NCBI GenBank assembly: GCA_026707405.1
Contig: JAPOWW010000011.1
Location: 124,001 to 188,000 of the forward strand
Length of the DNA stretch: 64,000 nt
DNA from: Chloroflexota bacterium
GTDB taxonomy: Bacteria > Chloroflexota > UBA11872 > VXNJ01
Direction: 5' to 3'
The notes under the pieces are model-generated. The model saw only the letters and a program-made list of their open reading frames with translations. It ran no database searches and had not been told where the DNA came from. Made by a program: the position numbers and the translations under genes. Each line of letters begins with the position of its first letter. Within the stretch, counting starts at the first letter, position 1. Below, in pieces: positions 1 to 64,000 of the stretch.

Positions 1-1203
1 CTCGAGGACGTCCGAATCGTATCGCTCGAACAATGGGTGTCTGGGCCGTTTGGCACCGTGCACTTGGCCGATTTGGGGGCCGAGGTCATCAAGATAGAAG
101 ACCCGCATCCCGGCGGCGACAGCGCACGTTATGCGACGCCCTATCAAGAAGGCGAGGACAGCCTCTTCTTCGAGACTTTCAATCGCAACAAGAAGAGCAT
201 AAGTCTGGATCTTCGCAATCCTGAGGGACGTAAGGTCTTTGAGGATCTCGTTCGAGTCTCCGATGCCGTCTACTCGAATTTTCGAGGGGACGTGCCCAAG
301 CGGTTGCGCATAACTTACGACGATTTGAAGCACTTGAATCCCCGGATCGTCTGCTGCGCGCTGAGCGGATTTGGCATGACGGGACCGCGGGCGGCTGATC
401 CCTCCTACGATTACATGATTCAAGGTGTGGCTGGCTGGATGAGCATGACGGGCGAGCCGGATGGCCCGCCTGCGAAGTCCGGATTGCCTGTAGTCGATCT
501 TGCCACCGGCTTCGCCGCTGCGTTGTCGTTGATGATCGGCATTCATACGGCCCGACGTGACGGCGTCGGCATGGACTGCGATGTGAGCCTCTTCGACGTG
601 GCCTTGAGCATGTTGTCGTATCCCGGCACCTGGCATCTGACCAGCGGATTCCAGCCCGCGCGCACACGGCGATCGGCGCACCTCACGTTGGTGCCATTTC
701 AGACCTTCAGGACGGCGGATGGGTGGATCGTCGCGGGCGGCGCTACACAAGCATTTTGGAAAGGAATGGCCACGGCGCTCGGTCGGTCCGATCTGGCAAA
801 TGAACCGCGCTTCGAGACTTTCCAGGACAGGAGGAGGCACGCCGTCGAGCTGCTGGCGATAATTGAGCCGATCTTCGAGTCGCGTCCCACTGCACACTGG
901 TTGGCGGCTCTGCGGGCCGCGGACGTGCCCTGCGATGCAGTCAACACGGTGGCCGAAGCGGTGAACGAACCTCAGGCCGCGGTGCGAGATATGGTCATTG
1001 AGGTCGACCATCCAAGGTTCGGGACCGTGCGCCAGCTGGCCAGTCCTTTGAAACTAGGCCGTTTCCGTCCTTCGTACCGAAGAGCGCCGCAACGCGACGA
1101 GGACCTGATGAGTGTGCTCGAGTCGGTGCTCGGCTACACCGCCGACCAAATCGCGGAGCTACATGCCGCGAAAGCGTTCGGCAAGCCGCAACGTAGAGAC
1201 TAG
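1..1203 (+). CDS. CoA-transferase family III (CaiB/BaiF-type), 5' truncated by window edge
   Basis: Frame 1 is open from base 1 (LEDVRIVSLEQWVSGPFGT..HLADLGAEVIKIEDP..), typical CaiB/BaiF N-terminal motif; stop TAG at 1201-1203. Confidence 0.9.
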   Translation, partial: LEDVRIVSLEQWVSGPFGTVHLADLGAEVIKIEDPHPGGDSARYATPYQEGEDSLFFETFNRNKKSISLDLRNPEGRKVFEDLVRVSDAVYSNFRGDVPKRLRITYDDLKHLNPRIVCCALSGFGMTGPRAADPSYDYMIQGVAGWMSMTGEPDGPPAKSGLPVVDLATGFAAALSLMIGIHTARRDGVGMDCDVSLFDVALSMLSYPGTWHLTSGFQPARTRRSAHLTLVPFQTFRTADGWIVAGGATQAFWKGMATALGRSDLANEPRFETFQDRRRHAVELLAIIEPIFESRPTAHWLAALRAADVPCDAVNTVAEAVNEPQAAVRDMVIEVDHPRFGTVRQLASPLKLGRFRPSYRRAPQRDEDLMSVLESVLGYTADQIAELHAAKAFGKPQRRD

Positions 1204-1414
1204 GGTGTAAGGCCCAAACTGGCTCTTGGAGTCGAATTCGCTAGAACGGTAGAGATGTTCAATCGATGGAGCATCGGAAACATGCTCTTATACGGTTACG
1301 GTTCCCCTTATTCATAATAAATGGTCGTCGCACGACAGACTGACTTTAGGTGTGTGCCGAGGGCGTTGCGCAGTGTTGCCGGTCATCTTTAGACGTTAAG
1401 CTCGAGAAAATGCC

Positions 1415-2230
1415 GTGCGGGAGATCATGCGCTCGGAAACTTCCTCGGGTTACGCATTCGGAGACACCGATGTCGCCGCCAGGCGTTTGCAGCTGGTTGC
1501 CCAAGTGTTCGAGCCGGAGATGCGTAGTTTCCTCTCGTGTGTTCAAGTCAGACCGCGTCTAGCGATTGATCTTGGCTGTGGGCCTGGCTACACCACTCGC
1601 CTCTTGGCCGACGTCCTGATGCCGACGCGCACGATCGGACTCGACACGTCCGATCGATTTATACCAATGGCGCGTGCCGAACCGAGGGATGGCGTCGACT
1701 ACTTTAGGCACGACGTCACGACCACACCGTTTCCTGTCGGCCCGGTCGACTTGATGTTCTGCCACCTTCTCTTGCCGCATTTGCAGGATCCTGCGGCGGC
1801 GCTGTGTACATGGGCCACGCAACTCGGACCGGCAGGTCTGCTGCTAGTGGATGAGGTCACCAATATCCGCACAACTCAGCCGATATTTCAACGCTATCTG
1901 GACATGGTCGAGACGGTCATGGTTGAGCGTGGTGGACACCTTTATACGGGAAAAGTTGTGGCCCAGCTTGATTCCATCCCAGGATTGGAAATGGTGTTCA
2001 GCCGGCAGGTGGAACTTGCGGTCAGAACTGCGCAGGCCGCAGACATGTTTCGGATGAACCTCGCCGTATGGGGCAGAATGCCGAACGTGCAGGATCTTTT
2101 TCCATATGGCAGCGTCCTTGAGATCGAGTCGGAACTCGAGGAACTAACGAAATCAACATTTGAAAGTGAAATCGTCTGGGAGATGTGTCAACTGAGCTAT
2201 AAGGCTTCACCCCTCGAACTCGGTACGTGA
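1415..2230 (+). CDS. class I SAM-dependent methyltransferase
   Basis: LAIDLGCGPGYTTRLLA motif I; start may be ATG 1430. Confidence 0.8.
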   Translation: MREIMRSETSSGYAFGDTDVAARRLQLVAQVFEPEMRSFLSCVQVRPRLAIDLGCGPGYTTRLLADVLMPTRTIGLDTSDRFIPMARAEPRDGVDYFRHDVTTTPFPVGPVDLMFCHLLLPHLQDPAAALCTWATQLGPAGLLLVDEVTNIRTTQPIFQRYLDMVETVMVERGGHLYTGKVVAQLDSIPGLEMVFSRQVELAVRTAQAADMFRMNLAVWGRMPNVQDLFPYGSVLEIESELEELTKSTFESEIVWEMCQLSYKASPLELGT

Positions 2231-2259
2231 CTAGGTATTGAAAAAGGAATAGGTAGACC

Positions 2260-3294
2260 ATGAAGCAGCTAGGACTCGGAATCATCGGTTTAGGAGTTGG
2301 TAGAGGAGCCTTGCTGTTGAACGAGGATCCTGAATCGCCGATTGCTGTGCGTGCAGTTGCTGACCTCGACTCCGAGCGACTCGAACAGGCTACCGGCGAA
2401 TACGGTGTGGCCTTTGCGACGACGGACTACCGCGAGCTTCTGGAACGACCAGACGTGGACGTGGTAGGGGTATTCACGCCCGACCATCTGCATGCGGAAC
2501 ATCTGCCCGCCACACTGGAGGCGGGCAAGCACGTTATATGCACCAAGCCGCTGCTCACCACGCTCGAAGACTGCGACAACGTGGTCGGCCTGGTGCGGCG
2601 AACGGGACTCAAGTTCGTGGTGGCACAGACGTGGCGGTTTATTCCGCATATCATCGCCGTGAAGCAAGCGGTGGACGATGGCCGGATAGGTCGCATCAAC
2701 CTCATCGAGACCGGCTACATACACGACATTCGCGGCGTGTGCGAGAAAACGCCCTGGCGGGTCGCCGCACCGCAGAACTTCCTGTTCGGCGGTGGCGCTC
2801 ATGCTATCGATTGCCTGAGGTGGTTCGCCGGCAACGTCTCGGAGGTAAGCGCGTTCGCCATGAATTCAGGTGTCGTCCCCGGATATCCGATAGAGGACAT
2901 CTGGATTCTGAATCTGGTATTTGAGAGCGGCGCATTAGGCCGGGTCCTGGTGATGTGCGGCTCCGTGAACAATAGAGGAGAGGGACTGGCAGGCGGCAAT
3001 AAGCATCTTCAGATTTACGGTACGGAAGGAACCATCACTGGAATTGATATCGGCGTCGACGGACCCCATGAACATGCCAACCTTGAGGTGCAACCGCCTC
3101 AAGTCGCCGGAGCTCTAATTGAGGGACACGCTGCCGAGTTGGTGCCTTACTTCTACAAAATGGCGGAGTGGATCAAGAACGACGAAAAACCCGACCCCGG
3201 CGTAGTGGAGGGCGCCAAGGGAATAGCTGTGGCCGTCGCCGCGCAGGAATCGCTTAAGACTGGACAGGTGGTCAGGGTCCGCAATGACTTCTGA
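2260..3294 (+). CDS. Gfo/Idh/MocA family oxidoreductase
   Basis: N-terminal GIIGLGVGRGALL Rossmann motif, HVICTKPLLTTLEDCDNVV. Confidence 0.88.
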   Translation: MKQLGLGIIGLGVGRGALLLNEDPESPIAVRAVADLDSERLEQATGEYGVAFATTDYRELLERPDVDVVGVFTPDHLHAEHLPATLEAGKHVICTKPLLTTLEDCDNVVGLVRRTGLKFVVAQTWRFIPHIIAVKQAVDDGRIGRINLIETGYIHDIRGVCEKTPWRVAAPQNFLFGGGAHAIDCLRWFAGNVSEVSAFAMNSGVVPGYPIEDIWILNLVFESGALGRVLVMCGSVNNRGEGLAGGNKHLQIYGTEGTITGIDIGVDGPHEHANLEVQPPQVAGALIEGHAAELVPYFYKMAEWIKNDEKPDPGVVEGAKGIAVAVAAQESLKTGQVVRVRNDF

Positions 3295-3400
3295 CGTACG
3301 ATAGTCCTCTAGAGTGCTGACCGGGCGCAAAGGCGATCCGCGGGCAGCCTGAACCGTCGCAATCAGATATCGAGGCCACCGTCGATCGGGAGGTGGATAA

Positions 3401-5275
3401 ATGGCGAAGAGCAAGCTGCTTCAAGTCGGTTTCGACGGAATGAACCTGCTTCCGCTTCGAAAGTACGAGGCCGACGGCCTTCTTCCTAACTTCTCCAGTC
3501 TTCTGGAACGTGGCTCTGCTAACAGACTGCTATGCGCGATTCCGGCGTGGACTCCAACCAATTGGGCGACTCTGGTGACCGGCGCAACGGCGGGAACGCA
3601 CGGTCTGGGCGGCTGGAGCGTAAGAGACCTCACCAAACCTCGTGACACGGCTGATATTCGCGCGGAGGACTCCAGATCGGTGGGCGCCGAGACTATTTGG
3701 GAAGTGGCCGAACGCGCGAATCTCAAGTCGATGATCACTTTCTATCCGGCTTCATGGCCGCCCCCGGTTGCTGACGGCTACGTGGTGGCGCCCGGATTCC
3801 GGTACCCGCCCTTTGCGGTCCTGCGCCCGGAAAAATACGTGATCGGGCTGCTAGGCGCGGACCACCAAGCGCAGGTCTCAAGGGAAACTACCCGCGCTGG
3901 TACTGACACTGCGGAGACTGGAGAGGAACGAGAAGTAACCCACCTGGTCGCCCGGCCCACAGCCGGCGGAGCGCTTGAAGCCGAAATAAGACTCGGTCGG
4001 GAGTCGGAAGTCTGTCTGCTGATTGGGATCTCTGAAGTCGCTAAGGCTGGACGATATACGGTCACGGCGCAATGTGCGGATAGTGCCAGTGCACCGGTTT
4101 TGGTCGAGAAGGACCGCTGGAGCGAATGGCTGTTTGCGCAGCTACTCGATGCGGACGGAGAAACGCGCCGCGTCTCGTTCAGACTTCGGCTGCTGCAAGA
4201 CGAAGTCGACACGATAATCGTAGTGAGGTCGGAAGCCCACCGCACCGGTGGATTCGCAAGTCCCGAGAAGCTAGCGTCGGAACTGGTGGACTCCGTCGGT
4301 CCATTTATCGGCATGTTCGCAACCAAGCCCGAACCTGGCGACGCTGAGCTCGACGCCTGTCTGGACGAATATCTTTACAGCGGGCTTTGGCAGGCAAGAG
4401 CTGCCAAGTACGTGATGGACAACCACGGTTGGGACCTCCATTTTTCGCATTGGCACCTGTTCGACACGATCAACCACAGTCACGTGAACCCGGCCGATCC
4501 CGGTCATCCGGGATTCGACGCAAAGCGGGCTGAGTGGCATATGAGCGCGCACAAGCGCGCATTCGAGGTCGCCGATCAGGTACTGGGAGAGTTCCTCACT
4601 CTGGCCGACGAGAACACATACGTACTGGTCAACTCCGACCACGCGATGGCGACCTCACACCGATGGGGAAGCGTTCCACGGCTGCTGCACGATCACGGGC
4701 TGATCGCATTTCACGAGGACGGCATCACCGTAGACCCCGCCAGGAGCAGGACCTACGTGATCCCGGATCGCGGGAGTGAGATATTCGTCAATTTGGAGGG
4801 ACGCGAGCCTGACGGAATAGTGCCCGCCGATCAGTATGAGGTTGTGCAGGAAGAGATCATCGAAGCACTTCACGATTGGCGAGACCCTGATTCGGGCAAG
4901 CGGGCTGTAGCACTGGCGCTCAAGAACCAGGATGCCCAGGTCGTCGGCTTTTGGGGGCCGAACAACGGAGATGTCTTCTTCACTCTCAACCGGGGGTTCG
5001 GCTGGGGCGACCCGCTGGGCGAAGGAAGCATTGGCCCTGGACGCGGGGCGCTTCACGGATCGCAGATTCCAACATCGGAAGGGCCGGTTTTCACCAACAT
5101 GGGGTGTTTCATCATTTCCGGACCGGGCATCAAGGGTGGTTACGAGCGCGATTGGCAGCGGTACGGATTGATGCGGATGATCGACCTCGCTCCCACGATG
5201 GCACTCCTGATGGGCATTCGACCTCCGGCTCACAGTCAGGGCGCTGTATTGTGGGACCTCTTGGAAGATAGCTAA
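3401..5275 (+). CDS. alkaline phosphatase superfamily / type I phosphodiesterase-like protein
   Basis: LLQVGFDGMN N-terminus, NWATLVTGATAGTHG, VNSDHAM..; AP-superfamily layout; RBS ggaggtgg upstream. Confidence 0.8.
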   Translation: MAKSKLLQVGFDGMNLLPLRKYEADGLLPNFSSLLERGSANRLLCAIPAWTPTNWATLVTGATAGTHGLGGWSVRDLTKPRDTADIRAEDSRSVGAETIWEVAERANLKSMITFYPASWPPPVADGYVVAPGFRYPPFAVLRPEKYVIGLLGADHQAQVSRETTRAGTDTAETGEEREVTHLVARPTAGGALEAEIRLGRESEVCLLIGISEVAKAGRYTVTAQCADSASAPVLVEKDRWSEWLFAQLLDADGETRRVSFRLRLLQDEVDTIIVVRSEAHRTGGFASPEKLASELVDSVGPFIGMFATKPEPGDAELDACLDEYLYSGLWQARAAKYVMDNHGWDLHFSHWHLFDTINHSHVNPADPGHPGFDAKRAEWHMSAHKRAFEVADQVLGEFLTLADENTYVLVNSDHAMATSHRWGSVPRLLHDHGLIAFHEDGITVDPARSRTYVIPDRGSEIFVNLEGREPDGIVPADQYEVVQEEIIEALHDWRDPDSGKRAVALALKNQDAQVVGFWGPNNGDVFFTLNRGFGWGDPLGEGSIGPGRGALHGSQIPTSEGPVFTNMGCFIISGPGIKGGYERDWQRYGLMRMIDLAPTMALLMGIRPPAHSQGAVLWDLLEDS

Positions 5276-5467
5276 CCCTCAAACCCCGCCGTGGTCGGGC
5301 TGAGGATGGCTCGCCGGTCTCAGGCAATTTGATGTCGGTTTCTGTCTAGTGCACTTGACAAATACCGAACGATAGACGAACATTCTGTCCAGGAATTTGT
5401 TTGGAACGTGTTTTGATGCACCCGGAGGTTAAACGGCCCCCGATGATGCTGGATATCCCGTCAGCCC

Positions 5468-5483
5468 GCAGACAATTGTCTGC
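5468..5483. promoter_or_regulatory. perfect 16-bp palindrome GCAGACAATTGTCTGC upstream of Com-like ORF (operator candidate)
   Basis: Direct reading; self reverse-complementary. Confidence 0.4.
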
Positions 5484-5516
5484 ATCCGGTTTTGAGGCGA
5501 TGAACGGACGCCGACC

Positions 5517-5732
5517 GTGAATCGCATCAAATCGACGTACCGCTCCTTGAGCGCCGGCGAGCGCCAGGCCCGCTGCGGCAGGTGCGGCAAGCTCCTGGGC
5601 GAGTTTCTTGTCGTTGATGGAACGATCCGTTGTCCTCGCTGCAAGTTTGACAACGACTTGAAGATGAGGCCATTGAGCGTGGCGGTGCAAGTTACTGACA
5701 ATCACAGGATGGAGGCTATGCCCAGGGACTAA
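5517..5732 (+). CDS. Com-like small zinc-finger protein (Mu Com superfamily-like)
   Basis: ARCGRCGKLLGEFLVVDGTIRCPRCKFDN: paired CxxC with RCxxCxKLL..IRCPRCK pattern; GTG start; adjacent to tail genes. Confidence 0.6.
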   Translation: MNRIKSTYRSLSAGERQARCGRCGKLLGEFLVVDGTIRCPRCKFDNDLKMRPLSVAVQVTDNHRMEAMPRD

Positions 5733-5760
5733 ACCGGTTTTGACGCAGGGAGCGCCATTC

Positions 5761-5795
5761 GAGCGCCGGATCTTTCGATCTGGCGCTCTTTTTTT
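5761..5795 (+). terminator. intrinsic terminator
   Basis: GAGCGCCGGATC-tttc-GATCTGGCGCTC (12-bp stem with one G-U) followed by T-run. Confidence 0.85.
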
Positions 5796-5839
5796 AACGG
5801 GATCACGGGCGCGAAAAAGCAGCCGAAAGGAGGCAGCTA

Positions 5840-6553
5840 TTGGCACGAATGCATGGGGCGGAGGTAAGAGTGTATTTGGGCGATAGGGACGTTGGCGGAG
5901 ACCTCACGTCAATCGCCCCGGCGGTGTCGGCCGATACCCACGAGGTCACTAACTTCAGCTCGAACGGCTGGAAACAAAGCGTCGTGGGGCTCGTGGGGTG
6001 GACCGCCTCGATCGAGGGGTTCTACGACCCGGCGGTTGATGGCTATGGCCGTCAGCTCAGCGATCTGCTCGGCGCGACCGGCGGGATTCTGAGCATCTTC
6101 GACGGCGATGCCGATGCGGTCGGAAAAGGCGGCTGGCTTGGCTCGGAGGCGATCCTGACCGAGAGATCGGAGTCGGTCAGCGTGGCCGATCTCGTCAAGC
6201 TCAGCGGAGTTCTGCAAGGGGCCGGCCGGGCGGGAATGGACGCCAGGCTGCTGCATCCCCACGGCCAGGAATCGGCAAGCGACAGCGGGTCCTCGGTCGA
6301 CAACTCGGCGGCTTCGGCTAACGGTGGTCGGGCGAACCTTCACGTAACGGCCGCGACCGGCCGGTGGGCGGTCAAGATCGAGCACTCCACCGACAACTCA
6401 ACGTGGGCCGACTTGGTCGCGTTCTCGTCGATCAATGCCGGTACGTCATTCACTAAGGAGGTGTCAGGTCAGGTAAACCGCTATTTGCGAGCGCGATGGA
6501 CGGAAGGCGCGGCAGGCAGCGTGACTTTCGTTCTCGGGTTCGCGCGCTACTAG
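5840..6553 (+). CDS. phage tail tube-like protein (paralog 1)
   Basis: TTG start with RBS aaaggagg; MARMHGAEV...ADTHEVTNFSSNGWKQSVVGLVGWTASIEGFYD pattern shared with next gene. Confidence 0.65.
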   Translation: MARMHGAEVRVYLGDRDVGGDLTSIAPAVSADTHEVTNFSSNGWKQSVVGLVGWTASIEGFYDPAVDGYGRQLSDLLGATGGILSIFDGDADAVGKGGWLGSEAILTERSESVSVADLVKLSGVLQGAGRAGMDARLLHPHGQESASDSGSSVDNSAASANGGRANLHVTAATGRWAVKIEHSTDNSTWADLVAFSSINAGTSFTKEVSGQVNRYLRARWTEGAAGSVTFVLGFARY

Positions 6554-6650
6554 GAGGTGGACTGAGAGTAGACCGGAACCGGATTCAGTGAGTTTTTCAG
6601 CCCGGCTTATATAGGTAAGTGAGCGCGGGTAACGATAGGAAGGTATCACA

Positions 6651-7052
6651 TTGGCAAGAGTGCATGGCAAGGACCTGAGCAGCCTGAGCGTCGATGACGC
6701 GGGCGGGACCGCCAGGAATCTGCTCAACGAGACTATCGGGGTTGACTTTTCGACTTCGGCCGATACGCACGACACGACCACCATGGGCGACGACTGGAAG
6801 GAGTTCACCGCCGGGCTCAAGGGCGGCGACACTTTCACCCACGAAGTCTTCTACAACAACTCCGCCACGACGGGCACTGCGGCCGTCTATCGCGGACGCA
6901 TCGGCGTGGCCGGTTCGTTCAGTTTCAGCGACGGCACTTTGACCGCGTCGATGGAGACAATCGTCACCAACGTTTCCGAGTCTTACTCGGTCGCGGACAT
7001 GATCAAGATCACGGCGACCCACCAGGTCACCGGCGCCGTGACGTTCGGCTAA
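6651..7052 (+). CDS. phage major tail tube-like protein (paralog 2)
   Basis: TTG start; MARVHGKDLSSLSVDDAG...SADTHDTTTMGDDWKEFTAGLKGGDTFTHEVFYNN, typical siphovirus tail tube N-terminus. Confidence 0.7.
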   Translation: MARVHGKDLSSLSVDDAGGTARNLLNETIGVDFSTSADTHDTTTMGDDWKEFTAGLKGGDTFTHEVFYNNSATTGTAAVYRGRIGVAGSFSFSDGTLTASMETIVTNVSESYSVADMIKITATHQVTGAVTFG

Positions 7053-7072
7053 TTGCTGGAGGGTAACGAGAC

Positions 7073-7366
7073 GTGGCCGCATCAAGCGAAATTGTCTGGG
7101 CCAACGGACTGCTGCGACGCGACCTTGGCGGCGAACTGGAGGGCTGCTGGATCGGCATCGATCCGGCCATGCTCACCATGGGGTTGCTCGAGGACCTCTA
7201 CGGCGCCGATCCCAAGCAGCTGCTCGACTCGGTGTCGGGTTGCCTGGCCGACGGCGATCTTCCGCATGGGTTGGACCGCGACGGCTTGCGGGCGCTCACC
7301 CGCTCGCAGTTCGCCGAAATCTCGAATGCCGTGGCGGAGGCGTACCGCGTCCCAAAAGTGAGCTGA
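7073..7366 (+). CDS. tail assembly chaperone, short product (G-like)
   Basis: GTG start with RBS ggagg at 7058; position directly after tail tube gene; ends just after slippery heptamer. Confidence 0.6.
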   Translation: MAASSEIVWANGLLRRDLGGELEGCWIGIDPAMLTMGLLEDLYGADPKQLLDSVSGCLADGDLPHGLDRDGLRALTRSQFAEISNAVAEAYRVPKVS

Positions 7367-7554
7367 AGGAGTTCGTTAAGTGGATTGCCGGTATGCGGGC
7401 GACGCCCAACCTGGCTCTGGTCTCCCTGTACCAGCGCGCCAGGATTTGCAGGACGTTTCCCGCATACCGGCTGCACGAGCTCCACGATCTTCCCGTGGCG
7501 GAGCTCCTGTGGGCGATCGAACTCCTGGACGCCGAGCAAAAGGCCGCCAGGTGA
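7073..7554 (+). CDS. tail assembly chaperone, -1 frameshift product (GT-like, predicted 160 aa)
   Basis: Zero-frame C_CCA_AAA at 7351-7357; -1 frame open to 7554 (SELKEFVKWIAGMRATPNLALVSLYQRAR...EQKAAR). Confidence 0.6.
7351..7357 (+). promoter_or_regulatory. -1 ribosomal frameshift slippery site CCCAAAA
   Basis: X_XXY_YYZ heptamer in correct phase (CCA=7352, AAA=7355) 2 codons before the zero-frame stop. Confidence 0.65.
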
Positions 7555-7653
7555 TCTTGGGCCGGTTCCCAGGCTAGGCGGGGACGTCTGGCGGGCATCG
7601 TTGCCCCTGCGGCTATGGTTGTATCAAGACCAACTTTGACGAGGTGGCAGTTT

Positions 7654-8604
7654 ATGCGTGAGCGGATTGCGGCGGTCTTGGCTGCGATGAGGCGGCGGTT
7701 GAGCAATCGCGCCGCGCTGATTACGCTGGTCGTCATTTTGACGCCCCTCGCCATCGTTTTGGCGTCCCGGATAACGGATCCGGGGCCGCCGGCTTTAACC
7801 GAAGTCGCTCCCACCGTGGAAACATCGAACACGTCTCCGCCTTCCGCCACGCCCACGCCGGAGCCGCGTGGCCAACGGCAAGCTCCCAGCGCGTGGCAGC
7901 TTGAGACAAGGTCAAACCCGGAGCTGGCGGCGCGATACCCGCTCGCCGACCTCTATACCGCCGACGAGATCGCCTATTTCAAGGAAATCGCGTTCGGCAG
8001 CGATACGAGTGCGAACTCCAGTCTAGACCCGGATCTGGTCCGGACGATTGTTGAGAATAGGCCCGCTGGTAGTGGAGATCGTATCGGTAAGTGGGATGAT
8101 GGCGAGGTTGGATACTATGTCGCCGGTAGTCCTACCGCGAGCGATCTGGCCGAAATCGAGTCCATCATTTCCAAGCTGGAATCATTGATTCCGACGCTGC
8201 GCTTTCGTGCGCTGGAGTTGTCGGAAGCGGAAGTGGATGTGTCGATGTTTATCGCCTTTGCAGGAGAAAACGACTATCTGCTGGAAGGAGTGGTTGCTTC
8301 TAACTGGATGAGTTACGCGGGACTGGGTGGGATTGGAGGAGACAGCTTCGTTATCGAGAAGGCCGTCATCTTCATCAACTCCGATCATCCGGAAGAGATC
8401 CGAAGGCGAGCGATCGTTGAGGAGATCACGCAAGCTCTCGGACTGACAAATGATTCGTGGTGGTATCCGGACAGCCGGTTCTATCAGGGGTTTTCCATCA
8501 AACCCGGCCTCGCCGATATCGACGAGGCGTTGATCCGGCTCCTCTACGATCCCCGAATCAAGCCGGGAATGACGATCGAGGACCTGGAGAGGATGGGCTT
8601 ATAG
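7654..8604 (+). CDS. membrane-anchored DUF2927-like protein, paralog A
   Basis: N-terminal TM, T/P linker, ADLYTADEIAYFKEIAFG...VEEITQALGLTNDSWWYPDSRFYQG...LIRLLYDPRIKPGMTIEDLERMGL; RBS gaggtgg. Confidence 0.65.
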   Translation: MRERIAAVLAAMRRRLSNRAALITLVVILTPLAIVLASRITDPGPPALTEVAPTVETSNTSPPSATPTPEPRGQRQAPSAWQLETRSNPELAARYPLADLYTADEIAYFKEIAFGSDTSANSSLDPDLVRTIVENRPAGSGDRIGKWDDGEVGYYVAGSPTASDLAEIESIISKLESLIPTLRFRALELSEAEVDVSMFIAFAGENDYLLEGVVASNWMSYAGLGGIGGDSFVIEKAVIFINSDHPEEIRRRAIVEEITQALGLTNDSWWYPDSRFYQGFSIKPGLADIDEALIRLLYDPRIKPGMTIEDLERMGL

Positions 8605-8703
8605 GCAGGAGCAAAACATGCTAGAAGGGGCGACTTGTTGTCGCTCGTGTCCCGATTTACTAAGCCGATTTCATAGTCAATAAACGAATACCAGAGAGCC
8701 GCC

Positions 8704-8733
8704 GAGCACCTTCGAGAATGGAGGTGCTTTTTT
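8704..8733 (+). terminator. hairpin AGCACCT-tcgagaatgg-AGGTGCT-TTTTT, copy 1 (also contains SD GGAGGTG)
   Basis: Direct reading; repeated after each tandem paralog. Confidence 0.75.
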
Positions 8734-8840
8734 CATGCAAATGACGATGGAAACGAGGGGCGTGCCGAACGCAATCCGGCGTCCCTGTTGACCCTGCAGT
8801 TAAAGTTGTTTTCGGACACACGTTTGACAGGTTCGAGTTA

Positions 8841-9986
8841 GTGCGAGACTGGATTGAGGGCATACCGGCCACGATGAGGGTTAGATTGAGCTATCGCATC
8901 GCGCTGTTGGCGCTGGTCCTGGTCGCGACCTGGGGCGCGATAGCCGGGTGTGAGCGTACTGATCCGGCTCAGCCGGCCGGGACGGTCGAGACCCAGGAAG
9001 TCTCACTCCCGTCGACTCCGGCTCTGGAGACACCCACGGTTGCCAGCCTAGCCACGCCCGCGCCGACGATGGCGACGCCAACACCGGAGCCGACAGACAC
9101 TCCTACACCGGTGATAGAGACACCAACTCCGGTTGCGTCGCCCACGCCTACGCCTGCGATGCCGACACCGACTTCTACGCCTGCCGCGACTCCGCCCCCG
9201 GTACCGACGCCGACACGCCCGGCTCTCACGGCAACGCCCGCGCCGCGTGGGCAAAGGGAGGCTCTCAGCGAGTGGCAGCTTGAGACGAGGTCAAACCCGG
9301 AGCTTGCGGCGCAGCACCCGCTGACGACTCTATACACCGCCGACGAGATCGCTTACTTCAAGGAGATCGCATTTGGCGTCGATCCGGATATCGTACGCAT
9401 CGGTTTAGACCTAGAACTAGTCCGGAGGATGGTCGAGAATAAGATCGCGGCTGGTAAAGAGGGCATCCAGAAGTGGGACGATGGCGAGATTGGGTATTAT
9501 ATCGCTGGCAATCCCACGGCGCGTGATCTGGCCGAAGTCGAATCCATCATTTCCAAACTGGACTCCCTGATTCCCGTGCTGCACTTTCGGCGAGTGGAGC
9601 TGTCAGATGCGCGAGCGGATGCGTCATTATTGATTGTCTTCCGAGGAAAGGACGATAAGCTCGGCAGCGATATTGTTGTTTCTGATTGGATGAACGTTGG
9701 GGGCCTAGGTTATTTTGGTGCAAACAACTTTGTCATTGACGCAGCTCTTGTGATAATCAACTCTGATCAGCCAGAGGAGTATCGCAGGGGAGTCATCGTC
9801 GAGGAGATTACCCAAGTAATGGGGCTGCCAAACGACTCGTGGTGGTACCCCGACAGCAGGTTCTATCAAGGTCTTTCTGCGAGTCATGGCCTTGCCGATG
9901 TCGACGAGGCGTTGATACGGCTGCTATACGATCCGCGAATCGAGCCGGGAATGACGATCGAGGACCTGGAGAGGATGGGCCTATAG
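8841..9986 (+). CDS. DUF2927-like lipoprotein, paralog B, with long T/P-rich linker
   Basis: Lipobox ..AIAGC; long TPTP-rich linker; VEEITQVMGLPNDSWWYPDSRFYQG core. Confidence 0.65.
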   Translation: MRDWIEGIPATMRVRLSYRIALLALVLVATWGAIAGCERTDPAQPAGTVETQEVSLPSTPALETPTVASLATPAPTMATPTPEPTDTPTPVIETPTPVASPTPTPAMPTPTSTPAATPPPVPTPTRPALTATPAPRGQREALSEWQLETRSNPELAAQHPLTTLYTADEIAYFKEIAFGVDPDIVRIGLDLELVRRMVENKIAAGKEGIQKWDDGEIGYYIAGNPTARDLAEVESIISKLDSLIPVLHFRRVELSDARADASLLIVFRGKDDKLGSDIVVSDWMNVGGLGYFGANNFVIDAALVIINSDQPEEYRRGVIVEEITQVMGLPNDSWWYPDSRFYQGLSASHGLADVDEALIRLLYDPRIEPGMTIEDLERMGL

Positions 9987-10086
9987 GGTAGCGCGGAACT
10001 TACCGGGGAGGTTGACCTGTGGTCGTCCCGGTCCCGGTTGACGAAACCGATTTCATAGCAGACGAATTGAATACCAGAGAGCCGCC

Positions 10087-10117
10087 GAGCACCTTCGAGA
10101 ACGGAGGTGCTCTTTTG
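10087..10117 (+). terminator. hairpin GAGCACCT-tcgagaacgg-AGGTGCTC-TTTT, copy 2
   Basis: Direct reading. Confidence 0.75.
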
Positions 10118-10130
10118 TTGCAAATGACGA

Positions 10131-11177
10131 TTGAGACGGGGGGCGTGCCGAAGGCAGTCCAGCGTCCCCGTTGACGCTGCGGTTATGGTGGTTTCGGGAC
10201 TGATGTTCAACTGGTTGGAGCTAGTGCGAGGCTGGATCAAGGGCATACCGGCCGCGATGACGCTTAGGTTGAGTTGCCGTGTCGCGTTGATCGTGCTGGT
10301 CGTGATTGTGACGCCATTAGTCATCGTTTTGGCGTCCCGGATAACCGATCCGGGGCCGATGGCTTCAACCGAAGTCGCTCCCACCGAGGAAACATCGTAC
10401 ACGTCTCGGCCTTCCGCCACGCCCACGCCGGAGCCGCGCGGACCGCGGCAAGCTCCCAGCGCGTGGCAGCTTGAGACGAGGTCAAACCCGGAGCTGGCGG
10501 CGCGATACCCGCTCGCCGACCTCTACACTGACGACGAGATCGCCTATTTCAAGGAGATCGCGTTCGGCATAGATCCGCAGTTCGTGGATGGTGGATTAGA
10601 CCCGGATCTGGTCCGGAGGATTGTTGAGATTGAGCTCGCTGGTCATGGAGATCGTATCGGTAAGTGGGACGATGGTGAGATTGGGTATTACGTCGCCGGT
10701 AGTCCTAGCGAAAGCGATCTGGTCCAAGTCGAGTCCATCATTTCCAGACTGGACTCACTGATTCCGATGCTGAGTTTTCGTGCGCTGGAGTTGTCGGAAG
10801 CGGAAGTGGACGTGTCGATGTTTATCGTCTTTGCAGGCGAAAACGACGATCTGCTGGAAAGGGTAGCTGTTTCTGGCGGGCTGAAAGTTTGGGGACTGGG
10901 TGTGGTTGGAGGAGACAGCTTTGTTATCGAGAAGGCCTTAGTCATAGTCAACTCCGATCAGCCGGAAGAGGTTCGAAGGCGCGCTATCGTCGAGGAGATC
11001 ACGCAAGCTCTCGGACTGGGAAATGACTCGTGGTGGTACCCGGACAGCAGGTTTTATCAGGGAGGCTCTGTCAATTACGGCTTGGCAGATATCGACGAGG
11101 CGCTGATCCGGCTCCTCTACGATCCCCGAATCAAGCCCGGAATGACGATCGAGGACCTGGAAAGGATGAGGCTATAA
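10131..11177 (+). CDS. membrane-anchored DUF2927-like protein, paralog C (closest to A)
   Basis: Near-identical blocks to paralog A (VIVLASRITDPGP, SATPTPEPRG, QAPSAWQLETRSNPELAARYPLADLYT); true start probably downstream (10183-10255). Confidence 0.65.
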   Translation: MRRGACRRQSSVPVDAAVMVVSGLMFNWLELVRGWIKGIPAAMTLRLSCRVALIVLVVIVTPLVIVLASRITDPGPMASTEVAPTEETSYTSRPSATPTPEPRGPRQAPSAWQLETRSNPELAARYPLADLYTDDEIAYFKEIAFGIDPQFVDGGLDPDLVRRIVEIELAGHGDRIGKWDDGEIGYYVAGSPSESDLVQVESIISRLDSLIPMLSFRALELSEAEVDVSMFIVFAGENDDLLERVAVSGGLKVWGLGVVGGDSFVIEKALVIVNSDQPEEVRRRAIVEEITQALGLGNDSWWYPDSRFYQGGSVNYGLADIDEALIRLLYDPRIKPGMTIEDLERMRL

Positions 11178-11280
11178 GGGAAACGTTCAACACTTAACCG
11201 GGAGAGGCGGAGAAAATCTCACTTGACCCGGTTGACGAAACCGATTTCACAGTTGATAAACGAATACCAGAGAGCCGCCG

Positions 11281-11310
11281 AGCACCTTCAAAGAACGGAG
11301 GTGCTTTTTT
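11281..11310 (+). terminator. hairpin AGCACCT-tcaaagaacgg-AGGTGCT-TTTTT, copy 3
   Basis: Direct reading. Confidence 0.75.
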
Positions 11311-11478
11311 GATGCGGATGATGATTGAGCCAGATGTGCTACCTAACGCGGTTCGGCGAGCGGGAGACTGGGGGCGAGGATGCTTGAGCAATTGTGCCGA
11401 GTGGAGTTCGCGGTCTAGCGGTGAGGCGCTGCTCCGGGCTGTAGAGTCAGTAGGCACCGATGGCGAGGGTGGCAAACG

Positions 11479-12423
11479 GTGGTACTGGTGATCGGTCCGA
11501 GGTCGATCGCTTTCGGTCGAAATGGTATGGAGACGCTCATGCGGATATTGAAATGGCTGGCGCCGCATCGCGGTTGGATTGCCCTGGTCGGCGGACTCGC
11601 GGTTTTGATGCTGGTTCTGGCGTTTAGCCCAGCTATCCGATCTCTCTCCCAACGGGCAGAGAGCTATATCCAAGCACGGTCCGACTCCAGCGTGGCGCTT
11701 CCTCCGTTCGACGAACTCTACTCACCGGAGGCCGTCGAGTATTTCCTGGTGGCGGCGTTTCGCGAACACGGCCCCGGCGCCGCCGAACCTGATCTCCCTC
11801 GACTAGGTTTCATTTACAAATGGAACCAGGACATCAATATTTGTGTCGAGGGCGCCAACGATGTCGACCGCCTGATTGTGTTCTGGGTGATAGAAACCGT
11901 GCGACCGCTCATTCAACCCATTGAGATCGCCCAAGTCGACTGTGCGGAGGAATACAACTTTCGGGTCGTCTTCACCAGTGTGCGTCGATTCGGCGATTAC
12001 GTTAACTGGAAATTTGACACTGTCGATGGCCGTATCTTCTACGGAGGCACCGCAGCTATGTCCATGGAAAACGAGGGCCTAATTTCCAGTGCCATTGCTC
12101 TGGTCAATACGGATATTCCCACGGATTTTTCGTTTGATCTTAAGCAAGTTGTTCGTACTGGCGCTACATGGGAGGAGATGTCGCACGGACTCGGTTCGAT
12201 TCACGATTCCTACTACGACGATCAGAGTCTTTTCTATCAGGGTACGAATCTGGTTTACATGCTCAGTGACATCGACCAGGAGCTCATCAGGATCCTCTAC
12301 GACCCGCGCATAGAGCCAGGCATGAGGTACTGCGACGTATATCAACTATTGCGGTCCGAGTCGTCCGCGAGTTTCGTGGCGTCGAGTGCCGTTCTCGGCG
12401 CGGAAGGGCCGGACCGGTGCTAG
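11479..12423 (+). CDS. divergent DUF2927-like membrane-anchored protein, paralog D
   Basis: TM near N-terminus; WEEMSHGLGSIHDSYYDDQSLFYQG...LIRILYDPRIEPGM; start may be 11527. Confidence 0.6.
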   Translation: MVLVIGPRSIAFGRNGMETLMRILKWLAPHRGWIALVGGLAVLMLVLAFSPAIRSLSQRAESYIQARSDSSVALPPFDELYSPEAVEYFLVAAFREHGPGAAEPDLPRLGFIYKWNQDINICVEGANDVDRLIVFWVIETVRPLIQPIEIAQVDCAEEYNFRVVFTSVRRFGDYVNWKFDTVDGRIFYGGTAAMSMENEGLISSAIALVNTDIPTDFSFDLKQVVRTGATWEEMSHGLGSIHDSYYDDQSLFYQGTNLVYMLSDIDQELIRILYDPRIEPGMRYCDVYQLLRSESSASFVASSAVLGAEGPDRC

Positions 12424-12565
12424 GCGCGGCGTCTTCATTGAAGAGTATCAACAGGACTGCCAGGTGGATATCTCCGCAATTGCGGGATCACATTTTCGGA
12501 AGGAGTACGCGATTGGAACGGTTGTTGGATTGCGGTACCAGTGAACTACAGGGGCTGACGTAGCC

Positions 12566-14080
12566 ATGGGATCGGGCCAGACAGTGGATTCGCGCTCGAA
12601 GTGCAAATGGTGCCAGCGGCCCAGGAGACTAAGAAACAAGTGGGTAAAGGAGGACGTCTGGATTGACACTGCTCTCGGTCGCGTACTGGTACAAAGGTGG
12701 GTCGAGAAAGAGCAGTGGGAGTGTCAGGGACCGCGAACGTGTCCTAGGCCAACCGCCACTCCGACTCCAACGAGCACTCCAACTCCCACGAGCACGCCGG
12801 AGTCGACTGTGACGGTGCCTCCTCAACCGACGGTAACGGTTAGTCCAGCTCCAACAGTTTCGCCGACACCGACCGTTTCGTTGGAAGACCCACAAGACTT
12901 GATGGACCGTCACGTTGCTGCCGTGATGGCTGCAGGGGCAGCTGGACTGGAAGCCGACGAACAACGGGCAATGGCTGTCAATCTAGCAGTCGAGCATGGT
13001 CTCGCCGTTCCTCCCGATCTTTTTGAACCGAGTACCGCTAAGTTCCCTGAAAACTTGCCTGGCGATCTGCGCCCGAACCCTCCCGTCCCTCGAGTGCAGG
13101 GACCGACTTTTGGACCCAACTACGGTCCTGATTTTGCCCGGTCCTGGGAACCGGAGGTCCACGATATGAGCTGGCTGGCGGATTCGTTTGCAGCATTCCC
13201 ACAGCTTGGCCACTGGCGGGACTCCGCTCAACCCTGGGATCGAGAGATCGAATCCCAGAGGCAGCTGACGGCGGCGTTGAGAGAATCGACCCCTGCCCGG
13301 CAGCAAATGATCGACTCCTTAGGTACAACCGAAACGAAAGTCGGCGATTTGGGGGCGGCTGTGCTCGGAACAGGACCCCATTGGCAGATGATGAGCGAGT
13401 CGGTCGATCAAAGCACTCTCGCGTACGACCTACTCGGCGGCAGAATGCAGGAGAACCAGAAAGTGTCGCTTGACTGGGGAAAGGGACTGCTATCTGACGC
13501 CCAGGCGGTCGGCTACGGCCATCCTCACGAAATGGCCAAAGTGGGCGTTGGGATCAGCGGCGTGACCGACAACTACCTCGCTCTGCAAGCCACCCTGCTG
13601 AACTTCCCGAATCTACCTTTGATGCCTCAGGCGAACTGGATTTGGCATCGGCGGGGTGCGGGTGCGTCCTCGGGAGGAGGATCGACGCCCGCCACTCCGC
13701 AAGTCGACCAGGATGCGCTGGACGAGGTGGGGCTGTGGGGAACCAGGCCGGACCAGATTCCCGACGCCATCGACGAGGCTCGGAACCTGGCCGCGCATGG
13801 CGCGACGGAACGCGAGCGGAAGCTCGCGCGGGAGCGACTCAAGGTGCTGCATCAGCAACGGTTTGAGCTGGGCGGCGTGGTGCCCGGTCCGGTCGGCGCG
13901 CCCGTGCCCGCCATATTGCACGGCGGCGAGCGGGTGCTTCGCAGCGGTCAGTCGGGCGGCGGCCCGATTAACGTCTGCCTGCACGTGCACGGGGCCGTCC
14001 TGTCAGAAAGAGAGCTGGTGAGAAGCGTGCGGGAAGGCCTCATAAGGCTCAACCGCGAAGTAACGGAGATGGGATTCTAG
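12566..14080 (+). CDS. short tape-measure-like protein with T/P-rich insert
   Basis: C-terminus GGVVPGPVGAPVPAILHGGERVLRSGQSGGGPINVCLHVHGAVLSERELVRSVREGLIRL is typical of siphovirus tape measure C-termini. Confidence 0.55.
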   Translation: MGSGQTVDSRSKCKWCQRPRRLRNKWVKEDVWIDTALGRVLVQRWVEKEQWECQGPRTCPRPTATPTPTSTPTPTSTPESTVTVPPQPTVTVSPAPTVSPTPTVSLEDPQDLMDRHVAAVMAAGAAGLEADEQRAMAVNLAVEHGLAVPPDLFEPSTAKFPENLPGDLRPNPPVPRVQGPTFGPNYGPDFARSWEPEVHDMSWLADSFAAFPQLGHWRDSAQPWDREIESQRQLTAALRESTPARQQMIDSLGTTETKVGDLGAAVLGTGPHWQMMSESVDQSTLAYDLLGGRMQENQKVSLDWGKGLLSDAQAVGYGHPHEMAKVGVGISGVTDNYLALQATLLNFPNLPLMPQANWIWHRRGAGASSGGGSTPATPQVDQDALDEVGLWGTRPDQIPDAIDEARNLAAHGATERERKLARERLKVLHQQRFELGGVVPGPVGAPVPAILHGGERVLRSGQSGGGPINVCLHVHGAVLSERELVRSVREGLIRLNREVTEMGF

Positions 14081-14518
14081 ATGGCTACCACAACTACAAC
14101 CTATGCGTTCAAGAAGTCGGAGGACTCCGACGCCGGACTCGCCACCTACCTGGTGGACGAGCGGGCGAACTGGGACAAGATCGACGGTCTGCTGGCCGGC
14201 GTCGATCCGCTCAAGCTCGGCGCGGGCAATACCTTCACTATCCGCAACAGCGCCGCGTCGAACCTGCTCACCCTGGTCGAGAGTACCGGACTGCTCGCGC
14301 TGCCGAGCACCGGCATGAGCGCGGGAGTCGTGATCGGCTCCGACGTTCACCTCTACCGGGGCGCGGCCAACCGCCTGGAGATGGCCGGCGGCGACGCGCT
14401 GGTCGTCCGGGGCGGCGCGGGTGACTTCCCCAACCCGGTCAACGGAATGCTCTGGTACAACACCACCACCGGCAGGATGCGCGTCTACCAGGACGGCGCC
14501 TGGAGCAACGTTGCTTAG
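14081..14518 (+). CDS. tail fibre-like protein
   Basis: Located between tape-measure-like and tail-tip genes; C-term NPVNGMLWYNTTTGRMRVYQDGAWSNVA typical of phage fibre proteins. Confidence 0.5.
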   Translation: MATTTTTYAFKKSEDSDAGLATYLVDERANWDKIDGLLAGVDPLKLGAGNTFTIRNSAASNLLTLVESTGLLALPSTGMSAGVVIGSDVHLYRGAANRLEMAGGDALVVRGGAGDFPNPVNGMLWYNTTTGRMRVYQDGAWSNVA

Positions 14519-14622
14519 GCGCGGCGGGCTTCAGACCCGCGTGGAAACTGACGGCGCGATCCCCGGTTGTCCGGCGATGCCCGGCTTCAACTCGGCCCTG
14601 TCGGGCTATCGGAGGTTCCCGA

Positions 14623-14985
14623 ATGCAAGCTGACCGGCAGCCAACGTCTAACGGAAAGGTAAACGGAGCGCGGCGGGCGGAGAAGCTCGAAATCCCCGCC
14701 GCCGTGCGGGAAGAGGTCCTCAGGCTGGAGCGCGCCCTGCTCCGCGAGCAGGTGAACCTGCATCGATTCAACACCGAGGTATTCAAGGCCAAGGCCCTCA
14801 CCCTCCAGTCCGAGCTTCGGATTCGCGAGCTCGCCGCCCGCATCGACGAGCGCGCCTCGGCCGTCGCCAGGCGGCTGCGTCTCGACGACGACGCGGTAAT
14901 CGACTTCGTCGCGTGCAAGGTCGTCCGCAAGGGCGGCGAAACCGTTGGGACCGCGCCGGACCGTCGGCAAGGGAGGCTCAGCTAG
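14623..14985 (+). CDS. coiled-coil hypothetical protein of tail module
   Basis: Helix-rich EEVLRLERALLREQVNLHRFNTEVFKAKALTLQSELRIRELAARIDERASA. Confidence 0.5.
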   Translation: MQADRQPTSNGKVNGARRAEKLEIPAAVREEVLRLERALLREQVNLHRFNTEVFKAKALTLQSELRIRELAARIDERASAVARRLRLDDDAVIDFVACKVVRKGGETVGTAPDRRQGRLS

Positions 14986-14986
14986 C

Positions 14987-16279
14987 ATGGCCGTCAGACA
15001 GGGTTGCAGCCTCGACCGGGTCTTCCACGCGTCCAGCTTCGGTCCGAATCTCTCCGATTGGGGCGAGCGGGCGTTGGTCGAGATCATGACCTGCGCCGCC
15101 GAGGGCCTCACGCTCACCGTGCGGGCCGCTTTCGGCCAGGACGCCATGACGCCCGCGCCCGTCTGGACCGATATCACCGACGATGTGTTGGAGGGCGGCG
15201 TCAGGCGCGGCGCGCAGTTCGAGGTCGACCGCATGGAACCCGGCGGCGCCGACGTCACGCTCTCCAACACTCACGGCGACTACTGGCCCGGCAACGCCGG
15301 TGGCGCGCACTACCCCCACGTCCGCCCTTCGACGCGCTTCAACATCCGCGCCACCTACCTCGGAACGACCTGGGACCTGTTCACCGGGTTTGTCACCGAC
15401 TGGCGCAACGCGTACCTGGGAGTGGGCGGCGCGGTTCCGGTCGCGAGGGTCACCCTCGTCGACGCCCTGCGTTTCCTGCGCGGCTTCGATCTAAACGTCG
15501 ATCCGGGCTATGCCCAGGAAAAGTCGGGAACGCGTATCGAAAACGTGCTCGACGACATGGGCTGGCCCGCCCGTGATCGGGATCTGGATGCCGGCGTCAG
15601 CGAGGTCCAGGCCAGCGGCGCGCTGGAGCACAAGGGCGCGCTCGAGCACTGCGACGACGTGCTCAAGTCCGAACGCGGCAGGCTGTTCGTCACCGGCGAC
15701 GGCGCGATCCGCTACGACGACCGGCACGCGCGCTACAAGAGCCCGCTCAACCTGAGCCAGACGACCTTTGGCGACGGTCCCGACGAGCTGGGCTATCACG
15801 ACGTGGAGTTCGAGTTCTCCGACCAGCTCATCAAGAACGACGTCCGCGCTCAGCGCGTGGACGGAGTCGAGCGGACCGCTAGCGACGCCGTTTCGCAGGG
15901 CGTCCACGGCAAGCGGTCCAGGAACACTTCGGGACTCTTGAACACCGACGACAACGAGGTCCAGGACCAGGTCAACTACGACGTCGCCCGCCTGAAGGAC
16001 CCGCATTCCCGCGTGAAGTCCATCACGCTGCGTCCTCGACGGGACCAGGCGGCGCTGCTCGCGCAAGCCCTCGGACGGGAGCTCGCCGACCGCATAACGC
16101 TTCGGCTCGACGACGCATCCGTGGACGGACCGTTTCATATCGAAGGGATCAGCCACCTCTTCCGCGCGGGATTTTGGGAGACCCAATGGTGGGTCTCCGA
16201 CGGAGACGCTGAGTCGGCGTGGGTGCTGGGCGTCCCGGGTTTCACCGAGCTTGGCTATACCACCAGGCTCGCCTACTGA
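14987..16279 (+). CDS. minor tail / tail-tip-like protein
   Basis: ATG with RBS gggagg; VWTDITDDVLEGGVRRGAQFEVDRMEPGGADVTLSNTHGDYWPGN typical of phage minor tail proteins. Confidence 0.6.
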   Translation: MAVRQGCSLDRVFHASSFGPNLSDWGERALVEIMTCAAEGLTLTVRAAFGQDAMTPAPVWTDITDDVLEGGVRRGAQFEVDRMEPGGADVTLSNTHGDYWPGNAGGAHYPHVRPSTRFNIRATYLGTTWDLFTGFVTDWRNAYLGVGGAVPVARVTLVDALRFLRGFDLNVDPGYAQEKSGTRIENVLDDMGWPARDRDLDAGVSEVQASGALEHKGALEHCDDVLKSERGRLFVTGDGAIRYDDRHARYKSPLNLSQTTFGDGPDELGYHDVEFEFSDQLIKNDVRAQRVDGVERTASDAVSQGVHGKRSRNTSGLLNTDDNEVQDQVNYDVARLKDPHSRVKSITLRPRRDQAALLAQALGRELADRITLRLDDASVDGPFHIEGISHLFRAGFWETQWWVSDGDAESAWVLGVPGFTELGYTTRLAY

Positions 16280-16386
16280 GGTGAATGAGTCAAAGAGACG
16301 AAGCGATTGGAGTTGCGATGACGGTTGACTAGCTAGGGGGAATCTGGCCGCGCCGCCATGGCGTGGCAAGCGCCGCGCGAGAGTCG

Positions 16387-16426
16387 CCGAACACCGGAGC
16401 GGACGGTGTTCGGTTTTCATTTTTTC
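16387..16426 (+). terminator. intrinsic terminator
   Basis: CCGAACACCG-gagcgga-CGGTGTTCGG followed by ttttcatttttt. Confidence 0.85.
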
Positions 16427-16440
16427 TAGAGGAGGTTTAC

Positions 16441-16908
16441 ATGTCGGAGCCATTAGCTCGGACAACCAACGCGAGTGGGCACTTGATACTCACTCATGAC
16501 GACGCGCAGGCTGCCATGCCGTTCCGGAGCTTCATCGCCAGGTGGTTCGTCAGGAACGGGCTAGGGCCTGTGCCTGCCCTCGACCAGAAGCGCGGCGTGA
16601 TACCGGCCCGTATAAGGCAGGGCAGATGGGTGGTGCTGTGCCAGAACCCGGGTTGCAACAGCGCGGTGATCGCCGATGAGAACGAGCGCTGTTTCATCTG
16701 CGCCGAGTGCGGAAGCCCGGAAAACGACCGCCACTGGTACTCGGTCCAGTGGCCGCCGCCGGAGGTCCGCCGCCGGATCGAGGAGCTTCTCCTGGCCAGG
16801 CCAGCCATCAGTCCCGCTCAGGCCAGGAACCGCAACTGGGAGCCCGGCGAGTCGCTCGCCGACCTGCGGGCGCAGAATGCGCTCTACGGCGTGGGAGGTG
16901 AAAACTAA
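16441..16908 (+). CDS. phage-associated zinc-ribbon-like protein
   Basis: VLCQNPGCNSAVIADENERCFICAECG, RNWEPGESLADLRAQNA; RBS gaggagg. Confidence 0.55.
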   Translation: MSEPLARTTNASGHLILTHDDAQAAMPFRSFIARWFVRNGLGPVPALDQKRGVIPARIRQGRWVVLCQNPGCNSAVIADENERCFICAECGSPENDRHWYSVQWPPPEVRRRIEELLLARPAISPAQARNRNWEPGESLADLRAQNALYGVGGEN

Positions 16909-17570
16909 TGGCCTGGACCGCCCCTCAAACATGGACGCTGGGACAGGTCGTCCAGCCGTCCGACATGAACACGCAGATTCGCGACAACCTGAGCGAGACG
17001 GCCCCGGCCAAGGCCGCCACCAGCGGCTACCTGTTTCGGGTCACCGGCGCCAACACGCTGGAAGAGGTGCAGGACCAGACGACCGGCTGGCTGGACGCGA
17101 GCAGCGCGATCCTGCCCTCCGGCGCTTTCGACTCGCCAGCGCAGCGCCGGTTGGTCGAGTCGGCGTCGCAGCGGTTCTGGTACGAGCTTCTGTTCGACGA
17201 CGCAAGCGCTCGGTACGCCCAGTGGCAGGTCGCGCTGCCACGCAACGCCGACCTTAGTGACGCAACGATAACTATCGTCTGGAAGGCCGCGGCCACCACC
17301 GGAAACGTCCGCTGGTCCATCGGCTATCAGGCCGTCGGCGATGACGACCTTTGGGACGCCGAGACCGTTTCCTTTAGTACCGACGGCGAAGACGCTGCAA
17401 AGGAGACAGCGGAAGATATGAACGAATACAGCCAAACGGCCGCGTTTACCGCCGCCACCGGCGATGTGCTGAGGATACGCATCGCCCGGCTCGGCGACCA
17501 CGCCAACGACTCGATGTCCGGCGATGCCAGGGTGCTGGGCGTGAAGCTCACGCTGGGGTTGAGTCACTGA
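16908..17570 (+). CDS. tail fibre / receptor-binding-like protein
   Basis: MAWTAPQTWTLGQVVQPSDMNTQIRDNLSETAPAK motif seen in phage structural proteins; overlaps neighbours by 1 nt. Confidence 0.5.
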   Translation: MAWTAPQTWTLGQVVQPSDMNTQIRDNLSETAPAKAATSGYLFRVTGANTLEEVQDQTTGWLDASSAILPSGAFDSPAQRRLVESASQRFWYELLFDDASARYAQWQVALPRNADLSDATITIVWKAAATTGNVRWSIGYQAVGDDDLWDAETVSFSTDGEDAAKETAEDMNEYSQTAAFTAATGDVLRIRIARLGDHANDSMSGDARVLGVKLTLGLSH

Positions 17571-18682
17571 TGCTGCACTTTCGAAAAAACACTCCGGAAC
17601 GTGAAGAGTGGTGGGCGATCAGCGACCAGACCGGCGAGGTCTTCGGTCCGTTCGATCCCGGCACTGTCTGGTTCGAGACGCCGCCGCAAGTGCGCGGCGG
17701 CGATCTGTTGCGCTTGCAGCGCGTCGCGGACCTGATCCTGAACGAGGCGCACGCCTCTTGGGAGCGGTTACAGCGCGCCCTTGCGTTCATGCAGCCAAAC
17801 GGCTCGGCTGTCTACAGGCGCTTCATGGAGTCCGGCATTCTGCCAACCCAGACCCCCGCGCTCGGTCTCGCCGGCGGCCTGGATATTCCGGCGTATTTCG
17901 GTGACGGGGAATCAGCTGGCACTGCCGGACTCCACTTTGACGACTCGCACAATGGAACTACTATCACGGGTTTCAATGGTGGGGCGGGCGTATCGGCAGA
18001 TCAGCACAGTGCCCGATCTGGACGAGCGGGATCCGGACCTGGGCGCGGTCTGCCTGGCGGTCCAGATTTTTCACGTAGCGGTTGCGGCGGCAGTGGCGGA
18101 GGGTATGGAACCGAGGGGGGTAACGGTTTAGCCGGTGGGAACAACTCGATTCCCGGTGGCGTGACGGTTCCCGCAATCTTAGCTCTCGAAGCCATGCGGC
18201 GAAACTCCTATACGCGCGACATTTTGGGCTTTGGTTCGGGCGGAGGTGGAGGTGGAACAAGTGAGAAGCATCAAGCTCAAAGTTCCATTACGGCAGGCTC
18301 AGGTGGTCAAGGCGGTTCTGCATTCATTTCCGTTGTTCACGGTGTTCTGTCTACTACGACAAGGTCGTTAGCGGGAAGCGACGGTGGCTCAGCTACGATA
18401 CCTTCGGGTGTCACTCATTCTGGCGGTGGCGGTGGCGGTGGTGCGGGCGGCTTATGGCTGGGTATGGCCAACAAGGTCATTTACGGGACAGGGGCGATAG
18501 ACGTCTCCGGCGGTAGGAGCGGTAGCGGCAGCAGCAGCCGCAATGGCGGGGCGGGCGGCGACGGCCGCGTGGTCCAGGTCTACTTCGACTCCAAGGCCGA
18601 CAACCTGCAGGTCACTAACGGCGTACAGTCCCAGTTCCGCATCCTGCGCAGCGTGCCCATCGGGCAGAACACGTTCTTATGA
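17570..18682 (+). CDS. glycine-rich tail tip/adhesin-like protein
   Basis: Multiple Gly runs (GSGGGGGGTS, HSGGGGGGGAGGLW, GGRSGSGSSSRNGGAGGDG). Confidence 0.5.
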   Translation: MLHFRKNTPEREEWWAISDQTGEVFGPFDPGTVWFETPPQVRGGDLLRLQRVADLILNEAHASWERLQRALAFMQPNGSAVYRRFMESGILPTQTPALGLAGGLDIPAYFGDGESAGTAGLHFDDSHNGTTITGFNGGAGVSADQHSARSGRAGSGPGRGLPGGPDFSRSGCGGSGGGYGTEGGNGLAGGNNSIPGGVTVPAILALEAMRRNSYTRDILGFGSGGGGGGTSEKHQAQSSITAGSGGQGGSAFISVVHGVLSTTTRSLAGSDGGSATIPSGVTHSGGGGGGGAGGLWLGMANKVIYGTGAIDVSGGRSGSGSSSRNGGAGGDGRVVQVYFDSKADNLQVTNGVQSQFRILRSVPIGQNTFL

Positions 18683-18808
18683 CGTTGGGACTCACCAGGC
18701 GGCCGGCGCGGAAAGGCGGCGCAATTGTTGGCCTCAGAGAGTCATACAGCGCCGTGCGTTCCGAGCCGGCCGCCTCAAGCTGGCCGCCAATCACACAGGA
18801 GACACAAA

Positions 18809-19144
18809 GTGGCTGAAGTTTCGACCGTGCTCGGGCAGATCGCACTGTCCACGAGCTTTCAGGACATCTACCATTCCGGCAACCTGCGCGCCCATGGCAC
18901 GCTGCATCTCTCCAACACGGGTTCGGCCGACCGGCGCGTGACCGTGACCCTGGAGGACTCGGACTCCAGCAACAACGGCGTCGCCGAGACCGTCTTCGCG
19001 GGAGTTGTGCCCGGAAGCTCGACCGGAGGCGACAACAGCGTCGTCATCAGGTTCATCCACCTGGACCCCGGCAAGGACCTACGGGCCAGGCAGGACGCGG
19101 GGGCCGACGTCGGCGCGGCGTTCCTCGGAGTGGAGATGGTGTGA
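18809..19144 (+). CDS. small tail-module protein, probable structural
   Basis: GTG start after caggaga; MAEVSTVLGQIALSTSFQDIYHSGNLRAHGTLHLSN... Confidence 0.45.
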   Translation: MAEVSTVLGQIALSTSFQDIYHSGNLRAHGTLHLSNTGSADRRVTVTLEDSDSSNNGVAETVFAGVVPGSSTGGDNSVVIRFIHLDPGKDLRARQDAGADVGAAFLGVEMV

Positions 19145-19321
19145 GGAGCCGCGGGTCAAGACCCGGCTGCGTCGAGCGAGTCATCCGATTCCATCGTGGA
19201 AAGTTACCTTCTAGCCATGCTGGCAGCCTCTCGTCTCGAATTGGCAGCCGGTCGCTGCGGACTCGACCTGGAGAAGCCGCCCCGATTCGCTAGCTGAAAA
19301 CCGAATAGTCGAGCGCCGCCG

Positions 19322-19348
19322 AGCGCCTTCAAAAACGGAGGTGCTTTT
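19322..19348 (+). terminator. hairpin AGCGCCT-..-AGGTGCT-TTT, copy 4 of repeated hairpin
   Basis: Shares GCCGCCGAGC upstream box and GGAGGTGCTTTT arm with copies 1-3. Confidence 0.6.
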
Positions 19349-19444
19349 CTGTGCAGAAGACGCGCAAGCCGGGATGGGAGTCCGGCGAATCCGGGCGGAG
19401 GCGGGGCCGGAGCCATCGAGACCCGAAATTGCCGATCGGGATCT

Positions 19445-19962
19445 CTAAGCCGCTCGCACGACGGTCGTTTTCGAGTCCCGCTCGTGCCATCCGAGTGAGA
19501 CATTAGCAAGAATGACGAAGACCCAAATCAGGTTCATCAGTGGTAATGCGAAGTACAACAGCGCTAGGAACTCGCGAAACGCCACGCGGACCCGGCTGGG
19601 GAGACGGCCGTCTTCCTGCATCACTATGTATAGCCCCGTGAGTTTTCGGCGGGGCGTCGTTCCGAACGCCAGGATTGCGACGCAGCGCAACGCCAAGACC
19701 CCCACAAAAACACATACATCACGAACGCAAACGCAAGGAGAACATGCATTACGTGTAAAACGGGATCTTCCAGCGTCCTCCCGTTTGACGCTGTCGATCC
19801 AGAAACAACGTCGGTTGAAGGAGCGTCGTCAGCTACCGTCCACCAGACCAATGCAAAGAGCGCGGTGGTGAAGACTACCGAGCAATCAACCATAAAGGCG
19901 GCGGTCCGATCGCGCAATGTCGCGAATGGCGCAGCTTCGCCGGGCTCGATCGCCTCCATCAC
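19445..19962 (-). pseudogene. RDD family membrane protein split by a frameshift
   Basis: ORF 19962-19624 (LRDRTAAFMVD..YVFLWG) continues in another frame as ORF 19705-19445 (VLALRCVAILAFGTTPRRKLTGLYIV..GWHERDSKTTVV); junction at a GGGGG run. Confidence 0.6.
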
Positions 19963-20166
19963 GGCGTATCCCTCAGTTGTGAAATGCTATCGATTATTGC
20001 AAACGATAAGTGAGTGCCAGTCCAAGGAGCCTGATGTTGTCTCATCCAGATCTCAATCCGACTCCCGCCTCGGCGGAACGTCGAGAAACAGATTCAGTGC
20101 CGAAACAGCTAGCGGCGCATACACTGGCGTTGTGGTGGAGATTTGCCGAGAGTGGGATCGTCTTAG

Positions 20167-20898
20167 ATGAAGTCAACAGCGTCCAGATTCCGGTCGCGAC
20201 AGTGGCTCATCCTGTACGCCCTGCATCTCATCATTGTGGCAGTGCTGGTCAGAGTTGCGGTCTCTTCGCCTCTCGAAGAATCTCTTCCGCCGTTCCACGA
20301 GATGTATACAGGCGAGCAGATCTCCTATTTCAAGGAGTTGGCGTTCGGGTGCGATCCCGAAACGTTGGAGTGGGCTCCTTGTGACGCAGATTTCATCGTC
20401 AAATGGTGCGGGCCAGTACGGGTCGGCGTGGCCGGGCAGCCATCGAACAGTGACTTGCGGGAAATCAACAGGGTCATCAACCAGCTGCGTCTATTGATCA
20501 GACCGGTTGAGATTTTCAGAGACGACTCAGACCCGAATCTCATCATCTATCTGGTTCCGGGCGACGAGTTCGGCCGGGTTCGCCCTGAGTTTCCGTCGGC
20601 AAGAGGAGTGGTCTCGGTGCAACCAGATCGGTCTGGATGCCTGTTTACGGGAGATGTTGCAGTCGACGCAACCAGGAATGAGCTGGTTCGCCGGAGCCTG
20701 ATTCGGGAGGAGCTTACTCAGGCGCTCGGTCTCTTGAAAGACTCCTGGACATACTCGGACAGCATCTTCTACCAGGGACAGGCGCTAATCGAGACGATTG
20801 AGTTTGCCGACATTGACGAAGCAGTGATTCGCCTTCATTACGACCCCCGGATTGAGCCGGGAATGACGGAGACGGATCTAGAGAAGCTGGGAGTTTAG
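20167..20898 (+). CDS. divergent DUF2927-like membrane-anchored protein, paralog E
   Basis: N-terminal TM; REELTQALGLLKDSWTYSDSIFYQG...IRLHYDPRIEPGMTETDLEKLGV. Confidence 0.65.
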   Translation: MKSTASRFRSRQWLILYALHLIIVAVLVRVAVSSPLEESLPPFHEMYTGEQISYFKELAFGCDPETLEWAPCDADFIVKWCGPVRVGVAGQPSNSDLREINRVINQLRLLIRPVEIFRDDSDPNLIIYLVPGDEFGRVRPEFPSARGVVSVQPDRSGCLFTGDVAVDATRNELVRRSLIREELTQALGLLKDSWTYSDSIFYQGQALIETIEFADIDEAVIRLHYDPRIEPGMTETDLEKLGV

Positions 20899-20903
20899 CC
20901 GAT

Positions 20904-22088
20904 ATGTCAATAAACGAATCTCATCTGCCAGGATGGCTCCAGAGTTGGCTGGAAGAGAAAGGAGAGGCAGTAGACGAATTCTTTTCCGATATAGAGATTG
21001 CGGCGCTGGAAGGTCTGGCAGATGGGCTTGAGATTGCTAGCCATTTGCCGCCTGGTCCGCCGACAGGTCGACCAAATGACCCAGTCCGCATTGCGGCCGA
21101 ACTCTTCCTCGGAAAACTGTTGAAGGATGCAGCGGACCAGCTCCGAGAGAGAGCGCATAGCAGCGGGCCTCCTCGCAGGACGGGACATGGTGAAGGCGGG
21201 CCGCCCCAATCGACGCCGGTATCAAATATCGATCAGTTTCAGCGTGCTCGGATTACGACCGCGATGCTAAAAGAGGCCGCTGACGAGAGAGAGCGGCGCC
21301 GGTACCTGCTATCCCAGGACTGGGATTTGGAGCGTCTCCCAAATCAACGTTTGGCTGATCTGCACGAGTTCGGGTTTGTCTCAGGCAATGCGACTACCCA
21401 CACCTGGCTACTGGGGGACACGCTTGAGCACGATCTGGCTCCCGCGCTGTCTGGAGCCGTCGACTCCCTCAGGCCGACCGATATCGCATTCGGCGATGTG
21501 GCTATGGGCTATGACGACCTGAAGTGGGTCTCGGACGATGTCCTGGAAGGCTTGACCGTCAACGCCGCCGCGATGAGCGCGGGACTGACTCCGTGGGTCG
21601 CTGGCATCTCCAAGGAGATCGAGCGGCGCAGACATGAGCTTGAAGCATATCGCCCCCAACCCGCGCCGGCGGCGCGCAGCGACTCGCCGCCCGGCAGCGG
21701 CTCCTCCGGGGGCGGTCTGTCGTGGGACGAGGGGGTTGACCTCTATCAGAAGAGGTCCCGCGAGACGGCGGAAAACATAGCGTGGATAAGACAACATCCC
21801 GATGACCAGGCTCAGTCCGGCGCGAACGTGGAATGGACGTTTAGAGACATCGTGCGGGATGCGGTGAAGAGGTCAGGCGAGGATGCGTTATTCGCGATGG
21901 GAGGCGTGGTTCCCGGGGCGTTTGGGACTCCCGTGCCGGCGGTAGTGCATGGCGGGGAGCGAATAGTGGGCGCGGGGAACGGAGGCGGCGTCCCGACAAA
22001 CCTTGAGGTCCACGTCCACGGAACGGTGATATCGGAGGGAGACCTGGCCAAGAACGTCCGCGACGGCCTCATGCGACGCTTTGACTGA
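20904..22088 (+). CDS. second tape-measure-C-terminus-like protein
   Basis: FAMGGVVPGAFGTPVPAVVHGGERIVGAGNGGGVPTNLEVHVHGTVISEGDLAKNVRDGLMRRFD. Confidence 0.5.
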   Translation: MSINESHLPGWLQSWLEEKGEAVDEFFSDIEIAALEGLADGLEIASHLPPGPPTGRPNDPVRIAAELFLGKLLKDAADQLRERAHSSGPPRRTGHGEGGPPQSTPVSNIDQFQRARITTAMLKEAADERERRRYLLSQDWDLERLPNQRLADLHEFGFVSGNATTHTWLLGDTLEHDLAPALSGAVDSLRPTDIAFGDVAMGYDDLKWVSDDVLEGLTVNAAAMSAGLTPWVAGISKEIERRRHELEAYRPQPAPAARSDSPPGSGSSGGGLSWDEGVDLYQKRSRETAENIAWIRQHPDDQAQSGANVEWTFRDIVRDAVKRSGEDALFAMGGVVPGAFGTPVPAVVHGGERIVGAGNGGGVPTNLEVHVHGTVISEGDLAKNVRDGLMRRFD

Positions 22089-22276
22089 AGTAGCTGTCTT
22101 CGGAGCTTTAGAGAGTAGGTAGCTATGTATTCCCTCCGCCGACCCAAGCCGACCTAGCCACTCCGGGGCGTACAGTCTCCCAGCACAAGCGCAGTAAAGG
22201 TGTGATCCCAGCAAGTTCGCCACCGCGAACCGTAGACGTTTTGAGAGTTATGACGACGCGTGTTGACCGGACGCGG

Positions 22277-24073
22277 TTACATGAATCTGGTCGACGGATT
22301 CCAGTCTTCGATCAGATTCAGCTCGTGCATCAAATAGCCGCCGTGCTCCCGCTCCATGCGACTCAGATCGTCCCGGTGGCCTAGTCGGCGGACAGTGTTC
22401 CACTGGCTTTTCATGTTCACCCTAACGTCGCTGTCCCAAAACGCCAGTCCGCTCGCTCCTCCGTCGTAGGCCTTCCGCGCCTGCCGCACGTACTCGCCGG
22501 CGCACATTTGGCGCGGAAAGAGGTCCGGATAGAACACGCAGGTTGAACCGGTCGTGAGCTTGTTGAAAAAGTCGTAGTCGATCACCGGTATATGCCGCTC
22601 TTCGGCGTAGTCGTATGCCTGGGTAGGCGGGACGAGTATGTCGACCAATCCCTCCGCAACCCACGTTTCGAGGTCCAATCCGCCGGCGCGGTTGTATGCG
22701 GCGTTGTAGAGAACGTTTGCCGCGACCTGAATGCGGCCGCCGTCTGGACGTTGCCGCTCGTCGAGGGCCCGTCGAAGCTCTCGCATGAAAGCCGTGATGT
22801 ATCCGGCCCAGTGCCTTTCCAATCGCGGGTCGCTGGTAAAGAACCCGCCCTCTGTCATGAACTCGCCGGCCAGCTCGGAGTCTTCGGGCAGTTGGCGGGG
22901 GTCGACGCCGTACTCCCTGCTGAAGCCTTCGATAACCGGGTCTTCGAAGAGCACGAACGGCGGTCGGCGCGTGTAGATGAGTTGTACGCCTTCTATCCCA
23001 TAAGACGCAAGCTCGAGGAATAACTTTACATAAAACTGCCTGACTTCGGGATAGGCCATGCTCAGGCGAATGATCGAGTTGCCGTCCCGGTCGCGGCACC
23101 GCCATTCCGGATGTTCCTTCCACATCGGAACCGACTTGACGTGTGCAGGTGGATGGTCCGAGGTCGTTCCCATCCGAAATCCCAGGAAGACCTCGATACC
23201 CAACGAGTGAAGGTAGTCCACTCTTTCCTTAACCAGATCGATCCCGTTGGATCGATAGGCGCGAAGACTCTCAACTGCGCGTCGACTCGACTCGGTCAGC
23301 AATTCAGTCGCTGCCGTGGCGTACTCTTCCCCGACTTTGGTCGGATAGTAGGTAAGCCCGGGTCCTCCGGTGCCAAGGAAGACCCTTCCCACGTCGGTGT
23401 TGCGTAACGGCTCGAAACCCTCAATGAGCTCTTCTATCGTTTGCACTCCGTGATGAAGAGAGCCGCTGGCCCCATCTATTTGCACGGCCAGGTTTCTGTT
23501 GGCGGGGCCGCTGACATGGCGGTATTCCTCCACCTCGGCGCTGGTCATCGGTACCAACCGCACGAACGAGATCTGAGCCGCCGTGTGGGTAGCTCTCGTT
23601 GCAGCGGAGATGATCAAATCGTGATTGTCCAGGTCGGCGGCCTTCCAGAAGAACTCCTCGATTGCACTCGCGTATCGGGCCACTGCCCGGTTCGGCACGA
23701 CCTGGTCGGACACTCCCGGCCTTACGCAATCGAATAGCGGGTCGCCGCTGAGCTTGACTCGGATCAAGAATGGGTCTTTGAATGGCCTGTCCGGCTCGGC
23801 GGCTCCTCTATAAAGCCCCAAGTAGATCGCGTGCCAGCCGTTTGCTGGAAGCCTGAGTCTCAGGTCTTCGGGTCGCGCCAGCTCACCTTTGCCCAGCATT
23901 ACCCCCCGGATGCCGTCCTGAGTGGCATACGGAATTGAGTACCAATCGTGCTGCGACGGCCCATCGGCTATCGCCGCCTGCGGTTTGCATACGGACAGGT
24001 CCGAGATGAGTAGTCCTTCGTCGCTGGGTGCGGTCCAAAAGCTGTTCTCCCCCTGACTTGCATTTCCGTTCAT
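22277..24073 (-). CDS. putative glycoside-hydrolase-like TIM-barrel protein
   Basis: YLHSLGIEVFLGFRMG...LFLELASYGIEGVQLIYTRR...GLVDILVPP; distant assignment. Confidence 0.5.
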   Translation of the reverse strand: MNGNASQGENSFWTAPSDEGLLISDLSVCKPQAAIADGPSQHDWYSIPYATQDGIRGVMLGKGELARPEDLRLRLPANGWHAIYLGLYRGAAEPDRPFKDPFLIRVKLSGDPLFDCVRPGVSDQVVPNRAVARYASAIEEFFWKAADLDNHDLIISAATRATHTAAQISFVRLVPMTSAEVEEYRHVSGPANRNLAVQIDGASGSLHHGVQTIEELIEGFEPLRNTDVGRVFLGTGGPGLTYYPTKVGEEYATAATELLTESSRRAVESLRAYRSNGIDLVKERVDYLHSLGIEVFLGFRMGTTSDHPPAHVKSVPMWKEHPEWRCRDRDGNSIIRLSMAYPEVRQFYVKLFLELASYGIEGVQLIYTRRPPFVLFEDPVIEGFSREYGVDPRQLPEDSELAGEFMTEGGFFTSDPRLERHWAGYITAFMRELRRALDERQRPDGGRIQVAANVLYNAAYNRAGGLDLETWVAEGLVDILVPPTQAYDYAEERHIPVIDYDFFNKLTTGSTCVFYPDLFPRQMCAGEYVRQARKAYDGGASGLAFWDSDVRVNMKSQWNTVRRLGHRDDLSRMEREHGGYLMHELNLIEDWNPSTRFM

Positions 24074-24249
24074 CAGATCAACTCCTACTCCGTTACCAGA
24101 GTGGACGGATCAAGATCGTTGCGATTCACGAGATTCTAGTCCGGTGAAGGTCAGGGGCATGGCGCCGGCAGGACCTCGGTAGGTCATGCCTCGCAGAACA
24201 GTCGGTTATCCTACCGACGAGGCGCGAGTCTCGAGCGGTTCTTTGTGCA

Positions 24250-25242
24250 ATGCGTTTTCTGAAGTACGTTTCTGTCGTTGTCGCGCTCTTGATACTAGCG
24301 AGCGCGGCTGCGGCAGCGCGCCTCCTCACCCGCGGCGACGCCGCTGAAGTTGCCGAGAATCCCCAACGTGGGTCTGTCCGGCAGGACGTCGTCAGCTCCC
24401 ATGACCTCATCTTGCCCATATATGAGCCCGAGTTCGTGCCCCACGCGCAGTCAAATCTCGACCCTTCCGACGTCGTAATAGCTCTATCAATTGACGGTGA
24501 CAGCCGAGCCTACCCAGTGCGGATTTTGAACCACCGCGAGATGGTTAACGACGTTGTTGGCGGCGTACCGATCTTAGTCACCTGGTGACCGGCCTGCTAT
24601 ACCGGTCTCGTGCATGACCGGCGAATCGATGGCGAGACCTTGATATTTGGAAATCGGGTACGGCTTTACAACATGAACATGACCTGGTTCGACCACCAGA
24701 CGGAGAGTACTTGGACGCAATTGGGGGGCAAGGCTCTTGACGGCCCGTTCGAGGGGGCGAAGCTGAAGCAGGTACCTGCGTACACCGGAGCCGTCCAACC
24801 CTGGATTGATGCCCACCCCGACACGAAGGTGTTGGTTGTGCCTAACACAAGCTACGGCGTAGCGGAGCGACTCAAAGACGATTTTGTCATCGGAGTGTCC
24901 CTGGATGGGGCGGCCGCCTTCGATTATCGAGCTTCCGCCATCGAGACCGCTGTCAATCACTTCGCTGGCACCAGGCCGGTGCTGGTTTACGTAGACCGCG
25001 AAACGCAAGCCGTCCGGGTATTCGAGCGTGATGTTGAGGGACGAGTGCTCAGCTTTCGGTGGGAGGAGTCCCGGCTTGAAGACAGTGAGACAGGATCGAT
25101 CTGGGATCCGATGAGCGGACAGGCGCTAGCTGGGCCGCTCAAGAAGAAACGCCTGCAACCGGTGCCGTATACCCTGGCCTATAGCTGGGCTTGGGGACTC
25201 TTTCATGACGACAGCACTTATTACCCCGAGACCGGCAATTGA
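24250..25242 (+). CDS. DUF3179-like protein with in-frame TGA at 24586-24588 (candidate selenocysteine) or nonsense-interrupted pseudogene
   Basis: ORFs 24250-24588 and 24610-25242 share frame 1; continuous family signature NDVVGGVPILVTW[TGA]PACYTGLVHDRRIDGETLIFG..FDHQTESTWTQ. Confidence 0.6.
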
Positions 25243-25291
25243 TGGGGATACGGGGGCCGCGCTAGCGTCGATACAGTGATAGTGAAACCTG

Positions 25292-26932
25292 ATGAAGCTT
25301 AGAATCGGCATAGCCGTCGCAGTAGTTATGGCGGTACTGGTTCTAGTGCCAGTAGCTGCGATTATCGCCTTGGGCGCATATGGATCGACTATCGGCGGGA
25401 CCGTTAGATCGACCAGCAAGTCCGGTGTTGAAATCAGTCTCACTCCCTCGGAGGGACTGCCGGGAAGCCCGGTTCGCATAGAGGGCCGCAAGTGGCCTCC
25501 GAGATCAGAAGTGGCGATCTTCGCTCACAGATCGGGAAAGTCCGGCGACTCCCAACGCTTCCCTATAGCCCGGGCTATTTCGTCGAGGAATGGAACCTTC
25601 GCTCTCGAATTCGTGATACCAACCGGACTCGCGATAGGGAGATCAAGCCAGCTTTTTATCGAGGCCGAATCGTCCGGTCCAGGCAAGTCCTCGGTCGAGA
25701 CTTCGGCGGTTGCTTTCGAGCTATTACCATTTCAGAACGAACTGACCGTTAAGGTGATTGACTCCAGCACTTCGCGGCCTCTTTCCGGTGTCAGAGTAGA
25801 AATTACCAACTTCCTTGGAGCGACTGATACTAGAGGAGTGACTGATCCAACGGGTACGATCAGGTTTGACGGCTTGTCTCCCGGTATCGTCACCGTCGAA
25901 GCCGGACTGCTCGATTATCGCCGCAACCGCATAATCGTGGCCGTGCCAAAATCCGGCGACGCTTCCACTGTGGTTGAACTCGCGCCGGACCCGGCCAAGC
26001 GATTGTATTTTCCGGTAGCGGATCCGCTCGACAACGGTCAGATCAGAGTGGCGGGCGTGGATCGAGCCTCAGCGTTGCGATCCGACTCCGTCGTAAACGT
26101 CCCGGTCACCCCGCCCGACATACCGGCCAGCAGGCTGATAACGAACCTTTCTTTCTTCATTCCTGTAAATGTCGAGAGTGGTGCGGATTCACCTGCCCAG
26201 GGACTGCCGGACCGTTTGCACGCGGTCTTCAACTACTTGAGCGAGCAGCACCGGATTCGGTTCTACAGACGGGCGTCGTCCGGTCCATTCGCCTGGTACA
26301 TAGGAACCTCGGCCCGCGGGGAGATTCTGCTGGTAGTCGAAGACCCCCTGTCGGCGATTCGGTTGGAACTTCGCGCTATCGATCCGCTTACGGGGGATTC
26401 GAGACTACTCAGGCACGACATCAGTATTCACGACGTTATGCCCGTGGCATCGTTCGATGGAACCCGGTATTTCTTTGCCAATCGGTTTAGAAAGCGTATT
26501 GAGGCAGTGGACATTGAATCGGGCGACTCGATAGCTAGCATTCGTGGTGTGCCGGGTCGAATCATCAGGGCTGCTTCCAATCCTACGGGAACCCATGTCT
26601 ATCTTCTTGCGTTTGACGGCGGCATATTTGTCGTTGATATAGAAGCTCGATCAGTAGACGGCCCCATCGCGGAAGTTCCGGGTGCGACCTGGCTGGCCTC
26701 CGACAAGACCGGCCGGCGGTTGTATTTGGTTGGACCGGGACTGGAGGCTCTAGTGGTCGTTGACCTCGACCGGGACCAATCGATTCACATGGCGCCGCTG
26801 GATCGCGCCGCCTATTGGGTGTGGACAGATCCCGAAGGTCCGTTCATCTTCATGGGGCAGGCAAGAGGGGCCGAGGTCACCGTGGTAGACGCGGAGACAT
26901 TGAAAGTGATCGAACGGCCGGAGCTAAGTTAG
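25292..26932 (+). CDS. exported protein with carboxypeptidase-regulatory-like and propeller-like regions
   Basis: N-terminal TM; LTVKVIDSSTSRPLSGVRVEITN..TDPTGTIRFDGLSPG; repeated beta-type segments. Confidence 0.5.
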   Translation: MKLRIGIAVAVVMAVLVLVPVAAIIALGAYGSTIGGTVRSTSKSGVEISLTPSEGLPGSPVRIEGRKWPPRSEVAIFAHRSGKSGDSQRFPIARAISSRNGTFALEFVIPTGLAIGRSSQLFIEAESSGPGKSSVETSAVAFELLPFQNELTVKVIDSSTSRPLSGVRVEITNFLGATDTRGVTDPTGTIRFDGLSPGIVTVEAGLLDYRRNRIIVAVPKSGDASTVVELAPDPAKRLYFPVADPLDNGQIRVAGVDRASALRSDSVVNVPVTPPDIPASRLITNLSFFIPVNVESGADSPAQGLPDRLHAVFNYLSEQHRIRFYRRASSGPFAWYIGTSARGEILLVVEDPLSAIRLELRAIDPLTGDSRLLRHDISIHDVMPVASFDGTRYFFANRFRKRIEAVDIESGDSIASIRGVPGRIIRAASNPTGTHVYLLAFDGGIFVVDIEARSVDGPIAEVPGATWLASDKTGRRLYLVGPGLEALVVVDLDRDQSIHMAPLDRAAYWVWTDPEGPFIFMGQARGAEVTVVDAETLKVIERPELS

Positions 26933-26961
26933 CGGTTTCGGACTGTAAGCGATTACTGGTG

Positions 26962-27378
26962 CTAGACGACTATCACTTCAGATGGCGATCTCAACTGGAT
27001 CTGTAATTCGCCATCATCCGCGACCTCGATTATTCCGGTGATGCAGAGCGTTTTACTCTTGTATTCTGCTTCCGGAGCGAACGGGAAGTTGAGCAAGTTC
27101 GGTTTCCTTATCAGGATTCGAATGCCGCCCGATTCGGTTGGCGGCTTTCCAACGTATAAGTAGGTCGGCTGCTCGATTCCCCGCTGAACAAACTCGGCAT
27201 CAACCACGTGGCCGTAGACAGTGATCTCTTCTCCGACGTGTTCGCTTGCGAGCACCCAAGAGGTTGCATCCGGGCAGGCGGCCGTGATCTCCGCCGCCGA
27301 CTTTTGTCGTTCCTCACCGCAGGCGACTGCTAGGAGCAGTGACGCCGCACAGAGGCAAAGCAATGCCAGTCGTTTCAT
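26962..27378 (-). CDS. small lipoprotein, possible OB-fold-like
   Basis: MKRLALLCLCAASLLLAVACG lipobox; GEEITVYGHVVDAEF...KTLCITGIIEV. Confidence 0.55.
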   Translation of the reverse strand: MKRLALLCLCAASLLLAVACGEERQKSAAEITAACPDATSWVLASEHVGEEITVYGHVVDAEFVQRGIEQPTYLYVGKPPTESGGIRILIRKPNLLNFPFAPEAEYKSKTLCITGIIEVADDGELQIQLRSPSEVIVV

Positions 27379-27420
27379 GTGCCTCGTCTTAGATATCCAA
27401 TCAAAACAGCGCTCAATACT

Positions 27421-28332
27421 CTACCGCCCCGTTAACCCAGTCAGCGCGATTCCTCTCACGAAATATTTCTGGGCTGAGAAGAACAAGATGAGTATGGGAA
27501 CCAGCATAACGACAGAAGACGCCATCAGGTAGTTCCATCGCGGGAAGCCTCCAAAACCCTCTTGGAAGAAAAAGAAGCGTAAGTGTAGAGCCAGGGTGCG
27601 CCACTTTTCGGTCAAGAGAAATATCAACGGGTTGAGGAAGTCGTTCCAGTGGCTGACTATTGAGAAGATGGCCATGGTGGCCAGAGCCGGACCGGAAAGC
27701 GGAAGAATGATGTTCCAGAAGATTCGCCAGTAAGAGGCCCCGTCGGCGAGCGCCGCTTCATCAAGCTCGGTGGGGAGCTGCATCATGAACTGTCTCGTGA
27801 GGAATACGAAGAAAGCGCCGCCGCCAAACCAGTAGGGAACGATTAGGGGGTAGGGGGTATCGATCCACTGCAAGACCCGAAACAGAATGAATGTCGGAAC
27901 CAGTGTGACGATGTAGGGAAGCATAAGAGTAGATAGCAGGATGGCGAACAGCGGACCTCTGCCGGGGAAACTCATCCTCGCGAATCCAAACGCCACCATC
28001 GAGGCGGTCAGCAGCGTTCCGATCGTTGCTAGACCGGTGACCATAACGCTGTTGAGCGCGTAAATGTGAATGTTCGACTCGGGCCACACGTCGATGTAGT
28101 TTCTCCAGATAACCGGGATCGGCAATATCTCGGGCGGAAACATGAATTCCCGGCCCTTTTGCTTTAGGGACGTTGAGACCATCCAGACCAGCGGAATCGA
28201 CGAGACGAGACCGATCACGATCAAGAGCGCGTATCGCAGGAGCTGTGAAACGCCTTCCCGGACGTAATAGCCCCGGGTGCGCTTACGCGTCAGCGATACG
28301 CTCTCGGATGCAGCGGCGGTTGTAAGGCCCAT
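27421..28332 (-). CDS. carbohydrate ABC transporter permease (MalG-type)
   Basis: EAALADGASYWRIFWNIILPLSGPALATM EAA loop. Confidence 0.9.
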   Translation of the reverse strand: MGLTTAAASESVSLTRKRTRGYYVREGVSQLLRYALLIVIGLVSSIPLVWMVSTSLKQKGREFMFPPEILPIPVIWRNYIDVWPESNIHIYALNSVMVTGLATIGTLLTASMVAFGFARMSFPGRGPLFAILLSTLMLPYIVTLVPTFILFRVLQWIDTPYPLIVPYWFGGGAFFVFLTRQFMMQLPTELDEAALADGASYWRIFWNIILPLSGPALATMAIFSIVSHWNDFLNPLIFLLTEKWRTLALHLRFFFFQEGFGGFPRWNYLMASSVVMLVPILILFFSAQKYFVRGIALTGLTGR

Positions 28333-28335
28333 GGA

Positions 28336-29268
28336 TTACGTAATCGACCCCTCGTAGTAGACCCACCTGCGGCCAGTATAAAACTGGATCCCGGTGAAGA
28401 TCATAATGATCGCAAGCAGTACCCATCCCAGCGTGGCCGCATAGCCCATCCTGAAGTTCTCGAACGCATGTTGGTATAGCCATAGCACGTAGAACAACGT
28501 GGAATTGACAGGGCCGCCGCCAGTGGCGATGTAGGCTGCCGTGAAGATCTGGAACGAACTGATTATGCCCAGCACCAGGTTGAAGAAAATAACCGGGGTG
28601 ATCATTGGTACGGTCACGTGCCAAAAACGCCGCAGCACTCCGGCTCCATCTATGGAAGCCGCTTCCTGCAAGGCCACAGGGACGCTCTGCAGACCCGCGA
28701 GGAATATCACCATCTGTCCGCCGACGCCCCATAGACTCATGATAATCAGCGACGGCTTTGACCAGTTCGGGTCGCCTAGCCAGCTTACCTTCGGAGCGCC
28801 GACCAAACCGAGCAGCCAGTTGAAGACCCCGTAATCGGGGTTGTACATATAGACGAACAGAATGACGCTGGCTACCGCGGGAGTCACCGTCGGTAGATAG
28901 AACATCGTCCTGAATATGTTGATGCCCATCAGCTTCTGATTGAGCGCCAATGCCATTGCCAGCGCAACCACAAGCTGCGCGGGCACTGACAGGAACGTGT
29001 AGTAAGCGGTGTTGCCGAGCGAGATCCAGAACAGTTCGTCGTTGACCATCTTGTTGAACTGCTTGGTGCCGACGTACTCGGGCGCGCTGAGAAAGTCGAA
29101 AGTTGTGAATGAAAGAAACGCGGAGAAGACCATCGGATAAGCGGTGAAAATCAAGAAACCCAAGACCCACGGGCTTATGAAAAAGTAGGCCCATATCCAC
29201 CGCTTGACCTTGGCGCCTCGAAGGCGCGACCACCCGGACGGCATACGGGTTGCTGGCGCTATCTCCAA
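28336..29268 (-). CDS. carbohydrate ABC transporter permease (MalF-type)
   Basis: EAASIDGAGVLRRFWHVTVPMITPVIFF EAA loop. Confidence 0.9.
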   Translation of the reverse strand: MEIAPATRMPSGWSRLRGAKVKRWIWAYFFISPWVLGFLIFTAYPMVFSAFLSFTTFDFLSAPEYVGTKQFNKMVNDELFWISLGNTAYYTFLSVPAQLVVALAMALALNQKLMGINIFRTMFYLPTVTPAVASVILFVYMYNPDYGVFNWLLGLVGAPKVSWLGDPNWSKPSLIIMSLWGVGGQMVIFLAGLQSVPVALQEAASIDGAGVLRRFWHVTVPMITPVIFFNLVLGIISSFQIFTAAYIATGGGPVNSTLFYVLWLYQHAFENFRMGYAATLGWVLLAIIMIFTGIQFYTGRRWVYYEGSIT

Positions 29269-29430
29269 TAGAACCTCTTCACTTCACAATTGAGCAACGG
29301 AGCGTGAGAGCGATCAAGAGTCTGTAATCGAGCCGGTCTGGATCCTCCTATGTTTCCCGCTAATCATCCAACTCCACCTGCCTGTATCGGTGCGGTACGG
29401 GCATTCAGCGCATCTAATTAGTCGGCCTTG

Positions 29431-29459
29431 AGCGCCGGGGGCCGACGGCCCCCGGCGCT
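29431..29459 (-). other. 13-bp perfect stem-loop between binding-protein and permease genes
   Basis: AGCGCCGGGGGCC-gac-GGCCCCCGGCGCT. Confidence 0.85.
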
Positions 29460-29535
29460 GCCGGTCCACTTTGCATCCTCCGGCGATCAGGCCGGGCCGG
29501 AACGCTGACTATGCGGTACGGATCGACCGCCGCTG

Positions 29536-30984
29536 CTAACGGAACTCGGCCAGGAGATCGTCGATCTTGGGCTTGATTTCGTCGAAGCCCTCTTTGACTT
29601 CCTTCTCGCCGAGGATGATGCGTTCAACATTCGTCTGCACCAGCTTGTTGATCTCGCCGTAGGGAATCGGGTGGTGGAACGACCGCTTGATCTGACTCGC
29701 GGCCGTCTTGTGAATCGCAATGTCATCCCAAGGCGCGATTGACGAGACGAATTCCGGCAGGTTCTGGTGCGATTTCAGCGTCGGCGCACTGACTCCGCCG
29801 GCGATGAACGACTTGATCCCGACCGTCGTCAGGTACTTGAGCAGCGCCCAGGCCTCCTCCTCATGTTCGGTGGAGGCGTGAATGCCAAGTCCCTCCGGAG
29901 CGTCACGCGTCTGGTCGTCGCCGTTGGGGTGCTTGTACATCGGCGCCACACCCCCGTTGAATCCTTCCGGAATCTGGTACGTGTACTGCCGGTGCGTGAG
30001 GTAGAACCCCAGCTTCCCGCTGACGAACAACCCCTGTGTTCCGCCCTGGAAAGCTTTGACGTAGTCCGGCGCGGGCGTCTCACCCCGAATCGCCTGTCCC
30101 GTCATCCAGTCCCAGGCCGCAAGAGCCTCGGGGCTGTTGCCGACAAACTCGACGGGATCGTTTGGGTTGTCCCATATGGCGCCGCCCTCGCCCCAGACCC
30201 AGAGATACTGGATCTTGAGCGCGTGATATACCTCGATGCCGCCGAAGACGCGATTGTCACCCTCGCCGGTAGTCATCTTGGTGATCATCTCGGAGTAGAC
30301 GTCGCGCGTCCACTCCCCGCTCTGCTGGAGTTCCCACGGGTCTCCCATGCCCAGCGGCTCGACAAGGTCTCGGTTGTAGATGTTGAGCAGCGGGGCCGAC
30401 ACGGACGGCAACACGTAAGCCTTACCCTTGAAGTTGTTGGCTTCGATACTGCCGGTATTGAAGTCCTCCCGGTCGAAGGTTTGGTCCTGCCGCATCAGGT
30501 CATCGAGAGGCTTGAGAGCTCCCGATGACGCCATCTTGGCAGTCAACTGCGGGTGGGAATAGACGACGTCGGGCTTCAAACCGCCGGCGAGCGCTGTAAG
30601 AATCTTCGCCTGCATGTCGCCGAAAGGAATCTCGGACCTCTTGACCGTGACGTTCGCATTCGCGGCCATGAAGTCATTGGTAACCGACGCCCAAATTGGA
30701 TTGAGTTGCTCCTCGGAGGCGTTCCAGAGCTCGAGCTCGACGTGCTTGGCCTTCATCATGGCCTCGACCGTCACGACCTTCTCGACGACCTTCGTGACGA
30801 CCTTTTCGCGCTCGACCGGTACTTCCTTGACGACCTCTTTAACCGTCTCTACTGGTACCTCTTTGACTACCTCGACGACCTGGGTTTCGCCGCAGCCAGC
30901 CAGCGCGGCGACTCCTGCCACACCCGCTCCGGCTGCGAGTCCCGATCTGAGCAGCTTTCTTCGGGACAAGGATTTGAATTTCAT
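29536..30984 (-). CDS. extracellular solute-binding lipoprotein (Tat/lipobox)
   Basis: MKFKSLSRRKLLRSGLAAGAGVAGVAALAGCGETQVV; RBS agggagg. Confidence 0.88.
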   Translation of the reverse strand: MKFKSLSRRKLLRSGLAAGAGVAGVAALAGCGETQVVEVVKEVPVETVKEVVKEVPVEREKVVTKVVEKVVTVEAMMKAKHVELELWNASEEQLNPIWASVTNDFMAANANVTVKRSEIPFGDMQAKILTALAGGLKPDVVYSHPQLTAKMASSGALKPLDDLMRQDQTFDREDFNTGSIEANNFKGKAYVLPSVSAPLLNIYNRDLVEPLGMGDPWELQQSGEWTRDVYSEMITKMTTGEGDNRVFGGIEVYHALKIQYLWVWGEGGAIWDNPNDPVEFVGNSPEALAAWDWMTGQAIRGETPAPDYVKAFQGGTQGLFVSGKLGFYLTHRQYTYQIPEGFNGGVAPMYKHPNGDDQTRDAPEGLGIHASTEHEEEAWALLKYLTTVGIKSFIAGGVSAPTLKSHQNLPEFVSSIAPWDDIAIHKTAASQIKRSFHHPIPYGEINKLVQTNVERIILGEKEVKEGFDEIKPKIDDLLAEFR

Positions 30985-31516
30985 ATGCTGATGCCTCCCT
31001 GAGGTATCACTAGGTAAACTCGTCACAAGCTAGCAGGCTCGACGCAAATTGGTAGAAACCACTGATCCGCATTGATGACCGAGTCTGTGCGAATCAAGCA
31101 AGTCGCATCTCCCAATACCCTTGCGAGTGTGTGAAGCGCCGAGAAACTTACGACCCGCATCCCCCCTTTCGAAGTCGAATTGTCCGCTGGCGGTGTTGGG
31201 ATAGGCAAGCCTTCCCGTGTGCCTGACAGCTTGAACGACCTGAATTTACCAAAAAATGTCAATACATGAAACTCACCAGCCGGCGAAGCCCGATCGCTGG
31301 AGGCGGAAGCGATTTATATACGAGCTGGGCATAGGCCGGTCGGATAGCGAATCCAGTGTGCGTCCTTGGGAAACGCGGCAGGATAGAAGATGATGTCTTG
31401 GGAGTGGCGGTCTACCGGCGTCAGGGTGCGGCTGTCGCTTGAGATAATCTCTGTGCCGACGGTCGCCCCGCCCGGGTACTGCGTTTGGGCGAAATGTCGG
31501 CAGGAGGAGTTGCAGG

Positions 31517-32386
31517 ATGGCGCTCACGTCTTCGCAAGTGAACCAATTCCGGAACGACGGGTATCTGGATTACGGGCCGTTGCTGGAGCCTGAGGAAGTA
31601 AATGTTCTACTGGCGCACCTGATGGACTTGTTCGTGGAGGAGAACGTGCGCGACAACATGGCCGTGCGCCATGGGTCTGACGGCGTACTGGATCTTTGCA
31701 ACCTCCTGCAAGGCATCGTCGACAGGTATCCAGGAACAATGACCGAACCGTTGGCGATAGCTATCGAGCACGCTCGAACGGCGGCTGTGGTGCTCGGTGA
31801 AGCCGAAGCGCGGGATGAGATCACCTACAAGCAGGTGGATTCCGCCGACCGGTTTCTGCAGGTGCGCAATGTTCACGAGAAGGACGCCGTGTTCGCAGAT
31901 CTTGTTCGTGACGATCGAATCCTGGACATTGCCGAGTCACTCCTCGGTCCCAACATCGAGGTCGAAGGCGACCAGGCTCTGTTCAAACCGGCTTTCCACG
32001 GGGGCGAGCTTCCCTGGCATACCGACAATGGCTACTGGAACTATGACCCGCCGAATCTGATTACCTGCTGGATTGCCTTGGCCGACGTAAGGGAAGAGAA
32101 TGGCGCGCTTCGATTCATTCCCGGCAGCAACCGGAAGGCTCCGGCGGAGCAGCGGGCGATCGCGGGTTCAAGCTTGCAAGAGATGGACGTCGACGAGTCT
32201 CTTGCCAAGACGGTCGAGCTGCCGCCGGGCGGCTGCTCGTGGCATCACTGCTTGACACAACATCAGACCAGGCCGAACCGCACGCCCCATCCTCGCCCCT
32301 CGTACTCCATCATTTACAAGAGCACGGATGTCAAAGACAGAGCGGGCTATCCGGTTCGTGGACAACTGGTTCGGGGAGAGCGCTAG
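31517..32386 (+). CDS. phytanoyl-CoA dioxygenase (PhyH) family protein
   Basis: PWHTDNGYWNYDPPNLITCWIALADVREENGALRFIPGSN. Confidence 0.85.
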   Translation: MALTSSQVNQFRNDGYLDYGPLLEPEEVNVLLAHLMDLFVEENVRDNMAVRHGSDGVLDLCNLLQGIVDRYPGTMTEPLAIAIEHARTAAVVLGEAEARDEITYKQVDSADRFLQVRNVHEKDAVFADLVRDDRILDIAESLLGPNIEVEGDQALFKPAFHGGELPWHTDNGYWNYDPPNLITCWIALADVREENGALRFIPGSNRKAPAEQRAIAGSSLQEMDVDESLAKTVELPPGGCSWHHCLTQHQTRPNRTPHPRPSYSIIYKSTDVKDRAGYPVRGQLVRGER

Positions 32387-32517
32387 GTCGATTAGGGCTT
32401 GGCCGACCGTCGACGCGAGCATCCTGCACGTCGGCATAGATTCGAGCCGTCGGCGTTCATCCATAGTGCCTATACCATCCATATATAGGCGATGGCGGCT
32501 ATTTTGAAAGTTGCGGA

Positions 32518-33450
32518 TTGACGGATGAACGGACGAAAGCAGCGAGAGGCATGGCAAACGTGAATGACATGATGCGCGGAATATTCCCCGTCCTGCAGAG
32601 CCCGTTCGGTGAAGACGACGCGCTGGATATCGAGAGTCTTCGGAGTCAGGTGGACTTTTGCGTTGAGAGGGGGAGCCACGGGCTCGTATTTCCAGTATTG
32701 GCTAGCGAGTTCCAGTTCCTAACCGACGCCGAACGTCGCGCTGGCGTTGAGGCAGTAGTCGACGCGAACGGAGGCCGGGTTCCGGTCGTGGCGGGCGTCG
32801 CAGGCACGAGCACGGCTGTAGCCGTCGGATACGCAAAACATGCCGCCGGTGCGGGCGCTGACGCGGTTATCGCATTGCCGCCGTACGTTTCGACCGCATC
32901 TCAAGACGAAGTCGTCGACTACTTCCGTGCGATTGCGACTGCCGCTGAGCGTCCGGTGTTTGTACAGAACAATCCTCCGGGGGTGCCCCCTGCATCTGTT
33001 GCGCGACTGATTCGGGAAATCGAAAACGTCGACTACGTAAAAGAAGAAGCCCCGCCCAGCGCCCACAACATCAGCGATATTCTCGAAAACGTCCAAGGTG
33101 CGAACGTAGGAGTCTTCGGGGGTGCTTCTGGTCGCTGGATGCTTTCGGAACTGGAGCGGGGTGCGTCCGGATTCATGCCGGCGGCGTTCACGGTAGAAGT
33201 CTATGTTGGTATCTGGGACGCTTGGCAGGGTGGCGATTCGCAAAAGGCGCGGGATCTCTTCGACCGACTGATGCCGCTGATCAACCTGACAGGACTCCTA
33301 GGAATCTCTGCCTACAAGGAGCTGCTGGTGCGGCGAGGCGTTTTCCCAACCGCGCGGATGCGGCAACCTGGCGCCACCAGGCTCGACCAAGTCGATTTGC
33401 GGGAGATTGACGAAGTGCTGGCTCGGTTGGAGCCGCTGTTGCAGAGTTAG
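32518..33450 (+). CDS. dihydrodipicolinate synthase (DapA/NanA) family protein
   Basis: GIFPVLQSPFGEDDALDIESLRSQVDFCVERGSHGLVFPVLASEFQFL; start may be ATG 32551. Confidence 0.85.
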   Translation: MTDERTKAARGMANVNDMMRGIFPVLQSPFGEDDALDIESLRSQVDFCVERGSHGLVFPVLASEFQFLTDAERRAGVEAVVDANGGRVPVVAGVAGTSTAVAVGYAKHAAGAGADAVIALPPYVSTASQDEVVDYFRAIATAAERPVFVQNNPPGVPPASVARLIREIENVDYVKEEAPPSAHNISDILENVQGANVGVFGGASGRWMLSELERGASGFMPAAFTVEVYVGIWDAWQGGDSQKARDLFDRLMPLINLTGLLGISAYKELLVRRGVFPTARMRQPGATRLDQVDLREIDEVLARLEPLLQS

Positions 33451-33511
33451 CCACCGCGTGCGGCCCCTCTTGACGGCGAGCCGCTGTTTTCAATAGTTGC
33501 CAGTGCATTTT

Positions 33512-33541
33512 TTGACGGCATTGTTAAACGTTGGCTAATTT
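33512..33541 (+). promoter_or_regulatory. putative sigma70-like promoter TTGACG-N18-TAATTT
   Basis: Direct reading upstream of binding-protein gene 33595. Confidence 0.4.
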
Positions 33542-33594
33542 AACCTCGTAAGTAGTTGGCAACTCGTGTTCGAGTAAACGTGGAGGAATGGTTC

Positions 33595-35157
33595 ATGTCT
33601 AAGGGTTCATTTACGCGCCGTTCGGCGTTGCGCGCGATTGCGCTGGCGGGTGGTTCGGGAATCGGCGCAGCCGTTTTGGCCGGCTGTGGCGAGACTCAGG
33701 TCGTCACTCAAGAGGTCGTCAAGGTCGTAACGCAGCAGGTGCCGGTCGAGAAGGTCGTAACCAAGATCGTCAAGGAACAAGTGGCGGTCGAGGTCGAAAA
33801 ACCGGTCGAGGTCGAGCGGGTAGTAACCCAAATCGTCGAAAGAGAAAAGATCGTCGAGAAAGAGAAGATCGTCGAGAAGATCGTGACGGTCGAGGCCATG
33901 AAGCCCAAGCCGAGCGAGATTAAGCTCAAGTGGTGGAGCTTTCCGGTGGGTCTGGCGCCGGAAGACTTGTTCATCCCGCAGCTAAGGGCGTTCCAGGAGA
34001 ACAATCCGAACGTCGACGTCGATTTTCAGATCTTTCCGTGGAAAGACCGTGAGCAGCGCATGTTGACGGCGGTCGCCGCGGGCGTCGCGCCCGATATCGC
34101 CTACTTCAATCTCGGTAACTTCGCGGCCTTCGCGGACCTGGGTTTGCTCGTTTCACTGGACGAATACGACGCCCTGCAGGAAGTCCCTCTCGCGGAAGAC
34201 CTGACCGACTCGGCAAACCAGGCCGTTCGCTGGGGAGGCAAGATCGCCTACGCGCCGGTGCTCGCGCACGTCGTTCCGCCGGCCTACAACGTCGACATCC
34301 TTGAGCAGTACACGCCGTACACCAAGGAAAACTTGCCGCAAACCCGCGACGATTTCATCGAGGCCGCGGAGATGATGACCGTCGACCAAAACGGCAATTC
34401 GTACGGCGAGTCGGGATTCGACGCCGATAACGTAGACATCTGGGGCGTGGTGGAGAACCTGCAAACCTTCCACAGCAAGTTCGCGCTCGACCCCTGGTTC
34501 TACTCGGAAGGCGGCGAGTTCTTTTCGCCGGACGGCTCGGAACTGGTCTTCGGCGACTATGGCCCGCAGATGGAGAATGCGCTCGAGTTCCTGTACAGGA
34601 TGTGGAACTCGGTGATCAGCCCTGCGGATAGAGGCGCGAGCGGCGCTCCCAAGTTTCCCGAAGGGCGCGGCGCCATAATCCCGCAGTTCAGCCCAAACGG
34701 TATTCCAGCCTTCAGGAAGGATTTCCCCGACCTCAACTTCACGGTCGGCCCGGTTCCGATGGGCTCGGTTCGCAGGATGACGCACGGGACGGTCGCGGGA
34801 TACGGCGTTTTTGCCCAGAGCGAGTTTCCGGACGAGGCGGCGGAGTTTTCGCTGTGGGTGACGAACTCCCACAACGGCCCGGATTTTGCGGCGCGGCTGC
34901 TCTTCGCCACTCCACGGAAGTCTGGCGCTGAGGTTCTGCTGGAGATGAATCCTGAGCCTGAGTTCGCGAACGTCATGGCTAACATGATCTATCCTCGCGA
35001 GGAGAAGCATCCGGTCGGCGCGACGATGTCCGGGCAGGTCTTGCCCCTGTGGCAGGCAGTGGTTCTGGGCGAAACCAGTCCGGCGGAGGCCTTTCCCGAA
35101 ATGGTGAGCATCGCGGAACGGCTCGTGAAGGAATACCAGGAGTCGCTGCCGACGTAA
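33595..35157 (+). CDS. extracellular solute-binding lipoprotein
   Basis: MSKGSFTRRSALRAIALAGGSGIGAAVLAGCGETQVV; RBS ggagg. Confidence 0.88.
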   Translation: MSKGSFTRRSALRAIALAGGSGIGAAVLAGCGETQVVTQEVVKVVTQQVPVEKVVTKIVKEQVAVEVEKPVEVERVVTQIVEREKIVEKEKIVEKIVTVEAMKPKPSEIKLKWWSFPVGLAPEDLFIPQLRAFQENNPNVDVDFQIFPWKDREQRMLTAVAAGVAPDIAYFNLGNFAAFADLGLLVSLDEYDALQEVPLAEDLTDSANQAVRWGGKIAYAPVLAHVVPPAYNVDILEQYTPYTKENLPQTRDDFIEAAEMMTVDQNGNSYGESGFDADNVDIWGVVENLQTFHSKFALDPWFYSEGGEFFSPDGSELVFGDYGPQMENALEFLYRMWNSVISPADRGASGAPKFPEGRGAIIPQFSPNGIPAFRKDFPDLNFTVGPVPMGSVRRMTHGTVAGYGVFAQSEFPDEAAEFSLWVTNSHNGPDFAARLLFATPRKSGAEVLLEMNPEPEFANVMANMIYPREEKHPVGATMSGQVLPLWQAVVLGETSPAEAFPEMVSIAERLVKEYQESLPT

Positions 35158-35191
35158 GCTCAGCATCTGATCGCGAATGACCGTCTACGGC

Positions 35192-35249
35192 GGGTCTCGC
35201 GCACGATGACGATGGCGTTGATAACGCTGGGCATCGGCGCGCGAGGCCC
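35192..35249 (+). other. composite stem-loop downstream of binding-protein gene
   Basis: GGGTCTCGCGC...GCGCGAGGCCC (11 bp, one U-G) with inner CGATG/CATCG and GCGTT-gat-AACGC helices. Confidence 0.65.
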
Positions 35250-35308
35250 GGGCGGCGGTTTTCCGAGTCCGTCGCTATCGGCCCCTTTGGAGCAGGAAGC
35301 GCCAGCCT

Positions 35309-36208
35309 ATGGCCCTTAACTTAGTGCCTGCGAAACATCGCAGGTTCCTGGCGGAAACCCGCAGCGCCTATCTTTTCCTGCTTCCCAGCCTGATCATATT
35401 CGGCGTCTTCATGATCTATCCGATGCTGTACGGCTTTTGGATCAGCTTCCATCGATGGTCGCTGTTGGGCGAACCGTTCTTTAACAACGGCGCCAATTAC
35501 CCGAAGCTCTTGACAGATAAGAACTTCTGGAATTCGCTGCGCATCACTACCGTGTATACGGCTATGTTCGTTCCCAGCATCACCGTCGTCGCCTTGATCG
35601 TGGCGGGAGCGCTCAACGGCCCCATCCGCTTCAAGGGCCTGCTGAGGTCGTTGTATTTCGTTCCGATAATGTCATCGGCCATCATCGTCGGTCTGTGCTT
35701 CGAGTGGATATATAACGGCGAAGTCGGGGTCCTCGCGTTCCTCATGGACTGGCTCGGATTCCCAAAGGTTGGGTTGCTGGGTAGTAAGCAAACGGTTCTC
35801 CCGGCGCTGGCGGCGATGACCGTTTGGTGGGTGCTCGGCTATTACGTCACGATCTACCTTGCGGGCTTGCAGAGCATCCCGGCGCATCTCTACGAAGCGG
35901 CGCGAATCGACGGCGCGAACGGCTGGCATCTGGTCCGTTACGTTACCGTCCCGTTGATGCGTCCGATTATCCTGCTCGTCATCGTCTTGGCGACCATCGC
36001 CTCGTTCAAGATATTCGACGCTATATACGTCATGACCTACGGCGGGCCGGCGGGCGCTACCATCGTCATGACGTGGCTGATCTTCCAGGAAGCCTTTCTG
36101 AACTACAAGTTCGGCTATGCGGCGGCTATTACCTATGCCCTGTTCGTGATCGTTCTCGCCATCACGTTGATCGAGCTGCGCGTGCTGAGAGCCCGCTATG
36201 AGTATTAG
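35309..36208 (+). CDS. sugar ABC transporter permease (MalF-type)
   Basis: EAARIDGANGWHLVRYVTVPLMRPIILL. Confidence 0.9.
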   Translation: MALNLVPAKHRRFLAETRSAYLFLLPSLIIFGVFMIYPMLYGFWISFHRWSLLGEPFFNNGANYPKLLTDKNFWNSLRITTVYTAMFVPSITVVALIVAGALNGPIRFKGLLRSLYFVPIMSSAIIVGLCFEWIYNGEVGVLAFLMDWLGFPKVGLLGSKQTVLPALAAMTVWWVLGYYVTIYLAGLQSIPAHLYEAARIDGANGWHLVRYVTVPLMRPIILLVIVLATIASFKIFDAIYVMTYGGPAGATIVMTWLIFQEAFLNYKFGYAAAITYALFVIVLAITLIELRVLRARYEY

Positions 36209-37106
36209 AGGCGAGGTCTCGACGCCGGAGTTGCGGATCGGCGCCGGGCAAGGGACTCGAAGCGAGCGGTTCAACAGGGTGCTGGAGCGCGCGGCCAGCT
36301 TCGTTATCTATCTGGTCGTGGTTGTCTTCGCGCTGCTCAGTGTTTTCCCTTTCTTCTGGATGTTCTCAACTTCCTTCAAAGATCAATTGAGCAGCATCGC
36401 GTATCCTCCGCAACTGATACCGCCGGAGCCCACCCTGCTGAACTATGAAGACCTGTTTACCGGATTCGACTATTTTCTCTGGTTGAAGAACAGTGTGATT
36501 GTTACGGGAGTGGTTCTGGTGCTAGGACCGCTTTTCAACAGCATGGCGGGCTACGTGTTCGCCAAGAAGAACTTTCTGTTCAAGAACGTGCTGTTCGTCG
36601 CGATCTTGGGAACTCTCATAATTCCCGAGCAGGTCACGATCGTCCCGCTGTTCCTCATTTTCGCGGACTGGAATCTCCATAACACCTATCCGGCGTTGAT
36701 ATTCCCCTATCTGGCTGGTGGTTTCGGAGTATTCCTCATGCGGCAGTACATGTCCACGATCCCCGATGACCTGATCGACGCGGCCAGGATAGACGGCTCC
36801 GGGGAATTTCGAATCTTCTGGCAGATCATGCTGCCGCTGTCGAAGCCGGCGCTCGCGGCGCTCGGGGTCTTCACGTTCCTGGGATCTTGGAACAACTTCC
36901 TGCTTCCTCTGATCGTGACGACGGAAAGTGAGATGAGAACCCTGCCGGTGGGCCTCGCGGTAATGGACGGGCATATGGAGTTCCAGACCCGATGGGGACT
37001 CATCATGGCGGGCGGAACGGTCATGTTCGCTCCGGCGCTTGTGGTGTACGTCGCGTTTCAGCGGTATTTCGTTCAGGGAATCGCCCTGACAGGGCTAAAA
37101 GGCTAG
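36198..37106 (+). CDS. sugar ABC transporter permease (MalG-type)
   Basis: DAARIDGSGEFRIFWQIMLPLSKPALAAL; 11-nt overlap with preceding gene. Confidence 0.9.
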   Translation: MSIRGEVSTPELRIGAGQGTRSERFNRVLERAASFVIYLVVVVFALLSVFPFFWMFSTSFKDQLSSIAYPPQLIPPEPTLLNYEDLFTGFDYFLWLKNSVIVTGVVLVLGPLFNSMAGYVFAKKNFLFKNVLFVAILGTLIIPEQVTIVPLFLIFADWNLHNTYPALIFPYLAGGFGVFLMRQYMSTIPDDLIDAARIDGSGEFRIFWQIMLPLSKPALAALGVFTFLGSWNNFLLPLIVTTESEMRTLPVGLAVMDGHMEFQTRWGLIMAGGTVMFAPALVVYVAFQRYFVQGIALTGLKG

Positions 37107-37153
37107 TCTTGCGCGCGGGCGGATTTCGCCCTCTCAACGGGTAGCGGCGGCCA

Positions 37154-38179
37154 GTGGCCTATACAGCGGCGATTATTGGGTGCGGGGGCCGCGGGGTTGA
37201 TCATGCCAGGATCGATTCCGAGATTGCGGAGCTGGAACTCATAGCTTGCTGTGACACGGACGCCGAGCGAATGCAGCGGTTCGCGGACGAGTTCCAGGTC
37301 GAGCATCGCTATGACGACTACCCGACGATGATCAGAGAGATCCAGCCGGATGTTCTTCACGTAGTGACTCCCCCCGCCGTTCGCTTCGAGCCGATCAGGT
37401 TAGCCGCGCTGGCTGGCGTGCAGGCGATCATCGTCGAAAAACCGCTCGCCCTAAATCCTCAGAAGTGCAGAGCAATATGGGAGGTCTCCAAGCGGACCTC
37501 TTGCAAGGTTGCCGTGAATACTCAGGGCCGGTATAGGCCTCAATCCGCGCGGATGCGCGATCTGCTGGCTTCGGGCGAGCTTGGAGAGCTTGAGTTCGTG
37601 CGGGCGAGCACCTACGGCGGACCGCTGGCTATGGGCCCCCATCTAATGGACACGCTGCTCTTCATCCTCGGCGACGTTAAGCCGCGGGCCGTTTGGGCGG
37701 CGGCGGAAGGGCTCGAGGGTTACGAGTGGGACCACGGCGCGCCGAGCCACGTGATGGCGACCTACTGGTTCCCGGACGAAGTTCAGGTGTTCTTTGAGTG
37801 CAGCCCCCGCGGCATGGGCACCCGCGGCGAGTCTGGATACTGGTTGAACATGCACCTGGACTTCTGGTGCTCAAAAGGCAGGATGTGGGCCTCGCAGAGC
37901 GACACCTGGGGTTACGAGCTGTCGAACGGTGAGTCGTACCGCGAGGACGTGGATTTCCAATCACAATACCTGCGCGCCCAGGCGGCCTTCACCAGAGCCG
38001 TCGTTGACTGGCTCGACGACCCGACGAAGGTGCACAGGTGCAATCTTGATACGACACTCCCGGCTATCGACGCCATATTTGGCGCGCTGCTCTCCGCCAG
38101 CATCGGCCATCAGGTACAGCTTCCAGCGCAAGCCTCCGACCGAGAGATCGCGGCGGTCCGATCCGCTCTGTCCAGATAG
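37154..38179 (+). CDS. Gfo/Idh/MocA family oxidoreductase
   Basis: AAIIGCGGRGVDHARI; IIVEKPLALNPQKCRAI. Confidence 0.88.
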   Translation: MAYTAAIIGCGGRGVDHARIDSEIAELELIACCDTDAERMQRFADEFQVEHRYDDYPTMIREIQPDVLHVVTPPAVRFEPIRLAALAGVQAIIVEKPLALNPQKCRAIWEVSKRTSCKVAVNTQGRYRPQSARMRDLLASGELGELEFVRASTYGGPLAMGPHLMDTLLFILGDVKPRAVWAAAEGLEGYEWDHGAPSHVMATYWFPDEVQVFFECSPRGMGTRGESGYWLNMHLDFWCSKGRMWASQSDTWGYELSNGESYREDVDFQSQYLRAQAAFTRAVVDWLDDPTKVHRCNLDTTLPAIDAIFGALLSASIGHQVQLPAQASDREIAAVRSALSR

Positions 38180-38221
38180 ACACGTAGCGCCGGATGGCTC
38201 AGCGCTCGGCGTTAGGTGCCT

Positions 38222-39157
38222 TTAGAACCCAGTAGTGCCCGAGGCGATTCTGGCCTCGTCCAAGCACCGAAAGATCTCGATTGTCTCTTCCGGTGGAAAC
38301 GGCGGCTCTCCGGTTAGCGCCATGTCGACGAAGTGTTTCATCAGGTCGGTGTAGTAATACCACTCGTCGCTGATCTCGATTTGGCGTGCCGATTCGGCTG
38401 TGTGGATGTCGAGCGTGATCTTCTTGACGCGATGATCCACCAGTATGACGGCCGTACGTGAATCGTCCCAGTCCAGCATGATCTGGTGCGCTTTGTCGCG
38501 GTCGCCTGCGTAGGAGACCTTCGCGCCTGCGCCCATCGTCATAACGGCCAGCTCCACCGCGTGGACGCCGTAGAACACAATTGTGCCCATGGGACTGGCC
38601 GCCACCAGGTATTGGATGCCTCCCTCGTCGCGGATCGCAGGCAAAATCTCCAGAAGTTCGCGTCCATATCTGACCGCCGACGCAGAGAACATCGGGACTC
38701 CGCGCTCCGCGGCGCGATTCACGATTTCGGTAGCCCGCTCGAGCGTAGGCGCCAGCGGCTTATCGACGTAGAAAGGAACACCGAGGTCGATCAAGTCGTC
38801 GGCGATCAAATGGTGGTACTGGTCCCAGCCGGACGTGAGCACCGCCGCGTCGGCGAACTTCGGCAAGTCTTGGAGGTCTGAAAGCACGTGATCGACTTTA
38901 TGAGTGTTAGCCAGTGTTTCGGCGGCTGCGGGATTTTTGTCCCAGACCGCTGTGACTCGTGCGCCGGGCGGTATAACAGGCAGGTCTCTGTCTTCAAACT
39001 CATGCCGGCGGGGGCCGCCGTTGAAGATCGTGCAGAACGCGGCGGCGTGATACCCGTCAGCTTCGTGTAGGACGGCGATTCTGAGGTCTTGCGAAGGCAC
39101 GGCAGTCAATCCAGGCGGGCGCTCGGCATTGCGAGCATCGAATGAACTACGGCCCAA
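38222..39157 (-). CDS. Gfo/Idh/MocA family oxidoreductase
   Basis: PFYVDKPLAPTLERATEIVNRA; start uncertain. Confidence 0.8.
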   Translation of the reverse strand: MGRSSFDARNAERPPGLTAVPSQDLRIAVLHEADGYHAAAFCTIFNGGPRRHEFEDRDLPVIPPGARVTAVWDKNPAAAETLANTHKVDHVLSDLQDLPKFADAAVLTSGWDQYHHLIADDLIDLGVPFYVDKPLAPTLERATEIVNRAAERGVPMFSASAVRYGRELLEILPAIRDEGGIQYLVAASPMGTIVFYGVHAVELAVMTMGAGAKVSYAGDRDKAHQIMLDWDDSRTAVILVDHRVKKITLDIHTAESARQIEISDEWYYYTDLMKHFVDMALTGEPPFPPEETIEIFRCLDEARIASGTTGF

Positions 39158-40193
39158 TCCTAACGGTGCTGGAGGTCAGCGGGAAATGTACCGTGCGACG
39201 TTCGTCGGAAGAGAGCTTCCAGGCAACGCACAATTCCATCACCTTCCGCGCCAACTCGACCGAAAGTTCGCAATCTTCGCCGCGAGCTACCGCCGAGACC
39301 CAAGCGTTCAGTTCGTTGAAGTGGACGCGTCGAATGTCGTCCTGGTCCGCCTGAAAGGCCGTATTGCCCTCTTTGGTGAACAGTGTGCCGCGTCCCACAG
39401 ATTGACTCGTGCGCACGAAGCCGTTCGTGCCTATAGCCTCAATTTCGAAGAGTGGTCCGCCCCACAGGGGCGTGCAGTAGAGATCCATGGATCCTATTCG
39501 TCCGTCCTCGAACTCGACTATCCCCTTGGCGTTGTCAGTCGGTTGCAGGTCTTCGGGCACCAGCTTCGCGTAGATCGCGAAGGCACTCTTAGGCGGCGTC
39601 CAGTCCATGAACCACTGCGTCAAATCCGCTGTGTAATAGGCGAAATGCACGTCCGGTCGTGGAACGGGAACTATCGTCTCGCTTCGAATCCCGGAGTGCG
39701 ATAGAAATGCTCGGACTGTCAATAAATCGCCGATCCCACCGTCGTCCACGTAGGCTTTAGCTTGCCTGATGGTGTCCTCATATCGGGCCGGCTGACAAGC
39801 GCCCGACTTATTGCCGTGCTTGCGGATAAGACTCGCTATTTGATCGGTCTCGTCGAGCGTCAGCGCGACCGGCTTGTCAAAGAACAGGCTGACTCCGGTC
39901 GGAGCGATTGCCTCGACCATTGGCAGGTGATCCATTGCGTGGCCGCAGAGGGATACGCCATCCAGGGATTCCCGCGAAATCATGGTTAGCGGGTCGTCGT
40001 ACATCTTTACGCCAAAGCGTTCTCCGTACTCGGTCGGCGTCATCATGCGGATTCCCTCGATGCCTCGCTCCTCTTCCGGCGGCCAAGTCGAAGCCGCGGC
40101 GAAGTCAACGTCATGGTTGGTCCAAAGCGCCTCCGCAAACGAAAACGCGTAGTAACCGGAGATGCCAACAATGCCCACGCGGGGTTTTGCCAT
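39147..40193 (-). CDS. Gfo/Idh/MocA family oxidoreductase
   Basis: RVGIVGISGYYAFSFAEAL; LFFDKPVALTLDETDQIASLIRK. Confidence 0.85.
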   Translation of the reverse strand: MAKPRVGIVGISGYYAFSFAEALWTNHDVDFAAASTWPPEEERGIEGIRMMTPTEYGERFGVKMYDDPLTMISRESLDGVSLCGHAMDHLPMVEAIAPTGVSLFFDKPVALTLDETDQIASLIRKHGNKSGACQPARYEDTIRQAKAYVDDGGIGDLLTVRAFLSHSGIRSETIVPVPRPDVHFAYYTADLTQWFMDWTPPKSAFAIYAKLVPEDLQPTDNAKGIVEFEDGRIGSMDLYCTPLWGGPLFEIEAIGTNGFVRTSQSVGRGTLFTKEGNTAFQADQDDIRRVHFNELNAWVSAVARGEDCELSVELARKVMELCVAWKLSSDERRTVHFPLTSSTVRIGP

Positions 40194-40414
40194 GCTCTAC
40201 CTCACTTAAGTACTTGAGTCTGCGCTTGGGGGTAATGACCATCGACCAAAGTGGAGTTGACGGTTGGAACATTAGCTGTCGACGTAGTCCACTTCAAATC
40301 CGAGAGCTTGTCGGGAGCGACCAGGCACGGCTAGCGGGTAACCTTTCCCCGGGGTGGTCGAACCGAAAGGCCGTGCCATGATAGGGCCTGCCGCTTGATA
40401 GTGAAGGATCGACA

Positions 40415-41596
40415 ATGAATAACTCCTTATGGACCTATCCCTGGGACGTGGCCGACGATGGCCTTGACGACGCCCTCGCCACGATTCGAGACGTTGCCGG
40501 CTGCAATGGGGTGAGCCTGACGGCGGCGTATCACAACTTTACGCAGCTCCGACCACATAGTCGCGGCCCCAAGATCTACATGGGCGAAGGGGGGGTTGCC
40601 TACTTCAGGACGGATCAATCGAAATACGGCCGTATCAAACCTGTCGTATCGAAGCTGGTCGAGGAGATCGACGTTTTTCGAGCTATTGAGTCCACCAAGG
40701 CTAGGTTCGGCCTTGATCTCAACGCCTGGACGGTCGTCTTACACAACTCCCGTCTCGCGACTACGCATCCCGACTGCGCCATGCACACCGTGCTCGGCGA
40801 TCCACTGAAACATCACCTATGTCCGTCAAATCCCGAGTCTCGCCACTATGCGGTTGCGCTTGCATCGGACCTCGCTGCGAGCTACGACCTTCGGAGCATT
40901 GAACTGGAGGCCTTCGGATTCCATCCGTTCTTACACGAGACTCACCACCCCAAGGTAGGCGCTCCCTTGGGCGAGTGGGGCGACTACCTGCTTTCGATTT
41001 GCTTTTGCCCTTCCTGCAAGGTGCGGGGAGAAGACGCCGGCGTAGACGTGGCATCGGTCGCGCAACTGATTGAATCCGAGGTGCTGCGGATACTTCAGGG
41101 CGACTCGGACGAGGCGCCGGAACACAGCGCCGAAGCCGGTAGGGAGCGGTTGGAAGCGGAACATTCGGAGTTTGCGGCCTACTCCGAAACGCTGGAAAAT
41201 TCGGTTGTGTCCCTCGTATCCGAGATAAAGGCTGCGGTTGAAGCGGTCGCCGAGACCAGGGTGCTGCTTATCGGTCGGGGCCTGGAACGCAAATCGCTCC
41301 TCAGCGACCCCGGGCTCACCAGGGCCGTGCAGAGTGCGGACGGACTGATTACCGCCGTGTACGGCCAAACGCCCACGGAGACGGCGCAGAGCTTGATCAC
41401 CGCATCGGAACAGGCCGCCGGTCAGGAAGTCATTCTTGGGCATCAAACCCACTATCCCGAAATCCCGAACTCGGATGTCTGGCGAGAGAAGGTAAGCGTC
41501 AGCATCGAAGGCGGCGCGACCGGACTGAACTTCTACAACTACGGAATCTCGACCATTAATCAGCTTCGTGGGATCAAGAGGGCGCTACAAGGCTAA
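40415..41596 (+). CDS. hypothetical TIM-barrel glycoside-hydrolase-like protein
   Basis: WDVADDGLDDALATIRDVAGCNGVSLTAAYH...GGATGLNFYNYGIS. Confidence 0.5.
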   Translation: MNNSLWTYPWDVADDGLDDALATIRDVAGCNGVSLTAAYHNFTQLRPHSRGPKIYMGEGGVAYFRTDQSKYGRIKPVVSKLVEEIDVFRAIESTKARFGLDLNAWTVVLHNSRLATTHPDCAMHTVLGDPLKHHLCPSNPESRHYAVALASDLAASYDLRSIELEAFGFHPFLHETHHPKVGAPLGEWGDYLLSICFCPSCKVRGEDAGVDVASVAQLIESEVLRILQGDSDEAPEHSAEAGRERLEAEHSEFAAYSETLENSVVSLVSEIKAAVEAVAETRVLLIGRGLERKSLLSDPGLTRAVQSADGLITAVYGQTPTETAQSLITASEQAAGQEVILGHQTHYPEIPNSDVWREKVSVSIEGGATGLNFYNYGISTINQLRGIKRALQG

Positions 41597-41716
41597 AGCC
41601 GCTCCGACCGAAACGGCCCTTTCAGTTGGCGTGCTCGGAAGTCAGGCGCGTCTCTTCAGTCTAGGGTCTACCGCCTGATCGCCCTCCGCGCTACGGCTGG
41701 TCTTGAATTGCGCTCG

Positions 41717-42181
41717 TTATTCGATCTCGAAGATGGCCTCGATTTCGACCGGCAGGCCCATCGGCAGGCTTCCCATTCCAACTGCCGAGCGCGCGTGGCG
41801 GCCCATCTCCCCAAACAGCTCCACGAACAGATCTGAACAGCCGTTGATTACCCTCGGCTGGTCTTCGAAATCGGGCGGCGCGTTGACCATTCCGAGGACT
41901 TTGACTACGCGCTTGACCCGGTCGAGATCGCCGACAACCGACTTGGCTGCCGCCAGAAGGCTGACCCCGCACCACTTTGCGGCCTCGACACCCTCTTCGG
42001 TTGAGTAGTCCACGCCGACCTTGCCGTGCCAGGAGTCTCTCCCCGACGTGTCCGCCGGACCGCATCCTGACAGAAACAGCAAACTTCCAACCTTGACTCC
42101 CGGTATCAAGGCAATCTGTGTATTCGGCTCCACGGCGGGCAGCTCGATCCCCATTTCTTCAAGCTTCTTTTCGATGCGCAA
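41717..42181 (-). CDS. RidA family protein
   Basis: VGSLLFLSGCGP...GDLDRVKRVVKVLGMVN...VFIEIE-type C-terminus. Confidence 0.85.
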   Translation of the reverse strand: MRIEKKLEEMGIELPAVEPNTQIALIPGVKVGSLLFLSGCGPADTSGRDSWHGKVGVDYSTEEGVEAAKWCGVSLLAAAKSVVGDLDRVKRVVKVLGMVNAPPDFEDQPRVINGCSDLFVELFGEMGRHARSAVGMGSLPMGLPVEIEAIFEIE

Positions 42182-42304
42182 TTGTCCAGTCCTCCGTTAA
42201 TGAAATCCTTCCGTCGACGTGCAAACAGCCGATTTTACCCGCTGGGTTGATAAGGCGACTAAGCGTGGAGCCGCGTTGGTGGCCTGGCATCCTGGTGCTA
42301 TTCT

Positions 42305-43111
42305 GTGACCCGTTCCGACCTGTCAAGACCACGGAGCATAAGCATCTTGTTCCAGAACTTTCAGACTATGAACAGGGAAGACATCGCCGCCGTCTCCGGC
42401 GAGGCGCTTGCGTTGCTGCCGACTGGCTCGATGGAGCAGCACGGTCCGCACCTCGGCGTTTCTGTGGACACTCTGCTTGTTACAGAGGTCATTCGCCGCG
42501 CCGAGCCTAAGATCGAGCTGGAGCGGCCCATAGTATTGTTGCCGCCAATGCACTTCGGCGCTTCACACCATTGGCTCGCGTTCGCGGGCGTTTTGTCGCT
42601 CACCGCCGACACGTATATCCGAGCGGTCAAAGACCTGTGCGACTGTCTGATCGTGCAGGGTTTCTCGCGAATCCTGATAGTCAACGGGCACGGCGGCAAT
42701 GACGCTCCCAACAGGGTCGTCATGATGGATCTAATTAACGATCACGACGTTCAAATCGAAACCCACTCGTACTGGAATCTTGACCCCCAAGGATTGAGCG
42801 AGCTATTGCCGGAAGGGTTTGCGGACGTACCTGGCCACTCCGGAGATTTCGAGACCTCGATGATGTTGAGCGCATTTCCCGATCTCGTTGAACCCGACTG
42901 GCGTGAGTTGATAGACCGCGAGTCAGCCGCTGTCCGCGAGGCCGGTCCGCCATCCGGGATGGGTGTATCCGATCCCGCCAGCCGGCCTCATCGGACGGGC
43001 TTCACCGACGAGTCACACAACGCCTCGGCAGCGATGGGAGAGACTCTTCTGGACTTTCACTCCAGCGCACTGGCGAGATTGATCGAACAGAAATTCGGCT
43101 CTCAGAGTTAG
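42305..43111 (+). CDS. creatininase family amidohydrolase
   Basis: ALLPTGSMEQHGPHLGVSVDTLL...ILIVNGHGGN. Confidence 0.88.
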   Translation: MTRSDLSRPRSISILFQNFQTMNREDIAAVSGEALALLPTGSMEQHGPHLGVSVDTLLVTEVIRRAEPKIELERPIVLLPPMHFGASHHWLAFAGVLSLTADTYIRAVKDLCDCLIVQGFSRILIVNGHGGNDAPNRVVMMDLINDHDVQIETHSYWNLDPQGLSELLPEGFADVPGHSGDFETSMMLSAFPDLVEPDWRELIDRESAAVREAGPPSGMGVSDPASRPHRTGFTDESHNASAAMGETLLDFHSSALARLIEQKFGSQS

Positions 43112-43134
43112 AGCGCGACTGTCTGCGAAACTCG

Positions 43135-43959
43135 ATGGATATCTTCAAACCGCGCGGTTTCGTTGAGCGGCTAACGCCTCTCAATCCATTCGAGCGCATC
43201 GATGACGGCCGTCCACGAGTGCCCGACGACCTGTTGGAGCGCACGAGAGCGGTCACGACCGAGCAGGCCTGGGTTGTCCTACGCGAGCATGGTTACCATC
43301 ATCAGTTCGAGGGCGGATGGTTTAGAACCAACCCGGACAGGATACTGGTCGGCCGCGCGTTGACGGCGGTCTTCGTACCGGATCGCCCCGATCTCCATGA
43401 AATCGCTCAATCCGAAGGACTAGCCGACGAGCGCGTCGAAGGCGTGCAGCACAACTCGTGGGTGATCGACCTCCTCCAGCCCGGGGATGTGATGGTGGTC
43501 GACATGTTCGGCAAGGTCGTTGATGGGCCTTTCATCGGCGACAATCTGGCAACCTCGATAGCCAGCCGTACCGGCGTGGGCGCGGTTATCAACGGCTTGA
43601 TCCGGGACTACCAGGGAATCAGGCAGATGAAGGACGTTACGTTCTTCTGTCGGGGACTGCATCCTTCGGCTATCGGCGACGTGACGCTCGCGGGAGTGAA
43701 TATACCGGCGCGCATAGGCGCCGCTACGGTCATGCCGGGCGATCTCGTGCTCGGAACCCCGACCGGGCTTATCTTCATTCCACCGCATCTAGCGCGGGAA
43801 GTAGTGGAGCGTGCGGATAACGAGGCAATGCGCGACCGCTTTACCCGGCAGCGGCTATCGGAAGGGACCTACTCCCCGGGTGTTATGGACACTCTGCCCT
43901 GGCCCGACCATGTCAAAGCGGACTATTTGCGCTGGTCGGGGGAGCAGCCTGCGGAATAG
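43135..43959 (+). CDS. RraA / HMG aldolase-like family protein
   Basis: GDVMVVDMFGKVVDGPFIGDNLATSIASRTGVGAVINGLIRD. Confidence 0.85.
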   Translation: MDIFKPRGFVERLTPLNPFERIDDGRPRVPDDLLERTRAVTTEQAWVVLREHGYHHQFEGGWFRTNPDRILVGRALTAVFVPDRPDLHEIAQSEGLADERVEGVQHNSWVIDLLQPGDVMVVDMFGKVVDGPFIGDNLATSIASRTGVGAVINGLIRDYQGIRQMKDVTFFCRGLHPSAIGDVTLAGVNIPARIGAATVMPGDLVLGTPTGLIFIPPHLAREVVERADNEAMRDRFTRQRLSEGTYSPGVMDTLPWPDHVKADYLRWSGEQPAE

Positions 43960-44036
43960 CCCTCAGCGCCCCGGGGCGCGCTAACGGGGCTGGGTTTTAC
44001 TCTTGCATCAAATGGCGACATCAGGAGGTTAGCGCC

Positions 44037-44498
44037 ATGCGGATAGAGAAGAAGCTGGAAGAGATGGGAGTCACTCTGCCGGAGATTCCCACCAACGTGG
44101 ACTGGCCGGTCATCCCTGGGGTGCAGGTCGGCAATCTGTTGTTCCTGACGGGGGTCTACCCTCAGACCGGCTCCGGGACGCCGTGGAAGGGCAAGGTTGG
44201 ACGAGACTATTCGACCGAAGAGGCTTACGTAGCGGCCCGCTGGTGCGCGATAGCTCTCCTCGCCGAGGCCAAGTATGTTCTCGGGGACCTCGATAGAGTC
44301 AAACGCGTGGTGCGGATTCTTGGAATGGTGAACTCCACCGACGACTTCGAGGAAGCGCCGCAGGTCATGAATGGCTGCTCAGACTTCCTCGTCGAAGTGT
44401 TCGGCGAGATGGGTAAGCACGCCAGGTCGGCAGTCTGCATGGCCTCGCTCACGGTCCAGTCGCCGGTCGAAGCCGACGCAGTCTTCGAAGTCGAATAG
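44037..44498 (+). CDS. RidA family protein (paralog of 41717-42181)
   Basis: MRIEKKLEEMGVTLPEIP...VGNLLFLTG...GDLDRVKRVVRILGMVN. Confidence 0.85.
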   Translation: MRIEKKLEEMGVTLPEIPTNVDWPVIPGVQVGNLLFLTGVYPQTGSGTPWKGKVGRDYSTEEAYVAARWCAIALLAEAKYVLGDLDRVKRVVRILGMVNSTDDFEEAPQVMNGCSDFLVEVFGEMGKHARSAVCMASLTVQSPVEADAVFEVE

Positions 44499-44580
44499 CA
44501 GCTGCCCGTCAAATGGATGGCGGGCTGACAGGCACGCGGTTCGGTGGGTTGTGACTGTCGCCACGTAGTGTGTTGAGAGT

Positions 44581-45345
44581 TCAGGCTGTAGCTCGGCGGT
44601 ACTGCCACGTCGTGAAGCTGAGTAAGACTGCGGTCATGCCAACAAGCACCCAAACTCCGGGAAGAATCGCCGACCAAACCCAACCTTCGATTATGACCGC
44701 GCGCACGGCTGACATAACGTAGTCGACAGGGTTGAACCTGACCGCGACCTCGAACCACCCGGACAAGAGCTCTTTAGGCATGAACGCGGTTGTGAGAAAC
44801 GCCAGCGGCATGAACAGCAGCCAGCTATTCATCGTTACCTGAACGCTCTTCGTGCGAAGAGCCAGGACGAGACCGATGCAAGACATGGCGACCCCGAATG
44901 TCGTCGTCGCAACGACGATGGCGATAACGCCCAGGAGTCCCGCCTCGAATCTGACTCCGAACGCCAGGGCGATAAGGATGATCACCACGACCTGCGCCAA
45001 AGCCCGCGTCGCGCCGATGGCCAGCGTACCAAGCAGGATCGCGAGCCGGTTTACTGGAGACAGCAGCAGCTTGTCGAAATAACCGGAAAGAATGTCGGTC
45101 AGCAGGACCATCGCCATGTCGCTGCCGCTGAAGACGACGGTCATAACGAGCACCATGCCCGTCAGATAGGCCTGGTAGCTGTCGGCGGGGAATCCCGGCA
45201 GCAGCGTCAGCTTACCGAGGGGCGCCCCGAAGAAGATGAACATAAAGGCCGACGAAGCTATCGCTGTGAGCAGCGTGGCCGGCTGAGCCGTCCAAGTCTT
45301 TAAGTTCCGTAGATAAATGAAGAAAGTCTGTCTTAGAAGCGCCAT
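44581..45345 (-). CDS. ABC-2 type exporter permease (DrrB-like)
   Basis: Six-TM ABC-2 pattern; pairs with ATPase gene. Confidence 0.82.
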   Translation of the reverse strand: MALLRQTFFIYLRNLKTWTAQPATLLTAIASSAFMFIFFGAPLGKLTLLPGFPADSYQAYLTGMVLVMTVVFSGSDMAMVLLTDILSGYFDKLLLSPVNRLAILLGTLAIGATRALAQVVVIILIALAFGVRFEAGLLGVIAIVVATTTFGVAMSCIGLVLALRTKSVQVTMNSWLLFMPLAFLTTAFMPKELLSGWFEVAVRFNPVDYVMSAVRAVIIEGWVWSAILPGVWVLVGMTAVLLSFTTWQYRRATA

Positions 45346-45347
45346 CG

Positions 45348-46373
45348 TTAACCTCGCTTGACTCCCAGGAACGCTTTCAGAAGCTGCCCCGCCTCGTCCT
45401 CGGAGGCTTCGTCTGCCCGGATCTGCCGCCCCGTGTGCTTGAGAAACACGTCATCGAGACTGGGCTGGGAGACCGTCACGTTTCGAACCGAAATGCCCGC
45501 ATCATGCAGATTTCGCATGAGTTGAGGGGCTGCTTCACCCCCATCGACAACCTTTATGGCAAGATGCCCGTCCACGGACTCAACCTGCCGTACAAACGGT
45601 TGCTCTGCCGCGAGCGAGGCCGCCTTGTCAATCAGATGACCGTTTTCACCGCGGTCGGCGAGAGTCAAGTGCACTACGTCTCCGCCGATTTCCCCCTTGA
45701 GAATGGCGGGCGAACCCTCGGCGACTATCGTGCCCCGATCGATAATTGCGATTCGGTCACAGAGGCGGTCGGCTTCTTCCATGATCTGAGTGGTCAGAAA
45801 TACAGTCACTCCATCAGAGCTGAGCCGCTCGAGATGCTCCCAGATCGCGAGCCGGCTTTGAGGATCGAGACCGGTCGTCGGCTCGTCCAGGAACAACAAT
45901 TGCGGGCTGTGCATCAACGCTCCGACCAGATCGATCCGTCGGCGCATTCCACCTGAATACGTGCCCACTCGTCTGTCGGCGACATCCGCCAGACCGACCA
46001 GCTCCAGCAGTTCGCCCGCGCGGACTGACGCCTCGCGGCGAGACATCCCGTACAGCACGCCCTGAAGGACGAGGAAGTCTCTCCCTTTGGACAGATCGTC
46101 GAGTCCCACTTCCTGCATCGCGAAGCCGATGCTCCGCCGAACCGACTGAGCGTCGCGGTCGACGTCGTAACCAGCCACCACGGCTCGCCCCGAGGTCTTC
46201 TTCAACAACGTAGCGAGCACTTTGATCGTGGTCGTCTTGCCGGCGCCGTTGGGTCCCAGGAAACCGAAGAACTCTCCGTGTCCCACGCGGAAGCTAACTC
46301 TATCGACAGCGCGGGTTCCGCCCGGATAGACCTTTACTAGGTCTTGAACCCGAATCATGAATTCGTCCCTCAT
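45348..46373 (-). CDS. ABC exporter ATP-binding protein (DrrA-like)
   Basis: GFLGPNGAGKTT, YSGGMRRRIDLVGALMHSPQLLFLDEPTTGLD; start inferred at MRDEFMIRVQDL (ORF extends to 46478). Confidence 0.88.
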   Translation of the reverse strand: MRDEFMIRVQDLVKVYPGGTRAVDRVSFRVGHGEFFGFLGPNGAGKTTTIKVLATLLKKTSGRAVVAGYDVDRDAQSVRRSIGFAMQEVGLDDLSKGRDFLVLQGVLYGMSRREASVRAGELLELVGLADVADRRVGTYSGGMRRRIDLVGALMHSPQLLFLDEPTTGLDPQSRLAIWEHLERLSSDGVTVFLTTQIMEEADRLCDRIAIIDRGTIVAEGSPAILKGEIGGDVVHLTLADRGENGHLIDKAASLAAEQPFVRQVESVDGHLAIKVVDGGEAAPQLMRNLHDAGISVRNVTVSQPSLDDVFLKHTGRQIRADEASEDEAGQLLKAFLGVKRG

Positions 46374-46638
46374 TGGCATTCCTTTGAAATCGGTGAATAA
46401 GTCGGTCGTTGTGCTGACTGGCACGACTGGATCGATGTCAGTTGCAGGTAAATCCGCGAAAACGCGATTCTGGACCAAATCCGAGTATCGATGACAGAAC
46501 GGCGACTGTCTAGCCTCTCGGTGCTACCCTCGACCTCGGGATGAGGCTTGTCACGGGATTCGACCTATAAATTAACCATCCGTCCACCGCCTAAAATCTG
46601 AGCGCCAAGGCAGGGATGCCACGGAAGGAGACTCGGGA

Positions 46639-47517
46639 ATGATGCAGGCCGTGATTTTTACGAAGATATTTCAAGAGCTTGGTGTTGAAGAGACCGGGGA
46701 ACGGGTAAAGGAGCTTGGATTTGACGGCGTGGACCTCGCGGTCCGGCCCGGGTTTTGCGTCAGTCCGGCCAACGCGCCCGAGGTCTTGCCTGGTGCTGTT
46801 GAGGTCTGGAACGGTATGGGACTGGTCGCGCCTCTCATCTCGCTGGCAGTGGACGCGAACGATCCCGCCGACCCGGAGACCATCGGCGTGTTCGAGGCGG
46901 CGGGTGAGGCCGGAGTCGGCTTGATAAAGGTCGGCTACTTCCCATATACGGTCGGTGAGGACTACTGGTCGCTGGTATCAGCGGCGCGAGCGGCCCTGGA
47001 AGGGTTCGCCCAGCTAAGCGAGCGAACAGGAGTCAGGACTGTCTATCACACCCACAGCGGACCGAATCTCGGCTCCAACTGCGCCGGACTCATGCATCTG
47101 CTCAGGGGATTCGATCCGGCACTGATCGGCGCTTATGTTGATATGGGACACATGGCGGTCGAAGGCGAAGATGACGAGATGGGTCTGGCAATGGTCAAAG
47201 ATTACCTGGCCGCCATAGGAGCAAAGGACGCCCGGTTCATCGAGTTGGGCGATCCGGCCGCGCCCGCACCGTGGGGCAAGCACTTCGTTTTCATCGGCCA
47301 GGGCGCGACACCATGGAACCGCGTCCTAACCCTCCTGAATTCGTGGGGTTTCGACGGTCCCTTTAGCATCCACGGCGAATACACGTCGGATCAGACGGTG
47401 ATCGCAACGGTGGGCGGTCTGGACATGGCTGAGGAGGCTCAAAGACTGCGTGCCGAGGGGATAGAGTCCGACCTTGCCTTTCTCAGGAGTAGGTGGGCCG
47501 ACGTCACAGACAATTAG
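46639..47517 (+). CDS. sugar phosphate isomerase/epimerase (xylose isomerase-like TIM barrel)
   Basis: RVKELGFDGVDLAVRPG; YHTHSGPNLGSNCAGLMHLL. Confidence 0.82.
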   Translation: MMQAVIFTKIFQELGVEETGERVKELGFDGVDLAVRPGFCVSPANAPEVLPGAVEVWNGMGLVAPLISLAVDANDPADPETIGVFEAAGEAGVGLIKVGYFPYTVGEDYWSLVSAARAALEGFAQLSERTGVRTVYHTHSGPNLGSNCAGLMHLLRGFDPALIGAYVDMGHMAVEGEDDEMGLAMVKDYLAAIGAKDARFIELGDPAAPAPWGKHFVFIGQGATPWNRVLTLLNSWGFDGPFSIHGEYTSDQTVIATVGGLDMAEEAQRLRAEGIESDLAFLRSRWADVTDN

Positions 47518-47541
47518 GTCGATGGCTAACCCGCTGTCCAC

Positions 47542-48363
47542 CTATGTGACTAATGGCGCGAGCAACTCGTAGTAGCGGCGTGCGGAGTCTTCAATCGACA
47601 GCCCGCCGATGGCCGATTGGTGAACTGTCACGGGACCGTTGTAGCCGACATTTCTGAGACCTTGGAACAGTGACTGGAGATCGATCCCCTCCTCAGCGTC
47701 GAGCGGCAGGTTTCGCATGCGGACTGAACAGTCGCGCAGTTTTATCAGGGTATCGCCGTCATCGTCCAGCTTCTGATTCTGCAAATACACGTTAACGAGA
47801 TAGGGAGCCAGCAGGCCGATTTCAGCCGGTCCACAGGCATCTCTCGCAGCGAGCAAGTTGGCGGGTTCGACCGTTATTCCGAATCCCGCCGGCCCTATAC
47901 GCTTGGCTACGGCCACCGATTCGCCCACCGTTTCGAGGAGCGTGCTGGTGTGAGTCTGGTGCGCCAGCCGGATGCCGCGGGCGGACGCGCGCGAGGCAGC
48001 GCTACGCGCGTGCTCGATATCGACTTCGTTGGTGATCATCACCCTCGCCAGCGGCGATCCAAAGTCGTCAGCAAGGTCGAGGTATGGATCGATATTTCTG
48101 AGAGCGGCCGAAGCGTTGGCGTCATTGGCCGCTATGGAAACGTCGCCGGTTACCATTGTCACGCTCAGGCCAAGATCGTCCAGAAGCGCTCGCATCTCAC
48201 GACGGCGTTCCGGCGGCGTATCGATCCCGGCCTGTGAGGCTCTCATGCAGAGCGCGTCGTAGCCGATATCCGCAGCGAGCCGCGCAAGGTCCTCGAAAGG
48301 CATGAACGCCCTGTCCTTGCGCGAAAATTCTTCGGCGATGCGGACCGAAAGCGACAGCTTCAT
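47542..48363 (-). CDS. sugar phosphate isomerase/epimerase
   Basis: DLARLAADIGYDALCMRASQAG; LAHQTHTSTLLETV. Confidence 0.8.
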   Translation of the reverse strand: MKLSLSVRIAEEFSRKDRAFMPFEDLARLAADIGYDALCMRASQAGIDTPPERRREMRALLDDLGLSVTMVTGDVSIAANDANASAALRNIDPYLDLADDFGSPLARVMITNEVDIEHARSAASRASARGIRLAHQTHTSTLLETVGESVAVAKRIGPAGFGITVEPANLLAARDACGPAEIGLLAPYLVNVYLQNQKLDDDGDTLIKLRDCSVRMRNLPLDAEEGIDLQSLFQGLRNVGYNGPVTVHQSAIGGLSIEDSARRYYELLAPLVT

Positions 48364-48434
48364 TTCCGCGCGGCTAGCTCCCTCTAACCAGTCGGCACGC
48401 CGGCGACGCCGGGAATGCGCGGCTGGGTTTGGCT

Positions 48435-49241
48435 CTAGTCGACTGTCGCGAGCAGCTTTTCAACCTGACCGTCCCATAAGCCGTCTACTCGCGCGCCGTA
48501 TTCTTCCTCTCCGCCCGCTGCACGAGGACCGGTGAGTATCGGACCGTACGGATTGATCCGCAGCGAATCGTTTACGTGGTCCTCATGCAGGAAATGAAAA
48601 GCGAGCCCCGCGCGATCTTCATTGGTGGTATTGTCGCCGGTCGCGTGCGGCGTGCCGTAGCAGAAAAACGCGACTCCGCCCGCGGGAAGCTCCATGGATA
48701 CCGCCTTCTTCTCCTCGGGATATATGCGGACGTGGTGGTCGCTGTAGGGATCGCGTTCGTGAGCGATCTTCTTGTCCATCATGTTTGGTAAAACCCGCAG
48801 CGTGCCGTTCGCGGCGTTTGCCTCATGCACGGCGATCCACATGGCGGTGCCCTTGAGTGGGTCCTTCACGCGGAAGTAGGCGTTGTCCTGGTGCCAGCCG
48901 GTGCCCAGCCCGGTGCGCGCCGGTTTGAGAAAAACCTGGTCGAGGTGGACGACGATCCTGTCGCCAATCAGATCGGTAACGTGTTCGATCACCTTCGGAT
49001 GGAAAGGGAGTGCCTTCACGAGATCGCTGTGAGGGTGCAGGGGAACAATCTGCAGGTTTTGCCGCGATCTGGACTCGGTTCTCCCGTCGCCTTCGGTCGC
49101 AACGTTGCGGAATATGCCGTCACGATTCAGGCGCTCCACTTCGGCTTGCAGCGCCTTGACTTCCCTATCGGAAAAGAACTCCGGCACCGCCAGAAAACCG
49201 AGCTCGCGAAACTGCTGGACTTGACCGGTCGAAAGGGCCAT
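48435..49241 (-). CDS. phytanoyl-CoA dioxygenase (PhyH) family protein
   Basis: GTGWHQDNAYFRVKDPLKGTAMWIAVHEANAANGTLRVLPN. Confidence 0.87.
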   Translation of the reverse strand: MALSTGQVQQFRELGFLAVPEFFSDREVKALQAEVERLNRDGIFRNVATEGDGRTESRSRQNLQIVPLHPHSDLVKALPFHPKVIEHVTDLIGDRIVVHLDQVFLKPARTGLGTGWHQDNAYFRVKDPLKGTAMWIAVHEANAANGTLRVLPNMMDKKIAHERDPYSDHHVRIYPEEKKAVSMELPAGGVAFFCYGTPHATGDNTTNEDRAGLAFHFLHEDHVNDSLRINPYGPILTGPRAAGGEEEYGARVDGLWDGQVEKLLATVD

Positions 49242-49321
49242 CAGCAGACTCCCGACGCTATTGAACGAGTGCTAAGCATAGCCGAGCTAAGAGGCTTGTG
49301 ATCTTCGAATGGGTTTAGACT

Positions 49322-50653
49322 GTGATCCTATCGAGGGGTGACTGCCCCAAGGTAATCGATTCGGTCCAATTGATCGAGCAGTCGGGACGTTTTTTGGAGA
49401 TGCCCGCCGAACTGACGCTAAACGAGAGTCAGAGGTTGTATGGAAGGGCACAACGCCTTATCCCAGGCGTTTCGCAGACCAATTCCAAGCGCCCCCCGGC
49501 GTTCGCTCCCGCCGACTATCCGGCTTACGCCGCCTACGGCAAAGGGTCCCACGTCTGGGATGTGGACGGCAATGAATACATCGACTGGATTCTTGGATTA
49601 GGGCCGATCAGCCTCGGATATCGGTATCCGACCGTTGACTGTGCGATACGGAAGCAATTGGAGAGAGGGATTATCTACGGTTTGCTCGATCCGCTTGAAG
49701 TGTCCGTGGCGGCGAAGCTGGTCGATCTGGTTCCCTGCGCCGAATCGGTCCGGTTCCTAAAAGGCGGAGGGGAAGCGACGACCGCTGCGGCGCGGGTCGC
49801 GCGCGCTTTTACGGGCCGCGACCTCATTCTCAGCAACGGATACCACGGCTGGCAGGACCAGTGGACGGCCACGAGAAGCGATGGCGGAGTGCCTCCCGCG
49901 GTAGGCACGACGATCCGCGAGTTCCCGTACGCGGACATCGACGCCCTTGGGGAAATTTTCAGGTCGGCCGGAGACAACGTCGCGGCGGTCCTAATGTCTC
50001 CCGCCCTGATAGAGACGCCGCCGCCGGGATACCTTGGGGCCGTACGCGACCTATGCCATGCGAACGGCGCGCTTCTTATTTTCGATGAGGTCGTTACGGG
50101 TTTTCGATTTTCAGTTGGCGGCGCACAGGAGTACTTCGGGGTCACTCCCGATCTCGCCTGCTTTGCGAAGGCGATGGCCAATGGGATGCCACTTTCGTGC
50201 TTCTGCGGACGCGCGGACGTGATGGCCGTTACGGAAAACCTCAAGATCACGGCCACTTACGGCGGCGAGGCGCTCTCGCTCGCGGCGGCGGACGCGTGTT
50301 TGGACGAATACAGGAACAACGATGTAATAGCTCACATCTGGCGAATCGGCCGGCGCCTTATCGAAGGTACGAATGCGGCCGCAGAGGACGTCGGACATCC
50401 GGTCCGTCGAACGGGTTTTCCACCACTTTCTCACCTGGAATTTAGAGGTGAGACCGACCAAGAATCGACTCTCATGCGCAGCTACTTCATTCGTGGAGCG
50501 GCGGCGCGCGGCGTCCTGTTCCATCCCGGCGGTCTGTCGTATGTGTGTTATTCCCACACCGACGCCGACGTGGACGTTACGCTCGCCGTGCAGCGGGAGC
50601 TATTTGTGGAAATCGAAGCCCGCCGGCGGGCCGGCACGCTTGCCGAAGTCTAG
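49322..50653 (+). CDS. class III aminotransferase (glutamate-1-semialdehyde aminomutase-like)
   Basis: GSHVWDVDGNEYIDWILGLGPISLGY; LLIFDEVVTGFRFSVGGAQEYFGVTPDLACFAKAMANGMPL. Confidence 0.88.
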   Translation: MILSRGDCPKVIDSVQLIEQSGRFLEMPAELTLNESQRLYGRAQRLIPGVSQTNSKRPPAFAPADYPAYAAYGKGSHVWDVDGNEYIDWILGLGPISLGYRYPTVDCAIRKQLERGIIYGLLDPLEVSVAAKLVDLVPCAESVRFLKGGGEATTAAARVARAFTGRDLILSNGYHGWQDQWTATRSDGGVPPAVGTTIREFPYADIDALGEIFRSAGDNVAAVLMSPALIETPPPGYLGAVRDLCHANGALLIFDEVVTGFRFSVGGAQEYFGVTPDLACFAKAMANGMPLSCFCGRADVMAVTENLKITATYGGEALSLAAADACLDEYRNNDVIAHIWRIGRRLIEGTNAAAEDVGHPVRRTGFPPLSHLEFRGETDQESTLMRSYFIRGAAARGVLFHPGGLSYVCYSHTDADVDVTLAVQRELFVEIEARRRAGTLAEV

Positions 50654-50755
50654 CTACAGGCTGGAGCAGACGGCCGCGATAGGTGACGGGCTGGCGTTCC
50701 GGATCAACGCAATCTTGGGCATAATCACCCTGCCGCGATCTACCCGTGAGTTTCG

Positions 50756-51760
50756 CTAATAGACAATCTTCTGTAGCTTGCCCGTTCTGACAGACTCAAA
50801 TGCGGCGAGTATCAACGCGGTGGCGCGGACGCCGTCACGAAGTCCCGCCCCAATTTCCGGTTGCTTGCCCGCTTTTACGCACGCTATGAACTCGTCGAGC
50901 TCCTGCGCGGTACCCTCGGCGTCCTCGCCCGGCAGGTCCTTCTCGACGCTCCAGCATTCCGAATGGTCGCGCCCGCGTGTTAGGACGCCGTCGTGGAATC
51001 GGTTGTGCAACGATACCGCCACGCCCGGATGGAACACTTGGAGAAAGAACTTGGACACGAACTCGTTGCGCTGGGGATCGCCCTGAACCCAGCTTGAAGT
51101 GGAGCCATTCTCGAACGTTATCGTCGCTGCTACTGCGTCGATGACGTCGGGCGTTCCCGGATGGCTTAGATTCCCCCCACCGGCGAAGATGACCTCAGGC
51201 TCGGAATCGTGGACGTGATAGAGCAGATCCACCGTGTGACATCCTTGTGAGAGGACGTTCCCCCCGCCCGTAACAGGCTGGTGTGCCCATGAGTCCTCGG
51301 CCCACGTGTTGTCGACCATCTGCCCGATCGACATGCTGGGAGCGGAGATTACCTGTTTCGTGCGCCGCACGAGTGGACAGTATCTGAGCTTGAATCCCAT
51401 AAGAAAGGTGACGCCCGCCTTATCGACCTCCTCCGCGATCTCCTGACAGTCCTCGTTGGTCAGCGCCATCGGCTTTTCGAGCAGAATTCCCTTGCCTGCG
51501 CGGGCCGCAGCTATCGCGAGGTCCCTGTGCGAATCATGCCGCGTGGCGATCAACACGGCGTCAACCCGGTCGTCGTTCAGGACCCTTTTCGGATCGTCAG
51601 TGAAGTAACTGCCCCCGAAGTCGGTATGAAACTTCCGGGCGGCGGCTTCGATGACGTCCACGTAAGCGATCAACGACATATTATCCGCTACCACGGCGTT
51701 GACCATGTGCTGCCCGGCCATGTTTCCGCAGCCGATTACCGCCAACCCTACGTTCGACAT
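50756..51760 (-). CDS. Gfo/Idh/MocA family oxidoreductase
   Basis: GLAVIGCGNMAGQHMVNAV; GILLEKPMALTNEDCQEIAEE. Confidence 0.88.
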   Translation of the reverse strand: MSNVGLAVIGCGNMAGQHMVNAVVADNMSLIAYVDVIEAAARKFHTDFGGSYFTDDPKRVLNDDRVDAVLIATRHDSHRDLAIAAARAGKGILLEKPMALTNEDCQEIAEEVDKAGVTFLMGFKLRYCPLVRRTKQVISAPSMSIGQMVDNTWAEDSWAHQPVTGGGNVLSQGCHTVDLLYHVHDSEPEVIFAGGGNLSHPGTPDVIDAVAATITFENGSTSSWVQGDPQRNEFVSKFFLQVFHPGVAVSLHNRFHDGVLTRGRDHSECWSVEKDLPGEDAEGTAQELDEFIACVKAGKQPEIGAGLRDGVRATALILAAFESVRTGKLQKIVY

Positions 51761-51898
51761 TCGTCTAGCTCCATGTCTCGTTCCACCATCACAGCTGCGA
51801 CGGCAAGTCTATTGCCACCGTTAAAGTCAGGGCGAGCAATCCCACCCCGCAGTTGAGTCTCCCTTTCAGTCATCGCCCCTGCCTCTCAGACGATCAGG

Positions 51899-52897
51899 TC
51901 AAGTCGCCTGGAGGTTTACACGCTGGTCCGTTTCCGATGCCTCCTTGACGCCAAGGCACGCGTCCATCAGCCTCATCAGTTCGTTGTTGGTAATGGTTGG
52001 TTCCGTACCTGCGGCCAGTGCGTCTGCAAAGTCGACCACCAGATGCCGCGGTTCCGGAAGATCGGTTACCTCGCCCGCGAAATCTTCCGAGAATTGAAGC
52101 ACGGGCCCCTTGGAGCTGCATTCGATATGGCCCTTCGTTCCCACTATCGTCATCCGGTTGTCCATTCCCTGGTACGAATCGGGAACGTTCCGGTGTCCCT
52201 CTACGATCAAACTCGCGCCACCCTCCATGATCAGCAGCGACTGCGAGTGGTCGTAGAAGGACTCCGGGGAATGTCCGTTGACGTTCGCTTGATAGCTGAC
52301 GGTTGAAACGTAGTCAAGCCCGGTTATCCAGGAAACGGCGTCGATGTCATGGATCACTAGATCGAGGATCGGACCGCCGGACAGGTCGTATTCGAAGGCC
52401 CAGAACGGCCGCGCGTCAGGGCGAAGCGTTGCGGACCGTTTTGCGTAGCAGTTGACCACGTCACCAATTTCGCCGTTCTGCACAGCGCGCCTGAGCGCGA
52501 GATACTGGGGCGAGTCGCGCAAGGTCAGCATCATCGAGACTCGCGTAGTTGGGTTTGCCGCGAGCGCGGCCTTGACGCTTTCCAGGTCTTCGCGCGTCGT
52601 CAGCAGAGGCTTGTCCGTAATCACGTGCTTGCCCGATTCGAGAGCAGTGACGATCTGACGCCCCTGTTGACTGGAGATCATGCTGATGCCAACTATGTCT
52701 GGATCTTGCTGGTCGATTAGATCGTTCAACGTGGGATAGATGGGGACGTCTCGCGTACTAACCTGGCTTTCAAAAGTGGCCCGGTCGGATTCCTCTCCCA
52801 CGTATCCGACGAATTCGAGCTTCTCGGACAGTTCCATGCCGCCAAACAAATACGGCGCGTGTTGTTCAACCCCTACCATTCCGATTTTGAAAGTCAC
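51899..52897 (-). CDS. Gfo/Idh/MocA family oxidoreductase
   Basis: HVITDKPLLTTREDLESVKAAL; SGGPILDLVIHDIDAVSWITG. Confidence 0.87.
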   Translation of the reverse strand: MTFKIGMVGVEQHAPYLFGGMELSEKLEFVGYVGEESDRATFESQVSTRDVPIYPTLNDLIDQQDPDIVGISMISSQQGRQIVTALESGKHVITDKPLLTTREDLESVKAALAANPTTRVSMMLTLRDSPQYLALRRAVQNGEIGDVVNCYAKRSATLRPDARPFWAFEYDLSGGPILDLVIHDIDAVSWITGLDYVSTVSYQANVNGHSPESFYDHSQSLLIMEGGASLIVEGHRNVPDSYQGMDNRMTIVGTKGHIECSSKGPVLQFSEDFAGEVTDLPEPRHLVVDFADALAAGTEPTITNNELMRLMDACLGVKEASETDQRVNLQAT

Positions 52898-53139
52898 CGC
52901 TGCCTCCCCGTCACACCTCTTAAGTGTTAAGTCGACAGGCCGCCCGCTCGGCCCGTTTTCTCAATATCTCTAGTCCATCTTAATGTCACGTCGTATGGGA
53001 AGACCGACGACCGTCCGTCGGAGGATGTTCTCTTTTTGGGAGGGATGCCGTGTATGCCCGGCCATGACTCAGATGTGTCCGTCTCTGCCGGATTGTAGGA
53101 TTGTCACGAAGTTATGGCCGCCGTGCGGGAGGTATGTCA

Positions 53140-53874
53140 ATGAGCCGAAGCCACCAAGGGAAAGTAGCGGCGGTTTTTGGAGCCAGTTTCGGTATGGGGC
53201 GCGCGTCCGCCATGGCGCTGGCCCAGCGCGGAGCGACCATCGCCGCGTCGGGGCGTACGTCGGAAGCGCTCGAAGAGGTTGTGCGCGAGATTCGGACGGC
53301 GGGCGGCGAAGCGGTAGCGTTCCCGGCGGACGTTGAAGATCCGCAGCAGGCGCGCTCAGCGGTCGCGGCGATCGCGGACCGGTTCGGCCGCATCGACATA
53401 TTCGTCTATGCGACCGGGACCAACATTCCGGGCCGCGCCGCCGGCATTCTCTCCGAGGGCGACTGGGAGATGATGCAGCGGACGAACATCTCCGGTCTGT
53501 ATCACACTGTTCAGGGAGCGCTGGGCACGCTGCGGGAATCTAATGCCAGAGTGGTCGTGATTTCGTCTGGCGCCGTGCAGATGCCGGACGCGTCGGGGGT
53601 GGCTTACCAGGCGACCAAGCATGCCCAGGTGGGATTTACGCACGGGCTGATGCAAGAGGAAGCGGCGAACGGAATTCGGACCACTGTGATATTCCCAGGT
53701 CTTACCAACACCCGGCTGGTCGAGAAGCGCCCCGTCCCCACGCCGAAGGAGGTCCTGGACCAGGCACTACAGCCCGAGGACGTGGCGGAAGCGGTACTTT
53801 TCGTTACTTCGCTTCCCTCCCGGGCCTACGTGCCTGAGTTACTACTGTTCCCGGCGGCCATCCAGCAGCGTTAG
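53140..53874 (+). CDS. short-chain dehydrogenase/reductase
   Basis: GKVAAVFGASFGMGRASAMALAQRGA; VAYQATKHAQVGFTHGL; ORF extends to 53101. Confidence 0.87.
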   Translation: MSRSHQGKVAAVFGASFGMGRASAMALAQRGATIAASGRTSEALEEVVREIRTAGGEAVAFPADVEDPQQARSAVAAIADRFGRIDIFVYATGTNIPGRAAGILSEGDWEMMQRTNISGLYHTVQGALGTLRESNARVVVISSGAVQMPDASGVAYQATKHAQVGFTHGLMQEEAANGIRTTVIFPGLTNTRLVEKRPVPTPKEVLDQALQPEDVAEAVLFVTSLPSRAYVPELLLFPAAIQQR

Positions 53875-53961
53875 CCGAGATCTCCACCGGAATAGTCCGC
53901 CTGCTGACCTAAACTAATTGGTGCGTACGCGACGAGGTGGTATGCCCTGAGGAGGGTCACC

Positions 53962-54771
53962 ATGCGAATTACTATCCCCATCCGCCGATATGTCACCCAT
54001 GCCGCCGAAGGCGTATCCAATATCGAAGCCAACTTTGGATACGTTCACAGGAGCGTAGATATCGATTCCCGGCAAACCGCGCTCGTGCTCGTCGATTGCT
54101 GGGACCATCACTACATCGAATCGTGGCTGGCCCGGGCCAAAGAGGTGATGACTAACCGCCTCGCCCCGCTCGCCGCCGCCTGCCGGGACGCCGGCATCTT
54201 GGTGATACACGCTCCTGGCAAGAACGTAGCTGAGCGATATGCCGACTGGATGGACGATCCGGACGACTGGAACAGAAACCAGACCGACGGCTGGCCCCCC
54301 GCTGACTTCGTCGCGCGAAAAGACAGTTACTCCGACCTCCACTGGGCGGCGGAGCCGGCGATGTCGCCTGAGCTGGCGGACTGGATGGACTACTCCAGCA
54401 ATCGGATGATGATCTACCGCGACGTTGCGCCGGTTGCCGGCGACTCTGTAATTGCCACAGGCGATCAACTGCATTCGCTGTTACGTAAGAAAGGCATATT
54501 TCACCTTCTCTACGCCGGATTCGCGACTAACTGGTGCGTTCTGAACAAGGACTACGGATTCCGCGCCATGACCTGGCTGGGATACAACGGTGTGATTCTG
54601 CGCGACGGCACCACCGCCGTGGAGACCCACGAGTCGTATACGACCGAGCAGATGCGCGATTTCGCCGTACTGACCATGGAAATGACCATGGGGTATTCAT
54701 CCTCGGTCGAGGAGCTGATCGGGTCGTTGAAGTCCGCGGTCGACTCAGCCGAGGCCGCAGCTGTCCGCTGA
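53962..54771 (+). CDS. isochorismatase-like cysteine hydrolase
   Basis: TALVLVDCWDHHY; LYAGFATNWCVLNKDYGFRAM. Confidence 0.83.
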   Translation: MRITIPIRRYVTHAAEGVSNIEANFGYVHRSVDIDSRQTALVLVDCWDHHYIESWLARAKEVMTNRLAPLAAACRDAGILVIHAPGKNVAERYADWMDDPDDWNRNQTDGWPPADFVARKDSYSDLHWAAEPAMSPELADWMDYSSNRMMIYRDVAPVAGDSVIATGDQLHSLLRKKGIFHLLYAGFATNWCVLNKDYGFRAMTWLGYNGVILRDGTTAVETHESYTTEQMRDFAVLTMEMTMGYSSSVEELIGSLKSAVDSAEAAAVR

Positions 54772-54899
54772 ATCAACTGAATGTCACGTGTGAGCTAGTC
54801 CGCCCCTGCAGGCGTCACAGATTTACTTGACGTTTCCGGCGAATTCGCGCGCGCCACCGGCTGGAGTTGTGGTCGTATGGCGCTCCACAAGCGAATAGT

Positions 54900-55802
54900 T
54901 CAGACGGGCATCGTGCGGCCTGTGAGCTTTCGGCCCGCGGTGGCGAGCTCCTCACCGGCCGCACCTGCCAGGAGCATCGCGCCTATGTCATTGATCAGAA
55001 CGTCGGCCTGCTCTTCGACGTTCAATGCAGGGTCGTCCCACATACACAGCCATAAGATCCCGGCCTTATCGCAGGCTGCCTTGACCTTCCGCCATGACGC
55101 ATCCATCTCTGGCGAATACGGAGGGTCCTTCCACTCTGGATGTCCGAGGAACAGACCCATGTCGCCAGGCCCCCATTCGCCGAACGTAACACCCGGAATC
55201 GACAGGCACATGTCGGCGTGCTCCAGTCCGAATCTCTCCTCGACTTTCACACCTATCATTAGCTCGCCCTGAGGATTCAGGGGCCACGGGTCGGCGCGAT
55301 TCACGTATTCAATCCTGTCCAGCCCCCAGATTTCCGACGCCTGCATCTCACCGCCGTGGCCTCGGGTTCCGACGCCCAGCCCCTTGCCGACTCCAATCGT
55401 CTGGTGGGGAAAGCGACACGACTCCACAAACACCCGCACGGCGTTAGGGTCACGAGCGTGCGCAAGGTAGAGACCGTGGACTCCCGTACTTAGAAGGTGG
55501 CGGATTTGCCAGGCATTGAACCGGACCTCGTCTTCGCTCATGCCGGTAGCCGGGATGGTGCACATCACCGTTGGCGTCGGGTGCCCGCTTCTGGTGGGCC
55601 CCGCGTCCTTGAGCCCCCTCATGAAATCGTAGAGAGCGCTCGTGTCCATGGAGATGTGTTCGAACTCAATTCGGAGATAGTCCGCCCAGGTACCCGCTAT
55701 GTCACGACCGTAGTCGTAGCTAAGGTCGGGCACATCAACCCGGTCGTAATAGACGGGTTGCCCCAGGCTGAGAAGTTCGACACACCTGTTGATTCGTGAC
55801 AT
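54900..55802 (-). CDS. HpcH/HpaI aldolase family protein
   Basis: YLRIEFEHISMDTSALYDFMRGL; GVKVEERFGLEHADMCLSIPGV. Confidence 0.8.
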   Translation of the reverse strand: MSRINRCVELLSLGQPVYYDRVDVPDLSYDYGRDIAGTWADYLRIEFEHISMDTSALYDFMRGLKDAGPTRSGHPTPTVMCTIPATGMSEDEVRFNAWQIRHLLSTGVHGLYLAHARDPNAVRVFVESCRFPHQTIGVGKGLGVGTRGHGGEMQASEIWGLDRIEYVNRADPWPLNPQGELMIGVKVEERFGLEHADMCLSIPGVTFGEWGPGDMGLFLGHPEWKDPPYSPEMDASWRKVKAACDKAGILWLCMWDDPALNVEEQADVLINDIGAMLLAGAAGEELATAGRKLTGRTMPV

Positions 55803-55898
55803 GGCTCATCCTTGCTATTGCGTTTCGCCCTGCAATCACTGGATTCGGATTGTCGAGGATATCCGAGGATTGTCCGAACGCGAAGTTCCCTGCCGGGA

Positions 55899-57533
55899 CT
55901 ACCGCTCGTTCAAGCTTGGCCCCACTTCCTCGCCGTTAGGCAGAATCGCCCGAAAGGCGAACAGCCAGGTGCCGAACGAACGCCCCAGCCGCTGCGCATC
56001 TTCTGGATTGTGGAGCTTGATGCGAACCCGGTTAGCCCCGGCCTTGAGTCTGACTTTGTGAGTAATCGAGTCGAAAATGACCTTCTGGTCGAACTCCTCC
56101 CAGGGGCCGTCGTTGATCTGGAGCTTGATCTCGCTCACCCAGCCGAGCTGGACTTCGGCCTCGGTATCTTCGGAGACGTTCAGCCACGTCTGCGCAAATC
56201 CAATTGCGGGCCATTGGACCGTGTTTTCAAGCCCGATGGGACGGAACACGTGACTGAAGTCGACGAACCCGTCTATGTCGGCGTATGTCTTCCAGCGTGC
56301 AATGTGACGCCCGCCCCTTCTCCACACCGACGCTTGAGCGGGCGGCTGAGCTGTGTACGGCTCCGAGATTGCGATGATGTGCTTTTGCGGTCCAGATCGC
56401 CCTTTGACAAGCTGCGGATATTCCGTCTGCTCGTAGGAAGCGTCCGGATCGAACGGGATGTCCTCAACGGGTAGCGGCTGTTCCATCATCCGGCCGCCTT
56501 GCGGATGGAAAGGCCCGCAGAGCCACCATGTCGGAGACTCCTCCACCAGATCGCAATCGCCTCGCGGCAATTCGTCGCCCGGCATCAGCTGGCCCCAAGA
56601 TGGCATCTGAAAATAATCGCGATGCGGCGGGTCTTGATACCAGTAAACCGTGCTGCATATATCGTTGGCGGCCGATCCGAACCGGAACTGGATCCGGCGG
56701 TCGAAATTGATGGCGTCGTTCTCGAAGAAGCGATAGGCGATGATGCGCTGCCATGCCCGCGCCGTGCCCACGTCTTCGTATTCGTAGTAAGCGATGGCCT
56801 GGTCCGGGTGGGTCGAGGCTTCGTGGATGGCGCCGCCGTGCCCGGCGCTGAACGGCGTCTCACCGCCGAGGCTGCGCAGGTGGGCGAAGGGTCCTTGGGG
56901 GGAATCAGGATTGTTAACCACATAGATGTGTTCGCCGCCGGCATGAGACCAGCGCGTGCGGTCGTCATATACGCGCACGCCCAGCGTGTACCCAAGCAGG
57001 CGGCCGCGCCCGACTGCGTCGAGGACCGTGTAGTTGCGCCCGAACGCCTCGCAGGGGAATTCACGGCGAAACTGTGCATGGAAGCGCATGGTCTCTTCGA
57101 GCGCGCCAGCGGGATAGCGGTGGAAATCCACCTGCCAGAAGATGTTCGTGTCCTCTGCGACTCCCGGACCGGCTTCGACTTCGATCCGTGCGGACTTCGA
57201 GAATGGCATTGGAAAGAAGAGCGTACTGATCGAGTGGAACTGCAAGTTGATGTAGCGGGAGTTCATCGGATACAGGCGCACGCCGTTTACCATGCCGAGG
57301 AAGTCGCCCAGCGGCGCTTCGACGGCCGGATGCTCGGCTCCGTCCCAGTACATCCGAATGATGATCTGTCGAAGGTCTGCGACCGACGGCGTCTGTCCGA
57401 TAGTCGTCTGAAACCTGCGGATGCAGCCCGCGCCCTCGTAGTCCATCAGGACCACCGGTTCTCCCGTCTTGACGGGAGTGACGGTAACGGTTCGCGCCGG
57501 TGCGAAAACGTCAGGCAGGTTTAGCAAGTCCAA
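55899..57533 (-). CDS. DUF2961 domain protein (putative glycosidase-related)
   Basis: DYEGAGCIRRFQTTIG..; TTG start at 57533 with RBS aagggag (ORF extends upstream to 57725). Confidence 0.75.
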   Translation of the reverse strand: MDLLNLPDVFAPARTVTVTPVKTGEPVVLMDYEGAGCIRRFQTTIGQTPSVADLRQIIIRMYWDGAEHPAVEAPLGDFLGMVNGVRLYPMNSRYINLQFHSISTLFFPMPFSKSARIEVEAGPGVAEDTNIFWQVDFHRYPAGALEETMRFHAQFRREFPCEAFGRNYTVLDAVGRGRLLGYTLGVRVYDDRTRWSHAGGEHIYVVNNPDSPQGPFAHLRSLGGETPFSAGHGGAIHEASTHPDQAIAYYEYEDVGTARAWQRIIAYRFFENDAINFDRRIQFRFGSAANDICSTVYWYQDPPHRDYFQMPSWGQLMPGDELPRGDCDLVEESPTWWLCGPFHPQGGRMMEQPLPVEDIPFDPDASYEQTEYPQLVKGRSGPQKHIIAISEPYTAQPPAQASVWRRGGRHIARWKTYADIDGFVDFSHVFRPIGLENTVQWPAIGFAQTWLNVSEDTEAEVQLGWVSEIKLQINDGPWEEFDQKVIFDSITHKVRLKAGANRVRIKLHNPEDAQRLGRSFGTWLFAFRAILPNGEEVGPSLNER

Positions 57534-57607
57534 TTGAATCTCCCTTGGAAGTTGGATGCCTTTGAACTGGGTTTGTAGTCGAGAGTATCTATGATCCGCC
57601 GCGCCTG

Positions 57608-58552
57608 CTACCGGCCAGTCAGACCCGTGAGCTGGATGCCGCTGATGAAGTACTTCTGAGCGATTGCGAAGAGTATGAGGACCGGTACCAGCGAAACGGT
57701 CGAGGCCGCCATGAGCAGGTTCCACGGGACGTTACCCTCGTCGCCGATGAACGATCTGAGCCCGAGTGCGACCGTGCGTACATCCACGCTCGACGTGAAC
57801 ACGAGCGGATGCAGAAAGTCGTCCCAGTGTTGGACGAACGAGAAAATAGCCACGGCGGCCAGAGCCGGACCGGCGAGAGGCATGATGATCTGCCAGAAAA
57901 GCCGCAAGTGCGAAGCGCCGTCGCAGAGTGCCGCTTCGTCGAGGTCGAGCGGAAGCGTCCTGAAATACTGTCTCAGCAGGAATACGTAGAATGCCGCACC
58001 ACCAAACCAGAACTTGACCCACAGCGGCAGCAGCGTATCGAGCCAGCCGAACTCACGGTAGAGGATGAAGGTCGGAATCAGTACTACGGCCTCGGGAAGC
58101 ATAAGAGTGGAGAGCAGCACGATGAACATTGTGTCTCGTCCCCAAAAGCGCAGCCTGGCGAAGCCGAAAGCTACAAGCGATGACGAAAGCAATGTGCCGA
58201 GTGTCGCCAGAAATACGACGGTGAAGCTGTTTCTGAAGTAGATGTGAAACGGGGCAAACTCGAAGATGCTCCGATAGTTGCTCCAGGCAAATGGGTTGGG
58301 CACCAGCTGCGGCGGAACGAGGAACTCCATTCCCGTGAGCTTGAGTGAAGTGATGAGCATCCAGTAGAGCGGGAAAATTGAGATCGCGGCTCCCGCGCTG
58401 AGCACCAGGTAGCCCAACGTCCCCAGACCGACCTGCCGGTAACGTCTCGCCCTCTCGACACCGTAGCGCCGGACAAGCCATGAGCCATGCTCAGGTGGCG
58501 GCACTGTCAGTGTTCCCGCGGGCGATCCCACTGGGTTGGCGTCTTGTGTCAT
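57608..58552 (-). CDS. carbohydrate ABC transporter permease (MalG-type)
   Basis: EAALCDGASHLRLFWQIIMPLAGPALAAV; ATGA overlap with preceding gene. Confidence 0.9.
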   Translation of the reverse strand: MTQDANPVGSPAGTLTVPPPEHGSWLVRRYGVERARRYRQVGLGTLGYLVLSAGAAISIFPLYWMLITSLKLTGMEFLVPPQLVPNPFAWSNYRSIFEFAPFHIYFRNSFTVVFLATLGTLLSSSLVAFGFARLRFWGRDTMFIVLLSTLMLPEAVVLIPTFILYREFGWLDTLLPLWVKFWFGGAAFYVFLLRQYFRTLPLDLDEAALCDGASHLRLFWQIIMPLAGPALAAVAIFSFVQHWDDFLHPLVFTSSVDVRTVALGLRSFIGDEGNVPWNLLMAASTVSLVPVLILFAIAQKYFISGIQLTGLTGR

Positions 58553-59496
58553 CGGGCCTCTGCCTCGTAATAGACCCAGCGGCGTGCCATGGCAAACTGA
58601 ATGATCGTGAATATCAGCACGATCAAGAACAGCGTCCATGCGAGCGTCGACGCGTAGCCCATGCGGAAGTTCTGGAACGCGTGACGATACAGGTGCAGCA
58701 CCAGGAATAGTGTGCTTTCACGAGGCCCGCCCTCGGTGGCTATGAAGGCCGGGGTGAACACTTGCCAGCTTCCGATAATGCCTACCACGGCATTGAAGAA
58801 GACGACCGGCGTGAGCATCGGTAGCGTGACGTGCCAGAAGCGCCTCAGCCTGCCCGCGCCGTCGATCGAGGCAGCCTCGTGCATCACCTCCGGCACGGTC
58901 TGCAAGCCCGCGAGGAACACTACCATCTGCGTTCCGACGTTCCAGAGCTGCATGATTATGATCGCCGGCTTGGACCAGTTTTCGTCCCAGAACCAACCGG
59001 GAGTGGGAATCCCGAAGAGTCTCAGAGTCAAGTTGACCGGACCGAAGTCGGGGTTGAATATCCACATCCACATGATGACCGCGGATACGGCGGGCACCAC
59101 CGTCGGCAGGTAGTACGCGACCCGGAAGAAAGTCACGAACCTGAGCTTCATGTTCAGGACTACGGCCATCAGCAGCGCCACGGCCAGCTTGGCCGGCACC
59201 GAGATGAACGTGTAATAGGCGGTGTTGAACAGCGCCTTGGGGACCGACGGGTCTTTGGCTAGCCGCTCGAAGTTCTCGAAACCTGCATATCTGGGTGCCG
59301 AGAGAAGGTCATAGTCGGTAAGCGACAGATAGACGGAGGCCGCCATCGGGCCGGCGATAAAGACGACAAACCCTACGATCCAGGGTGATATGAACGCATA
59401 GCCAAGAAAATGCCGCCGCCACCGGATCCGGCGGCGCGGCGGCGCTGCTTGCCCGATCACCGCCAACTGTACTACCGCCTCATCTGCCGCAGACAC
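58549..59496 (-). CDS. sugar ABC transporter permease (MalF-type)
   Basis: EAASIDGAGRLRRFWHVTLPMLTPVVFF. Confidence 0.9.
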   Translation of the reverse strand: MSAADEAVVQLAVIGQAAPPRRRIRWRRHFLGYAFISPWIVGFVVFIAGPMAASVYLSLTDYDLLSAPRYAGFENFERLAKDPSVPKALFNTAYYTFISVPAKLAVALLMAVVLNMKLRFVTFFRVAYYLPTVVPAVSAVIMWMWIFNPDFGPVNLTLRLFGIPTPGWFWDENWSKPAIIIMQLWNVGTQMVVFLAGLQTVPEVMHEAASIDGAGRLRRFWHVTLPMLTPVVFFNAVVGIIGSWQVFTPAFIATEGGPRESTLFLVLHLYRHAFQNFRMGYASTLAWTLFLIVLIFTIIQFAMARRWVYYEAEAR

Positions 59497-59499
59497 CCG

Positions 59500-59539
59500 C
59501 GGGCGGCGGCCCCGAAGCGGTCGAGGAGGCCGCCACCCG
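59500..59539 (-). other. stem-loop between binding-protein and permease genes
   Basis: CGGG-c-GGCGGCC ... GGCCGCC-a-CCCG, 11 bp with one mismatch. Confidence 0.55.
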
Positions 59540-59570
59540 GCGGGCGGTTAGACCTGCGTTGTGTCCTACG

Positions 59571-61163
59571 CTACTTCATGTCTCCGGGGAAGGCGCGCTT
59601 CAAGCCGGGAGGAGCTTCTTGAAGAATCTCGTCGACCTGAGGCTTGATCGCTCCCATCGCGTCCTGAGGCGAAACCCCGCCGAGCACGATCTCGTCATAC
59701 CCCGCCCTGGCGAGCGTCTGGATCTCCGTGTAACGCGGCGGCTGGACGAACGCCGGAGTCGCGTCGGTCTGGATTATGTCGAATACCTCCGCCCGGTCCT
59801 GTTCCCACGGATGGAAGGAGCCGATGAACTCTTCGGCGTTGGCCAGCGACCTCTTGGTCGGGATAGACAGACCCAGACCCATGTGTCCGCGTCCCACGCT
59901 GTCGGTCAGGTGGACAAGCAGCTCGTAGGTCTCGTCCGGGAACTTGCTGGCTTGCAGGACGCCGTAGCCGTTGCCGCCGTCACGGAAGTACTCGTCGCCG
60001 TTCGGCCAACTGGGATTCGGCGCTATTGCCGGCTCGATTGGCTCATAGCTGGCCGCCGCGAATGCGCGTCTCGTTGACTCGGCGAATTTCTGGTTGTTTT
60101 GGCGTGCGTGGAGCATCATTCCGAGTTTGTTGCTGTTGAACAGACCGGCGCTGCCTCCGACGAAGGTGCCCTGCTCGCTTCGGGTCGGGACCAGTCCATT
60201 GGTAACGTGCCCCGCCAACCAGTTCCATGCGTTCGCGGCGTTGTCCGAATGCATCGCCGATTCGGTCATGTCCTGGTTCCACACAGCGGCATCGTGCCCC
60301 CACAAGGCGAGGTACTGGTGCTTCAGTATCGCGGGGAACTCAAAACCGCCGTAAATGGCGTCGGTGCCTTCGCCCTGCCGGGCCGCCGCCAGATAGTTGT
60401 CATACCACTCAGCGGTGAACTCGCCCTTCTGGTAGAGGTCCCACGGATCGCCCAGCCCCAACGGTTCGACGACGTTCTGGTTGTAGAGAACGAAACCCGG
60501 CTGCGAGACGACCGGCAGACCCCAGGTCTTGCCGTACACCTGGAAGCTCGCGATGGCGCTCGCGTAGACGTCGTCCAGGATGTCGCTTGTCTTCGTGAAC
60601 GGCTCGAGATCAAGCACGACGTTCTTCGCCGCAAACGTAGCCGCCCAGTCCATGTGCAGATAGGCGATGTCCGGCGTGGTCCCACCGGCTACGGCGGTCA
60701 GAACCTTGACCTCCATGTCGCCGTGGGCAAAAGGTACGACCGACACCCTCGCGCTTGAGTTCATCGACTGGAAATCGAGCGCCGCCTTGTTCCAAATGCC
60801 GTGCATTCCGGGTCCGCCGCGCTGCTGGTTGTACCAGACCTCCAACTCGACCGAGGGCGGCGCGGTTGCCACTTCCCTGACGACTTGGGTGACTACCTTT
60901 TCCTCGACGACTACCTTTTCCTGAACGACTACCTTCTCGACCTCTTGAGTTACGACTTTCTCAACTTCGACCGCAACTTCTTCCTTGACGATCTTGGTTA
61001 CCACCCGATCGACCGGAACTTCTTTGATCACTTCCTGGATCTTGGTCTCGGTAACGACCTGGGTCTCACCGCAGCCGGCCAGGACCGCAACGGTAACGCC
61101 GGAACCGCCGGCCAATGCCAGCGCTCGCAGTGCCTTGCGGCGTGAAAATTTATCTCTAATCAT
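59571..61163 (-). CDS. extracellular solute-binding lipoprotein
   Basis: MIRDKFSRRKALRALALAGGSGVTVAVLAGCGETQVV; ORF extends to 61211. Confidence 0.88.
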   Translation of the reverse strand: MIRDKFSRRKALRALALAGGSGVTVAVLAGCGETQVVTETKIQEVIKEVPVDRVVTKIVKEEVAVEVEKVVTQEVEKVVVQEKVVVEEKVVTQVVREVATAPPSVELEVWYNQQRGGPGMHGIWNKAALDFQSMNSSARVSVVPFAHGDMEVKVLTAVAGGTTPDIAYLHMDWAATFAAKNVVLDLEPFTKTSDILDDVYASAIASFQVYGKTWGLPVVSQPGFVLYNQNVVEPLGLGDPWDLYQKGEFTAEWYDNYLAAARQGEGTDAIYGGFEFPAILKHQYLALWGHDAAVWNQDMTESAMHSDNAANAWNWLAGHVTNGLVPTRSEQGTFVGGSAGLFNSNKLGMMLHARQNNQKFAESTRRAFAAASYEPIEPAIAPNPSWPNGDEYFRDGGNGYGVLQASKFPDETYELLVHLTDSVGRGHMGLGLSIPTKRSLANAEEFIGSFHPWEQDRAEVFDIIQTDATPAFVQPPRYTEIQTLARAGYDEIVLGGVSPQDAMGAIKPQVDEILQEAPPGLKRAFPGDMK

Positions 61164-61229
61164 TTGGGTCCTCCTCCGGATCTCACCCGTGTAACGTGCT
61201 TTATACACCATCAGGCCGTTTTAAGGCAG

Positions 61230-61244
61230 TAATCACAGTGATTA
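61230..61244. promoter_or_regulatory. 15-bp palindrome TAATCACAGTGATTA upstream of binding-protein gene (operator candidate)
   Basis: Perfect arms TAATCAC/GTGATTA; TATAAA on minus strand at 61205-61200. Confidence 0.45.
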
Positions 61245-61589
61245 AGTGAGAAAGCGGGCTATAACGTCGCCGCGCCAACGCGCGCCGGCCGAATTACGCG
61301 CATTCAATAGGCAGCTTCAATCACCGTAGCGACTACCCTCGAGTAGCAGGCTATCAGAAGGTCGATGGTCTACGCGGATTCTTGAACCGACTTGATCGGA
61401 AAGATCGTGACCACGAACGTGCGGGGCTCGTGTTTAGTGTCCGGACGGAGCCTCTGAAGAGTCGCGGTCGTGATGCTTCAGACGGGCCCTAAGACCATCC
61501 CCACTAGGTCATCGACGCGCGCCGTGGCAAAACCGTAATCTAGGAAAGCGGCCGGGGATGGGAAACTACGGACGCCAGTCCAAATTGCT

Positions 61590-62639
61590 TCACGCACACC
61601 AGGGGGCGTCGGACTTCCAGCGATTGTATTTCGGCATGGCTCGCTCGGCGAAAATCTCGCGGACTTCATGCCAGCTTTTCACCCAGGCCGCATGGTCGTG
61701 CAGCTCCGACGAAGGGTCCTTGCGACTGCGAGCGACGAATCCTGGGAAGAACGCGCGCCCCGTCGGCTGACCGGTGGGCTGGTAACGCAGGTCCAGACTC
61801 CAGCGTACGGAGTCGCTAACGTTTGGTAGGGCCCTGTGCATCGTATGGCGAGCGAACAGGATGACACCGCCGGCGCGCACCGGTAGCGGAGTCATCTTGT
61901 CCACCGGAATCAAATGGTCCGGAATAACCAGGCCCGTGCCGGCGCCAGAAGGATTCACGCAGTGTCCCGCCAGCCCATCGATATGGCTCTGGGGAATTAC
62001 CGCCAGGCATCCGTTTTCCTCTGTTACGTCGGTAACGGCCACCCAGGCGGTGATCATCTTGGTATCGTCCGAATCCTCCGTGGTGACCGCCCCGTCTTGA
62101 TGCCACGAAGTCGTGTTCGAGACTCCGAGGCCCTGGCTCCAATGGTATTTGGAGTCATGCAAGTTCAGCGGAACTTTCAAACGTATGTGCTGTATCGGAT
62201 TGGAGTAAATCTCGGGGCCTATTAGAGATTCCACCGCATCGAGAAGCCGCGGATGACGCATGATGTTGAAGGCGGCTTCCCCCAGGTACATGGGGGTGTC
62301 CCGGTGAACGTTCTGCTGCAAGAGGATGATGTCGAAAGGCCCCAGATCCAGCGTGCCGGCTTGACGAACAACGTCCAGCACGCGCTCTTGAAAGTCGGCG
62401 GTCGGATCGTAGGTTGAGATTTCTCCATGCGAGAGAAGATCAGCGGCCACCTCGTCGAGTATGTCACTGTAGTCCGACATGAGAGGAGCGAAGTACTCAG
62501 GATCGATGACATCTTCTACAACCACGAATCCGTCGGTCTCGAACTGTTCAACCTGCGTGCGCGTCAGTCCCAATTGTTCTGTATACATTGGCTCACCTCT
62601 CGCACCACCCGACGGGATAAACGGAAGCCCAGCTTCCAT
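61590..62639 (-). CDS. phytanoyl-CoA dioxygenase (PhyH) family protein
   Basis: TTSWHQDGAVTTEDSDDTKMITAWVAVTDVTEENGCLAVIPQSH; start may be MYTEQLGLT. Confidence 0.87.
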   Translation of the reverse strand: MEAGLPFIPSGGARGEPMYTEQLGLTRTQVEQFETDGFVVVEDVIDPEYFAPLMSDYSDILDEVAADLLSHGEISTYDPTADFQERVLDVVRQAGTLDLGPFDIILLQQNVHRDTPMYLGEAAFNIMRHPRLLDAVESLIGPEIYSNPIQHIRLKVPLNLHDSKYHWSQGLGVSNTTSWHQDGAVTTEDSDDTKMITAWVAVTDVTEENGCLAVIPQSHIDGLAGHCVNPSGAGTGLVIPDHLIPVDKMTPLPVRAGGVILFARHTMHRALPNVSDSVRWSLDLRYQPTGQPTGRAFFPGFVARSRKDPSSELHDHAAWVKSWHEVREIFAERAMPKYNRWKSDAPWCA

Positions 62640-62773
62640 ACTCTGATTTCAACTGTACACGAAATACCATTCATGTCTTCCGACTTGACTCATCAGCGAA
62701 GGTCCGACCCGATTCTGCCTGATCGGCGGCCGCCGCTCCGGCCCGCGACTCGCCGGGGCCGCGCGCTAGTGCA

Positions 62774-62804
62774 CAGCGGCCTCCGGCATTGCCGGAGGCC
62801 GCTG
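62774..62804 (-). other. 14-bp perfect stem-loop downstream of binding-protein gene
   Basis: CAGCGGCCTCCGGC-att-GCCGGAGGCCGCTG. Confidence 0.85.
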
Positions 62805-62837
62805 GATCACGTCGCAATAAATCGCGATGCGGGCCTG

Positions 62838-64000
62838 CTATCTATCGCCTGGGAATGTTCGCCTCATGCCCTTGGGCCCACCTGCCAGGATGTCGTCGAC
62901 CCTAGACTTGATGTCTCCCATCGCATCCTGGGGTGTCGCGTCCGCTAGCACTATCTCGTCGTAAGCGGCGCGGGCCATGGTCTGAATCTCCGTGTATCCA
63001 GGCGGCGACAAGAATGACGGTGTCTCCGCAGTCTGAATTATGTCGAAGACCTCGGGGCGCTCCTGCTCCCAGGGATGAAACGAGCCAATGAACTCCTCGG
63101 CTCCTACCAGTGACTTCTTGGTGGGAATTGAAAGCCCCAGACCCATGTGGCCGCGGCCAACGCTTTCGACAAGCTGGATCAGCAGGTCCCAGGCGTCGTC
63201 CGGAGTCTTGCTCGCCTGCAATACCCCATATCCGTTTCCGGTGTTGCGATATACGGGCCCGCCGACCGGCCAGTCGAAATGCGGCACGATCGCCGGCTCA
63301 ATCGGTTCAAAGCTCGCCGCGGAGAAGGCGCGCCGTGTAGCTTCCGCGTATTTCTGGTTGTTTTGCCGGGCGTGCCACAGGATCATGCCCAATTTACCGC
63401 TGTTGAACAGACCCGCCGACCCGCCTACGGTTGCCGTCTGATCCTGGCGACTGGGTACCCAACCGTTCTTGACCGGCGCAGCCAGCCAGTTCCACGCCTC
63501 GGCTGCCTTGTCCGTGTGGAACGCCATCTCGGTCACGTCCTCGTTCCACACTGGCGAATCGAATCCCCACAATGCGACGTACTGGACTTTCAAGACCGGG
63601 GCGAATTCGTCGGCGCCATAGATGGAATCGACACCTTCACCCTGGCGGGCAGCCTGCAAGTACTGGAAATACCAGTCGGTCGTGTATTCGCCCTTGTCGT
63701 AGAGGTCCCATGGATCTTCCAATCCAAGTGGCTCCGTGATATTCCGGTTGTAGAGCGAATAGCCGGGCTGGGAAGTAACGGGCAGCCCCCACGTCTTGCC
63801 GAACAGCTTGAATTCGGCGATCACGCCATCGTGGAAGTCGTCCAGAATCTCACTGGAGTTCAGGAATTCTTCGTCCGGGTAAATGACGTTCTTATGCGCG
63901 AAAGTCGCCGTCCAGTCCTGGTGGAGATACGCGATGTCTGGCGTGACGCCCCCGGCTACGGCGGTAAGAACCTTGACCTCCATGTCGCCGTGGGCGAACG
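62838..64000 (-). CDS. extracellular solute-binding protein, N-terminus beyond window; paralog of 59571-61163
   Basis: GLGLSIPTKKSLVGAEEFIGSFHPWEQERPEVFDIIQT nearly identical to neighbouring SBP. Confidence 0.88.
   Translation of the reverse strand, partial: FAHGDMEVKVLTAVAGGVTPDIAYLHQDWTATFAHKNVIYPDEEFLNSSEILDDFHDGVIAEFKLFGKTWGLPVTSQPGYSLYNRNITEPLGLEDPWDLYDKGEYTTDWYFQYLQAARQGEGVDSIYGADEFAPVLKVQYVALWGFDSPVWNEDVTEMAFHTDKAAEAWNWLAAPVKNGWVPSRQDQTATVGGSAGLFNSGKLGMILWHARQNNQKYAEATRRAFSAASFEPIEPAIVPHFDWPVGGPVYRNTGNGYGVLQASKTPDDAWDLLIQLVESVGRGHMGLGLSIPTKKSLVGAEEFIGSFHPWEQERPEVFDIIQTAETPSFLSPPGYTEIQTMARAAYDEIVLADATPQDAMGDIKSRVDDILAGGPKGMRRTFPGDR

What the first reader, a model, noticed from the sequence alone, without database searches (positions are those of the whole stretch)
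5517..22088. Phage-tail-like module with no recognisable head, packaging, integration or lysis genes
Seen: two tail-tube-like proteins, frameshifted chaperone pair, two tape-measure-C-terminus-like proteins, tail-tip and fibre-like genes, zinc-ribbon and Com-like proteins, flanked directly by metabolic genes (phosphodiesterase at left, GH-like at right). No capsid, portal, terminase, integrase, sheath or holin is recognisable. Inference: a domesticated non-contractile tail particle (tailocin-like or injection-like), or a deletion remnant. Open frames, RBSs and terminators argue for maintained function.
Basis: partly seen in the sequence, partly recalled or inferred. Interest (0 to 1): 0.75.

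Follow-up and report, generated by a model that had tools for sequence, protein, structure and literature searches.

The report
Headless phage-tail island, tape measure rebuilt
A chromosomal island in an uncultured Chloroflexota bacterium keeps the tail half of a long-tailed phage without any head, and the gene that normally sets tail length has become a multi-copy family sharing only its tip-side end, which suggests the tail was repurposed rather than simply decaying.

Summary
Window 5495-22128 is a 16.6-kb island between a phosphodiesterase and a GHL10 gene; a same-genus genome has only a short gap there. It encodes Com, two tail tubes, a putative chaperone pair with an in-frame CCCAAAA -1 slippery site, a gp27/VgrG-fold hub, a Zn-ribbon, p220 and a Gly-rich protein, in the order seen downstream of head genes in a prophage and viral contigs. 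No head, packaging, lysis, sheath or terminator gene was found.

In relatives these are multi-copy, dispersed and N-terminally variable, usually behind a membrane-anchored exported protein (DUF2927 here, alpha/beta-hydrolase in the sister family). (2) Four sister-genus species share a headless tail with dN/dS 0.08-0.28 in terminator, tube and hub.

Best reading: a reduced, domesticated non-contractile tail (0.55); decaying remnant is the main rival (0.30). Against: patchy presence, missing terminator, no lysis genes, hydrolase arrays without tails. Mechanism is inferred. New variant of a known kind.

The parts
5495..22128 (.). Island absent from the same site in same-genus genome G001 (boundaries = edges of blastn matches)
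   Evidence: blastn window 102-5494 and 22129-25202 vs G001 contig 1-5384 and 5443-8517
5517..5732 (+). Com-like zinc ribbon
   Evidence: Zn_ribbon_Com 2e-6, phrog_6417 2e-6
5840..6553 (+). Tail tube protein 1
   Evidence: phrog_9522 major tail protein 4e-37
6651..7052 (+). Tail tube protein 2
   Evidence: phrog_10528 8e-10
7073..7366 (+). Putative tail-assembly chaperone, upstream (G-like) frame
   Evidence: position after tubes, overlap with next ORF; no profile hit
7351..7357 (+). -1 slippery heptamer CCCAAAA in frame
7240..7554 (+). Putative chaperone, downstream (T-like) frame reached by -1 shift
7615..8604 (+). DUF2927 protein 1, N-terminal membrane anchor
   Evidence: PF11150 1.7e-26; hydropathy
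8841..9986 (+). DUF2927 protein 2, lipobox-like N-terminus
   Evidence: PF11150 2.5e-25
10131..11177 (+). DUF2927 protein 3
   Evidence: PF11150 4e-24
11479..12423 (+). DUF2927 protein 4 (EEMSHGLGSIH motif)
   Evidence: PF11150 1.4e-14
8665..8731 (+). Repeated intergenic unit with terminator-like stem (GAGCACCT...AGGTGC + T-run) after DUF2927 gene 1; further copies at 10048-10114, 11241-11307 and 19282-19348
   Evidence: repeat family D8; sequences
12566..14080 (+). Tape-measure-C-terminus protein A (Zn-ribbon/PT-rich N-terminus)
   Evidence: E=1e-33; no canonical N-terminus or hydrophobic segment
14081..14518 (+). Small fibre/appendage-like protein
   Evidence: weak phrog/pfam matches only
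14623..14985 (+). Unassigned 120-aa protein
   Evidence: no match
15086..16279 (+). Tail hub (gp27/gp44/VgrG-type fold)
   Evidence: phrog_5313 3e-27; fold match E 9e-17
16441..16908 (+). Zn-ribbon protein following hub
   Evidence: same position as the 128-143-aa Zn-ribbon gene in viral contigs
16908..17570 (+). p220, tail-tip associated protein (MAWTAP... N-terminus)
   Evidence: homologues after hub in G011, G013, G018, G022 and G047
17570..18682 (+). Glycine-rich fibre-like protein
   Evidence: same position and Gly-rich character in relatives; weak match in G011
18725..19144 (+). Unassigned 139-aa protein
   Evidence: no match
19445..19962 (-). Frameshifted RDD-family remnant
   Evidence: two frames; weak RDD match; intact RDD beside third tape-measure copy
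20167..20898 (+). DUF2927 protein 5
   Evidence: PF11150 3.9e-27
20904..22088 (+). Tape-measure-C-terminus protein B
   Evidence: third paralogue at G000:C7:34265-35707

Best explanation
The island is a reduced, host-kept module from a Chloroflexota siphophage tail: tube, hub, tip and fibre genes without a head, making at most a sheathless tail-like particle or tail-tip complex. The tape measure has become a multi-gene family of soluble proteins that keep only the tip-side C-terminus, which probably docks on the hub, while the N-terminal part varies. Shown: gene content, hub fold, shared gene order with phages that have heads, loss of the tape-measure N-terminus and hydrophobic segment, purifying selection on the tail genes of four sister-genus genomes, and an absent-island allele in the same genus. 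Inferred: that particles form, that the C-terminus docks to the hub, and that the variable part is payload or adaptor and the DUF2927 proteins are surface partners.
For: Same tube-(chaperone)-tape-measure-hub-Zn-p220 order after capsid and connector genes in viral contigs and a prophage. Headless version in G011, G013, G018 and G022, flanked by the host gene Gfo/Idh (G013, G018) or an enolase-family gene (G022, G011). dN/dS there: terminator 0.08-0.14, tube 0.08-0.20, hub 0.13-0.28, flanking host genes 0.04-0.18. Hub fold. In-frame slippery site kept in the window. All 16 module tape-measure copies measured have max 19-residue hydropathy 0.8-1.5 against 1.9-2.4 in 7 full tape measures. C-terminal columns 84-97% identical against 20-60% upstream. 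Tape-measure copy B versus third copy, C-terminal 234 codons: dN/dS 0.19.
Against: Patchy: strong hub match in 6 of 24 order genomes; same-genus G001 lacks the island. The window lacks a terminator; no chaperone was seen after the tube in G013. No lysis or release genes. The RDD gene in the island is frameshifted. Low dN/dS can also reflect earlier phage life, and tail dS is often lower than flank dS, suggesting exchange between species. Hydrolases also form arrays without tail or tape-measure genes in five sister genomes, so they need not be cargo. No expression or particle data.
Confidence: 0.55

Rival explanations
1. Cryptic prophage remnant: the tail half is all that survived a deletion and is drifting towards loss, with host genes accumulating around it.
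For: Terminator and tape-measure N-terminus missing, RDD gene frameshifted; G001 junction keeps a 26-nt match to the 3' end of the third tape-measure copy, as a deletion scar would; G023 keeps only a 125-aa tape-measure C-terminus and G019 keeps tape-measure genes without tail; patchy distribution.
Against: All tail ORFs in the window are open, including the programmed frameshift; purifying selection across four sister-genus species sharing the headless layout; the tape-measure family has multiplied rather than shrunk.
Confidence: 0.3
2. F-type tailocin: a phage-tail bacteriocin that kills related bacteria after release by lysis.
For: Headless, sheathless tail gene set with fibre-like proteins, as in rhizoviticin (PMC10811719).
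Against: No holin or endolysin in the island; rhizoviticin keeps lysis, regulatory and early phage genes, which are absent here. Tape measures lack the hydrophobic segment of phage ones.
Confidence: 0.12
3. Split system: the tail is completed by a head encoded elsewhere in the genome (gene-transfer-agent-like or satellite).
For: The same genome has terminase, capsid, connector and terminator genes on contig C6 and a portal on the same contig.
Against: The C6 cluster has its own terminator, a different 349-aa tube and a chaperone-like gene, with metabolic genes between portal and terminase. No portal-family match in headless G011, G013, G018 or G022.
Confidence: 0.03

Closest known systems
Siphophage tails related to Chloroflexota (prophage in genome G047, viral contigs L036, L037, L042, L044)
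   Same: Tube(s), chaperone, tape measure, hub, Zn-ribbon (viral contigs) and p220-like genes in the same order; hub 41-49% identical
   Different: Those have capsid and connector genes upstream (terminase and portal seen in G047), a terminator and a full tape measure with hydrophobic segment
F-type tailocins (F-pyocin, rhizoviticin; PMC10811719)
   Same: Headless, non-contractile, phage-tail derived
   Different: No lysis cassette or regulator genes in the island, no terminator, tape measure reduced to its C-terminus and multi-copy
Tape-measure-derived effectors of contractile injection systems (Tme, PMC11126660; Sle1, PMC13277306)
   Same: Tape-measure-related proteins with one conserved and one variable part, associated with a tail-derived machine
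   Different: Those belong to sheathed systems; Sle1 keeps an N-terminal coiled coil and varies C-terminally. Here no sheath, the C-terminus is kept and the N-terminus varies
eCIS / T6SS spike (gp27/VgrG fold)
   Same: Hub fold
   Different: No sheath among the island ORFs; hub is embedded in a siphophage-type gene order

Membership tests
F-type tailocin | Phage tail tube and hub genes without head or packaging genes | tested here: met
F-type tailocin | No contractile sheath | tested here: met
   no sheath profile among island ORFs
F-type tailocin | Lysis cassette for release (holin, endolysin) | tested here: not met
   no such profile among the 20 ORFs scanned
F-type tailocin | Bactericidal particle | not testable with these tools
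   needs culture or expression
Siphophage tail module | Major tail protein | tested here: met
   phrog_9522 4e-37
Siphophage tail module | G/GT chaperones with programmed -1 frameshift | tested here: inconclusive
   in-frame CCCAAAA at 7351 in the overlap; no profile hit to chaperone families
Siphophage tail module | Full tape measure protein | tested here: not met
   only the C-terminal ~80 aa; no canonical N-terminus or hydrophobic segment
Siphophage tail module | Tail terminator | tested here: not met
   none in the window island; present in headless relatives (phrog_17840 6e-27)
Siphophage tail module | gp27-fold hub | tested here: met
Contractile injection system | Sheath | tested here: not met
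Gene transfer agent | Head and terminase in the same cluster | tested here: not met
   the head cluster on contig C6 has its own tail genes
Matrixin-like metalloprotease (for DUF2927) | Fold | tested here: inconclusive
   top PDB matches are MMPs, E 3e-4, but model pLDDT 58.5
Matrixin-like metalloprotease (for DUF2927) | HExxHxxGxxH zinc motif | tested here: not met
   EExxQxxG in four copies, EEMSHGLGSIH in copy 4

The most novel reading that the evidence does not exclude
A sheathless tail whose tape-measure gene was turned into a polymorphic payload/adaptor family: a constant C-terminus docks any family member into one shared hub, and genomes keep several dispersed alleles, mostly behind a membrane-anchored partner gene. 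This would be a non-contractile counterpart of contractile injection systems with tape-measure-derived effectors.
Probability: 0.2. Interest if true: 0.85.

Novelty: new variant of a known kind. Interest (0 to 1): 0.55.

Why it matters
The tail-derived protein-delivery machines I found described are contractile, and the non-contractile ones (F-type tailocins) are bactericidal. A headless non-contractile tail kept under purifying selection in relatives, with its tape measure replaced by a variable multi-copy family, would show how a tail can be repurposed without a sheath and would give a clear target for structural and expression work. My searches of the held papers found no report of such a system in Chloroflexota, which is not proof of absence.

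Tried and rejected
(1) Hydrolases as dedicated tail cargo: 13 of the 15 sister-genus tape-measure-C genes directly follow a hydrolase, but five tail-less genomes carry hydrolase genes at the same locus with no tape-measure gene, so I do not claim cargo. (2) Repeats between DUF2927 genes as recombination sites: they contain terminator-like stems and fit tandem duplication of gene plus terminator. (3) A head elsewhere completing the tail: see rivals. (4) A capsid-like gene conserved in sister-family genomes: a separate cluster beside the ATP-synthase operon in G006, so not part of this finding. (5) Single-protein scan of genome contigs gave nothing; the alignment query gave four sister-genus loci. 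(6) DUF2927 in viral contigs: only 4 weak loci. (7) Pfam scan of ten tape-measure-C proteins and PADLOC scan of ten proteins: no match. (8) One PHROG call failed on coordinates and was repeated.

Full report
What is there. The window lies at G000:C7:124001-188000 of a 3.13-Mb, 21-contig genome, 94.5% complete. The island runs from about 5495 to 22128. Same-genus genome G001 carries the left flank (phosphodiesterase, 88% identical) and right flank (GHL10-type gene, 93%) on one contig with only about 430 bp between the genes, against 17 kb in the window. At the G001 junction 26 nt match the 3' end of the third tape-measure copy at 96%. That reads as a deletion scar, so the genus ancestor may have had the island; a cassette boundary is the alternative.

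Tail genes. Two tubes, a Com Zn-ribbon, a pair of overlapping ORFs with an in-frame CCCAAAA -1 slippery heptamer, a hub whose model (pLDDT 88.8, 27 sequences) matches hubs and spikes of eCIS, Mu, T4, VgrG and monocin, then Zn-ribbon, p220 and a glycine-rich protein. The same order follows capsid and connector genes in viral contigs and in a complete prophage in G047, where terminase, portal, protease and capsid were confirmed by Pfam. Among annotated phage records the tube has 31-34% matches (Arthrobacter and Microcystis phages) and the hub only two weak ones. No head, packaging, lysis, sheath or integration gene was found among the island ORFs.

Relatives. A hub profile finds strong matches in 6 of 24 order genomes, plus a weak one in G001, and none in the 17 other class members. 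Four of 13 sister-genus genomes (G011, G013, G018, G022; the bin names suggest sponge metagenomes, from memory and not checked) carry a headless module with tube, tape-measure-C gene, hub and p220, and, where the contig reaches that far, Com and a terminator (phrog_17840). The flanking host genes are Gfo/Idh on the left (G013, G018) and an enolase-family gene on the right (G011, G022); in G011 the Gfo/Idh gene sits between the tube and hub blocks. dN/dS is 0.08-0.28 for terminator, tube and hub, against 0.04-0.18 for flanking host genes. Between G013 and G018 dS is 0.21-0.34 for these three tail genes and 0.46-0.68 for four flanking genes, so the tail may have moved between species (p220, at 0.68, does not follow this). 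At the same locus G019 keeps only tape-measure-C genes with hydrolases, and G023 a 125-aa remnant. Five tail-less genomes carry hydrolase genes there instead.

The tape measure. A profile of the ~80-residue C-terminus finds 3 copies in G000, 4 in G018, 3 each in G011 and G022, 2 each in G013 and G019 and 1 in G023, with a single hub per tail-bearing genome. Viral-contig tape measures with this C-terminus mostly begin with the usual tape-measure N-terminus, and seven full-length tape measures have a hydrophobic segment (19-residue hydropathy 1.9-2.4); 16 module copies do not (0.8-1.5). In the sister genus column identity is 84-97% in the C-terminus and 20-60% before it. No Pfam domain was found in ten of them. 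From general knowledge of phage tails, the tape-measure C-terminus faces the tail tip, so hub docking is the natural guess; it was not tested.

DUF2927. All five copies in the genome are in the island. Copies 1-3 are tandem duplicates with repeated terminator-like sequences and paralogue dN/dS 0.27-0.42. A six-sequence model (pLDDT 58.5) gives matrixins as best PDB matches (E 3e-4), but the zinc motif is degenerate, so I call it a possible pseudo-metzincin only.

Verdict. The tape-measure replacement is the new point. Domestication is my best explanation at 0.55, decay at 0.30. Comparison with tape-measure-derived effectors of contractile systems rests on PMC11126660 and PMC13277306, and with F-type tailocins on PMC10811719.

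Noticed in passing
G000:C6:41411-55999 (L167) and C6:26609-28021 (L166): A second phage-like region in the same genome: terminase, protease-like, capsid, connector, terminator, 349-aa tube and chaperone-like genes, then repeated short tape-measure-N-terminus-like and lipoprotein-like genes up to the contig end; the portal lies about 13 kb upstream on the opposite strand beyond metabolic genes.
   Followed up: partly
G006:C1:422448-440137 (L168/L169): A cluster with capsid-like, terminase-like, portal-like and M23-peptidase-like genes close to the ATP-synthase operon in a sister-family genome; weak capsid matches occur in every sister-family genome tested. Could be gene-transfer-agent-like; not analysed further.
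   Followed up: partly
G011, G013, G018 hubs (e.g. L019:7886-9769): Sister-genus hubs carry a ~200-residue insertion absent from the window hub and from the G005 and G047 hubs; it resembles a LamG-type carbohydrate-binding domain from memory, untested.
   Followed up: no
L147:10266-12845 (G000:C7:34265-36844): Third tape-measure-C copy stands alone beside an intact RDD-family gene in divergent orientation, mirroring the frameshifted RDD gene in the window.
   Followed up: partly
L211-L215, L152, L153: Sister-genus genomes carry 1-6 membrane-anchored alpha/beta-hydrolase-like paralogues around one Gfo/Idh-enolase locus; some paralogues lack a recognisable GxSxG motif.
   Followed up: partly
window 7615-11177: Three DUF2927 genes are tandem duplicates (71-86% nucleotide identity), each followed by a near-identical terminator-containing intergenic unit.
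   Followed up: yes
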